Shown: one piece after another, positions 1 to 64,000 of the stretch
Numbering within the stretch: position 1 is the stretch's first letter
How the letters are laid out: each line of letters opens with the position of its first letter
Assembly (NCBI RefSeq): GCF_033568475.1
Contig: NW_027331831.1
Span: 7,068,001-7,132,000 of the forward strand
DNA from: Henckelia pumila
Taxonomy: Eukaryota > Streptophyta > Magnoliopsida > Lamiales > Gesneriaceae
Length of the DNA stretch: 64,000 bases
Direction: 5' to 3'
Translations under genes and position numbers: made by a program
Notes under the pieces: generated by a model
Told to the model about the DNA's origin: nothing
The model's database searches: none
The model's input: the letters and a program-made list of their open reading frames with translations, nothing else

Positions 1-81
1 AGTTTTAGTCAAGGGTGATAAAAAAATTGATTCATTGATGAATGACTATGAGGTGGCTTTTGTTCTGGCTAAAACACTTAC

Positions 82-2271
82 CAGGAGGCAAACTGCAGCA
101 AGATCATCAATTGGCAAATCGGCATCCCCAAACCTGTAATGATGAAATCATTGGGAAATATAGCTTGAAATCACCCTCAATTTCGTCTGAGAGTTTGAAT
201 GTGTCCAATTAAAACGATCACACAAAATGCCTAAGCAACTAGCAAGATAGGAAACTAATCCTTGGAAGCCAATGAAGCCAGAGTGAGGCCGATAATGGTA
301 GTCACCGCCTCCTTTTTAATATTACTGCCCCATCCTCAAAAAAATTGAAGTTTCAGTTTGGCCCCCTTCCGCTACTTTTCTATCCACTGATGTTCCTAGT
401 GGTCCAATAATTTCTAGAGAAAATAGTTATTTTTTATAGCAAAATTAAAGATAGATACAGGCAAGCTGGCACAATAATTTTGCTCTGGATGCATGCTATA
501 GACTCTCCGGAATACCATAAAGCTAATGCTCCAGAGAGCACCAGCGTAAGAATATTATATAAACCAGAAGAAAAGCTTCTTTATTTGTATAAGAAGATGC
601 TCGGGAATCAAACCTGAATGGAAGGATGTCATCAACATAGTGAAAAGTTCGTCCAATAACAACCGATATGATAGTCATTACCCTGTTCATAAAACACAAC
701 GAATGCAACTAGATATCATGAGCTCTACAATGTACGGTGCAAAAGCACAGAGGATATTGACATCACATGTCTACTTCCAATATTTTCAAGAAAATCTTTA
801 ATGTTTAAAGAACATAAAAGAATATTATAGCAGCAATCCAGATTATGCCAAAATGCAAGGAGTTATGATTACATGACCACGTAAATTCATAAATACAACC
901 TGCAAAACCAAATTAACACTTACTCATGCATATTCATTGATGCAATGGAAATTTAAAGCTAAGGAATCATAACTTCCCTAAAAACTCTATTCAGTGAAAA
1001 GGAGGTATGAATCAGCGGACATTGTCGTGTTCATTGGGTAGGGAATAAGGGGATTCAATCAATATTGGAACAAGTGTAAAGACCATCTATCACAGACACT
1101 GATCCATAATCAACCAACTCACCCGAGTGCACCAAAAGTTCCAATAAAAGTTACAGCAGCAGAATTCCTAGCAGCTAGAAGTGCCTGCACAGAATATCAA
1201 TCAATCAACCCGGTATTTATCATGCGTATAATAACACCGAGTAACATACTGGAAATCAGTGTATACTCCAGCAAAATAGTTGGATATGATTCGATAAGGA
1301 AATTGTAAAATGACTGCATCATCGATCACGTTCTATAAGATATTAACATCCCTGTTATACATGGGGTCTTGATTCAATATGTGGCTTATTTGTATCTACA
1401 TTCATAACGATCATATTTCACAGTGATTATAGAGACGAATTGCACACGATGCACTCATATGAAAGCAAGACGAATGACATAGAGCACCTCGGAGTACCAC
1501 TATCTTACCGCTATAAAGAAGGTTTTGTCTCCAAGTTCAGAGAAAAATATCAGCAAGAATGCCTGCAAGTAAGAGTACTTGGTGAAATTTAATATCCAGC
1601 ATTTCATGCAAGCCCAATAATTTATCTAAAACGAAGAACCAAAACAATCAAACAAAACCATAAAAACTCACACGAAAGACTAAAGATTTCATCACTAAAA
1701 AAAGGGCAGAATAAATAATTGAAAACAACTAGAGTCGATTATTGAAATTTGACTTACTTACCTGAGGTAGAAATTCAAAAGTTAATTTTTTTTAAAGGCC
1801 TGTGTTATATGCTTGAAGCCTAGCAATAATTCAAGTTGCAGGGAGAAATTTACTAACTGAAGCAAAACCTGTGCTAATATCGCCTAGTTCCCCCAAAAAC
1901 GAAAATGGCGGCAGGCCAGTTGAGATATCTGAACCCGCGAGAGCTTGTTCAGTAGTTTGAAGAGTGAAAATTCCACACAACAGCAGAAATTTCAGACAGC
2001 CAAACGATGGAAATTCTAGAATTCGGAAACCCGGAAATAATTCACTCGTATTCAGCAGAATTCTTGATTGCTTCACGTCTGCAGCCGCCTGCCTGACGCT
2101 GCTCAGCTTCTCTCTGACGGCGCCGCTCCTTTCATCCAGAGAGAAAGGAATTTGAAGAGGTTTTGGGAATGTGGGCAGGGATATTTTGGGAGAGGGAGTG
2201 GCTTTCGCTGCGGGGATGGGTGGGACGAGGTTGATGAAGCTCTTGGTGGAAGCCATGATCATGCTGGCCAT
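82..2271 (-). CDS. PAM71: PAM71-like chloroplast Mn2+/Ca2+ transporter (GDT1/UPF0016 family), 3' part off the window
   Basis: Five exons read on the minus strand: 2271-1858, 1562-1509, 1184-1123, 682-614 and 133-82, all with GT-AG borders and continuous phase. Exon 1 gives a Ser/Lys-rich N-terminus that looks like a chloroplast transit peptide, a hydrophobic stretch, and the segment ELGDISTGFAS. Exon 2 holds the family signature SELGDKTFF, whose acidic residues bind the cation in GDT1 proteins. Exons 3-4 give LLAARNSAA, GTFGAL and IGRTFHYVDDILPFRF. This run follows Arabidopsis PAM71 much more closely than its envelope paralogue CMT1. The known role of the family is loading Mn2+ into the thylakoid lumen for photosystem II. 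The start is the ATG at 2271-2269; the frame stays open upstream but has no other ATG. The second half of the protein, with the repeated ExGDK motif, lies beyond position 1. A Helitron ends 107 bp upstream of the ATG. Confidence 0.9.
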
Positions 2272-2377
2272 GGCTGCTCTGCAATCTTTCTTCTTCTTCT
2301 TCGAAGGGAATATGGCTAAGGAAAGCGTTATCTCTTCATTCAATTATGTGGTGCGCTTTACTTTGTTATTATTAATA

Positions 2378-2408
2378 CTAGTATTTTACCAGTGCGATGT
2401 ACGGGCTA
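2378..2408 (-). other. Helitron 3' terminus: hairpin plus CTAG
   Basis: On the minus strand a short GC-rich stem (CCCGT / ACTGG, one mismatch, loop ACATCGC) is followed by TAAAATA and CTAG, then a target T. Many plant Helitrons end with a hairpin of this kind shortly before CTRR, so this fixes the left border of the element. Confidence 0.75.
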
Positions 2409-2663
2409 TATCTTATGTATAATATAATTAAATTGTATTAAATTGAAATTTGATGATAAAAGTAAAATATAAACAAATTTAATTTTATAGTGAGTAATTA
2501 GAATAATATAAAAAGGACAAACTCTTTAAACAAATATATATTATGCAATGCACGTGATATTATTTTATACAGTTAATGATAAAAAAAAATATTAAAAAAA
2601 ATATTGAACAAACAATCGAAATATGCATTATATATCATATAATTAAAAAACAAACAAATTATC

Positions 2664-5600
2664 TTATAAATTTTGAAAAACTTCCTTAAATACAACGTTT
2701 GTTGTTGAATTTTTTTGATTGGTCTTGCCATCACATATCAAGATTTTGAGACCCTTAGGATTGGTAACTCTAGATACAGCGACATACAACTGACCATGAC
2801 TAAACACGGAATTCCTCAAAAAAAGTCCTACATGAGATAATGATTGACCCTGACTTTTGTTGATTGTCATTGCATATGATACAATCAAAGGATACTGTCT
2901 TCTTTGAAATTTGAAAGGAAGTATTGGATCAGAAGGAGTCAAAGACATTCTTGGAATAAGTACTTTGTGACCCGCATTACTTCCAGTCAGAATATTCCTT
3001 CCAAAACATGGTTTCCGAGCCTAGTCACAATCAATCTAGTGCTGTTGCATAAACCAAGAGAATGATCTATGTTCCGCAGCAACATAACCGGAGTTCCAAC
3101 TTTCAAATTCAACTCGTGATTTGGTACTCCAGAGCATCTTATTCCATTTAAGTATTCAGGGGTATGAACATCATGCAATAAACCAACGCTTTTATCCGAT
3201 TGACATGCCATATCAGAACTTAAATATAATCTTCCCTCAGAATGATTCAGAGATATCATGAATTCATTTATGGATTGAACGACATCAAGAGTCGGTGCCA
3301 AAATAGCTCTCTGTTGAAAATATGCAGTATCACTGATAGAAATGTCTGACGAAGGATACGTACTCTCGACTATCGATGCAATAGGATCGTTATAATCTTT
3401 CAGCACAAGTTCATCTGGAATATCTATTGTCGCATAACCATCATTTGATTCTCCAATTTTTCCATCTCCTATATTAGCAATCCAATCAGAAAATTGCTTT
3501 GTCTTATTACATTCTTCATCAGAACCTAAATTTTGTAGTCGCATGTTTTTCGTCAATCTTAAAACTGTACAATGTCTCCAGATATAAGAAGAATTGATGG
3601 TTGCATTAACAATATCTTGCCTACTGCCTTTTGAAATAACAGGCAATATTTGACGAAAATCACCACCAAAAACAACGGTTTTGCCCCCAAATGGCAAATG
3701 AAGGCTTGAAGGATTGACAAATCTCATTATATCTCTCATGCTTTTATCTAAAGCTTCAAAACAGAACTTATGCATCATTGGAGCTTCATCCCAAATTATA
3801 AGCTTAGATTTTTCAATAAGATCCGCAAGAGGACTCCCTTGTTTGATATTGCATGTTGATTCTTCATTAGGATTAAATGGAATCGCAAAGCGTGAATGAG
3901 CTGTTCTTCCACCAGGCAGTAGAAGAGATGCAGTACCACTTGATGCCACATTCAACACAATCTCTCCCTTCGATCTCAAGAATGCAGATAGAGTCTTCCA
4001 GACAAATGTTTTTCCAGTACCTCCATATCCATATACAAAAAAAACACCTCCCTTATTTGAATGAACTGCATTCATCACCGTATCATACACATGACGTTGC
4101 TCAGAGTTCAACTTATTAAGGTGATTATCATGTTCTTCAGACAAAGATCTTCTATCAAATCTCAACTCATCAAGTATTAATCTGTTCCGTGAAGTAGTCT
4201 GAAAATATTGATCACCGAAAAATGGCATTGATTGAAATTCACGCAAACTTTTTCCATAGCTTCGTAATAATTTTTCAATTTCAACCAATGCATAATTTTT
4301 AATTTCATCATCACTCAATTGCAATTCTACCAAAAAAAAAGGTATTAATAAAAAACATACACATCTATGTATATATACTTTTAAAAATTAACAAATATAA
4401 CTGAAAAACTTTATTGATGCATGCATACCTTGGTGTTGCAATAGGTTACGTTGTCTGTATAAAACATCATCTGACAAATACTTCCAACATGATTCCCAAA
4501 GTATTTCAGGTCGACTGATGCAGTTCGATGACAATAGAGTAGCAAGTAAAATTCTCAAAGATTGTGTTGAAGCCCAATGACTTGCCTCAATAATGCCGTC
4601 GATATACTCTTTGTCATCATTCAACAATCCCAATGCATAGCAAGCATCACGAAATGAATGGTATTGAACACCATTAACATTAGTTATATCATCATAGCAA
4701 GTGGCACCACGGTTTACATTTAGGAGACATCTTAAATAATACATGTCTCCACATCCCGGAGGAACGTAAAAAATGCGCCCGATCGAAAATCTCTGTTTCC
4801 TTGGAACGAATTCTCGTGTATCTTGCTTCCAAACAAATTTCATTGGAAATTCAGCATATGTCAATTCTCTTGCCTCCGGATATTTCTTGTTAGCTTCCAT
4901 CCATGCCAGAAACATGCTTTGGTTAACAGTAGGTCGATCGATAATATTACTGATTTCATCTGCATCTGAAAAAATGATATTTTGTTCATTCGGAAGATGA
5001 AAGCTCAAACGCTCAACGGGTGGATCTCTATATTGAATATCAAATCCAAAAATTCTCCAAGCAGCCTCACATGGGGAAATATATCTGCAGTCGTAGTACA
5101 TATTCACCTCATCAACATTTTTTCCCAAACTCTCATCATCTGAACTCCGATAGAATGATGCCGTCACACGATCGTGCCCTTTATTTATATATTTGAACAA
5201 ATATTTGATAGCCCGAGATTGGTTGCACTATTCAACATTCATATGAGCTCCATATCTAATCAACAAATAACGATTATGGGGAACAACAAATCCATTGTCT
5301 AGATTAACACCATTTCTGAGAACTGTTCGCCCATTATCTCTACGTCTATATATTGGATATCCATCTTCATCAATTGATGTCACTTCAACAAATTTTTTAG
5401 GAAAATGTTTTTGGCAACGACCGCCAGACATACATGGAGAATTTTTTCTTACCTCACCGCATGGACCGTGCATCATTAGATCCCGTACTGCATCATAATA
5501 AACAGGATCCTGATTTTTATCGGGAATTTCGGCAGAAATGATACGATCGACTGTCTCTGCTACTGGACATTTTTCTTCTTTGCATAGAAAGAGCAAAATA

Positions 5601-7917
5601 TGGGCGTGTGGTAATCCTCTCTTCTGGAATTCCACAGTATAGATCACTGAAACAATTTATTAAAAATTAATTATTTGTATGTACTAAAAGATATTAATAA
5701 TCATTATAAGATAAGAAATATATCAAACATTATATTTTAAAAAAAATGTTATACCTGCTTTAACATTCCAAAATATTTTATTCTTTCTGACATCTTTAAT
5801 CAAGGCATCCAACTTCATTTTAAAGATTCTGGAGACAATATCCGGACGGTCTTCGGCCCTTAATCCTCGAGCCTCGATAAATCTCACAATTTCTGGCCAT
5901 TTTGGGTTACACGTAAATGTAATAAACAAATCTGGATATCCAGCCCACTTACATATAGCCATGGCATCTTGGTAATTCTGAATCATGTATCTTGCACCCC
6001 CAGTAAAAGAAGAAGGCAAGATAATACGTTTTCCTTGTGTAGATGCATTTGTTTCACCACGCAAAAGCGCATCATGAAGACCTTTGTACATTTCACATCT
6101 CAATTGTTTTTGATGCAGCCGAACATACGTCAACCTTCCAGATTCAACCATTGTGTATGCATCAACAATAAATTGTTGAAAAAGTCTTCTTGAATTCAAA
6201 ATACTTGAAAATTCGATGTCCCTATCATGCAGTCGATAAGCAAAAAATTCTCTTATACTCACTTTTTTTCTACCTCCAACACTTGATTTGGATTCTGATA
6301 ATGGAATATCTTCTCGATAACCATCCTCACCATAGGTGAAAAAGTATAGGATACTGGAGAGAGAGATATGCAGGATTCATCTCATTGATACGTTTAAGTT
6401 GACCAGATTGTGTTTCTATTAAAATATCCCTGTCTCCCAAAGCCTCATTAAAATCTCCCACAATTAATGCAGCAACCTCAGAAGTAGAAGGAAGATTATA
6501 TCGTCTTCCATCCTTATCTCTTCTCCCAATCAACCGTAATTTAATATCGGATTGTACTTCTACCATCATTCTTTCTTTGATCATCCGAAAAGACTTGACT
6601 AAAACATTATTTTCATCTAACATGATCTTCAAATCAGAGACTATCTCCAGATGCAGATTGTTTGTGTCGCTATTTTTTCTGAAAAATATTTTTATTTGAC
6701 ATATATGAATATTTTCTACTAAATTCACATAAACGATAAATAAAATAAGACATATTTTAATGTATACCTGACAGCAGAAATCCGATTAGTAATTTCATTT
6801 TCTGTGTCGTAAATATATAACTGAGCAAACTTTGGAGATGCGCCTTCACATGGAAGTAGGCTTCCAATTAAATGATAATTCTACCCATGAAGTTTAAAAA
6901 CTGGAGCGGAGCCACCTTGATTTAAACTCGAATCTATCTTCCCTCCCATCGACGTGAAACAAAACATACTATTGTATGATCTGATATTCTCAAGAAAATG
7001 TTTGCTTTTATCATCCACTCCATTTAATAAATCATGCAATACTTCAGGAGGTTTTTTTAAAGGAGGAAGTTGTATTTTTCCTTGCATACAACACATGGAG
7101 TATTTAGGATTTCGAGATTTATAACTTCGGCATAACCTTTCTTCATACCAGAATATCGCACCACAAAAATCACATCTGTATATTGGATCTCCTATATCCC
7201 AATAATCTATATAAAATAAAACAAAACAATGAAAATAAATATGTAACAATAAATGACGTTGTTAACATACGCATATTCCAAAAAACAAAACAATGAAAAT
7301 AAATATGTAACATTAAAAAAATAAATATGTTATAACTGCAAAATAAAATAAAATTTCTTTTATAAATTTAAATAAAAAAACATAAACTTGTTATAAACGA
7401 AGCAACATAAAAAAATATAATATAATTTTACCGATGGATGATATCGAGATATTTTTGTCGAGATTGTCACGACTATGTTGAATGTCCAATATGTTAACTA
7501 AATTAATTGGAATTGAATCAGATTCAACTGCAAAAAAACAAAAAAAACGTAATCAATTGATGATTATACTCATATCTTAAATATACATAATATCTTAAAA
7601 TTAGAAAAAAAAAAACGTATAATTATTAAAAAATTACATTGATGAACAAACGGCAGTTTGTCACCAGTATTAAGAGCAGAGTGAGGGAAATCATCATCAA
7701 TTGTTAGATCAATCATATCTGATTTATTTGTAGTTGAGCTGCTGGGTATTTGAGAAGAAGAATCTATATCAATTAAGCTCGATGAAGTAGCTGCACGTAT
7801 ACCGACGTTAAAAAAATATAATCATTTGAGTAGACAAATAAGAGTAATAACGAATGGAAAAAATATCATATCATTTGTAATCTCACTTAGTGGAGATTTT
7901 GACGTTGTCAATACCAT
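2664..7917 (-). pseudogene. Helitron Rep/PIF1 helicase gene (disrupted)
   Basis: A large minus-strand gene split by short introns and three visible lesions. In coding order: a N-terminal region (about 7917-6327) with a CxxC segment (RCDFCGAIFW) and the Helitron-like N domain; the rolling-circle Rep domain with the HUH motif GLPHAHILLF (near 5600) and the two-tyrosine motif YLFKYINKG (near 5190); then a PIF1-type helicase with Walker A GYGGTGKT, Walker B IIWDEAP and GGDFRQILPV (4100-3600). The C-terminal part ends with NKSQGQSL and AVSRVTNPKG before a stop at 2664. Lesions: a frameshift near 6335, an in-frame TAG near 5228 where relatives have Trp (NVEWCNQ), and a one-base frameshift near 2985. 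The family nicks and transfers one DNA strand and unwinds it for rolling-circle transposition. The start at 7917 is tentative because the first exons are short and poorly conserved. Confidence 0.8.
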
Positions 7918-7929
7918 CTTAAATGAACC

Positions 7930-8337
7930 GCGCAAAGTACAATGTTCGGATATTCTGATTCTTGAATCCAAATTTTCTGTTTAAATATTTAAGTAAAATT
8001 TTGAAAATAAAATTATCAAAATAAAAATGAACAAAATAGTAGATATGAGTTAAAAAATACTAAACATCAAATTAACTAAAGTAATAATACTACATTAAAA
8101 TTATAAAAATTATATTTTGAAAAAGGTAAAATTTACCATGTTATTACAAAAAAATTAATATTTGATCTTTTTATTTCATATTTTATAAATATCCAAACTT
8201 AAATAGCATTTAATGAATAAAAAATAAACTACAAAAAGCACATTTTATTTACATACTTATAATTGGGCCGAAAATATACACATTATCACACCCAATAAAA
8301 TATGATACTAAATCAAAGAAAATGGTCTGACCCTAAA
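7930..8337. other. AT-rich spacer between the two Helitron genes
   Basis: No coding frame or RNA gene is recognisable. The stretch is AT-rich and lies between the RPA-like stop and the start of Rep/Hel, so it may hold the Rep/Hel promoter. Confidence 0.5.
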
Positions 8338-9214
8338 TCAACAAAAATGTTTTAGAAATGACATCATTTCGTCCACGAAATTTCCCCACAAAGTGCATGG
8401 CAATTTGTTGTGCCTGAAAATGCATTAATAGACATGGAAGATATTATAATTAAACTTCATAATCTCCACAAAAATAAAATATGAAAATAAAAATTTTTTA
8501 CTCTAAATCTTCAATGGCAAAATCAATTAGCTTTGTAGGACGGCCATTGATTTCTTTAGCTTTCGGGTTATCTCTTGAAATCATTGTCCCAATCACATCT
8601 AGAAAAAAAAAAGGATAAATTAACAAATTAAAATATAATAAAAAATTCTAAGATAATTAAAATACATTTCAATATTAAACTTACCAAAAATTTCATATTC
8701 ATCGACGACTTCTGCTGTTGTCAAATCTTTGAAGTTTTTGAACTCAAACATCTTTGATGGAAATTTTTTATCTTCTATTTCGCAAACCTTTATCAAATCA
8801 ATTAGATTAATTTTGTAAATGTTAGATGTTGTTTTGATTGTCATTTTATTTTGCGCAACTATCATATTTTTTATAGCATAAATTCGACCTTCTCTGAGTA
8901 TTGGTCGTAATTTATCAATTACATTATCTTTGATAGTTGCATGTATACGCGTTCCCTGAAGTCGAGAAAAAATAAATCTAAGTGAGGTTGAAGATAATGA
9001 TAAATATAAAAAAATTAGTAAAAGCATAATAAAAGATGAATATAAAAATCTTATAAATTTTGTGTACCTCAATATCTTGGAATATACATTTTATTGTTTG
9101 TTTTTGCTTGCTTTGGTATGGAGGTAGATCATAACAACGTATTAATCTTAACTTCAGCGCCCAATGCCAATCTGAAAGATTAATATCACGAATAACTCGA
9201 AACAATGGTGCCAT
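8338..9214 (-). CDS. Helitron-borne RPA70-like single-strand DNA-binding protein, short
   Basis: Four exons on the minus strand: 9214-9068, 8955-8695, about 8588-8501 and about 8407-8338, with GT-AG borders. The protein begins MAPLFRVIRDIN, a DUF223/RPA-type OB fold, continues through GTRIHATI and EGRIYAIKN, and reaches the second OB-fold signature CTLWGNFVDEM before an early stop. Full plant RPA70 paralogues and many Helitron RPAs continue further, so this is a short or truncated version; a missed downstream exon is possible. Autonomous plant Helitrons commonly carry such a gene, presumably to coat the displaced strand. Its position upstream of Rep/Hel on the same strand fits that. The gypsy element sits about 430 bp upstream of its ATG, probably in its promoter. 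Confidence 0.65.
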
Positions 9215-9641
9215 TTTGGTTTTATATTGATTGGTGATCGATCTGCTAGACAATTTGAAGATGTTAAACTTTTTACAACTTAGATGTTAAATGTACGTTT
9301 ATTTATACTATAATAATAAGATTTGGTTTCTAATCAAATTTGGAATTATATTCTATTTTTGTTATTATTTTTTATTTTACTGTTTTAATTATCGTTTGAA
9401 ATATTATTAATTATTTGTTCCTTCTATTAGTATCCAGATTGCATAAATAAAACTTTTTCTATTGTAGATAAATATTTGTAAAGATTTTTACTGTTTATAT
9501 TTGATTGAAGTTGTGTTTTTGGGTCCACACTCCTACGATGAAAAATAAAATAAGAGTAGCACTTTTTAATAAGTTATAATTGTTTTTGCTGTTTTATTTT
9601 TATTTGTTCTAAATCTTAAATATGGTTTTACATGTTTTCTA

Positions 9642-11091
9642 TGTAGTAACCCGGAACCCATTTTAAGATAATAATATGTTAAACATGATTTAGGGTTGGT
9701 AATTGATCTATTTCGGAGTGTTATTGGACTTCGGAAGAGGAATTTGGGCTTTTGACTTTGGGCCAGATCGGAAGCTCCGATCCCAGTTCGGAAGCTCCGA
9801 TCCTGATCACTTCGGAACCAGATCGGATGCACGGGGATCAGGAACGGAGGTTCCGATCTCAGCCAGCCAGCAATGCTCGATGACTCAGCCGTGAGTTTTG
9901 ACAAGTGTTGATCGGGGGTTCGATCGGAAGTTCCGATCCCGGAACGGTGGTTCCGATCCCGACGTGTCAGACATGCACAGAATGAGCTGGAATCGGAAGC
10001 TCCGATCCCGAGATCGGTGGTTCCGATCGTTGCCGAGATTTTGGCTATAAATAGGGCTCATTTGCTTCAGTTTTGAAATACGAATTCCCGCGTTTCCTTC
10101 TTCAGTTATATAGTGTGAGATATACACTTGAGGGCCCTATCGGTTAATAGTAAGGTTCTGAAATAACCAGGGTGAGGTTATAGTCATTCAGGACTAGCGA
10201 CTCCAAAGGGCTAACTACGGACGAAGGTATGGTCCGGGAATCTATTTAAGTTTTGGGAGTACTTATTAGCTTAGTTAAGGCTTATAGAATTTATGTAGTG
10301 ATACGGTGAACTTTTGAATATAGGCTTGGAACCTAGAATCTATTATACTTGAACTAGCCTAGAGGTACGTACACATTGACTGAGATTGCCAGCGAGTATA
10401 CATGTTTATATGTTGCATTTATTTGGCATTATTATATGGCATGATGTATGATTTACCGTTTTCTATACTCATATGTCATGTGCATATACACGTTGAGCCT
10501 ATTTCTTGTTATACCTGATTATAGAGCCGCTCAGCTCTATACTCGATAGTCTGTCACTGAGGGTACCGCGACGGCGGGGGCATTTATGTCTATCTACTCT
10601 GGTATACTAGACGAGTGTGGTTGCACCCAGAGGTTGATCCGTGCGGTGGCAGCACTCATGTGGCGCCGGTTCTGAGCATGACTTTTCGGATGACCCTGTA
10701 CCAGTCATCATGTTGCATGCATTATATACATATGTTTACTCATGTCTATGTACTGGGCGTAGCGCTCACGTCCTAGTTGTTATCTTGGACACCCTATTCC
10801 ATGGGGCAGGTCGCAGGATGGACGGAGCTGGTAGTTCAAGGCAGGACTAGGGAGCAGGAGCTTTGAAAGTTTTTATACAACACGATTTACTAGCTGTATA
10901 ATGTTTACTTTTAAGAATTTCGATATGGTTGTATCACTACAGATTTAAGCCTGGATTATATTACTAAGCTGATATGTAAATTATGGATTATGTTTCCGCA
11001 CGTTTTTACTCTGTTAAGTATTTTGTTGTATTAAGTTTAATGCATGCTATTAGTTGCCAGTTAGTAGGTGATTCCATGCAGGGTCACTACA
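9642..11091 (+). repeat. 5' LTR of the gypsy element
   Basis: 1,450 bp, TG...CA. A TATA box (TATAAATA, 10046-10053) is preceded by a cluster of about eight near-palindromic motifs of the type CGGAAGCTCCGATC or GGTTCCGATC between about 9765 and 10032. Short open frames inside the LTR recur in the 3' copy and are not genes. Confidence 0.93.
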
Positions 11092-11095
11092 TTTT

Positions 11096-11109
11096 TGGTA
11101 TCAGAGCAT
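11096..11109 (+). other. Primer-binding site, initiator tRNA-Met
   Basis: TGGTATCAGAGCAT begins 5 bases after the 5' LTR and matches the complement of the plant initiator tRNA-Met 3' end, the usual primer for Tekay elements. Confidence 0.85.
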
Positions 11110-14100
11110 GTATAGATTTTGGGATTAGTACTTGGGATTTAGTTTAGTCTTGAGTAATTCTTGCGCATTTGGGATTTTAATGTGCAATTCTTTTCAGGAT
11201 ATGGCTGACGAGAGTCACGGTAGTGTTGGCCAGGGAGGTGGTCATCATCATCGTCGCCATCATCATCAGGATGATCAACATCGTCCTCATGAGGGTCGAC
11301 GTCGCTATACTATTAATAAGTTTATGCAGGTAGGACCGAAACCCTTAGTGGGAGGCGAGAATCCTGAACAAGCTAGAAGCTGGATGTCTAAACTTGAGAG
11401 CACGTTCCGAGCTTTTGAGTGTACTGAGGAGCAGAAACTAGAAGTTCTAGAATTCGTTCTAGAGGATAGAGCACGTTTTTGGTGGGATGCCAAGGTTGCT
11501 CAGGCACGTACTGAGAGAGGACAGGTGACTTGGGGGGATTTCTGTCGGGAGTTTCAGAAATTATATTTTCCTCCGGCTGTTCGCCAAGCACGATCTATGG
11601 AATTGCTTACTTTGAGGCAAGGATCAATGACTATTGATCAGTATCAACAGCGATTTCTTGATCTGCTACCTTTCAGTCCTCATATCAATGCGAGTGATGC
11701 GTCGAAGTATGATATCTTTTTGCAAGGCCTGAACCAAGATATCTACTCTCAGGTTGTCGTCTGTGATGACCCGGTATCTTATGAGACTTTGGTGAACCAT
11801 TGCCGTCTTGTGGAGACCAGCAACAGGCGTGGACAGTTGATGATGCCAGCACAGCCTAGTGGATTTGTTGAGCCTCGAGCTCAATCTGTTGTGCCATCTG
11901 TACCTACGTCTTCTTCTACTCCTACTACTTCGTCTGGTTCTCGTGGTTCACAAGGTACTTTCCGCTTTGGGAAGAAGAAGAAGAAGGAGGAGTTTTGTAG
12001 CCACTGTGGTGGGAAGCATCCTGCAGCTTCATGTCGGAGAGCTACTGGGGCGTGTTATATTTGTGGTCAGCAGGGACATCTGCGGAGAGATTGTCCTCAG
12101 CGTATGGGTTCTGCTAGTGGATCGGGATCACAAGTTGGATCTCAAGCTTCTATTTTTCCACGCCAGCAGCCAGCACCACAGAGTTCTTCTGGTTATCGTC
12201 CCCAGACTCAAGGGCAGGTGTTTGCTCTGTCTCAGGAGCAGGCTACTGAGGGAAGCGATCGCATGTTGGCAGGTAACTTCTTGTTATGTGGTATTCCTGC
12301 ACTTGTATTAATTGATACTGGAGCATCGCATTCCTTTATTTCTAGTCGCTTCGTTAAGAGGCATAGATTACCTTATGTATCATTAGATATGGATTTAGTT
12401 GTATCTACTCCGTTGGAGCAGGAGGTAGTAACTAAGCGTCTAGTGATGGGTTGCCTTCTGGAGTTTGAGGGTAATGTGTTATCGGCTAATTTGATGATAT
12501 TAGCGATGACGGATTTTGACTGTATTTTGGGAATAGATATGCTGACTTTGTATCACGCTACTGTGGATTGTTATCAGCGTCTGGTACAGTTTCATCCCGT
12601 TGAGGGTGATAGTTGGTACTTTTATGGTGAGGGTGTGCGACCTCCGATGCCACTTGTTTCGGCTCTGAAGGCATGTCATGTCTTGGAGTCAGGTGGGGAG
12701 GGCTACCTCATCTATGCAGTTGATATGTTCATGAGTAGTACGGGTATTGATCAGCTACCGGTTGTCAGCGAGTTTCCTGACGTATTCCCTAATGAGATTC
12801 CTGGTTTTCCTCCGGTTCGAGAGGTTGAATTTGGTATTGATCTAGTACCAGGAACTACGTCTATATCCCGAGCACCTTATCGTCTGGCACCGTCAGAGAT
12901 GAGGGAATTGAAACATTAGTTGCAAGATCTGCTTGATAAGGGATATATTCGTCCGAGTGTTTCTCCGTGGGGAGCACCTGTTTTGTTTGTCAAAAAGAAG
13001 GATGGATCGATGCGATTATGTATTGATTACAGGCAGTTGAATCGTGTCACCATCAAGAATAAGTATCCTTTGCCGCGGATTGATGATCTGTTTGATCAAC
13101 TACAGGGTACTTCTGTTTATTCGAAGATAGATCTGAGATCTGGATACCATCAGATGCGGGTACGAGACTCAGATATATCTACGACTGCTTTCAGGACCAG
13201 ATACGGGCATTATGAGTTTCTGGTGATGCCATTCGGTTTGACGAATGCACCGGCAGTCTTTATGAATCTGATGAATCAGGTATTTCGAGATTATCTGGAT
13301 AGATTTGTCATCGTCTTCATAGATGATATTCTTGTATATTCTCATGACAAGGATGAGCATGCACAGCATTTGAGGATTGTTCTACAGACGTTACGAGATA
13401 AGAAGCTATATGCGAAATTGAGCAAGTGTGAATTCTGGCTTGATCGGGTAGTATTTCTCGGTCATGTGATTTCTAATGAAGGGATATCTGTTGATCCTAG
13501 TAAGATAGAGGCAGTGCTGAACTGGTCTCGACCGACGACGGTTGCTGAGATTCGTAGTTTCTTGGGTCTAGCGGGATATTACCGTCGGTTCATCGAGAAT
13601 TTTTCACAGTTGGCCAGGCCTTTGACTCAGCTTACACGGAAAGATGTTGCCTTCATTTGGTCCTCGGATTGTGAGGAGTCATTTCACGAGCTGCGTAGAC
13701 GTCTTACTACTGCACCTGTGCTAACTCTACCTTCTGGATCAGGAGGTTATGTTGTCTATACTGATGCCTCTGGTCAGGGGTTAGGATGTGTTTTGGCACA
13801 GCATGGACATGTTATTGCCTATGCTTCTCGACAGTTGAAGTTGCATGAGAGTAACTATCCAGTGCATGATCTCGAGTTAGCCGCCATTGTATTTGCGCTC
13901 AAGATTTGGAGACATTATCTTTATGGCGAGAAATTTGAGATATTTACGGATCACAAGAGTTTGAAGTATTTATTCACTCAGGCAGAGTTGAATATGCGAC
14001 AGAGACGTTGGATGGATCTCCTGAAGGATTATGATTGTGAAATCAAATATCATCCAGGTTCTGCTAATCTTACTGCTGATGCCTTGAGTCGGCAGGTGAG

Positions 14101-15783
14101 ACTGTCTGCACTTCAGACTAATGAAATATCTCATATGATTCAAGAGTGTTGTTCATTGAGTTTTACGCTCAAGCACAAGAAAGGGAGGAATGAGATTCGT
14201 TTGTATACTATTCTATCTGAGCCGGTATTGTATTCTCGGATCAGAGATGCTCAGATATCTGATGTTAAGACTCAGCGATTGGCACGTCTAGCCAATGGAG
14301 TTAATACATCTGGATTCCATTTTCAGGCAGATGGTTTATTGTGCCTATCCAATAGAGTGGTTGTACCTAATGTTGCGAAACTCAGGAATGATATTCTATC
14401 TCAAGCTCACAGGAGTCGATTATCAGTTCATCCTGGAAGTATGAAAATGTATAAGGACTTGCAAACTAGATTCTGGTGGAAGGGGATGAAGCGAAGTGTG
14501 TATCAATTTATTTCGAGATGTTTGGTTTGTCAACAGGTCAAGGCTGAACATCGACGACCAGGTGGATTACTGCAGAATCTTGAGATTCCCGAATGGAAGT
14601 GGGAGCACGTGACTATGGATTTTGTTACCCACTTGCCTATGACTTCACGTCAGTGTGATGCTATCTGGGTTGTCGTTGACCGTTTGACAAAATCAGCACA
14701 TTTCATTCCTTATAACCGGGAGTATTCTTATGATCGCATGGCACGCTTATATATCCAGGAGATTGTGCGATTACATGGGATTCCAGTGAGTATTGTCAGT
14801 GATAGAGATCCGCGATTTACTTCACGTTTTTGGGGTAGTTTTCAGGAAGTGTTGGGTACCACTCTGAGTTTGAGCACTGCATATCATCCGGAGACTGACG
14901 GGCAGTCAGAGCGCACTATTCGTACGCTGGAGGATATGCTACGTTCTTCTGTCATGGATTTTGGCTTATCTTGGCAGGATCAGTTACCTTTGATTGAATT
15001 TGCCTACAATAACAGTTATCATCGTAGTATTGATATGGCACCTTTCGAGGCATTGTATGGTCGACGGTGTCGTACTCCATTATTCTGGAATGAAGTCGTG
15101 GAACGGCAAGTCGAGGGTCCTGAATTGGTGCAGCAGATTGTAGACAAGGTAGATTTGATCAAGCATAAGATCAAAGTTGCTCAAGATAGACAAGCCAGTT
15201 ATGCGAATATTCGCCGCAGGCCACTTCAGTTTGAGCCTGGTGAATATGTTTTTCTGCGAGTATCACCTTTCAGAAAGGTGATGAGATTTGGTGTGAAAGA
15301 CAAGTTGTCTCCTCGTTACGTTGGGCCTTTCCAGATACTGGAGAAGATCGGAGATGTTGCTTATCGTTTGGCTTTACCGCCATCTCTTTCCAGTACACAC
15401 AATGTTTTTTATGTGTCGTTGCTTCGACAGTACATAGCTGATGAATCTCATGCGATTCAATCTACTGATATTCAGCTAGAGCCAGATCTGTCTTTTGTTG
15501 AACGACCAATCTGTATCCTAGACAGGAAGGAGAAAGTTCTTCGGAACAAGACTATACCACTTGTGATGGTACAGTGGCAGCGCCGAGGCGTTGAAGAAGC
15601 AACTTGGGAAACTGAGAGTCGTATGCGAGCAGAATATCCTGAGTTGTTTGCTTTGTATTTTTGATTACCATATAAGATGTAATTACCGTTGTTGTAATAA
15701 GACATGATTTGATGTTTCATATTGTTATCTTGATTTATCTTTAGATGTTATTTCGCGGACGAAATATCTAAAGGTGGGGAGAA

Positions 15784-17246
15784 TGTAGTAACCCGGAACC
15801 CATTTTAAGATAATAATATGTTAAACATGATTTAGGGTTGGTAATTGATCTATTTCGGAGTGTTATTGGACTTCGGAAGAGGAATTTGGGCTTTTGACTT
15901 TGGGCCAGATCGGAAGCTCCGATCCCAGTTCGGAAGCTCCGATCCTGACCACTTCGGAAGCAGATCGGATGCACGGGGATCGGACGTTCCGATCAGGAAC
16001 GGAGGTTCCGATCTCAGCCAACCAGCAATGCTCGATGACTCAGCCGTGAGTTTTGACAAGTGTTGATCGGGGGTTCGATCGGAAGTTCCGATCTCGGAAC
16101 GGTGGTTCCGATCCCGACGTGTCGGACATGCACAGAATGAGCTGGAATCGGAAGCTCCGATCCTGAGATCGGTGGTTCCGATCGTTGCCGAGATTTTGGC
16201 TATAAATAGGGCTCATTTGCTTCAGTTTTGAAATACGAATTCCCGCGTTTCCTTCTTCAGTTATATAGTGTGAGATATACACTTGAGGGCCCTATCGGTT
16301 AATAGTGAGGTTCTGAAATAACCAGGGTGAGGTTATAGTCATTCAGGACTAGCGACTCCAAAGGGCTAACTACGGACGAAGGTATGGTCCGGGAATCTAT
16401 TTAAGTTTTGGGAGTACTTATTAGCTTAGTTAAGGCTTATAGAATTTATGTAGTGATACGGTGAACTTTTGAATATAGGCTTGGAACCTAGAATCTATTA
16501 TACTTGAACTAGCCTAGAGGTACGTACACATTGACTGAGATTGCCAGCGAGTATACATGTTTATATGTTGCATTTATTTGGCATTATTATATGGCATGAT
16601 GTATGATTTACCGTTTTCTATACTCATATGTCATGTGCATATACACGTTGAGCCTATTTCTTGTTATACCTGATTATAGAGCCGCTCAGCTCTATACTCG
16701 ATAGTTTGTCACTGAGGGTACCACGACGGCGGGGGCATTTATGTCTATCTACTCTGGTGTACTAGACGAGTGTGGTTGCACCCAAAGGTTGATCCGTGCG
16801 GTGGCAGCACTCATGTGGCGCCGGTTCTGAGCATGACTTTTCGGATGACCCTGTACCAGTCATCATGTTGCATGCATTATATACATATGTTTACTCATGT
16901 CTATGTACTGGGCGTAGCGCTCACGTCCTAGTTGTTATCTTGGACACTCTATTCCATGAGGCAGGTCGCAGGATGGACGGAGCTGGTAGTTCAAGGCAGG
17001 ACTAGGGAGCAGGAGCTTTGAAAGTTTTTATACAGCACGATTTACTAGCTGTATAATGTTTACTTTTAAGAATTTCGATATGGTTGTATCACTACAGATT
17101 TAAGCCTGGATTATATTACTAAGCTGATATGTAAATTATGGATTATATTTCCGCACGTTTTTACTCTGTTAAGTATTTTGTTGTATTAAGTTTAATGTTT
17201 GCTATTAGTTGCCAGTTAGTAGGTGATTCCATGCAGGGTCACTACA
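15784..17246 (+). repeat. 3' LTR of the gypsy element
   Basis: 1,463 bp and about 99% identical to the 5' LTR. It carries one extra GGACGTTCCGATC unit, so the only length difference between the LTRs is a copy-number change in the palindromic motif cluster. A purine-rich tract (AAAGGTGGGGAGAA) precedes it. Confidence 0.93.
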
Positions 17247-18020
17247 TTCTATACTGGAATTGTATTATATTTTTGTTATTATTTTTGATTTTATTGTTTT
17301 AATTATAATTATTGGTTGAAATATTATTAATTATTTTGTTACCTTATTATTAGCGAGATTACATAAATAAATCTTTTTTATTTGTAGATAAATATTTGTA
17401 AATATTACATGTATAGAAATTGATATAGATTTTACAATATACATGCAATATACATGTATTATATTTTGGAATTGTGTTATATTTTTGTTATATTGATTGG
17501 TGATCGATCTGCTAGACAATTTGAAGATGTTAAACTTTTTACAACTTAGATGTTAAATGTACGTTTATTTATACTATAATAATAAGATTTGGTTTCTAAT
17601 CAAATTTGGAATTGTATTCTATTTTTGTTATTATTTTTTATTTTACTGTTTTAATTATCGTTTGAAATATTATTAATTATTTGTTCCTTCTATTAGTATC
17701 CAGATTGCATAAATAAATCTTTTTCTATTGTAGATAAATATTTGTAAAGATTTTTACTGTTTATATTTGATTGAAGTTGTTTTTTTTGGTCCACACTCCT
17801 ACGATGAAAAATAAAATAAGAGTAGCACTTTCTAATAAGTTATAATTGTTTTTGTTGTTTTATTTTTATTTGTTCTAAATCTTAAATATGGTTTTACATG
17901 TTTTCTATACTGGAATTGTATTATATTTTTGTTATTATTTTTGATTTTATTGTTTTAATTATAATTATTGGTTGAAATATTATTAATTATTTTGTTACCT
18001 TATTATTAGCGAGATTACAT

Positions 18021-18476
18021 AAAATTAGTGTCGCACTTCCAAAATAATTTTATTTTAAAGATAAAATAAATAAAATATCTCTATTATTTGAGCTTAGCTT
18101 CACTAATTACATAATTATTATATTATATTAAAATATTGATGATATAAATCAACCTTCGAAATTATAAATTATAAACTATTTAAATGTTTTAAAAAAATTA
18201 AGCAATTTTTAAATTTTCAAATTATTAATTATTATATTTGTAGTATTTTTTTTATCTACATTTAATAGTTAAAATTTTTTGCAAATAAAAATGTTATAAA
18301 TTTCTAATTATTCGTCAATTATATGATCTATATTTAAAAATTAATAAAATATATATCGTGTTGCATATGGGACAGAAATAGAAATAAATTGTGTTTGTTT
18401 TCCTTATTTAGCTAATTTTTTTTGGCGGGATTTTACTATTTTTGGCAAAAACTCAGTTATTATATATATATATAGA
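18021..18476. other. AT-rich 5' end region of the Helitron
   Basis: No gene is visible. Near 18421-18476 the minus strand carries the putative Helitron 5' terminus (TCTATATATATATA followed by AACTGAGTTTTTGCC). Confidence 0.5.
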
Positions 18477-18757
18477 TTTTATTATAGCAACTTTTTCTTT
18501 TAAAAAAAAAAAATTTACATGTAAAATTGTAATTTTGTTGATTTTAATCAGCCGTCACAATTTAATTTAACCGGGATAATTAATGAATATGTCCCCAAAA
18601 TTTTCTAACTTTCCCAAAAATATACTAACATTCTTTTCAAAGTCAATTACGTCCCTATTTTAACAAAAAATTTCCCTGATATGTCCTCCAAACTAAAAAT
18701 TTTCTATACTACCCTTATTTTGATATTTTGTATTAAAGTTCCCAAGGATTAACAAAA

Positions 18758-18769
18758 TGGTATCAGAGC
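18758..18769 (+). other. Pararetroviral primer-binding site
   Basis: TGGTATCAGAGC matches the initiator tRNA-Met complement that marks position 1 of Caulimoviridae genomes. It lies just upstream of the first viral frame. Confidence 0.8.
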
Positions 18770-21700
18770 TTATGTAATTTTATTCAGACTTTATATTATT
18801 CATTAAATCATACTTTTCTTTGTTGAGGAAATATTTTCAACAAACCATGGATTCAAACGAGAGTTTGAACCAGAAGTATTTTATTTACATGAAATCTCAT
18901 AAACAATTGAATCTATTTAAAATAGATTATTTACAACAGAAGTTAAAAAAACTTGAGTCTTTTATACGTTCTAAAAAGAAATGATTTCTAATTCTCAATT
19001 TTTAGAAATTACACCAGATTCCTCTAAACTCTTCGTAGATCTTAGAGAAATTCAAAAGACGGTACAATATTACAGCAATCAGTTGTATGAAATACCTCGG
19101 CAAATTGAAGAAATTTTTGTAACTCTAAAGGATCTTCAAACGAAAATTATAAATCTAAAACACACCTCTGGTTCTAGAAAAGGAAATACAGGAGGAAGGT
19201 TACCACTCTCGTTTGATACCAAACCTTTGTTACATCAGAAAGGTAAAACCAAAATGGTACAAAAACCTTTAACTGATGAAGAAATGATGATTAATCTTAT
19301 AAAAGCAGTAGCAGATAAAAACACTATCTGATGACTACTTTAGAAAGATTAAATCTCGAGGATCTACAAGATCTTGCAGATTCATTTGCGAATCTCAAAG
19401 TAGTTGATCTAAAAATGAATTCCCCCGAGGGTGAACAACCCATAGGGAATCCTCCAAGATATGTGGTTAAAACAGAAGAACCACAAAGTGAGTTCCATGT
19501 TGGAGAAAATTCACATCCAGCAGGAACCAGATCAAGAAAGAGTAAGATACCACTACATCAAACTTCTTACGGAAAAACTGTTTTAGATCCGATACATCCT
19601 TACGGGGTTATGTTAAACCTTGATGTTATGGACTTCAAAAACAGAGAAGATCTCATAGATGATTGAACATCAGCTATGAGAATAGCAGCAAGAACTTTAG
19701 ATCTCAATAAAGAATAATTTATCAAACTTCTGGAAATAAGTCTAATGGGATCTGTTAAGATAGCTTGGGAAATGACCATGCCAGAGACTAAAGAATCAGT
19801 CTTAGCAGGAGAATCTCTAAGCGAAATTGGAGGAAGAATGACCACCCTATTCAAGGCACAATTTATAGGAGTGGACTATTTTAATAATCAAGATACAGAG
19901 AAGAAAATAAGATATACTCAAGCTCTGTATAGTCTCGAATTGCACGATATCTGTTTAGTTGATGAATACATTATGTTATTTACTAAATACAGATGAAATT
20001 CGGGAGTCGAGAAAATAGCTATTCAGCTACTTTTTGCAAAAATGTCAAGTCCCTAGAGAGAAATGTTGATAAAAAAATACGTTCCAGGTAATCCAGATAC
20101 GTTGGCAAGACGAGCCTCTTTTCTTAAAAGAAAATTGGCAGAATGGTGTCATATGGCAGCATTACAAAATAACTACAAAAACATAAGGGGTATTAATAAG
20201 CATACTCCTCTATGTTGTAGAGAAAATGATCTCCCTACGGTTATTGGGAGCAGATCACAGGGATTTAAAAGGAAGAAATTCAGAAATAATCCCTACAATA
20301 AAAGAATGAGAAGTTCTTGGAAACCAAGAACATTTTGGTCCAAACAAAAAGCCAGATCTTATAGATCGGGAAAAAGAAGTGGACCTACAAGAACATCCCC
20401 AGCAACAATCTCGTCGCAAAGCAGGGGAAGAACACCATCTAGAAGAACTTTCAGAAGAACTCATACAAGAGCAAGTGAAAGTTTCAAGATTGCAACTGCT
20501 GAACATGTGGAGCAAAATGACATATATCTACAAACTGTCCAAAAAACGAGAAAAAAAGAGTTAAACTCTTTGAAGCAACACCAAATATGGATGATGCGGT
20601 CTTCTTTCAAGATCTAGTCCAAGTATATCAATTTGAGGATATCCCCTCAGATGAAAGTATATACGAAGAAGAGATATTGTTTAGCCAAGAAGAATCTGAT
20701 GATGAATCAGAATCAGAATCAGAATAAAGATGAGGTGTTTCGACATGAAACACATGAGAGTTTGGCTGAGTTTTTTATTCAAACCACGATATCTCATAAT
20801 ATGGTCCAAAGAATTATGAGAGAAAATCCAACATTACAGAAGTACCAAGGATTTTCGGCAAGACAAGTAGAAAGAGTTTTAGGCAACCTAGGGCTTAGAC
20901 AAAGAAGACATCATTTGATTTACAAAGTATCCAGAAGGGAAATGGCAATCCCTATAGAGTTAACGAGTAATCAAATAGATATGCGATTAATTCTTTTGAA
21001 GAAGTAAGAGATGAATTGCAAAAGCTGAAAAGTGAGGTAGCAAGAACGATGTCCTGGATTCATATTGGAGCAATCCAAATAATGATAAAGAAAACTTTTA
21101 AAGAAGGAATAGATTCACCCATTGATATTGTAGTATGTGATAAAAGAATGAGAAATTTCCAAGATGCAGTCCTGGGTACGATCTCAGGAAATCTATATGG
21201 AGGAAAAATTATAGGAGTTATTTATCCAAGAATAGCCTACAATTTAGCTGACAGAGACTTTAGTCGAGCCTTGACGTTGCATCAAAACTTCAAAAAAAAA
21301 AAGATTAATGAAGGAAGGTAATAGACCATATTATATTACTTATCAAATTTCATACGCTCTTTCTAATACTCATCATTCTGAATTATTTATTAGAAATGAG
21401 TTTATTGAAATTCCAGAAATCTTTGGGAAATTTGCTCAAGCAATATACCCGGAAAGAATCGAGTTTCCTTTAATTCAAGAAACAGACATTCAAATACAAG
21501 ATAAACCGGTTCTATACAGAGATCTAAAAATAGAACCCCGAAGGTTATCTTTCCAAGGTGGCCGAATGATAAGCCGAAGGTGGGAAAAATCTCCTATTTA
21601 GGAAATTCCACTAGAAGGAAAGGAGTTTTCAATTATAGGAAAACTTAGATCTCCAGAAGGATGGAAAGAAGTCAAAATAGTATTCGAAATTACAAGTCAC

Positions 21701-24700
21701 AAGAACCAATTTCCTTGTAACTCGATTTACTATTTAGAGCAGCAAGCGAAAGGAACTTACCAAAGATTAATAAATGTCGGTGAATTGGAAGTTCAAATTT
21801 CGGGGATCCCAGGAAAAGAAATAAATCAACTAATTCTTGGCTTAGAATTTCTGGAAGATCATAAACCATGGAAACGCCTTGAAAAAGGAATAGAGTTCAT
21901 GGCAAAAGAAAAAACTTGGAGAATTCAATAAGAATAATGCGAGATGGAAAAGCAAGAGAAATGGATAAGGGACAATCCCTTAATCGGATTCGAAAACTCT
22001 GTTCACAAACAGAGAAAGAAGAAACTTCTGAAATTAGTAAGTCATTAGCATTATTTACTAGAACGCATTGAATAAGTAGAAATAAGTAACCATACTCTAC
22101 CTTCTGAGGCCTTAGGAAAACTAAAGGTGAATAGTCTTAATCGGATTGCTGAGTTACAACACAGTTTGTTAAAAATGTCAGGGTCATTTAGTAATCCCTT
22201 TAAAAAATGACAACAAGTCCTTTCTCCATATACATTCCCATAGGGATGTTGTACGAACAATATAAGGCTGAATACTTTGCAGCCTATATATATTCAGGAG
22301 CAGAAATTTGTACAGCAAAAAAAGGAGTCTTCACTACAAACTGTGAAGAAAAATTGCCAAAAATTGCTGGACGAGATTTCTCGAAAAGAATTCTTATTCT
22401 TTGCAGAGGAATAAAACAAGCAGAAATCCTTATGGGAGGCGCAGGTCAGACTCCTTGGTACAAGGTAAAGACATCACCAATATATTTCAATGATACAGGA
22501 GCTGATATCTTGTTGGAAAATAACTTTTTACAAATGTTTAAAAAGTAAACACAAGATAACGAGTTAAGACGACTTATGTTTACTACCATTTGTGAACATA
22601 AGATTGTCGTTCAAAGACTCAAGATGGCCTTTTATCGACAAATATCGATAATGTTCTGCAGCCAGCGTGGTGATAAAGGACAATTATTTCACCCAAAAAT
22701 GAAAGATCCAAGAAGGTTTGGAGAAACTATGTTGAAAATAACAACAGAATAAGAACTCCAAACAGAGGATATGGAACTTCTCAAGGCAACTTTGAACCAC
22801 AGGTATATAGAGTTAAAAAACAAGGTATCCCTTGAAGATGTCAAAAAGAAGCTGAAAGAAAGTTATAACGAGCATAATTTGGCATGGTGGGATAGAAATC
22901 AACTCAAAGCCAGTATTACTCTAAAGGAAGGCAAAAAGTATGAATTCGTTAGGTATAAACATATCCCGATGAACATAACAGATCAAAGGGATATGAGAAT
23001 GATTATCAAGGAACATTTGGACCTTGGTTTAATCAAAGAAGGAGTTTCATCATATAGCAGTCCAGGCTTCCTGGTCAGAAATCATGGTGAAATAAAAAGA
23101 GAAAAACCTAGGTTAGTTATTAACTACCAAGGTATTAATAAAATCCTGGAGTTTGATGGGTACTTCATACCCAGTAGAGAACATCTAATTAGTTGTGTAC
23201 GAAATGCTAGAGTGTTCTCAAAATTTGATTGTAAATCTGGATTTTACCAGATTCAGATGGAAGAAAGCAGTAAAAAATTCACAGCTTTCTCTACACCACA
23301 AGAACATTATATCTGGGAAGTTATGCCTATGGGATTAGCTAATGCACCACAAATATTTCAAAGAAAGATGGATAATCTTTTTAAAGATTATTTCAACTTC
23401 ATGTTTGTTTATATTGATGATATTCTTATAGCATCAAAAAACATAGATGAACATGTTAAACATTTAGAGATTTTTTCTAAAATTTGTAAACAAGAAGGAC
23501 TGGTCTTATCTGAAAAGAAAGCAGTCATAGCAACAAGAAAAATTGAATTCCTTGGAATTGGGATTGATGAAACTGAAATAATTCTACAACCCCATATTGT
23601 GGAAAATGTAAAGAATTTTTCAGATAAACTCAAAGATGTAAAACAACTCCAAAATTTTCTAGGAGTAGTTAATTTTGCAGGGATGTTCATAAACAATTTG
23701 GCAATGTACAGAAAGGTGTTCAGTCATTTGTTAAAAAAGGATGCAAGGTTTATATGGACCGATGACCATACTAAAGGGGTAAACCAATTAAAGGAGATAT
23801 GTAAGAATCTCCCAAAAATGGCTATACCCGTGGATGAAGATGATCTGGTGTTATTTACGGATGCCAGTGACGAATGGTGGGCAGCAGTCCTTACTAAGAT
23901 CACTCCGGATGGAGAAATACCATGCAGATACTGTAGCGGTCTTTTTTCAGAATCTGAGGCTATCAGATGACATATCAACGAGAAGGAATTTTATGCAGTT
24001 AAAAGGGCTTTCGAAAAATGGCCATTATTTTTACTTGCTAAAAAATTCACTTTGAAGGTTGATAACACTCAGGTAAAAGCTTTCCTAAGAAATAAGATTG
24101 AATCTAAACCTGAAAAAGCTAGGTTATTAAGATGACAAACATTATGTCAAAATTATATTTTTGATATTGTTATTATTAAATCTCATGAAAATATTCTTTC
24201 AGATTTCTTAACAAGAGATGGAAGACAGTGACGTGGATTCCATCATGAAAATGCAGAGGCATCTCAGGGAACACCTTGGGTTGCTTCAAACCGAGTTCAA
24301 CCAGCTTGTCATAAGTGCCGAAATGGCGGGCAGGTTACAACAAGCTGATCGGATCAAAGTATCCAATCGAATCACAGGATGTATGCAAGCTCAAACTCAA
24401 CTATTGGCTGATATTCAAGGGCCAATTATTCGTGCCATAGAAAAACCACTGGTTTCTCATAAACAAGAAATGTTAAAACCATTGGTTTTACAAGAATAAG
24501 AAATACAGCCACCAGTTGTAAAACAATATGTTGAGGATTTTAATACTCAAGAAACAAGCGCTAATCTATCATCAGTTTTTGATGATCTTGATAAAGCAAC
24601 AATTGATGAGGATAACTCATCAAGTCAACCCTCCGCCTCTGGGGTAAAAGAGGAAGAGATCAATCTTAGGCCCAACACTGACAAGGGCAAATCTAAGATT

Positions 24701-25689
24701 GATACTAATCCAGCTGTCATTTTTCCATTTTAGGTTTATCAACAAAGATGAGAGAAGTTAAGTACAAGAAGTGAAATTAACCCGACCACTTGCAGGGTTG
24801 ATGCTGCAGGAATATATCCAAGGGTTTGGCTAAAAAATAATGTCAATCCTAAGGATGTAAAGCTATGGTATGAATTTGGAGCTTTAGCCTCGGTTTATAC
24901 AACTTCACCAGGCTTCCAGGAAATATCACAGCTACCAAAATGGATTCAGGAAGCAGTCCAAGAAACATGGGCAAATAATGATCATTTGTCCAGAGAAGAT
25001 GTGCTCGAGTTATACTTTTTTAGTGCAGCTCCAAAACCAACAGGGAAATGATCACACGAGCCCTTTTATTTCATCAAGCTAAGGAGACATGACATGAATA
25101 ATCAAAGATTTATCAAGGATCCTATATCTGAAGAAATACCATTGGTGTCCACTTTTGGAGAAAATGAAATCTCAACCAGAAGAGCATGGGGTATTTGGGT
25201 TTGTCTCATCGAGATGGACAATGTCAAGTTTCCGTTCAAATTTTATCAGAATTATGTGAACGGATCATTCCTGTTAAACACAATGACAGGAAAAACTACG
25301 GCTTTTGCGGAAGAACTCTTCGAAAAAAAGAGGAACTTTTTGTGGAACAACAAGCTACCGGGGAGTAAAGAAACTCGCCGAAAATTTTGTAACATGACTC
25401 ATATCGAAAGATGGTCAGAGAATATCTGCCCAGAATGTCCAAACCAGAAGGGGCCAGAATTCGAAAAAACCTTCAGATCCCGAACGGATCGAAAAGATTT
25501 TTCCGAGACAAGTAAAGGTGGACATGGACCACAAAAACCGCATTTTCCCAGGGGCCCACTGCAAAAGCAAAAGATGCCCCGACAACAATAAAGAAGGCAT
25601 GTGAGGAGAATAAATCCAAAAGAAAAAGTCAAGCATGTGACTCCTCCACTAGTAAAAGATGTCATCGGGCATGTGACTCTCTCACTAGC

Positions 25690-25880
25690 AAAAGATGCCA
25701 TCAATAATGACATAAAAAATTCAAGACAGCTGTAAGATTCCCTGAAGTTTCTCGGTGAAACGAGTGGAACTTCAGCTATAAATACAGACATTTGAGGAAG
25801 CTGAAGACATCGATCATTCCCTTCAGTTTTCTTACAAATAAAATCATTGTAATATTTCTCTTTCTACGTTTGTATTAATT
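25690..25880 (+). promoter_or_regulatory. Fossil pararetroviral promoter and poly(A) region
   Basis: A TATA box (CTATAAATACAG, about 25777) lies after the 3' frame and is followed about 60 bp later by AATAAAATCATTG, a poly(A)-type signal. Promoter plus nearby poly(A) signal before a long leader is the normal arrangement of this virus family. Whether it is still active is unknown. Confidence 0.55.
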
Positions 25881-26416
25881 TTCTGTAATTTCATGTATTT
25901 CAAGAACAAGGCTACTATGAGTAGCTAAACTAGTTATCTTCTTCTCTTCAAAGGAGGTTGATTTATGTATTAATATGTTGTCTGAATAAATTTCCGAAGC
26001 TCTTCCCTATCATGTTATTTTAATTTAAAATTAAGCTTTTACCATACGCCTTAAGGTGAAACGAAATAAGGCTGTGCTAGCTGCTGCTGAAGGAGTCTGT
26101 GTCAGGAACCATCGGTTGCGATCGCGTGGTTCGGTTGTGAGGAACAACCTATAAAACCCGGTGGACATAACCCGGCAACAGTGTGGTCAAATAGGTAATT
26201 TGCTTTAATTTACTTATGGAAGCATGATGGGCTAAAACTTATTATTAATAAATTTGGGAAATAAAGAGCATAATAGGTATTATTTAGTTTCAAGGACATG
26301 TTCGAGACACTTTTTAATTAATAAGGGATATTTTCAGGATTCGAAAAATAAAAGAGATATAATTGACTCGTTAACGAAACTATAAGGATATTTTTAGGAA
26401 TTATCCCAATTTAACC

Positions 26417-27806
26417 ACAAGAAAAAAACTTTCCGCTCATTCAAATAAAAGATGAATGAGATAAAAGAAGTAAAATTAGCAAACTTTATATCTATATATA
26501 TATATATATATATGTAAGTTTATCTTATATTATTGTTTGAATAAATAAAATTAATCTCATAAATTATCTATTTTTTTAATATAAATACAGCCATATAATT
26601 ATTTAAGTTTGAAAATCCAATTGAATTACGTACTCTCCATATAATAAAATAAATGTTAATTGATCAAATTTTCATTTACCATAAAAGGGCGTATATTCTA
26701 TATATATATTTTTTAAAGGTGTCGATTCCCCCCAAAATTTTATATATGTAATTTAGGACCAAATTAGTTTATCACACAACAAAATATAAGATTATTTCAA
26801 TTGATTTCTCTTCTTCTCAATTATATAGGATTGTTTAACATGAAAAATATTAGTAAAATAGTGAAAAAAATATTGCTAAATATAGTATAAGTTTATTTAT
26901 TTAAGAGACAGTTAAAAAAATATCGGAAAAACAAATTTACATACAAACATCATATTTTCTTTTGTGAATTGTGATACTACGTATGAGTTTGTAAATTCAT
27001 AAATGATAAACCCAAAATTATAATGTAGATATTTAAAATAACAACTTTCCATTTCATAAAATTTTGTGCGAATTTAGTATATTTTACATGGATGTTGCAA
27101 TTTGCATGTTTTCCCCTTGATATAGCTATAGAATAAATCAATAAGAAATGCTTATATATGTAACAAAAGAATGGATTTAGAAAGCAATAAACGTCCTAAA
27201 TTAATTTCCAAATTGAGGGGACTAGGAGGTGACATTACTCCAACATTTTTTTTCTTTCGTATTTTCTCTCTTTGGCTTTCCTTCTATATTGATATTTTAT
27301 ATATATAAAAAATATTCTTAAGAGGGTTTAGTCCACAATGATTTTTTTATTTTTTATTTTTGAAAATTACACGATGACTTCTAAGGATAATTTATTCCAT
27401 TATTTGAACAAAACTGCTGTGTTCTATATAGACATGTTTTGTGTTTCCATACATATTAAGAAACTTGTTGAGAAATTTTTTATAAAGAAATATTATATTT
27501 TATTCTTATTTAACGAGTGCTATAATATGGTATAAAAATTTATTGGAAGTAATCAACGTACCTAATGAATAAGTAAATACCGAAAATTAAATAGAAAAAA
27601 TTATATAGATATTTGACTATATATTTAACGATGAAAAATGAAACATAAACTTTATATTCGAGACGATGGAGAGAGGATTGGAAGGTTAAAATTTAGAGGA
27701 ATTATTGTTTTTCTTTGGGAAATAACAAAAAGAATTACTAAATTGCACTTTTAAATATATTAAATCACAAAAATTATTAGAAAATTCAACTCACTACCCA
27801 GGGGTA
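26417..27806. other. AT-rich intergenic DNA
   Basis: A TA microsatellite lies near 26493-26513. I see no convincing gene; short open frames (for example 27338-27535) are low-complexity and lack family signatures. Confidence 0.5.
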
Positions 27807-28240
27807 GGGATGACAACGGGACGTGTTTGGCTAAACTCGGGACCCGTTCCGCCTTCATTTGGGCCCGTCCCATCCCGCGAACCTGGCGGATCCAATCCGG
27901 GTTAGACCCGTTAGACCCGTCAGAAAATAAATAAATTTAAAAATTTAAGAGTTTAAAAATTAATAAAAATCATTAAATTTAATTTCAAATATATTTTAAT
28001 AATATTTAAGACAAAAAAATATTCTCACAAGTTAAAATTTATCAATTTGTAATTAATTAATAATTATTAGCCAAAAAACATTATAATGATACATTTTTAT
28101 ATTAAATTTATCATAATAAAATAAATTCATTTCAATCCAATAATATTATACATTCAAATTATGGATAATATATTAATTATTTAGTATAAAAATATAATTA
28201 TATATTATTAATATTTAATATTATATATAGTTTAAATTTA

Positions 28241-29496
28241 GGGTAAATTTGAGTAAAATCCCCATTCACAAAATAAACTTAGTGTTCAGTACCCAAGCTA
28301 ATAAATCTTTAAATTTGGTACCTGACAAAGCTTTTCTCTTATTTTTTACTCCCTATTGCACATTTCTTAAAATAATTTACCATTTTATTTCCCATTTGTT
28401 ATTCTCTCACCTTCATCCCCTCCTTCACGTGCGACTCGGCAGAATTCTTCACCAGAAATCCCTAAGCCCCAAATCATTCACCGGCCGAATTGGCCCATCA
28501 CCGGAAAACTTGCCCAACGACCGGCGAAGTCGGGTCTATGTAGTCGCCTTTGCATCGCTTCAAACTCAGGATCGCTTCGCCCCGTCTCCTCTCCTCCCTC
28601 CACTTGTCTGCGATGCGATCGTTGATGCCACCATAGCTCACCGCCGCCGTAGTCAATCGCCATTAATACGGGCATACGGACGCTTCTCAACGTTATTGTA
28701 TCCATTCCCATTCAATTTTTCAGAGTCTCCTTCCTGTTCGATTAATTGAAATTCTCGCAGGGGCCTTCCGCAGATCCGAGAAGCTTCAACCCGGTTTGCG
28801 CTCTTTTTTAATTCTTATGTTGTTATGTGCTTGTGTGGTTATTAATTTGTAAAATAGGATTTTGGATTGAAATTTGGTGTAGAAAATGGGATCTAGTGTT
28901 ACGAGATCGGTATTTGAGCGATTAGGCTGTGGTTTTGTTTTAATTGTAATTCTTCATCGGCTCATTTCAATGTTTCAATAACTCATCTATATGCATGCTA
29001 TGTTTAAGCAACATGATTAGGCTGTGGGTATTTCTAATTATAAATCTTCACTGGTTCATTGCAATCTTCATTGACTCATTGAAATTTTGTGAATACTCGT
29101 TATTATAAATAATTAGATATCGTATTATAAACAATTATTGTAATTATTATTTTTAGTACCCACGCTCTCAGGTTCTTGTTCATGAAGTTGTAAAAGCGAA
29201 CATGCTCGGCTTGCTTCATGAATCGAACGAACGAACGAAAATAATTACATGATTTTTTTACATTACACTTGATTTCTACACGTATAGATTTTTTTACGTT
29301 ATGCTATCATATATGTTTGATATATTATATTAAATAAAGTATGTGAATTACTATGGTGTGCTTTGATTGAATTTTTCTTCAATTTTTGTCGGTTTGGTTG
29401 ATTTATTTATCTTGTTCGTTTAGTTTTGATGCATAATTTTTGGTTAGTTGGATTTTTTTGGTGTGATTTGCATTATTTTTCTTTGTGGTATTTTAA
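28241..29496 (+). repeat. MULE left terminal inverted repeat, with promoter/5' UTR of the transposase
   Basis: 1.25 kb, starts GGGTAAATTTGAGTAAAATC. It ends about 20 bp before the transposase ATG (29518), just ahead of a TTTTCCAG acceptor, so the TIR probably holds the promoter, a noncoding first exon and an intron. A long open frame inside it (28249-28749) is not conserved as coding in the right copy and is not called. Confidence 0.85.
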
Positions 29497-29517
29497 ATTT
29501 TCCAGATATTCCAGATC

Positions 29518-31995
29518 ATGGAAGCCGGATCTGGGAGCGGTAATTTTTCATTTCTTGGAAGTTGCCGCTATGCCAAAGGTCTTTATTTGATTTCAATTCC
29601 TAATGGTGCAACTCTATTGGAGATATTCCAGAGTCTAGGACGAAAATGTAATGCTATTAATCCTGAATTAACGGTATTGCAATACATAGCACCTCATGAG
29701 AAGATTGCAGTGACTCTGAATGAAGATGATGACGTCCGAAACATGATAAACCTTCATATTTGTTTGAAATTGAATATGATCAGTTTGAGAGCAGTTGCAA
29801 AAGATGATCAGAGTCAGGGTAACATAAATGCTGAAAGGTAATATTTTTGCATTGTTATTTTGGTCTAAGTGCAAGGTTTCAGAATTTACAAACTTCATGA
29901 TATTTTTTGCTGGTTATTTAATTTTGTACAGAACATGAATTTTTTTTTCATTGTTTATTTTGTATATTAGTTAATTAATGATATTTAAAACGTGTTATAG
30001 TTTTTAATGCAAGTTAAATTTTTTATAAACGAATATTGAGTTGTTTGCTCATGTATTCAATTGATTTGTATTTGAAATGGTAAGGTTTGATTTCGATGAT
30101 GACGTTTCTACGGACGGAGGTCACGAGCTTGAAGTTTGCACTTTAAGCAATTCTATCGATTCTTGGGTTAATTGCATACGTGGTGACGGCCAAACATTTA
30201 AAGATGCTGCAGAATTCAGGATTTGTCTTAAAAACTATGCTATTGCCACAAGAAAGTCATTTTCTTATAGGAAAAATGAAAGTGAAAAGATCTTAGTTGT
30301 TTGCAGCGAAGAAAAATGTCAGTGGAAAATTTATGTCTCAAAACATAAATCTGACAATTCATTCGGCATAAGAAAATGCAACTTAAGCCATAGTTGTGGG
30401 GACGATAATTTGCGAACTAGAGGTCATCCTAAAGCTAATGCATCTTGGGTAGCTAACTTGGTGAAGGAGAAGTTAAGGGGAGAGCCATCATATCGTCCAT
30501 GTACAATGATGAAGGACCTTCAAAGAGATTATGGTGTAGAACTTGAGTATCATAGAGTTTGGGCAGGCAAAGAAATGGCAATGCATGATATTCATGGGAC
30601 TAATGAGGGATCGTATGATAAGTTGCGATGGTATTGTCAAAATGTTAAAGAAACAAATCCCGGGAGTTTTGTTGAATGTGAAATTGATCCGATGACACAA
30701 AAATTTAGACGATTGTTCATATGTTTTCACGCATGTCTTGTTGGTTTTATTAGTGGTTGTCGACCATTAATATTTTTGGATGGAACTCACATTAAGAACA
30801 AGTACAAAGGATGTTTATTAGTCGCTGTGTCCAAGGATGCAAACGATGATATTTTTACACTGGCATATGCAGTTGTGGATGCAGAAAATGATTCTAACTG
30901 GGAATGGTTTTGCTACCATTTAAAAAATGTCTTGGCATCCCAATACATCATGGTATTCCATAGGTATACTTTTTTCTCTGATCGACATCCTGGATTGATC
31001 AAGGCAATTAAATCTGTGTTCCCTGGTAGTTATCATTCTTATTGTCTGAGACATCTGGTCGATAACTTCGTCAAACAGGTTTGTCGTATATTGATTTAAC
31101 AATATTTCAGTCATATTTTTATTATTTTCTATCAATAGGTTTTTATTTTTAAATTTTATTTTTGAAGGTGTTGCGTAGGTATCCTCTCCATAACAAAAAA
31201 CATTGGTCTTCTGTCTTGAAAAAAGCAGCTTACACCCCATTAAGACATGAGTTTACTCAACATATAAAAAGTATAACTGATTCAATGCCGCTCGCCCAAG
31301 ATTTTCTTGTGAGCTCATCCCCAGAAAATTGGGCCAATTCTTTGTTTTTGGGTGAGCGATGGGGTGTCATCAACAATAATATTGTTGAAAGCTGGAACAA
31401 TTGGGTAAAACCTGCGCGCCATCTACCTATTGTGGCTATGGTAGATAATATACGCATTCAAATAATGACCATAATGCAGCAAAGACGAGAAAAAACATTG
31501 GAGATGACACGAGAACTAAGTCCAAGAAAGGAGAAGGATGTGTCGATTGCATATGGTAAATCTCGAACCTTAAAGGTTCTCAAGTCTTGTGGATCTCAGT
31601 TTGAGGTTGTAGATGGGGACAAAACTTTTGCAGTGGATTTAAATTCATGGCAATGTTCATGTCGAGCTTGGCAGATATATAGGCTCCCGTGCAAGCATGC
31701 TTGCGCATGTATAGAATCTAAGTCTCTATCTGTCTATCAATTCTGTGATGGATATTTTAAGGTGGGCATGTACCGCCAAGCTTACAAAGGAATCATTAAT
31801 CCCATTCCAACATCTAACATGAATGAGGGATATCTCGATGACGGACTTACCATTTACGCTCCTACAACCCGTAGCCAGCCAGGACGTAGAAGGACTAAGC
31901 GAATACCTTCTCAAGTTGAACAACGTGTGAAAAAGTGTGGGAGATGTCATGGACAAGGACATAATAGACGAACATGCAAAGAACCAGTGCCATAA
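29518..31995 (+). CDS. MULE transposase (MuDR family)
   Basis: Three exons, 29518-29837, 30085-31078 and 31168-31995, give an uninterrupted 713-residue protein. The first exon encodes a PB1-like N-terminal domain common in plant MULE transposases. Residues about 115-330 hold the MuDR DNA-binding region (CQWKIYVSKH, a WRKY/GCM-like zinc fold). The DDE-type core shows LDGTHIK (Asp339), FSDRHPGL (Asp406) and NNIVESWNNW (Glu512). A SWIM zinc finger follows (CSC at 601-603, then CKH), and a CxxCxxxxHxxxxC knuckle (CGRCHGQGHNRRTC) lies near 695-708. The protein would cut at the TIRs and leave 9-bp duplications, matching the ends seen here. Frame, splice sites and catalytic residues are all preserved, so this may be a functional or recently functional copy. 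Confidence 0.9.
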
Positions 31996-32388
31996 TTGGT
32001 TTGATTGACACAAACAATAATACCATATATTTTCATTCGATTATACTAATTGTTTTGTGATGTTATTAATTTTTAAAATTCTATATCAATCTCTCATTTA
32101 TTGTTTTCATTTCTTGCAGGCACAAGAGTTTACTAAACCAAGAAAGTAGCAGTGAATGTTGTGGAAAAAGAGCTACAAGATCTGGTGGCATTTTGTGATT
32201 TAATTTTTGGTTTGAAATCAACAAGAATACTGTGTTGGTATAAGACGTTGTTGGTTGTGTTAGACTTTAAAATCTTTAAGCGGTTGAACAAAACGGTGGA
32301 TGTTGTTTGCGTAATTATTTTTGAGACATGCATTATGAAATGGTCGGTGTATTGATGATTAAACTCTTATGTTAAGTGCTGATTTCAA
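31996..32388 (+). other. 3' flank of the transposase
   Basis: No gene. It probably holds the transposase 3' UTR, then passes into the minisatellite. A short open frame (32152-32355) has no family signature. Confidence 0.4.
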
Positions 32389-35300
32389 ATTATATGTCGT
32401 GTTTTCGATGTTTTATACTAAATTGGATCCATATTGTGCCAATACTTGGAGTATTTGTTCCGGATAAAAGGTGTTTTATGCTCATATTCGACATATGTTT
32501 TTTTTTCCTTGAAATATCCAAATAACACATTAAGGATTATTTTTCCATCACCGTAGACTATTAATTAGAATCAAGTGTCCAAGAGAAGATTAAATATTTT
32601 TTCCAAATTATATGCCGTGTTTTCGATGTTTTATACTAAGTTGGATCCATATTGTGCCAATAATTGGATTTTTTGTGCCAGATAAAAGGTGTTTTATGCT
32701 TATATTCAACATATAGTTTTTTTTTCTTGAAATATCCAAATAACACATTAAGGAGTATTTTAGCATCACCGTAGAGTATTAATTAGAATCAAGTGTCCAA
32801 GAGAAGATTAAATATTTTTTCCAAATTATATGCTGAGTTCTCAATGTTTTATACTAAATTAGATCCTTATTGTGACAATACTTGGAGTATTTGTGCCGGA
32901 TAGAATGTTTTTTATGCTCATATTCTACATATGTTTTTTTTTCCTTGAAATATCCAAATAACACATTAAGGAGTATTTTAGCATCACCTAGAGTATTAAT
33001 TAAAATTATGTGTCCAAGAGAAGATTATATATTTTTTCCAAATTATATGTCGGGTTCTCGATGTTTTATACTAAATTGGGTCCATATTATGCCAATAATT
33101 GGATTTTTTGTGCCAGATAAAAGGTGTTTTATGCTCATATTCAACATATGGTTCTTTTTTCTTGAAATATCCAAATAACACATTAAGGAGTATTTTAGCA
33201 TCACCGTAGAGTATTAATTAGAATCAAGTGTCCAAGAGAAGATTAAATATTTTTTCCAAATTATATGCTGAGTTCTCGATGTTTTATACTAAATTAGATC
33301 CTTATTGTGCCAATACTTGGAGTATTTGTGCCGGATAGAATGTTTTTTATGCTCATATTCTACATATGTTTTTTTTTCCTTGAAATATCCAAATAACACA
33401 TTAAGGAGTATTTTAGCATCACCTAGAGTATGAATTAGAATTATGTGTCCAAGAGAAGATTATATATTTCTTCCAAATTATATGCCGGGTTCTCGATATT
33501 TTATACTAAATTGGGTCCATATTGTGCCAATAATTTGATTTTTTGTGCCAGATAAAAGGTGTTTTATGCTCATATTCAACATATGGTTCTTTTTTCTTGA
33601 AATATCCAAATAACACATTAAGGAGTATTTTAGCATCACCGTAGAGTATTAATTAGAATCAAGTGTCCAAGAGAAGATTAAATATTTTTTCCAAATTATA
33701 TGCTGAGTTCTCGATGTTTTATACTAAATTAGATCCTTATTGTGCCAATACTTGGAGTATTTGTGCCGGATAGAATGTTTTTTATGCTCATATTCTACAT
33801 ATGTTTTTTTTTTCCTTGAAATATCCAAATAACACATTAAGGAGTATTTTAGCATCACCTAGAGTATTAATTAAAATTATGTGTCCAAGAGAAGATTATA
33901 TATTTTTTCCAAATTATATGTCGGGTTCTCGATGTTTTATACTAAATTGGGTCCATAATATGCCAATAATTTGATTTTTTGTGCCAGATAAAAGGTGTTT
34001 TATGCTCATATTCAACATATGGTTCTTTTTTCTTGAAATATCCAAATAACACATTAAGGAGTATTTTAGCATCACCGTAGAGTATTAATTAGAATCAAGT
34101 GTCCAAGAGAAGATTAAATATTTTTTCCAAATTATATGCTGAGTTCTCGATGTTTTATACTAAATTAGATCCTTATTGTGCCAATACTTGGAGTATTTGT
34201 GCCGGATAGAATGTTTTTTATGCTCATATTCTACATATGTTTTTTTTTTCCTTGAAATATCCAAATAACACATTAAGGAGTATTTTAGCATCACCGTAGA
34301 GTATTAATTAGAATCAAGTGTCCAAGAGAAGATTAAATATTTTTTCCAAATTATATGCTGAGTTCTCGATGTTTTATACTAAATTAGATCCTTATTGTGC
34401 CAATACTTGGAGTATTTGTGCCGGATAGAATGTTTTTTATGCTCATATTCTACATATGTTTTTTTTTTCCTTGAAATATCCAAATAACACATTAAGGAGT
34501 ATTTTAGCATCACCGTAGAGTATTAATTAGAATCAAGTGTCCAAGAGAAGATTAAATATTTTTTCCAAATTATATGCTGAGTTCTCGATGTTTTATACTA
34601 AATTAGATCCTTATTGTGCCAATACTTGGAGTATTTGTGCCGGATAGAATGTTTTTTATGCTCATATTCTACATATGTTTTTTTTTTCCTTGAAATATCC
34701 AAATAACACATTAAGGATTATTTTTCCATCACCGTAGACTATTAATTAGAATCAAGTGTCCAAGAGAAGATTAAATATTTTTTCCAAATTATATGCCGTG
34801 TTTTCGATGTTTTATACTAAGTTGGATCCATATTGTGCCAATAATTGGATTTTTTGTGCCAGATAAAAGGTGTTTTATGCTCATATTCAACATATGGTTC
34901 TTTTTTTCCTTGAAATATCCAAATAACACATTAAGGAGTATTTTAGCATCACCGTAGAGTATTAATTAGAATCAAGTGTCCAAGAGAAGATTAAATATTT
35001 TTTCCAAATTATATGCTGAGTTCTCGATGTTTTATACTAAATTAGATCCTTATTGTGCCAATACTTGGAGTATTTGTGCCGGATAGAATGTTTTTTATGC
35101 TCATATTCTACATATGTTTTTTTTTTCCTTGAAATATCCAAATAACACATTAAGGAGTATTTTAGCATCACCTAGAGTATGAATTAGAATTATGTGTCCA
35201 AGAGAAGATTATATATTTTTTCCAAATTATATGCCGGGTTCTCGATATTTTATACTAAATTGGGTCCATATTGTGCCAATAATTTGATTTTTTGTGCCAG

Positions 35301-37212
35301 ATAAAAGGTGTTTTATGCTCATATTCAACATATGGTTCTTTTTTCTTGAAATATCCAAATAACACATTAAGGAGTATTTTAGCATCACCGTAGAGTATTA
35401 ATTAGAATCAAGTGTCCAAGAGAAGATTAAATATTTTTTCCAAATTATATGCTGAGTTCTCGATGTTTTATACTAAATTAGATCCTTATTGTGCCAATAC
35501 TTGGAGTATTTGTGCCGGATAGAATGTTTTTTATGCTCATATTCTACATATGTTTTTTTTTCCTTGAAATATCCAAATAACACATTAAGGAGTATTTTAG
35601 CATCACCTAGAGTATGAATTAGAATTATGTGTCCAAGAGAAGATTATATATTTTTTCCAAATTATATGCCGGGTTCTCGATATTTTATACTAAATTGGGT
35701 CCATATTGTGCCAATAATTTGATTTTTTGTGCCAGATAAAAGGTGTTTTATGCTCATATTCAACATATGGTTCTTTTTTCTTGAAATATCCAAATAACAC
35801 ATTAAGGAGTATTTTAGCATCACCGTAGAGTATTAATTAGAATCAAGTGTCCAAGAGAAGATTAAATATTTTTTCCAAATTATATGCCGTGTTTTCGATG
35901 TTTTATACTAAGTTGGATCCATATTGTGCCAATAATTGGATTTTTTGTGCCAGATAAAAGGTGTTTTATGCTCATATTCAACATATGGTTCTTTTTTTCC
36001 TTGAAATATCCAAATAACACATTAAGGAGTATTTTAGCATCACCGTAGAGTATTAATTAGAATCAAGTGTCCAAGAGAAGATTAAATATTTTTTCCAAAT
36101 TATATGTTGAGTTCTCGATGTTTTATACTAAATTAGATCCTTATTGTGCCAATACTTGGAGTATTTGTGCCGGATAGAATGTTTTTTATGCTCATATTCT
36201 ACATATGTTTTTTTTTTCCTTGAAATATCCAAATAACACATTAAGGAGTATTTTAGCATCACCTAGAGTATGAATTAGAATTATGTGTTCAAGAGAAGAT
36301 TATATATTTTTTCCAAATTATATGCCGGGTTCTCGATATTTTATACTAAATTGGGTCCATATTGTGCCAATAATTTGATTTTTTGTGCCAGATAAAAGGT
36401 GTTTTATGCTCATATTCAACATATGGTTCTTTTTTCTTGAAATATCCAAATAACACATTAAGGAGTATTTTAGCATCACCGTAGAGTATTAATTAGAATC
36501 AAGTGTCCAAGAGAAGATTAAATATTTTTTCCAAATTATATGCCGTGTTTTCGATGTTTTATACTAAGTTGGATCCATATTGTGCCAATAATTGGATTTT
36601 TTGTGCCAGATAAAAGGTGTTTTATGCTCATATTCAACATATGGTTCTTTTTTTCCTTGAAATATCCAAATAACACATTAAGGAGTATTTTAGCATCACC
36701 GTAGAGTATTAATTAGAATCAAGTGTCCAAGAGAAGATTAAATATTTTTTCCAAATTATATGTTGAGTTCTCGATGTTTTATACTAAATTAGATCCTTAT
36801 TGTGCCAATACTTGGAGTATTTGTGCCGGATAGAATGTTTTTTATGCTCATATTCTACATATGTTTTTTTTTTCCTTGAAATATCCAAATAACACATTAA
36901 GGAGTATTTTAGCATCACCTAGAGTATGAATTAGAATTATGTGTTCAAGAGAAGATTATATATTTTTTCCAAATTATATGCCGGGTTCTCGATATTTTAT
37001 ACTAAATTGGGTCCATATTGTGCCAATAATTTGATTTTTTGTGCCAGATAAAAGGTGTTTTATGCTCATATTCAACATATGGTTCTTTTTTCTTGAAATA
37101 TCCAAATAACACATTAAAGAGTATTTTAGCATCACCGTAGAGTATTAATTAGAATCAAGTGTCCAAGAGAAGATTAAATATTTTTTCCAAATTATATGAT
37201 GAGTTCTCGATG
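32389..37212. repeat. 218-bp minisatellite, 22 copies, inside the MULE
   Basis: Counting the anchor TTTTATACTA gives 22 units at 217-220 bp spacing, from 32411 to 36995. Three variants occur: A (TTAGATCCTTATTG), B (TTGGGTCCATATTG with CAATAATTTG) and C (GTTGGATCCATATTG). The order is mixed at the left, then A-B dimers, and at the right two C-A-B trimers (35901-36556 and 36557-37212) sharing private changes such as GTGTTCAAGAG and TATGTTGAG. The array ends about 100 bp from the ULP1 stop codon. No coding function is seen. Confidence 0.95.
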
Positions 37213-37310
37213 TAGTGCAAACATTTGTTAGTCAAGCTAATATATCAAATAATTCCAGCAAAATGGTTTCATCCATATAAGGAAATCTTCATATATTTCT
37301 AATGAAATCT

Positions 37311-40252
37311 TCATACATTTCTACCGAAGACCCCATTACTATCAATTAAAATGCTTGCAGCGATACGTGCTCTAACACTATTCATTGTGCAATCTTTTTC
37401 GTGCGTCCACGCTACATCGTCATCACGAGAATAGCACTCCACCCACAAACATGTGTAAACACCACAATCCATATCTGCACCTTGTTGTCGACACATAACT
37501 CGATTCACATCTTCTCCCATGTTATAACCGCACATAATCCTCATATACCCAACTAAGAATCTTGCCTATGAAAAAATCACAACCAAACATCATTTAATAT
37601 TATAAAAATATACTTGTGATATAATGAATAATTAATATTTAACTTACGTAAGCTCTTGCGGATCCAAGTGCCTTGGCGGTATCTATCGAGTTCCACAATT
37701 CAAACTCCTTTTTCTCTACTTTGTAAAGAAGCAAAAACCAGTGACTTTGGCTGAAAATTGGGAAGAACAAAAACCTGCACTTGTCCATCAAATTTCTATT
37801 TAGTGCTTCTAATTTTCCCCTCGAATCGTTTGTCAAACTTGATAAAAAATCACGGTAGCCATTATCTTTCAATATCCGCCTTGTGTTTAGCCTCGATAGC
37901 GCACCCAACACCTCAAACTAAGCAATAAAAATTGGTAATTATTATCTTCTCGTATTTCATATACAAAACATACTATTAAACATTGCAAAATATACGAACC
38001 TGGACTGTTGTATCCATGCAAAAGATTTCGAAACCATTTTTCCAACCATATCCACTTATAATTTGCATATAACAATTGATGATATTATCTTTCAACGAAT
38101 TCCCAAACAACAAATCACACAGTTCGGATCCACAAATTCGAAATTTTTCATCTTCCCACACGATGCCACTACAAGAATAATAGTATTGTTGAATACTCCA
38201 GTTAAATAAAGGAAAAGCAAGAAATCAATTATAAAAATGGTAAAAATTATACCTTAATTTTTCCCCTTAATTAGAAAAATGGTAAAAATTATACCTTAAT
38301 TTTTCCCCTGTGAGATAATCAATTATGATCTTGCGATCCTTTTCTGAGACTTCTTCACAACCACAAAAATCTTCCCTACCTTTGTATTTTTTAAGCTCCA
38401 ACTCAATTTTTTCATCCAATAGTTTCTGTTCATCCGAACTTGTGTCGCCCTGCGAAAAAATATTTACCAAAAAAAATAAGGAAATAAAATATTAAATGAC
38501 ATCCATAACTTAATCTTCAAACAACAAAATTATACGCAAAAATTCAAAATGCATGATACCTCATCACTAATTAAAGTCAAATCTTTGTTTTTCTTGATTG
38601 ATTTTTTTTTTCGCCTTGGGGTGGAACTTGGAGGAGTGACAAACATATTTGGTTTTCTTTTTTTCACGCGATCAGTCCTTGTCATTACATTCTTCACAAT
38701 TGAAGATATCACACTATCGATTGCATCTACTTGTGAGCCAGCGACATCATTAGATTTATCACTTTCATCTACACCTCTAGAAGAATTCTGGGGGAGAACA
38801 TTATTTACTTCAACATCCAACTTTGTCAAACCAACACCATCACCTTTACTAAAATCTGTTACAACATCAACATCTTCATATTTATCATATCCTCCTAAAT
38901 TTTCATCAAAATATTTTGCCTCCTCATATGACAACTTAACATTTTGGCCATCATTTATCTCCTTGTCCAGCTCTCCATCTACCCGAATACCAATATTTTT
39001 TGTCATCATTCCATTAGTTTCACAAAACATTTGTCTAAGTGTTTGATTCTCAAGGCGTCGATCCTCTGCAAGTTTTTCCAACCTCCTAAATTTGCATGTT
39101 ATTTCCTCCTCCTTCATTTTAGATGACACCTGTAAATTTACCACCTAAAAACTTGACATCAATTCTCAATTGCATTCTAAAATACATTTCATGAATTATT
39201 TGTTTACCTTTTCATTTCCAGCCCTATCACCAAATAGCTCAAGTTCCTCACCGAATGGAATTATGTCAAATACCTTTCACAAATAAAAATAAACAGTCAC
39301 CTCTGTAGGACTGAAAATGAATCTAAAAACAAAATACCTTAGTGCGATTTATTTTTTTAAGTAAAGCCTCCGCATCTTCTACTTTTAGTGGTATCTTGCT
39401 ATCGCCCCACTTAAACAACCTTGGAAATGTACGTGGAGAGCAGGATAATTTTCCCAATGAAGGGACTTTTTCATATACCCAAGCCTAGATAAATAAGGAT
39501 TAAAATGTTATGATACAAAAAATAAAAATAATATTAAAAAAAAAACTCACCATCAACCCGACAACACAACCATCCAAGTATGTTTTTCTTTCAACTTTTC
39601 CTTCCGAATAGCCAATATATGAATAAATTTGATCACATAAAAATCTATGTGCAGCATCTCCCCATGAATATCCAAAAAAGTTCGTCAAATCATCAATATA
39701 ATAAAATACGAAGCGAGGTGTCAAATAGGTACTCAGAGGAAATACTATGCAATTCAAGGCAAACAAAATATACATCCTGAGAAAATCATCTAAATCTGAT
39801 TCATCATTTGATTCGGCTAATAAAAGGAGATTTTCAGAAATCGATTTTCTCGTGGCTTTGCTAAGCTTCCCTGAAAAATAACGTGACAAAAAGTTTGACT
39901 TCATTTCAAGGTCTTGGTTAACCGGTTGGCCTCCATGCGGCAAACCGAGGACGATAGAGAACTCGAAGGATGTGAAAGGAACGACAATGTCATTTCCAAA
40001 TATAAAGGAGGAGGATTGGATGTGGAAACTCTTTAATACCGCATCAACTCTGGTACTGTAGATGGAAAGTTTAGGCATCTTCAACCATTTACCAAAAGGC
40101 GTACCTATAATCCTTACTCGTTGCCTCTCATTGATTTTTGGTTCAACCTTGTTCATTATTTTTCTAAAATAAGTAGAAGAACATCTTGACATGACATCTC
40201 TTTTACTTTTCATTTGAGCCTCATTTTCATCAACAATTTTTTTTTTCCCCAT
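37311..40252 (-). CDS. ULP1-like (C48) SUMO-protease gene carried by the MULE
   Basis: Eight minus-strand exons (40252-39551, 39484-39338, 39273-39208, 39144-38560, 38449-38295, 38168-38000, 37917-37648, 37565-37311) join in phase into 782 residues. Exons 1-2 carry the DUF1985-type N-terminal domain typical of transposon-borne plant ULP genes (IGTPFGKW, LGLPHGGQP, AWVYEKVPSLGKL). Exon 4 is a charged linker with basic stretches (TPRRKKKSIKK), a possible nuclear signal. The C-terminal protease keeps the cysteine-protease set: His667 in SQSHWFLL, Asp687 in WNSID, Gln725/726 and Cys732 in QQGADMDCGVY. The family cleaves SUMO or related conjugates in the nucleus. The role in transposition is unknown. 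The ATG follows a splice acceptor at the inner edge of the right TIR, mirroring the transposase. Intron 5 carries a 42-bp tandem duplication copying the splice donor. Confidence 0.88.
38233..38308 (-). repeat. 42-bp tandem duplication over a ULP1 splice donor
   Basis: GGTAAAAATTATACCTTAAT occurs at 38239 and 38281. The copy nearest the exon (donor at 38294) keeps the frame into exon 6; reading on into the second copy soon meets a stop, so only the first donor gives the full protease. Confidence 0.75.
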
Positions 40253-40350
40253 TTCTGCATAACAGGAAAATAATAATTTCATTATAATCAATTTTAATAC
40301 AACATAAACCTCTGAATTTAGTACAAACAACACAACATCAAGTTTAATGA

Positions 40351-41605
40351 CATAAAATACCACAAAGAAAAACAATGCAAATCACACCAAAAAATCCAAC
40401 AAACCAAAAATTATGCATCAAAACTAAACGAACAAGATAAATAAATCAATCAAACCGACAAAAATTGAAGAAAAATTCATTCAAAGCACACCATATTAAT
40501 TCACATATTTTATTTAATATAATACATCAAACATATATGATAGCATAACGTAAAAAAATCTATACATGTAGAAATCAAGTGTAATGGAAAAAAATCATGT
40601 AATTATTTTCGTTCGTTCGATTCATGTAGCAAGCCGAACATGTTTGCTTTTACAACTCCATGAACAAGAACCTGAGAGCGTGGGTACTAAAAATAATATT
40701 TCTAATAATTGTTTATAATATCTAATTATTTATATTAACGAGTATTCACAAAACTTCAATGAGTCAATGAAGATTGCAATGAACCAATTAATATTTATAA
40801 TTAAAAATACCCACAGCCTAATCATGTTGCTTAAACATAGAATCCATATAGATATAAGGTGCGCAAATGAGTTATTGAAACATTCAAATGAGCCGATCAA
40901 GAATTACAATTAAAAAAAACCACAGCGTAGGTGCTCAAATACCAATCTCGTAACCCTATATCCCATTTTCTACACCAAATTTCAATCCAAAATCCTATTT
41001 TACAAATTAATAAGCACACAAGCACATAACAACATAAGAATTACAAAAGAGCGCAAACCGGGTTCAAGCTTCTCGAATCTGCGGAAGGCCCCTGCGAGAA
41101 TTACAATTTCGAACAGGAAGGAGATTCTGAAAAATTGAATGGGAATGGAGACAATAACGTGGAGAAGCTTGCGTATTCCCGTATTAATGGCGAGTAACTA
41201 CGGCATTGGCGAGCTATGGTGGCATCAACGATCGCATCACAGACAAGTGGAGGGAGGAGAGGAGACGGGGCGAAGCAATCCTGAGTTTGAAGCGATGCAA
41301 AGGCGACTATAAACCCGACTTCGCCGGTCTTTGGGCAAGTTTTCCGGTGATGAGCCAAGTCGGCCGATGATTTGGGGCTTAGGGATTTTTGGGGTGAAGA
41401 ATTCTGCCAAGTCGCGTGTGAAGGAGGAGATGAAGGTGAGAGAATAACAAATGGGAAATAAAATGGTAAATTATTTTAAGAAATATGCAATAGGGAGTAA
41501 AAAATAAGAGAAAAGGTTTGTCAGGTACTAAATTTAAAGATTTATTAGCTTAGGTACTGAACACTAAGTTTATTTTGTGAATGGGGATTTTACTCAAATT
41601 TACCG
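40351..41605 (-). repeat. MULE right terminal inverted repeat, with promoter/5' UTR of the ULP1 gene
   Basis: Inverse of the left TIR with several percent divergence and small indels. The outermost base differs (C versus G). It ends about 100 bp before the ULP1 ATG at 40252; the ATG sits two bases after a TTATGCAG acceptor, so a 5' UTR intron is likely here too. Confidence 0.85.
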
Positions 41606-41643
41606 TTAAATTTATATATATACAAGTATAGTTTAAATTTATA

Positions 41644-41802
41644 AAGTTTCTTTCAAGTGTCCACCTACCATGCCCACCAATGATGTGACACTATTCTATT
41701 GGATGTGATAAAGGTGTGATAAATTGTAGGTCCAATAGAATAGTGTCACATCATTGGTGGACATGGTGGTGGGCATGGTAGGTGGGCACTTGAAAGAAAC
41801 TC
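41644..41802. mobile_element. Foldback MITE with near-perfect hairpin
   Basis: The arms AGTTTCTTTCAAGTG...TCTATTGGA and its inverse give a stem of roughly 60 bp with one small insertion in the right arm. The flanks TAAATTTATA (41634-41643 and 41803-41812) look like a 9-10 bp target duplication. It lies 39 bp outside the MULE. Confidence 0.8.
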
Positions 41803-41812
41803 TAAATTTATA

Positions 41813-42462
41813 TATATATATATACATTGGCGGGACGGGTTCGGGGCGGGTTTGGCCAAACCCGAGGTCCGCCTCGAACCTGCTTGTGGACCCGTTTAGC
41901 TTGTCTAGAGTGGGTTTGATGCGGGATCGGATTTAGATCTGATCATTGTCATCCCGGGTACACTTTCCAAAAATAATAATATTAATTTTCCAAAAAAAAA
42001 AAAAGTTTGAAGTCGCATCATATAGGGGCACAAAAATCGCATTTTAGATGGCCACAAAAAAGGACAAGTACTGTTCGTGTTGGAGAAGCATATTTTATCA
42101 TATTTTAGTACACTTTGAAATCTAACTCATCGTGCCCAACAGTGGGTTATTTACTGTACCTCTGTCTCTTTCTCTCTCTCTCTCTAAAAACCCTCAGAAA
42201 TCCCAGCTTTAATTTACCTGAAGAACGTCCTGAAGAAGGTACTTTTTTCTTGTTTTTTGTTTCAATTTCAAAACCAATACACTCCTTGTTTTCTCAAAAT
42301 TATCCACGCACGGAATTTTCTTGAAGATGCCTTTGTTACAAATGCGTTCTCGGTAGATTTGTGTTTATCTACCATTAGGGTTGTGTGAATCTTTTCCAAT
42401 TTTTTGTAAAGTTGAGTTCTTTTTGAAAAAGTAGAAATTTTGCTTGTTCAGATATTTTGGTT
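41813..42462. promoter_or_regulatory. Upstream region of the PWWP gene
   Basis: Contains the GC-rich repeat half (41828-41955) and then the probable promoter and 5' UTR. A CT-rich microsatellite at about 42166-42187 is a common 5' UTR feature in plants. The exact transcription start is not visible. Confidence 0.45.
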
Positions 42463-45400
42463 ATGGAGGATGAGAAAGGTGATGTTGGCCTAGTATGTAG
42501 TGCTGGTGTTTCAGGGTCACCCGTTCTTGTTAACTTAGCCGGTGAAACATTAAGGGAAGTTATTCAGAATGAGAAACAGACCGAGGACTCCTACGAAGAG
42601 GGGGATGGGGGAGAAGTGATGGTGGAAATTGTTGGGTCTGATGTGTTTGTCGATGGTGTGAGTGGTCAAAACGAAGGTGTCTATGTGGCCGGAGAAGCCG
42701 GGGATTTGGAGGGCCATACGTCTGAGAATCAAGATTTTCCGGGGGTTATGGACGCCTCTCATAAAGGAGGCAGAAGTGAGTTGGAGGAAACCAAGGTGGT
42801 ACTCATGGTGGATGAACCAAAACATGTTGCTGAAAATCAAGAAGCCGAGTATGGTGAATCTGCTACCGAATCACCTTTGATTGGTGTTGGTGTTGGTGTT
42901 GGTGTTGGTGTTGGTGTTGGTGTTGGTGTTGTAAACGATGACATTTGCAATCATGGAATTTCGTCAACGGGTAAGTTGTCGTCAGTGACACCAGACTCTG
43001 TTACCGAACAGTCTGAGGAAGTTATAGTGAGTACATCTGCCATGGTGATTGATGAGAAGGTGGCTATAGACGAAACAGCTGATAAGGCCAGTAGTTCTGA
43101 CATTGGAACAACTGAAGTTTTGGGAACTCCGGTGGAAGCTGCTATTGAAGGAAAAAATGATTTAGGCAAAGAAAAGGTGTTTTACCCTGCTAAAGATTCT
43201 GCTCCTTGTCCGTATCCCTTGGATGCTGATTCTGTTATTGTAAATGAGGCAACTAATGCTGAAGCTTGTGACCAAGTTGCACCTTCTGATTTTACTCTTA
43301 ACTCTAATGGTGAAAACTCTGCTGTTGAGGAAGTTTTATTTAATTCTAGTTCAGTTGGCACCATTGATCATGGTGATATTGATCCTTGTCATTCTGTGGA
43401 TTTGAATCTCTCGGTATCAGTTCCAGATGTTGCAGCTCCATTATCTAGTGAAGAATTTTTATCTAGTGGTAGGTTGAAAGGTGAAAATTTGAGAGCTAAT
43501 GCAGAAAGTGCGAGCACCAATGGAGGAAAAGAGACCATTGAAGGAGAGGCTATTGCCACAGAAACGGAGAACCTGATTCTTAAGTTGGACACCCTTGTAC
43601 CTGAAGATCAAGATAATAATCAAGTTTGTATAGAAGATTTTGATTGCATGCAATGTGATGTAACTAATGGGATCGATGGGATTTCAAAGGCTGGTGTAGA
43701 ATCTTCTTGTGAATACACTATTTCCACTGAAAAACAGGAAGCTATTGTCATGGAATGTGATGTAACTGATAGGATCGATGGTATTTCAAATGCTGGTGTA
43801 GAATCTTCTTGTGAATACAATGTTTCCAATGAAAAACAGGAAGCTATTGCCATGGACTCTGATGATGTATTGGATTTCAAAGATGGAGATTTAAGTTTTG
43901 CAAACAAGAATGAATGCCTGAAGACTAACAGAGACATAGAAACTGGAGTGGTCCAGAAAGACCATCTATTCTCAATTGAACCAACTCAAGTGGATGGTGG
44001 GGTAAATACTGCTGCAATAAAGGAAGATAAGAGCCTCACGATTGGAATTCAACCTGATATTGAGGATAATCTACAGAATATAACAAGCTCGAGTAATGTA
44101 GGAGATGAGGAAATCGTAGAAACAGATTCTGGGAGGTATGCAGACCAACCTCTAACTGGCACATCAGATGCTGAAGTAAATAATGACGAGAAATTTGCAT
44201 TATCTCAACCGAAAGTTTTGGAGGGGGATGTAGCTTGTGAAAGAAGTGAGGAGATTGATGGCAGTAATGTAGCAAAGGCATGTGTCTCTGATATGGTTAC
44301 TTCTAATGTTGAGGTAAACAGTTCTGGAGGAGCAGATGATAATTCTGGAAAAAATAATGGGGTTCATATAATGGCGGACCATATTTCTGAAACTGCACTC
44401 ATGAATGTGGACAAGGAGATAGAATTTGATCAAACATATGATGAAGAAAAGGAAGTGGGTTACAGGGAGGAGCCTGCGTTCGGAACTGAAGAGCCTGCTT
44501 ATGAGAGTGAAAATCCAAAGTTTTTGATCGAGGAACCAGTAAAGTTTGCAAGCTCCGTGCGATTGAACCAACCAGGTTATTTATCACCACCAGAAAATGA
44601 GGGTACATTTTCCCTCTCAGATTTGGTCTGGGGTAAAGTTAGAAGCTATCCCTGGTGGCCTGGACAGATATTTGATCTTGCAGATGCATCAGAAAGGGCT
44701 GTTAAATATTATAAGAAAGATTCTTATTTGGTAGCATATTTTGGAGATCGAACCTTTGCTTGGAATGACGAATCTGTGTTGAAGCCTTTCAGGCCTCATT
44801 TTTCCCAGATCGAGAAGCAAAGTAATTCTGAAGCATTTCAAAACGCCGTTGACTGTGCCTTGGAAGAGATTTCTAGACGTGTAGAATTGGGTCTAGCATG
44901 TTCTTGTGTAGCAGAAGATGATTATGACAAGATTAAAACTCAGATTGTAGAGAATACTGGGATACGTGAAGAATCAAGTCTAAGAACCGGTGTGGATCAA
45001 TCTACTGGTCCTTCTGCTTTTGAACCGGATAAACTTCTTGAGTATGTTAGAGATTTAGCACCTCGTGCTTCTTTGGGAGCTGATCGATTGGATCTTGTTA
45101 TCGCTCGGGCTCAGTTGTCTGCATTTTGTTGCTTTAAGGGCTACCGCCTACCGACTGTATTCCCCTCATCCGGGGAATTACTGGAAAATGACAGAGAAGA
45201 AACTAGTGAAGATATGGTCATTTCCCACAAAAGCAAGCACATTCCAAAAGACAGCTTTCAGTCTAGGAAGGAGAGAAGCTTGACTGAAATAATGGGTGAT
45301 GGTGAAGATGAATTAGTTGCAAAAGATGTGAGCAAATCGATATCCAGTAAAAAGCGGAAAGCGCTGGATCCTCTGGCTGATGGGTCAGAGAAAAGGCTAG

Positions 45401-46332
45401 CTGTTCCTGCAGCAAAAGTAACTATTTCAGCCAATCCAAAACCTTCGTTTAACATTGGTGAATGCATCCGTAGAGTAGCCTGCCAACTAACAGGATCAAC
45501 ATCTATGGTCAAGGGTCTCAATGATGAAACAGTAAATGATGGTTCTCTGAAGGCATTTGAACAATCTGAAAGGCAGAGTATGGATGTTCCAAGGGATTCT
45601 TCTTTAAACGAGATGCTATCTCAGCTTCAACTGGTGGCACAGGAACCCAACAAACGGCATAACTTCCTAAATACAGTCATTACTTTCTTCAAGGGTTTTA
45701 GAAGTTCAAGTGCTTTGAATAGACGTGGTAGAAAGAAAAGAGCTGCTCCAGCAGCTGGAGGATCAGCTGAAGACTTTGAATTTGATGATGTCAATGACTC
45801 CTATTGGACAGACAGGATCGTCCAGAACTATTCTGAGGAACAATTGTTGCATAACTGCGAGAACGGGGCTGACAATCTTCAAGTAGTGCCCTTTGATGGA
45901 GAAAAATCAGCGAAACCAGGCCGTAAATCACATTCTAGAAAGAGGCTTTCCACCCGGTCCTATCCAACCATCATTGCAGATTCAGATGAGAATGTTAGAC
46001 GGAAGAAGCAAGAATCCTCACCTGCGGAGCTTATATTGAACTTTGAGCAGAGAAATTGTGTTCCTTCTGAAATAAATCTTAATAAAATGTTCAGGCGGTT
46101 TGGGCCTTTGATGGAATCTGAGACAGAAGTTGATCATGAGTCTGGTCGAGCAAAAGTGATATTTAAGCGGGGTTCTGATGCTGAAGTTGCTCACAATAGT
46201 GCAGAAAAGTTCAACATATTTGGGCCACTGCTTGTTAATTACGAGATAGGCTACTCGCCAGTAATCTCAGTAAAGATTTCCCCCCTTGCTCTTCCACCAC
46301 CGTGTCAGGAAGATCCAAATTTGATGTTGTAG
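42463..46332 (+). CDS. PWWP-domain chromatin protein (PDP-like)
   Basis: A single exon of 1,289 residues starting at the ATG at 42463. The first 700 residues are acidic and low in structure. The PWWP domain lies at about 715-800 (LVWGKVRSYPWWPGQIF, then VAYFGDRTFAWND), followed by the conserved plant region with ALEEISRRVELGLAC and CCFKGYRLP. Basic stretches (SSKKRKALD, RRGRKKRAAP) look like nuclear signals. An RRM-like segment closes the protein (LILNFEQRNCVPSE, MFRRFGPL, AKVIFKRGSDAEVA; about 1191-1270). PWWP domains bind methylated histone tails and DNA; Arabidopsis PDP proteins with this layout act with FVE/MSI5 on FLC chromatin. It could be any PDP paralogue, so no symbol is assigned. 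The acidic half contains two lineage-type repeats, annotated separately. Confidence 0.88.
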   Translation: MEDEKGDVGLVCSAGVSGSPVLVNLAGETLREVIQNEKQTEDSYEEGDGGEVMVEIVGSDVFVDGVSGQNEGVYVAGEAGDLEGHTSENQDFPGVMDASHKGGRSELEETKVVLMVDEPKHVAENQEAEYGESATESPLIGVGVGVGVGVGVGVGVVNDDICNHGISSTGKLSSVTPDSVTEQSEEVIVSTSAMVIDEKVAIDETADKASSSDIGTTEVLGTPVEAAIEGKNDLGKEKVFYPAKDSAPCPYPLDADSVIVNEATNAEACDQVAPSDFTLNSNGENSAVEEVLFNSSSVGTIDHGDIDPCHSVDLNLSVSVPDVAAPLSSEEFLSSGRLKGENLRANAESASTNGGKETIEGEAIATETENLILKLDTLVPEDQDNNQVCIEDFDCMQCDVTNGIDGISKAGVESSCEYTISTEKQEAIVMECDVTDRIDGISNAGVESSCEYNVSNEKQEAIAMDSDDVLDFKDGDLSFANKNECLKTNRDIETGVVQKDHLFSIEPTQVDGGVNTAAIKEDKSLTIGIQPDIEDNLQNITSSSNVGDEEIVETDSGRYADQPLTGTSDAEVNNDEKFALSQPKVLEGDVACERSEEIDGSNVAKACVSDMVTSNVEVNSSGGADDNSGKNNGVHIMADHISETALMNVDKEIEFDQTYDEEKEVGYREEPAFGTEEPAYESENPKFLIEEPVKFASSVRLNQPGYLSPPENEGTFSLSDLVWGKVRSYPWWPGQIFDLADASERAVKYYKKDSYLVAYFGDRTFAWNDESVLKPFRPHFSQIEKQSNSEAFQNAVDCALEEISRRVELGLACSCVAEDDYDKIKTQIVENTGIREESSLRTGVDQSTGPSAFEPDKLLEYVRDLAPRASLGADRLDLVIARAQLSAFCCFKGYRLPTVFPSSGELLENDREETSEDMVISHKSKHIPKDSFQSRKERSLTEIMGDGEDELVAKDVSKSISSKKRKALDPLADGSEKRLAVPAAKVTISANPKPSFNIGECIRRVACQLTGSTSMVKGLNDETVNDGSLKAFEQSERQSMDVPRDSSLNEMLSQLQLVAQEPNKRHNFLNTVITFFKGFRSSSALNRRGRKKRAAPAAGGSAEDFEFDDVNDSYWTDRIVQNYSEEQLLHNCENGADNLQVVPFDGEKSAKPGRKSHSRKRLSTRSYPTIIADSDENVRRKKQESSPAELILNFEQRNCVPSEINLNKMFRRFGPLMESETEVDHESGRAKVIFKRGSDAEVAHNSAEKFNIFGPLLVNYEIGYSPVISVKISPLALPPPCQEDPNLML
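42883..42930 (+). repeat. GGTGTT hexanucleotide repeat coding for (Gly-Val)8
   Basis: Eight GGTGTT units lie in frame in the acidic N-terminal half of the PWWP protein. Length changes would keep the frame. Confidence 0.95.
43648..43851 (+). repeat. 102-bp tandem duplication in the PWWP coding sequence
   Basis: Two adjacent 34-codon units, each with CDVT, RIDGIS/GIDGIS, AGVESSCEY and EKQEAI, begin at 43648 and 43750. They are similar but not identical. Confidence 0.9.
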
Positions 46333-47964
46333 CTTTGGAGTTTGGTAACTTTCTACTCATTGCTGAATATTTTACTTATAATACATCATCATGATACTTT
46401 ATTATGGCATATGCTAATCATAATTAAAGGGGACTCACCGTTTCAAAATCTGATGTTTACTGATTGGCATTTGCATTCTTATCCTGCTTGTCTATTTTCT
46501 CACCCCTTTTGATTTTTCTTTCAACTGCTACCTTAAGTGAAGAAGCAAGAACTCTTTATCTGGAGAATGAATGTCCGGTGACTTGAGGGAAAAATGCCCA
46601 TTTAATCTTGTATTCATCTTAGTAGTTGATTGCTGTTCATGATTTTACTACTCGTCACATCTTAGCTTTGATATTCTTTTTAAAACTATCACCTTAGTCT
46701 TCTTTTTTTCTTTTCACAGGGGTTTATTACTCCATTGTATCTGCCTAGATAGAATCTTGAAACCAAGAACGTGTTGCAAAGTGGTTTACAAGAGGCAGCG
46801 GCTAGAAGGCAATCGATAATGTTCGATTCGTTGAATGGGGGAGGTGTTGCCATGTTTGTTACTTAACCAAGATTTACCATGCGAAATGTAGATTGTTATC
46901 GACGATGGTCCGTTAGTGTAAACCATGTTTTACCATCAGTCACTGGGGCGGCTATAATATTTAGGTACAATAGAACAATAGATGTTCAACAAAAGCTGGA
47001 TTGTTGTATTTTTGTGTGGGATTGATATATATCCGTGCAGATCCTGTTCTTTTCTTAGATTTGTGGGTTTTACGAAGAATAAAGTTATCTGATTGGGGTT
47101 GGATATCAACTAATCAAATCAAGATTTGGTCCTGAAAAATTCGGCTCGTTATAGTTTTCAGCTTCTTTTAGGTTGATACATTTGGACCGAAGAATTTCAA
47201 ATCTACGGTGTTAAAGTTTTAACTTTAAAGTTTACGATCTTAGTAGTTCTATGAACAACAAATTATTCATCTTTATTGCAACGTTTTCGTTTTTAAGGTG
47301 TGTTTGAAGTTGAGGATGAGAGATTCATTGATTATTTATATTTGACAGCCTTATGTTTGGATTGCATTTTTCTGGCCCATTTCTAATGGGCTTATGTTTG
47401 TTACGTTCATGTAGCTCATTTCACTTTTGAATGAATTTTACATTTACATGTATTTCCTAATTGGTCAAAAAATTTCTCTTTCCCTCGATATTATAGATAT
47501 TATATATTTATTTGTCCAAGGTCATTCAAACCATTTTATTCGGATAAATACATTATAATCCAAGGTTACATCATCAATTTTTTTTTTATCACTTTTTTTT
47601 ATATTTAAATCTCAAAAACTATTCCTCTCTATTTATCATTAATTTATTCTATAATTCACTTTAAACAATATTTATTTAATGTATTAAAATGTCGAACTTT
47701 TTAATCATATTTTGTCAAAAAGTAGTCATAGTGGCGGATGTGATATACATTTTCATTCCCAGTTTGTGACAGACAAATAATTCGAGTATACAGTGTACGC
47801 ACATCCTAAGCTCATTACAAATCAAAATATACAGCGACAACAGCTACCAACACACTCTATGAGGTATAAGTCCATACAAAGGGGTCATGATTCACGAATC
47901 TTTTTCATTGGTCAAAACATATGAGATTATGTGCATAAACGTGCGTTGCAAAGAGCAACTTCAT
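46333..47964. other. 3' UTRs and intergenic DNA between the PWWP gene and DCP2
   Basis: The genes converge. A poly(A)-type signal (AATAAAG near 47080) may end the PWWP transcript, though it is about 750 bp past the stop. No further gene is seen. Confidence 0.45.
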
Positions 47965-50900
47965 CTAAGAAGAGAATGCAGCATCTATTGCTTGAAATAT
48001 TGGACCTGTATCAAAGTGAAAGTTTCTGAAGCTTCTTCCAGGTCGTGAATCGGGAAGATTCATGTCTGCTACTGCTTTATTTGGCTGGTTCTCAGCTGTT
48101 GTCGTGCTGCTTCCAGTAGAACCACTTTTTGCTTTCCAAACTGTAATTCCTGCACCATGGAAATAAAATTGTCGGCGGAATCAAGAGAAGGCACTGATAT
48201 AGTCACATATCTGAGCTACAGAGGACATTCAAGTAAGGGCACAGTCTAAGCCCTAAGGTGCGTAGGATCTAAAACAGTTGCACATTTGTTTCCCAGAATA
48301 TATTTAACAGTTGAGGCTTCACGCATAATTCATATTAGGAGAGAGAAGTGGAATTGAAGAAGAGAGGACCTTTCGTAGGTCTATCTGATCTAGGTGCTAT
48401 AGGAGGTGGATGCAAGGAGATCCATGACTTTAAAGATCTGCAATATAATCGTACACCATTATAAAACTGACAAAGTCAACGAGGAGTTCAAATATTTATA
48501 GCCTATGCCGATCTACTTACGCCAAAAAAGGAGCAACCATGTATAGCTTCAGGCCGGTGATCCCACGAGATATGACGTCTTCATTTGCTGGTTGAAGATC
48601 ATCAAGCCGCTGCCATGCAATTTCCTGTAAACATCATAAAGGAACATAACATGGCTAGCATTGAGCAGCTTTGTTGCAAATTCAGAAACCCAAGAATTCA
48701 TGAATGTATTTGTGCAAAAAGCACAACCAACTTGCTCATAACATAGCATGTTGATTTCACTGATTTTCTTAATCAAAGCATCCTAAAAAGTAAGGTTAGC
48801 GGAACAAACCCATGAAGAAAGCCAAAGAAAAGACAACAAACTGTTCCAAAAACCACATGGACAAATCATATTCCCATGATGACCGAATCCAAAAGTTTTA
48901 AGTTTTGAGTAGAGAGATGACATACACTTATCTCTTTTTTAGTGAGTGGAGCAAAGGACGTATCATCTTTCACACCAGGAACTAAATATAGACGCACTCT
49001 TTGTTGTCCAAAAATCATTTCAATATACTCGTCTTTGTTTAATAGTTTAGAAACATCAAAACCGGTTTCCTCTAGGACCTGCATATCAGAAATGATGAAG
49101 TAAGAGTGTAAGACATGGAATTCAAATAACAACAATCCTTTGCAACATCACATGCAATTAATAGGGAAACATGACGCTGACAAGAGCACAATTCTGAAGC
49201 CAAGCTTAAGTATATAATCTTCTTATATGTCGCGACAAATGAAACAACATTGAGGATATTACATACATGCCGTGATTTAATCACAATTAAATTCATAGAG
49301 CACTGTATATAATATTGCTCTAACCAATCATGCAAGACAATACAATGAGCACAAGAAGATGAGCATACTTCTCTAATGGCACAGTTGTAATCTTCTTCAT
49401 CCTTGTTCTTCTTCCCACGGGGAAAGCTCCAACTAGACCCTTTCCATCCTTTCACCAGTATGCACTGTGACAAGAAAAATAAACAAAAAGCTAAAATAAG
49501 TTAAACGTTGGGGTTGGGGGGAATAAACCAATAATACTAATAGAAACATCCGATTGCCCAATGAGTAACACTGCAAAAGCTTGCTTTCATCTCCTTATAC
49601 AAAGACTAGAAAATAAACTTCCAAGAATTTAATCGGCTTGTTTTTTCTTTAGGTTAACAGAGCAAATAAATGTCAATAAATATGAACATTCAACCAACAA
49701 AGATTCCAGCGAAAGAGGGGAAAAGATTGTCATGCAAAAATCCCCAACATATTCACCAAATTCACCTTCTCAAGGACCAAATAGTAAAGAGTAATTATGA
49801 GCAAAAGACCAAACCCTTTCATAAGTTTCATCCAGAATGATGGCTCCTGTTACTGGAACTCTAACTTTGTATGATGTGAAGTCTTTAAATATGTCATCTA
49901 TATGGACAACATATGGTTTCAGAACTTCACAATTGTTGAATACTGCAACTTATTAAGGAGCACGAAAATAATCAAATATAAACAATTTTTACATTACAAC
50001 TGATCCTCCATTCGAGATTAAAAGATAAAGAACATTGTAATAGAAGAAGTGAAGAACTATGTATGATAGCTATAAATATATCAAACATGTATCTGAATTT
50101 TTCAACTTTTCAGCAAAACTCAACCAACCAGAGGAAAGAATGAAAATATCTAATAGCTCATGAATACTTAGCAAGGTTGGGAACTTCAATTTCTTAGGAG
50201 TACGATTCTTGAGACAAATTAAATTCCAGGACTAAAATCATGTAAAAAAGGAGAAGTGAACTTGCAATGAGACAACAACTCAACCCTCTTACACAGTTTA
50301 AACAAGGACACAAAAAATGTTCAACTAAACAGACAAGGGCTAAGGATACACAACGAAGTAAATTCCTTCAATGTTAATGACTTCAAAGATGGATTATTTT
50401 CAACTGAGTTATCTTCATAGAACCAATGAGCATACTCCACAAGAAACAGAATCCTCTCAAAAGACTGCTGGTCTTCCTTAGGGACGTTGAGAACAAAACG
50501 ACTGCCAAACAAATGGAGATGGTTTAAACATAAGAAACACAAAATACAGATAAAATATTCAAACAATAGTGCAAATTGAGCAAGGATGATGTATAATGAA
50601 TCATGAGATTGCCAAGTTATCAACTCCTAAAAACATCTGTATCATAGGAACTAAAACGGTGCTCAAAAGCGCAGCTAATAATTTTCTATATGTTCAAGAA
50701 AATGGAAGAGGGCTTTTGCACCAAGAGTCATTGACCAGAACGATCATTTGCGATTCGCCAAGAACAAACAATAAGCTTGTTAATTTGCCCAAACTATCTA
50801 ACTTGCAGCCAACTTGGACGTCCATCAACACAATTTCTTATATTGTTACCATGTATCAACAATGCAGAAGGAGGAAACTGACGAGAAACGTGAAGGGGAA

Positions 50901-51347
50901 AAGCCAACGCATTTCCCGTGGTTTCCAATTCCACTTGAAAACAAAAAGTAGAAATTCTTTCAACCCACTTCGCCCGTATGATAATTCAGCAAAAAAAATA
51001 TTCGTTAGCACTGTTCAAAGATCACCTAAAAATATCAAAAATAAGCAAACCATTGTTCCGGACAACCCACAAACCCTTAAAGACAAGCAATTTTCCTATA
51101 ATTCTTGGAGGCCTGACTTTCTCCCCTGTTATCCCAATATTAAGAGCAATTACTTCATCGAGAGAGAATGCAGAAAATCAATTGACTTAAAACTGTGAAT
51201 TTGAAAACGAATCAATTTAAACCTCCAATCTCAGTATATTGCAATACATAAAACACAAGAATACCTGCAGAGATCGTCGAGGAGTTCCTGAGGAGGGAGA
51301 GCGTTCTTGTGAGGAGCGCTAGAAGATCGATTCAGCCCACTTGACAT
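47965..51347 (-). CDS. DCP2: mRNA-decapping enzyme subunit 2 (Nudix hydrolase)
   Basis: Eight minus-strand exons (51347-51265, 50501-50350, 49942-49815, 49464-49369, 49078-48926, 48624-48521, 48437-48370, 48149-47965) join in phase into 322 residues. The N-terminal regulatory domain shows [15 protein letters not shown] and [35 protein letters not shown] leads into the Nudix box at residues 138-160 ([22 protein letters not shown]) with catalytic Glu153, Glu156 and Glu157. The Box B region ([22 protein letters not shown]) follows. DCP2 removes the m7G cap from mRNA in P-bodies together with DCP1 and VCS. The match to Arabidopsis DCP2 is strong through the catalytic core; this protein is about 50 residues shorter, all in the variable C-terminal tail. 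The long intron 1 has an antisense open frame that I treat as chance. Confidence 0.95.
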
Positions 51348-51433
51348 TCTTTGTTCATCAGTAATCTCAACCCTTCAGCTCCTGCTCTCTACTTGTCTGA
51401 GCCCACTTTTTCTCTTTTCTTTTCCTTTTTTTT

Positions 51434-51436
<3 letters not shown>

Positions 51437-51466
<30 letters not shown>
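51437..51466. repeat. AT microsatellite
   Basis: About 15 AT dinucleotides, roughly 90 bp upstream of the DCP2 start codon, in the probable promoter or 5' UTR. Confidence 0.95.
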
Positions 51467-51472
<6 letters not shown>

Positions 51473-51919
51473 TTTGTTTTTCGGTTCGAAGCTGGCTCGG
51501 GTTAGAGATGGTTTGATCCCAATTGAAAAATTGGAATATGTTTATGATATGATCTATTTCAATTATTATTATTATTCGAAAATAAATATTCAGAAGACTC
51601 CGAATCTATTTAAATGTCATGCTAGTTCAGTATTCACCAAGGTGCTCAAAGTGGATATCGGGTAGAGTTCAACCTACTTTATTGTATTACCTAAATGATA
51701 GATCTAATTTAACATGATTTGTCACGTCAATTATATATAATTAATTACGTCTATGTGTAAAGATACGAACCATTGGATTCATGATTTAAGTATTACTCTT
51801 AGTGTAGGATCTCATTAACCGGATATCGGATCAAACCTCTATTTTACATTATTACTAAATAATAAAATGGGATGATGCTATAATAACTAATTTTTATATT
51901 TTTAAATGAATTTCTAAAA

Positions 51920-52176
51920 GGGATAATCGCATATACTATCCCTATGAAATCACGAGATTGTTAAAATCTATGACTATCAATCTCTCGTGTTTTCAAATTT
52001 TGAGCACAAATACCGTTGAAAACACGTACGGACAAGAGGTTGTATGCTCAAAATTTTAAAACATGGGCATGCATATGCTCAACATTAAAAAAACGTGAGA
52101 TGATATATCATTCTTTTTTCATAAAGAGGTTTTAGTAATCGTAATATTTCACAGGGGTAGTGTATGCAATTACCCC
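51920..52176. mobile_element. MULE-type MITE, 257 bp
   Basis: Inverted ends GGGATAATCGCATATACTAT and, from the right, GGGGTAATTGCATACACTAC, with homology running on through TGAAAT. The flanks are perfect 9-bp repeats TTTCTAAAA (51911-51919 and 52177-52185). Nonautonomous, no coding content. Confidence 0.88.
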
Positions 52177-52185
52177 TTTCTAAAA

Positions 52186-53583
52186 TTATGTTCCCTTTTT
52201 AAAATGTAAAAAAAAAATTAAAAAAAAATTGCTTCACCGCCCTGCCCCTCCTTGACCCGTGGCCCAAATGGGTCAGTCCGTTTCGGCACGCCTCTTGACC
52301 GGGCGACAAAATGATGACCCAACCTGCCCTTTTTTAATAGCGGGATGGGTTGGTCCGACGGACCAAACTCGAATCGACAAATCTAAGCACAACTTATTTA
52401 AATTCTTAGGAGTTTTTATTCTTTCTGTTTTTTCTTTAATTGGGAGAGAGATTATGTGACGCCCGGGGCTGATAAGAGGGTGAGGAGTGATCGTCAGTGT
52501 CAAGAGGTTGCACAAACAATGAGCGGCTCCTGGCAGACTTTTAGGCGAAGGAAGACATGAATGAACCAATATTGTGCCGGATTAATGAGAGGAATTTTAA
52601 GACTGTGTAGGTAGGAGAACACAATTGAGGAGGACTTAAAAAATTTGATAGATACTCCTCATATCACATAGGTGCATATTCTTTTTGGAAGTTCATCACA
52701 TAATAACTCAAGTGTACTTTACTTGGGACAATTATGAAATAGTTAAGTGTGCTTTACTTAAGATAATTATAAAATGTGTGATCCACTGGAAAATTTCTCA
52801 AAGTGCGTGGAGATAATCGTCGAATTTGACAAGTTATAGATTAACTAAAATTAGATATTTATCGAACGTAAAAACTTATACGAGATTCGAGACCATGATG
52901 AGTTATAAGCATGAGTAATTACTTTTTTGAAGTTTTAATTGAAATCCAATCCAACTACTAGAAATTTCTGCATTAATTAAATATACCCCACAATGTTGCA
53001 TTTTTTTTTTGTCTTTTTTGGCTATGCATTATCATTTTCAATTTTCTTTTGAAAGGTTGATTAACAGAGTAATGCTATATGTACAACGAAGTTTGTACAT
53101 CAATTTTTACAATACAAAAAATTCAATATAAAATTTTCATTTATCAAAATATTATTATACATTGAATATAAAATCTTGCGATATAATTAATAGTAGAATC
53201 TCATGACATAATTGTTGTAAATCGCTGTACATAATAAATATTTAGGGAAAATTGCTTTTTTGGTCCTTTATATTTGTCATTTTACGATTTCGATCCTCTA
53301 TGTTTTCATATTTCAGTTTTAGTTCTGCATGTTCTGATTTTTGGTACTTTATATTTGTTACTTTGTAATTTTAGCATTATTCTAATTAATGTTGTACTAA
53401 ACACAAAATTGACTCTCTTTTCTTAAAAAAAAACATAAAACATAAAGTTGACTCTTTTTAAAAAATAAAAAATACTTGAAAAGCTCGATTTAAACCCAAA
53501 TACTCTCAATTTATATTCGATTAGGCCAATTAGATTTAAATTAAAAAAATAATCGAATTTGATTTATTACATTTACATATTCA

Positions 53584-53641
<58 letters not shown>

Positions 53642-53932
53642 CCCAATTATTTAATTCAAACCAAAATTTTCTGACTCGTGCATGTTTAATTTGAGCAAGA
53701 CAAACTGATTATAATATATATATGTATTCACACACACCACCAACGTAACATTAATCCTTCAAACAATAATGGTCACAAAAAAACACTCCCCTCCCTATAA
53801 TTCTCTCAACCATTGCTGATCAACAGCAAACATATAACACAATTAAACGCAAACATTTATTATAATTTCGAATCCTCACATAAAAAGTAATTAATCTTCA
53901 CGTACAGGCAAAGAGAAAATTAAAAGAAAACA
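52186..53932. other. Intergenic region upstream of the six-cysteine peptide
   Basis: Contains a GC-rich patch (about 52238-52380) like the GGGATGACAA repeats, half of a GGGAAAATTG foldback MITE (about 53246-53400) without its partner arm, and a long TA microsatellite (53589-53638). A TATA-like stretch lies near 53715-53730. No other gene is seen. Confidence 0.5.
53589..53638. repeat. TA microsatellite
   Basis: About 24 TA units, 300 bp upstream of the peptide gene. Confidence 0.95.
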
Positions 53933-54148
53933 ATGGCTTCCAAGAAAATTGCAGGTTTTTTGGTATTCGTATGCGCATTGACACTCATTTTAGGTTGCCA
54001 TAAGGGTCTCGCAGTGCCCGAATGCGCGAAATACTGCATGCCGACGTGCATGCAACTCGTGCACGCGACCGTTGCTGCTTGCGAGCCTGCTTGCGAGCAA
54101 TACTGTGTTCAAACTCAGGGTAACTCGGATCAGCATGGTTGGCATTGA
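53933..54148 (+). CDS. Small secreted six-cysteine peptide (Ole e 6/thionin-like)
   Basis: Single exon, 71 residues. The first 25-28 residues form a signal peptide (basic start, then GFLVFVCALTLILGC) with a likely cut after GLA. The mature part has six cysteines spaced C-x3-C-x3-C, a 10-residue helix-like gap, then C-x3-C-x3-C (ECAKYCMPTC ... CEPACEQYC), followed by a short polar tail ending HGWH. This spacing matches the Ole e 6 pollen-protein family and some thionin-like peptides, which fold as helical hairpins held by three disulfides. The ATG context AACAATGGC is good for plants. No intron is needed. The function is not known; secretion and a stable disulfide fold are the supported points. 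Confidence 0.7.
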   Translation: MASKKIAGFLVFVCALTLILGCHKGLAVPECAKYCMPTCMQLVHATVAACEPACEQYCVQTQGNSDQHGWH

Positions 54149-55059
54149 TCTGTAAAGGATTTACAATATTTACTAATTGCTGTTTGTGGTTTGTATTTTT
54201 TTATTTTATTTTGATTTTTGTCTTAGGATTTAGGACATTGTTGTCTGATTTTGATATATCTTTTTTGCAGATGGAAACTAAATATGTTGTTATTTATTTA
54301 TGATTACATGTAGGACATTGAAATCTCTCTTTTTCTTTTCTTTTCTTTTCTTTTTTTTATTTTTTATTTTTATATGATGAAACCCGCAAATGTTTCCCTT
54401 AATTCGATGTCGACTAAGATCATCTCTAACTCATTACACTATATTGGTATAACACTAACTTCAAGATAGTGTAATTCATACACCAAACACAAAAATGATC
54501 TTCAACCCATTAATTCTAAAGTACTACACGTACTAAAAAGAATATTCTCGAGATATTTTTTATTATTTTATTCACAACAACTTATAATTTATTACACAAA
54601 ATATTTTTAGACACAATAATTAAACTATAAATGATATCGAAATAATTTATATATAGATATTCATTACAAATATTAATGAATAAATTTTTAATTAAATTTG
54701 TTTTAAGAATTATTTTAAAATATTTAATTTTATTATTTTATTAAATTGATAATATAATTCAAAACATAAATAGTTGATTATTAAATAAATAAAAATTTAA
54801 AAATAAATAGTTAAAAATATACATAATAATATAATTAAATAATTATTAATAAATAATCTAGTTTAAAAATAAACTGGTTTAAAAATAGTTTAAAAATACA
54901 TAAATTTAGTATGACGTGGGAGTTGAGATCAAGTTTTAAGTTTACAAATTTAAACTGGTTTAGTACGAGTTTAAAAATAAAAAGCATGTTTTAAAGTTTT
55001 ATTAAAATTTTAATTATCCTATATCAATACCAATTAATAGGCTAAATAACATACATATA

Positions 55060-55215
55060 TCTTACTATATTATTAAAGTAGAGACTGTCTAATTAACAAA
55101 CTTTCAATTAATTGGTGAAACTTGATTTGAAATTACCATTACCTTTAACTTAATTTTCAATAAAATTAAAATTATTGGGCAAAATAGTCATTTTATACGG
55201 CTTCTTTTTTTCTAG
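55060..55215 (+). mobile_element. Possible Helitron 5' end fragment
   Basis: A then TCTTACTATATTATTAAAGT at 55060 resembles plant Helitron 5' termini. A CTAG followed by T occurs at 55212-55215 but lacks a clear hairpin, so the 3' limit is not established. Confidence 0.3.
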
Positions 55216-55981
55216 TCATTAAAAGCTCACTTTTGTGCTTTTTGATATTATTTTATTTATAAGTGTTCAGATTTTTTATTCTGAATGGTTTTGATGGGAG
55301 ATGACTGTCGCGCGATGGGTTTCTTTTGTTTGGAAACTTCATGTTCTCGACTCCACGTCATACTTCGTGTTTTTTTCAAAACCTTGATCGTATCCATGAA
55401 GTGCAACATAATATGTAGTGTCCATCTGAGCAGAAGCCCGCGCGACATAATAAATTGAATCCCAATAAAGTAAAGTTGCATTTGGATCGATGGGATAATT
55501 AGAAATTAAAGATTTCAAATCTATAATAGCAAATCAATTAGTTCGTATGTGTAAATCTACTTGATAATGAATTTCAAATCTCAATTAATTTTTTTGAGTC
55601 ATTAATATATATGATGGATTTCAAACACATCCTGCAACATCGAGTCATTTCAAAATCTCCCTTCAAATACTCCTCCATGTTATTTATTGCACAAAATTTT
55701 TTTTTAAAGAATTTTTATTGATGGAAATTGAAAGGTTAATTTTAAATTTAAAAAAAATTTACGCTTAATTGTGAGGAAGCGCGTTGAACGACGCTTGACA
55801 ATTTTCCCCTTTTTTTGGTAAAAAATATCTAGCGTTTTCATCACATTTTGTGTTTAATACCATTTCTAGAACACTAGATACGATATTCATGATGACATTA
55901 TTGAGCCTCTTCGTTTGGCCTTTAATTTCAACATCTTGGGATATATACTGCTTATCCACTTGAAAGGGGGAAATTATCAAA

Positions 55982-55984
55982 ATA

Positions 55985-56038
<54 letters not shown>
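55982..56038. repeat. Compound AT/ATA microsatellite
   Basis: About 10 AT units run into about 12 TAA units. Confidence 0.95.
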
Positions 56039-56571
56039 GAAAAACATGTTTCGATATGACGTTAGCACGCCGTTGCACCTCGGTTGGTGTCATAACTATG
56101 GGCTTTTCCCCGAGACCACTTCTGAGGGTCTCTAACTAAATTTTGCATGCATGCAAATCCTAGCTAGTGATATACACAAAGTTTGTACCATGCATGCGTG
56201 CATATATATAATTAAGAGATATAACATAATTCATCGAGTACCCTCACTAGCATATAAAAATAGGTTATATATATTTCTTGCAATTCTTCAATCTTCATCC
56301 AAGGAGCGATATTTCGGAAGGAAAAATGTTAGACAACAATAAATTAAATACTTCACGATTTCATTTTTTATATGTTGGTGAGAAGAAATAAAGATTATGT
56401 AATACTTGTCACTATGGGTTGATGATGTATGGAAAATTGGAAAGAAGACAAAACTGAGTGAGATTGTTGTAATATGCTTGAAAGGGAGAAGGATCCAGCA
56501 CAGCAAATTATAAGTGATATTCTCAAAATAAATTTGATAAAATTATCAAACTAAGGTTGAGGCCTCTGTCC

Positions 56572-56578
56572 TATAAAT
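56572..56578 (+). promoter_or_regulatory. Probable TATA box of the HD-ZIP gene
   Basis: TATAAAT lies 72 bp before the ATG at 56644, so the 5' UTR would be only about 40 bp. Typical class III HD-ZIP genes have much longer leaders. Confidence 0.5.
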
Positions 56579-56643
56579 GGCAACATTTAGATTGTTTTTG
56601 TTACACCTAAAAACCTAAAATTTATAGCATTTTTCTCGCTTAG

Positions 56644-57722
56644 ATGGCTAAAACCGATAGCGCCGCCGCCGCGAGAAGGAGACCAGGACGTGAAGAGGGT
56701 GGAAAACATATTCGATACACCGATGAACAGATTAGGGTTCTTGAAGGAGTTTACGTGGAGTGCTCAAATCCGAATCGTTCTCAACGCGAACATTTAATTC
56801 ATCAACAGCCTACGTTGAACGGTATCGACAACAAGCAGCTCAAGATCTGGTTCCAGAACCGCAGGTGGAAACATTTTCTTCCATTTTTTTTTAAATTTTT
56901 ACTTTGAATGAAAATTTTTTGGTGTTACATTGGATTTTTTTTTTCCGTTTTTTTTTCTTCACGTGCTTCGATCTGTTTATTAATTACTAATTTACTATCA
57001 TTAATTTAATATTTTGATGATTTTAACGTGATGTTACCTATGTTTGCTAGTGTTTCCAAATTTTTTCAGCAGAAGTTGGTTAATATATCAAAGTTTCCAC
57101 TTTGATATTTATGTCGTATTTCAAGAAGTACATAATGTCTGATCAATTCTTTATAATTTTCAGGGGCTAAATGGTTCAGTTTTGAACTATTTAAAATTTA
57201 TAGAAAAAAACACGACCTATGAAATTCTTATATATGTAAGTATTACCTAAATACATAAAATTTATATTTCAGATGTATAAGTATGGATTAATAATAAACG
57301 CATCGAGAAAATACGGGAAAAAACTAAATTATATTTAAATTGATTTTTTTTTTTTTTACAATTGATCAGCATAAGAGTATATGTCGATTGTCGTTATTCA
57401 TATTAACTTTCTCTAAGAGAGTATAATTTTGAGGTAAAATAAAATTTTTTTAAAAAAAAAAAAGGGAAAAAGGAGCCATTTTGATTTACAAATAAACTTA
57501 TATAAACCAAAATTAATATTTTTTATTAATACAAATCGAAACTGAAAAAAAAACCGGAATATTTATAATTATACATATATAAACGAGGACGGCAAAAATT
57601 CATGATATAAAAACAAAAATCAACAAAAACTTTGAATATGCAACATTTGGATTGTGGATTAATAAAGCACACAAAAATTTATACAAGTGATTTATTAATT
57701 TCTTAAATTGAGTCACAATCGG

Positions 57723-57768
<46 letters not shown>

Positions 57769-59655
57769 ATATTTAGGATATGAGAATATTACACAATGTG
57801 AGTTAAATAATCCATATATTTGCAAAACATATAAAGTCTATAATATCGTGTACTACTGGCTACATATTCCCTACATTTTTGGATCGTGTTAATCTTTATT
57901 TTCTATTTCAGATTTAATTTGTCAAATTTCCGTATTACTCTGCAGTCATTCTCTATTTCATAATTTTAATATGTTTTCCGCATGGTGCTGACATATATAT
58001 AGTAACACATCAGCATTCTTGTGAAAAAATATACCAATTGTTTTTCTTCATTTGATCATTTGTTTTTACATTATCTTTGCTCCATATATATGTATCCCTA
58101 GATGCCGCGAAAAGCAGAAAAAGGAACATGAGGAGATTTTGGCAGAGAACCAGAAACTAAATGTGGCCAACAAGTTGCTAAGGGAAGAGAGCAATGCCTT
58201 GCTCAAAAGGGTAGCGGAACTCGTACGTGATAATGACCGTTCGCGGGGCAAACTCCATGCTGTATGTTATACTAGTATCGTTCACACATATTGAAAAAAA
58301 TATATAAAAAAATTTTCAAAATTAGTTTATATATATATAAAAAAAATTATACAGATTACTTTGATACAATTTCGGTCTTTTTATGACAATATTGTCGTCC
58401 GAGTGGTCCAATTTTTTTAAAATTTGTTACACCTATTAATTTTGGATTAGTTTGATATTGAAATCCTAGATGGGATATCTATACTATATTATAATATTTG
58501 ACACCCTTATAAAAACTGTTTTGCCCCTTAATTGCAGCCAAATTTTCAGGTTGTCGTTTCTTCCATTTTCTCTTCAATTAAAAATTTAACTACTCACTCA
58601 CATGCATTTCCGAAACACAAAATTTTAATATTATACATTATATTTCACACGCAACGCGTGTGCTACATAACTAGTATTAATAATATTCCTGGCTCCACTG
58701 TTGAATATTGTGCTGATAAATTTATTGTAATAGACATTTTTGTTATAATGAATGTTAAATCAAATATGTGTAAATTTGATATGTCTGCAGTCTTTCTGTA
58801 TTCGATGGCCCCCCTCTGTGTTTAAAATTTTTCTAGGGGAAAATAGTTTTTTTTGTTTGTTTTGTTAACTTGTCCAATATTTTTTGGTTTAGTCCATTAA
58901 ATTTTTAAATTTTGGTTTTGGTACACTAAATTTTAATTTTCGGTGATTTTGATCCAACTGCTGATGTGACACTGAAAAACTGATATGACATCGGAAAATG
59001 ATGACATGACATCGGATAATGCTGACATGTCATGTTGCCACATAAGCAGTTGGACCAAAATCACCGAAAATTAAAAGTTAATGTATCAAAACCAAACTTT
59101 GAAAAGTTAATTGACCAATTAAAACAAAAAAAATGGACAAGTTAATGGATAAAAAAAACATTTTTCCCTTTTTCTTGTGAAGTTATACACTCCATTTTCA
59201 TGTTTGAAATATATATATACGCAAAAACATGAATTTTACTCACTAAATTAGTTTAATAATATATAAATTAATAATTGTGTTGCAGGTTACTGCGACTAGC
59301 CCACGGGTCTCCGAGCTGCCTCGGGTTCTCTGGCCTCAGCCATCCATGAATGCTGATAACAACAAAGGGTATATATGTGCATATGCAGCATACATATATA
59401 CAAGAATGGACCATATATATATGAAATAACTTTTGTTATAATCAACATGATCGATTTTCTAGTAACTTGTAATCGGCCTTTTTCATGTACATGCTTAATG
59501 CTTATAGACTTGTGGTTCTGGCCGACGAAACTCGGAACGAATTCCTCTCTAAAGCTACTGGTTCTGCTATCAACTGGCTTCCTTTTCCCGTGCAAGATCA
59601 GGTTCTAATTAAGTTGTAACTTCGCATGGTATTATCTATTGTTTTTTTTACGTGA

Positions 59656-59692
<37 letters not shown>

Positions 59693-59705
59693 CAACTCCA
59701 ACCTA

Positions 59706-59747
<42 letters not shown>

Positions 59748-62700
59748 TTGAAATTTTCGACATGTGACGAAAGGGAGCTGGCTGTGGACTAGCCTTTTGT
59801 TGCATGCTATATTTGTTCTCCGGGTTAACTTAGGTTTAATTCCTAGATAAAAAATGCCCATGCACGTTTTACTGATCAATCCAATTATTAGAACTGTTAA
59901 AATCGACTGGTGGAGCGAGCCGACTCGTAGCCCGTCACAATCCACTGTTTGGCAGGACGTGGTGGCGGGTGAACCCAGAGGATCCAACCTGTTTCGATTC
60001 AACCGTCACTTTCCTTTTTTAATTAAATTCGTTTTTCAGGTGCATGGTCCCGTCTCGATTGGTGGAGTTTATGTCTCATATGGTTGCGCTGGAGTTGCAG
60101 CACGGGCATGCACCGTAGTTCCTTTCGAACCTCTCAAGGTACGCGACCATTCGAACTTCAAGACACTTTTTTTTATAACATGTATTATATTTTTTTGTCA
60201 TTTTGTCGGTCAATTTACAGTCTCTTAGTCTACTATTTTGTACTTTTATTTCAATTTTAATTATTTATCGTCTCTGCTGAGGCGACACCAAAAAATGATG
60301 ATATACCTTTCACACCGATAATTGCTGATATGTCATCACTTTGCTGAAAAATTACTAATTAAGTTCAATGTTTTCGTGATAGCTCATTGAAATTCTCAAA
60401 GATATATGCTCATGGTCTCCAAAATGTCGAAAACTAGACGTTGTCGCCATATTTCCTGCGAAAAACTGGGGAACCATTGAACTAGTTTATACACAGGTCA
60501 GAAAATATATAGTGTAATTGGAACATATATTCTACAGTATACGATACACCTATCGAACACGAAACCGAAGGTTACGGTGACGTTTCGACGTCGTCGTGCA
60601 TGTGCTTGGCTTGCCACATGAAGTTCTCTAACACAATTTGATTGTGAACAGTATTATGCTCCAACCACCTTGGCTTGTGCTCGAGACTTCTGGACATTGA
60701 GATACACTTCGATTTTGGACGATGGAAGCTTCGTAGTACGTACAATTACTTTTAGGGAAAATTGTTTTTTTAGTCTCGTATGTTTGTCACTTTGCGATTT
60801 TGGTCTTCTATATTTTTAGATTTCAGTTTTAGTCCGTTATCTTTATTTTTTTTGGCAATTTTAGTTATTTTTATGATGTAGCGCTAATGTGACACTAATA
60901 CAGTGCTGATGTGGAGCTGACGTGTATAGTGTCACGTAATCATTTTCGAATAAAAAGGACTGAAATTGCCAAAAATCGAAACACGTACACTAAAACTGAA
61001 ATATGAAAACATAGATGACCGAAATCGCAAAGTGACAAACATAAATGTCCAAAATTACGGTTTTCCCTTACTTTTATTTTGTTTACCTTCAATATAGCTA
61101 TATATACTTGTTGATTTATTGTATTTTTTGTGCAACTTTTTATATATTCATGGTATTTTTAAGGTATGTGAGAGGTCAATTAATGGTGGTTCCGATGTTC
61201 CAAGCTCACCTGTTGCAATAGAATTTGTGAGAGGCAAGAAGTTGGCTAGTGGCTACTTGATTCGCCCCTGTGAAGCTGGATCAATGTTGAATCTAGTTGG
61301 GCACTTTGATTTGGAGGTTCGTGATATATATTCTGTGGGCACGTAAATATTTATTATTTATCGAAATGAACAATCATCGGATCTTCGATTCAAAATTTAA
61401 AATTTGATTTTTACGAGACGGATGATAGGGGTGCCAACGAACCAAAAACTGCGTGTAATTCTACTTCACACTAGGGATCATGTACATATGTGCTTAATTA
61501 TTTTAGATTTAAACATGAGTTTGATTTGTTTTCTCCAAGTTTATGGGGAAAATATTTTTTTTGGTTCATTAATTTGTCCATTTTTCGGTTTTGGTTCATT
61601 AACTTTGCAAATTTTTGTTTTGGTACACTAACTTTTAGTTTTCGGGTATTTTCGTTCAACTGCTGATGTGGCACTGAAAAATGCTAATGTGGCATCGGAA
61701 AATGATGGCGTGTCTAGCTGCCACGTTAGCAATTAGATCAAAATCACTGAAAATTAAAAGTTAGTGTACCAAAACCAAAATTTGAAAAGTTAATGAACCA
61801 AAGCCAAAAAATAAACAACTTATTGGACAAAAAAAACATTTTCCCATTGATATATCTATACAGCTAATGCTCAAGCTACATTTTCTGCTTTGACAGCTTG
61901 TTTCGTTTTCAAATATATGACTCCCTCTATCTCAATCATTTAAGCTATATTTTTTTTTATTGATCCCAAATATATAGTCAAGTTTTCATATTTAATGTTC
62001 TCTTTCCAACTTTTTTTTACCAATTTACCCCTATTAAATTAATATCATTAACTATTATAATTTATACAATAATTTTATTCTATTAAAATCTTCATTAAAT
62101 AAGAGTAAAATGAGAAATTGCTTTCTAAAATTTACTCGCTCAAACATCAATAAAATACATTGCAATACTTTGTGAACAAATGCTAATGAGAAGGACATAC
62201 AATTGATTTATCCAAAATTTATTATAAATAATAATTTAATGGTAAAATAACAAAATTGGTCTGATAAGTTGGTTTATGTTGACTTTTAGTCCTCGAATTG
62301 GTCAATATTTAGTCGTAGTATCTTCGTAATATCTTATGATAAATCAGTAATATTCAATGTCATATCATTATGTTCAGCTACATTATCCGCATATATGCGA
62401 AAATTGGACTAAAAACACTAAGACCAAATGTTGACCGATTGGAAAACCAAAAATCGATCTAGTGCTATTATACTTATTGCAGGCAGCATCTGTTCCCGAG
62501 CTTGTGCGACCCCTCTACGAGTCACCTGAACTCATTGCCAAGGAGATGATTTTAACCGTAAGTATTCATGTATACTTCATTTACTCAACTTCCTATTAAA
62601 TCTTTGATTGTAATCCAACATTTTCCTTTGTTTTTTTTTCCATGCCTCGCTAATTGTACTGTATTCAAGAAAATGTTTGTTTCAAGTTCAATACAAACTA

Positions 62701-64000
62701 ATTACAGGCATGTTTTTTTCCCCCCTTTATAAGGCGCTTCAATATATTGGTCACCTGACAAGTAAGGCAATTCCTGGCAAAACGAAAAATCCACATGACA
62801 GAGAAGAACCTGCCTTTGTAAAATCTCTTGGCCAAAGACTAAGCAGGTAAGCCTGCTGAATCATTTCTCAAATCGTTATCTCGATTCGTTGCAGCATGGT
62901 TTTCTAGTCTTGCAGACATGCATGAGGTTTAAGCTCAAATGGCTACTTTGTAAAGGTTTTGATATCACCTTAAAATGTGACTCTAGTACAGTTGCATGAT
63001 GTCTTGGGAGTTATGAGAACTGAGAAAGTTTTGATCTTGGGCCTTTACTATTTTGAGATAAGCAAAAGGCACTAGTGTCTAGTACTGTCAAAACGGGCTA
63101 GGTCCATTTTGTCTCATAAAATAAGTTGGCTGAGTTGACAATTTCCCGACCCGTAAATATTGCAGGCCAGCCTGCTAGCTTGTTCGGACGGTACTACTAG
63201 TGAGATGCTAAAAAAAACATTAGTGTGACTGCAGGAGGAGTACACGTGTATGAGTAGAAGAACTCAATCATATGCTTTTACATAAGCTGCTAATTCTGAG
63301 TCATGCCATGAGGCTTTAGTTGATGAGATTATGTGCTTGAGCACGTTTTTCCATATATATATTTTCTTGTTTCATTTTGTTTAGGGGCTTCAATGATGCT
63401 GTCAATGGTTTTAATGAAGATGGGTGGCAATTGATGAATATGGTTTCCCCTAAAGGTGCCATTGTATCCATGAAGCGAACTAATAACATGGGATCTGCTA
63501 CGAATTATGATGGTGTCATTTGTGTGAAAACAACTGTGCTACTTCAAGTGAGTTATTGTCTTATTACTTTTCGACATTGATTAAAACAAGTTTCGCCCAT
63601 TTTGTTCACATTAGTATCGCATAAGCGTGTCTTTCAACGAGTGTATATGTGTTTATTGATGGCAGAACATCTCCACTGCAAAGCTGGTGGGACTGCTGAA
63701 AGATCACCGTTCTACTTGGATGGATTTCAACTTTGATGGCAAGCCTAAAGCAATCATCAAGGCTCCTTACTTTGGATATCCAGGAGTGAACACGCACGAT
63801 TTCTCTGATAAAGCTGTGCTACTTGGCCACACCAATCATGAGGATGAGGTTGGTTGATTCGATTTGTGAAAAGTTGAGCTAAATGTTGGATGCATGTGGT
63901 CTGATTCTTGTTTCTAATTTAGGTGTTGGAAGTTATTCGGTTCGAAAGGTTTTCACATCTCCAACACATTGGCTTTTCTGGGGAATTGTATCATTTGCAG
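56644..64000 (+). CDS. Divergent class III HD-ZIP transcription factor, 3' part off the window
   Basis: Thirteen in-phase exons are visible (56644-56864, 58102-58261, 59286-59368, 59508-59601, 60040-60138, 60383-60496, 60652-60735, 61164-61316, 62483-62557, 62734-62846, 63385-63547, 63666-63848, 63923-64000), 540 residues so far. Residues about 20-75 are the homeodomain (QLKIWFQNRRCREKQ), followed by a leucine zipper (LLREESNALLKRVAEL). The START lipid-binding domain runs from about 150 (EFLSKATGSAINW, GCAGVAARAC, PTTLACARDFWTLRYTS, SGYLIRPCEAGS) with downstream HD-START homology (LSRGFNDAVNGF, LLKDHRSTW). Intron positions match REV/PHB/ATHB8-type genes, but many otherwise fixed residues differ. 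The exon 4/5 junction, normally the miR165/166 site, reads PVQDQ|VHGPV instead of PGMK|PGPDS. No stop interrupts any exon. The family controls polarity, meristem and vascular development. The C-terminal MEKHLA domain lies outside the window. Confidence 0.88.
57727..57766. repeat. AT microsatellite in HD-ZIP intron 1
   Basis: About 20 AT units inside the 1.2-kb first intron, which otherwise shows nothing recognisable. Confidence 0.9.
58478..58674 (+). mobile_element. Nonautonomous mini-Helitron, 197 bp, in HD-ZIP intron 2
   Basis: The 5' end is A then TCTATACTATATTATAAT; the 3' end has a perfect 7-bp stem CACACGC-AAC-GCGTGTG (58646-58662), then CTACATAA and CTAG followed by T. All Helitron termini rules are met. 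Intron 2 spans 58262-59285. Confidence 0.88.
58837..59168. mobile_element. Foldback MITE in HD-ZIP intron 2, 332 bp
   Basis: Long imperfect inverted repeat from GGGAAAATAGTTTTTTTTG to its inverse ending TTTTTCCC, with central CTGATGTGACACTGAAAAA units. The flanks TTTTTCTAG and TTTTTCTTG form a 9-bp duplication with one mismatch. Confidence 0.8.
59657..59743. repeat. AT/GT microsatellites in HD-ZIP intron 4
   Basis: AT then GT repeats (59657-59693) and a second AT run (59708-59743). Confidence 0.9.
60755..61067. mobile_element. Foldback MITE in HD-ZIP intron 7, 313 bp
   Basis: Inverted ends GGGAAAATTGTTTTTTTAG and, from the right, GGGAAAACCGTAATTTTGG, with TTTGTCACTTTGCGATTT in both arms. 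Flanked by perfect 9-bp repeats TTACTTTTA (60746-60754 and 61068-61076). Confidence 0.9.
61554..61850. mobile_element. Foldback MITE in HD-ZIP intron 8
   Basis: Same family as the 58837 element (GGGGAAAATA start, CTGATGTGGCACTGAAAAA centre, ACATTTTCCC end). No clear target duplication is left. Confidence 0.7.
62250..62463. repeat. Degenerate foldback repeat in HD-ZIP intron 8
   Basis: TGACTTTTAGTCCTCGAATT and, inverted, TTGGTCTTAGTGTTTTTAGTC pair imperfectly around AT-rich DNA. Probably an old MITE; the ends are uncertain. Confidence 0.45.

Follow-up and report, generated by a model that had tools for sequence, protein, structure and literature searches.

The miR165/166 pairing site in class III HD-Zip mRNAs is a standard example of a deeply conserved plant microRNA target, and when a canonical gene loses it, the polarity of leaves and vascular tissue is disturbed. 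A 64,000-nucleotide stretch of DNA from Henckelia pumila (Gesneriaceae, Lamiales), referred to here as the window, carries a class III HD-Zip gene in which a first-pass annotation had recognised no such site. Has the site really been lost, is the gene maintained, and how did it come to exist? We conclude that it is very probably a member of an ancient REVOLUTA paralogue lineage, here called REV2, whose miR165/166 site was lost in a single event in the ancestor shared by all Lamiales, the gene itself continuing to encode a protein.

The gene and its products

The gene, read in the window as DNA, is complete, with 13 exons in the window, 12 GT-AG introns and the remainder past the window end. 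Its last part, with the MEKHLA region, is in G000:C77 and reaches about 65693 in window coordinates, and the entire gene lies on a single 16.3 Mb contig.

56644..56864, plus strand: exon 1; start codon, N-terminus and most of the homeodomain; open frame, donor gtggaaa
58102..58261, plus strand: exon 2; end of the homeodomain and leucine zipper; ag/gt borders, zipper spacing in alignment
59286..59368, plus strand: exon 3; linker; its internal ATG is the start of deposited isoform X2 (P0002)
59508..59601, plus strand: exon 4; START begins; the former miR166 site had its 5' half at the 3' end of this exon
59602..60039, plus strand: intron 4; separates the halves of the former miR166 site; gt..ag borders
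60040..60138, plus strand: exon 5; the former miR166 site had its 3' half at the 5' end of this exon, where TGGTCC remains
60383..60496, plus strand: exon 6; START
60652..60735, plus strand: exon 7; START
61164..61316, plus strand: exon 8; START
62483..62557, plus strand: exon 9; end of START
62734..62846, plus strand: exon 10
63385..63547, plus strand: exon 11
63666..63848, plus strand: exon 12
63923..64000, plus strand: exon 13; interrupted by the window end

The predicted product has about 829 residues, and splicing the window's exons gives 540 codons free of stops, in agreement with the earlier claim that the exons around the junction are in frame. Reading frame, splice borders, homeodomain, zipper spacing, START and MEKHLA are all retained. 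Pfam detected the homeodomain (PF00046, residues 24-79, 48.1 bits against a cutoff of 22.9) and the START domain (PF01852, residues 160-350, 111 bits), and a structure model of P0002 matches solved START domains. Directly C-terminal to the homeodomain, the heptad leucines of the zipper align by eye with those of canonical REV, the first being Ile. The C-terminal MEKHLA domain (PF08670, precomputed on P0002) is encoded in L009, past the window. Deposited isoform P0002 is without homeodomain and zipper, and the full-length product is predicted from the DNA. Rfam and tRNA scans of the window gave no matches, and a genome search with P0002 at E 0.001 found no second REV2 copy.

The exon 4/5 junction

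Regulated HD-ZIP III mRNAs carry the miR165/166 pairing site across a junction encoding PGMK|PGPDS. Here exon 4 ends at 59601 with CCC GTG CAA GAT CAG|gt, and at 60040 exon 5 opens with ag|GTG CAT GGT CCC GTC, so that the junction peptide is PVQDQ|VHGPV, as the annotation had read it. The insertion that it described is present, but the alignment places two extra codons, rather than one, between the conserved Trp and Ser; Primulina has one. Gapless positions were scored against the miR166 21-mer with our own TargetFinder-like penalty scheme, and a canonical target stretch served for comparison in RNAduplex. No gapless position near the spliced junction scored below 12, which upholds the claim that no site can be recognised there, and the best gapless match in the 540-codon coding sequence, at 12.0, lay on the minus strand. 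RNAduplex gave -14.4 kcal/mol at the junction compared to -44.1 kcal/mol for a perfect site, a value that equals the gene's own background, since 28 of 77 coding stretches of 80 nt (some overlapping the junction) paired as low. Window-wide, the best gapless match scored 8.0; it is a minus-strand stretch at about 52358-52378, which lies upstream of the start codon by some 4 kb. Intron 4 supplied no better match among the best six in the window.

The same genome served as a control. All six other HD-ZIP III genes found in it keep the site at the same junction, ATGAAG|CCTGGTCCGG, with scores of 2.5-3.0 from the same script. A miR166-like 21-mer was present at 13 of 14 pattern places, exactly in eight; 12 of the 13 lie on one arm of a hairpin for which at most 1 in 100 shuffles, preserving base composition only, was as stable. 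With six site-bearing genes and 12 miR166-type hairpins in the genome, it is the target that was lost and not the miRNA, and a missing miR166 was rejected as the cause.

Distribution of the loss

To learn whether relatives share the change, as the annotation had proposed, we examined 199 related proteins, a non-random sample of top-listed cluster representatives. PGMKPG is present in 176 of them and missing in 23, all of which are Lamiales by taxonomy (13 genera in 9 families, including Oleaceae). Lamiales rows other than the window gene come from deposited gene models, among which open frames are over-represented. We then calculated a codon-free lower bound of the miR166 penalty, allowing one bulge. 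It was 6.5-10 in 23 of the 24 site-less rows scored, in which no synonymous coding can rebuild a site, and 1-2.5 in all seven site-bearing rows. P0124 had no anchor and went unscored, P0017 and P0018 are without the exon-5 stretch, and the window row and P0002 represent the same gene, which leaves 20 informative genes among the scored site-less rows. The loss was found in every Lamiales member of the lineage that we found; protein comparison thus confirmed it as broader than the first reading of one gene had seen, common to Lamiales from Gesneriaceae to Oleaceae.

Conservation of the peptide itself followed the same division. In 23 canonical rows the site peptide is nearly the most conserved block (0.99 vs 0.92), whereas across 19 Lamiales REV2 rows the peptide at the former site ranks with the least conserved blocks of START (mean pairwise identity 0.41, rest 0.69), only 7 of 175 blocks being as low. 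Gaps opposite residues were scored as differences, so that insertions in the clade reduce the conservation values at those places.

REV2 as an old paralogous lineage

Trees were built from 53, 42 and 25 rows hand-picked from 171-199 proteins, the window row comprising 540 residues (exons 1-13) and the others whole proteins; two ATHB-15 fusion proteins and an Andrographis protein were trimmed around the homeodomain. All 19 site-less rows of the 53-row tree form one clade (100/100), which, in these protein trees, is shown to adjoin site-bearing paralogues of Cornales and Vitis. REV2, comprising Vitis, Cornales and Lamiales, is a clade with 100/100 support (42 rows). Removal of the site stretch left it at SH-aLRT 99 in the 42-row set, so we rejected the possibility that the site columns alone create it. 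The window gene nests in the HD-ZIP III tree on the REV side as against ATHB-15 (trees without PHB-type proteins), outside the core-eudicot REV clade and inside REV2 (100/100); it is thus not a REVOLUTA orthologue, and two genes of the same genome, L047 and L048, are much closer to sesame REV. The earlier suggestion of a specialised paralogue therefore gains support from sequence, in the form of an ancient paralogous lineage. A single loss on the Lamiales stem fits these trees best. In the 42-row tree REV2 groups as sister to core-eudicot REV with support of just 90/72, a relation that the 25-row tree does not recover, and an origin of REV2 at the core-eudicot hexaploidy would hang on it.

Site-less REV2 proteins stand 1.16-1.81 changes per site from the duplication node (median 1.35), as against 0.10-0.21 (median 0.13) for REV, so that protein evolution is about tenfold faster. 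Site-bearing REV2 branches (Vitis, Cornales) measure 0.32-0.54, about 2.5-4 times the median REV distance from the duplication.

Alternative explanations

Fast protein evolution and a freely varying site peptide could also mean that the gene is a decaying pseudogene whose site eroded along with the rest. We consider this very unlikely. A neutral simulation predicted 6.6-7.1 stops on the terminal branch alone (7.1 at 0.24 changes per codon) and none was observed (Poisson P ~0.001); the frame is open to the C-terminus, the remainder of P0002 matching the DNA beyond the window exon by exon, in keeping with the annotation's view of a maintained gene. Site-less proteins are long (682-935 residues) in 13 Lamiales genera, though deposited models favour open frames, and the homeodomain and START are better conserved than the zipper and post-START region (non-Gesneriad rows). 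An assembly or annotation artefact is scarcely conceivable: deposited isoform P0002, a Henckelia pumila protein, does begin in exon 3, but it is 100% identical to the window product over the shared part (73% of the query), the gene lies entirely on one contig, and the peptide is also missing from proteins of 12 other Lamiales genera.

The very long Lamiales REV2 stem (0.59 changes per site) might suggest a fast, Lamiales-specific REV duplicate that long-branch attraction pulls to a basal position. This reading is very unlikely, as the slower site-bearing Vitis and Cornales rows form REV2 at 100/100 without any Lamiales REV2 row (25 rows), and forcing the Lamiales REV2 and REV rows together lowers the log-likelihood by 112.6 units (p-AU 2e-6), a test that shares the model's bias. 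Continued miR166 control, whether by relocation of the site, pairing with a bulge, alternative splicing or a switch to another partner miRNA, is likewise very unlikely. TGGTCC is still at the junction, and three Sesamum proteins permit a weak match at another place (whole-protein lower bound 4.5, derived from protein and not itself a site); however, bulged lower bounds at the junction are at least 6.5 and the window gene's coding sequence holds no match below 12. An alternative in-frame donor exists, with exon 4 ending at 59589, but as a restorer of the site it was rejected (-13.7 kcal/mol by RNAduplex). Members of the clade differ in their junction peptide, so a single partner miRNA common to all of them at that place is unlikely.

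Proposed history and significance

Under the favoured explanation, an old REV2 lineage with one loss in Lamiales, drift of the REV2 protein would have preceded loss of the site, since the site-bearing rows are already farther than REV from the duplication; that REV2 had ceased to act fully like REV is the probable reason why the loss was tolerated. REV2 mRNA would then escape miR166 slicing, and its domain of action would be set by transcription and protein partners, possibly zipper dimers and LITTLE ZIPPER proteins. Further divergence may then have made it a specialised dimerising factor or a modulator of canonical HD-ZIP IIIs. More tentatively, Lamiales may possess an order-wide, natural miR166-free HD-ZIP III in which loss of the site let an old REV paralogue gain a new developmental role through transcription and protein partners alone, PGMKPGP being held elsewhere by RNA pairing and not by protein function; we regard this wider idea as possible but somewhat short of even odds.

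One loss followed by retention across an order amounts to a natural experiment on restraint without a microRNA. It bears on whether functional weakening preceded release, as the branch lengths suggest, and on the extent to which protein conservation at miRNA sites is RNA conservation. The idea is testable, as Lamiales include experimentally accessible plants (Erythranthe, Sesamum, Salvia, Gesneriads). Among the matches listed from the open-access literature (subscription papers and preprints being outside its scope), no paper was seen to report a Lamiales HD-ZIP III without the site.

Comparison with known systems

The window gene shares homeodomain, zipper, START and MEKHLA with core-eudicot REVOLUTA, and is 47-48% identical to most canonical REVs among the matches listed. 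Its exon breaks agree by eye with those of the REV-like L047 of the same genome, the exon 1 break in tblastn segments included. It differs from REVOLUTA in being a paralogue without a miR166 site and on a much longer branch. With the REV2 proteins of Vitis (P0156, P0172) and Cornales (Nyssa P0025, Cornus P0125) it shares a clade (100/100), but their peptides, judged from proteins, are site-compatible (bound 1-2.5). Rehmannia belongs to Lamiales, and its HD-ZipIII set is likewise the HD-ZIP III complement of a Lamiales genome. For that set, the portion of PMC9336491 consulted describes miR166 complementarity and cleavage of one member and, unlike our findings, mentions no site-less member.

Like the phb-d, phv-d and rev-10d alleles, the window gene has an HD-ZIP III mRNA that miR165/166 should not recognise. 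Those alleles are the miR165/166-resistant ones of Arabidopsis. According to PMC7661387 (citing Mallory 2004), a phb-d phenotype results when PHB is overexpressed with its site altered by silent changes. The alleles are recent and dominant and affect otherwise normal genes, whereas Lamiales REV2 combines an order-wide loss with a strongly diverged protein. As the Lamiales loss is old and shared, the dominant-mutant analogy describes release in a canonical gene and not the present effect here.

Results

Organisation of the window gene

The window gene (56644-64000, +) contained 13 exons and 12 GT-AG introns, and its spliced sequence within the window gave 540 open codons with zero stops, encoding a homeodomain, a zipper and a START domain. 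The first-pass annotation had described the exons near the junction as in frame and free of stops, and this reading held. A protein search matched P0002, 'REVOLUTA-like isoform X2 [Henckelia pumila]' (Gesneriaceae, Lamiales), with an identity of 100% across 73% of the query. On searching the 884.7 Mb assembly, in which the window lies at G000:C77:7068001-7132000, the remainder of P0002 aligned exon by exon to DNA 3' of the window, ending at C77:7133693 (~65693 in window numbering), giving a product of 829 residues. No second copy of the REV2 type emerged when the genome was searched with P0002, REV2 being the older REVOLUTA (REV) paralogue lineage to which the gene belongs. P0002 begins at an ATG within exon 3 (59286-59368) and is without homeodomain and zipper, and no full-length H. 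pumila record was present among the protein matches listed. Given this deposited form, a START-MEKHLA protein may also be made from the gene. Three MITE-like inverted repeats of ~250-315 bases, including a related pair, were seen in its introns:

58880-59127, MITE-like inverted repeat
60754-61068, MITE-like inverted repeat
61547-61845, MITE-like inverted repeat

Elsewhere in the window, a tandem array (32386-37213) consisted of ~22 copies of a 218-base unit, with a 435-base dimer fitting better, and the following frames were found, the last of which is likely to be a neighbouring gene:

2990-4387, -, PIF1 helicase frame, transposon-type
12920-15661, +, Gypsy-type pol frame, transposon-type
22753-23967, +, reverse-transcriptase/RNase H frame amid short broken frames, transposon-type
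30065-31096, +, MULE transposase frame, transposon-type
42427-46329, +, one uninterrupted frame of 1301 codons, PWWP domain

The miR166 site is absent from the window gene and present in six relatives in the genome

The exon 4/5 junction reads ...CCC GTG CAA GAT CAG/GTG CAT GGT CCC GTC... (slash, splice junction). No gapless position there scored below a penalty of 12 against miR166, and the lowest penalty anywhere in the coding sequence within the window was 12.0, compared to 2.5-3.0 at real sites in the same genome. Duplex energy at the junction was -14.4 kcal/mol (perfect site, -44.1), a value reached by 28 of 77 stretches of the coding sequence, and an alternative in-frame donor did not restore the site. 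The proposed lack of a recognisable miR165/166 site was therefore confirmed; the single extra codon reported with it proved on alignment to be two, relative to the canonical peptide.

With sesame REV as the protein query, at least six further HD-ZIP III genes were identified, along with at least one decayed fragment and dispersed fragments. All six carried ATGAAG/CCTGGTCCGG at the junction, encoding GMKPGPDS. Fourteen genomic places contained the miR166 core as its reverse complement, and 13 of them held a miR166-like 21-mer with 0-2 mismatches (exact in eight). In 12 of these 13 the 21-mer formed part of a single hairpin arm, each hairpin being equalled by at most 1/100 shuffles; the 21-mer at L014 had no such fold. 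The hairpins and the six site-bearing genes indicate that the regulator and its other targets are present in H. pumila.

Two miR166-like hairpins whose mature sequence is exact, spaced 222 bases apart (L008, G000:C3:182684910 and 182685132) are possibly one bicistronic precursor. The decayed HD-ZIP III fragment (L053, G000:C3:128253783-128254208, minus) had several stops and was separate from the seven intact-looking genes. Six dispersed places (G000:C3:34430796, C2:151162238, C2:158752653, C3:118800622, C4:37167260 and C34:669798) matched a REV MEKHLA exon at 70-71%, with frames of 98-101 codons. The three copies read (L054-L056) were near-identical, with stops within the matched stretch (two or three with the adjoining exon and intron), as though a transposon had picked up part of a gene and dispersed it.

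Site loss is shared across Lamiales

We assembled 199 proteins from the best 120 matches of each of three homology searches. PGMKPG was present in 176, including canonical REVs of Sesamum, Paulownia and Buddleja, and the site peptide was missing in the other 23, all from Lamiales, so that orthologues in related species do share the loss. These spanned 13 genera of nine families (taxonomy checked with one species per genus): Henckelia, Primulina and Dorcoceras (Gesneriaceae); Perilla, Salvia and Phlomoides (Lamiaceae); Abeliophyllum (Oleaceae); and Paulownia, Sesamum, Erythranthe, Penstemon, Andrographis and Striga.

Relatives were scored from protein, as the lowest miR166 penalty reachable by any synonymous coding. 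With one bulge allowed, the junction bound was 6.5-10 in 23 of 24 site-less rows (window included) and 1-2.5 in 7/7 site-bearing rows scored alike; P0124 lacked the anchor, the P0017 and P0018 models lacked the exon-5 stretch, and the window row and P0002 come from a single gene, leaving 20 informative genes. Whole-protein bounds without bulges were 1-2.5 in 148/148 site-bearing and 4.5-7 in 24/24 site-less rows, the value of 4.5 belonging to three Sesamum rows and arising well away from the junction.

In a 53-row tree, 19 site-less rows formed one clade (100/100). In a 42-row tree rooted with two ATHB-15 proteins, site-less rows nested in a clade that also held two Vitis species and, from Cornales, Nyssa and Cornus (100/100), and core-eudicot REV formed a separate clade (100/100), placing the suspected specialised paralogue in REV2. 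Both clades persisted in a quick tree with the stretch around the site removed from every row (SH-aLRT 100 and 99), and Vitis and Cornales REV2 grouped at 100/100 when all fast Lamiales rows were left out. Grouping Lamiales REV2 with Lamiales REV was rejected (112.6 log-likelihood units, p-AU 2e-6). REV2 and core-eudicot REV joined, outside Proteales/Ranunculales rows, at 90/72 in the 42-row tree and without resolution in the tree lacking fast Lamiales rows; a duplication of core-eudicot age is for this reason only plausible from these sequences. The most economical history places a single site loss on the stem of Lamiales, with the Oleaceae row branching later.

REV2 duplicated further inside Lamiales (P0004/P0008 in Paulownia, P0013/P0011 in Sesamum), with the site missing from both copies. 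The Cornus florida REV2 (P0125) reads PGMKPGLD, whose lower bound of 2.5 would make any site there slightly weaker, and is perhaps an independent step towards loss.

Constraint on the protein and on the site

Distances from the duplication node were 0.10-0.21 changes per site for REV tips (median 0.13; three Lamiales REVs, 0.17-0.21), 0.32-0.54 for four site-bearing REV2 tips and 1.16-1.81 for nine site-less REV2 tips (median 1.35). From this ordering of branch lengths, relaxation of REV2 seems to have preceded site loss and increased afterwards. The window gene nevertheless appears maintained, as first proposed, with 0 stops against 6.6-7.1 expected if neutral on its own terminal branch. WFQN was retained in 18/18 Lamiales REV2 rows having the homeodomain; several rows differed at residues beyond it, with Ser for Cys, or His for Arg in Dorcoceras and in one of the Sesamum copies. 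Zipper spacing was intact in most rows, Paulownia_b and Penstemon being cut short there.

Mean pairwise identity of the nine site columns was 0.99 in 23 canonical rows, compared to 0.92 for the rest of START, and 0.41 compared to 0.69 in 19 Lamiales REV2 rows, where 7/175 nine-column blocks were as low. As modelled by AlphaFold, P0002 (mean pLDDT 71.9) fits solved START domains, and its START domain is mostly at 85-94; the site segment is a loop (residues 37-43 <50), and weaker stretches exist, 146-158 also being <50. Conservation in canonical proteins, variability in REV2 and the loop together suggest that the peptide is kept by RNA pairing and not by protein need, which bears on HD-ZIP III proteins generally.

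Discussion

Gain-of-function is the established outcome when canonical HD-ZIP III mRNAs lose miR165/166 pairing. According to a review, the phb-d phenotype follows from silent changes in the PHB site (PMC7661387), and miR165/166 are said to target all HD-Zip III genes (PMC3017839). Lamiales REV2 mRNA would not be sliced by miR166, and its domain would be set by promoter and zipper partners. Earlier divergence of the protein from REV would explain why site loss was tolerated, and Lamiales REV2 may modulate canonical HD-ZIP IIIs or hold a new role. Among the open-access papers listed by capped literature searches, none described an HD-ZIP III gene of Lamiales that lacks the site. The family is already known, and the regulatory loss is new as far as that literature shows; passages of a Rehmannia HD-ZipIII survey mention only miR166 complementarity.
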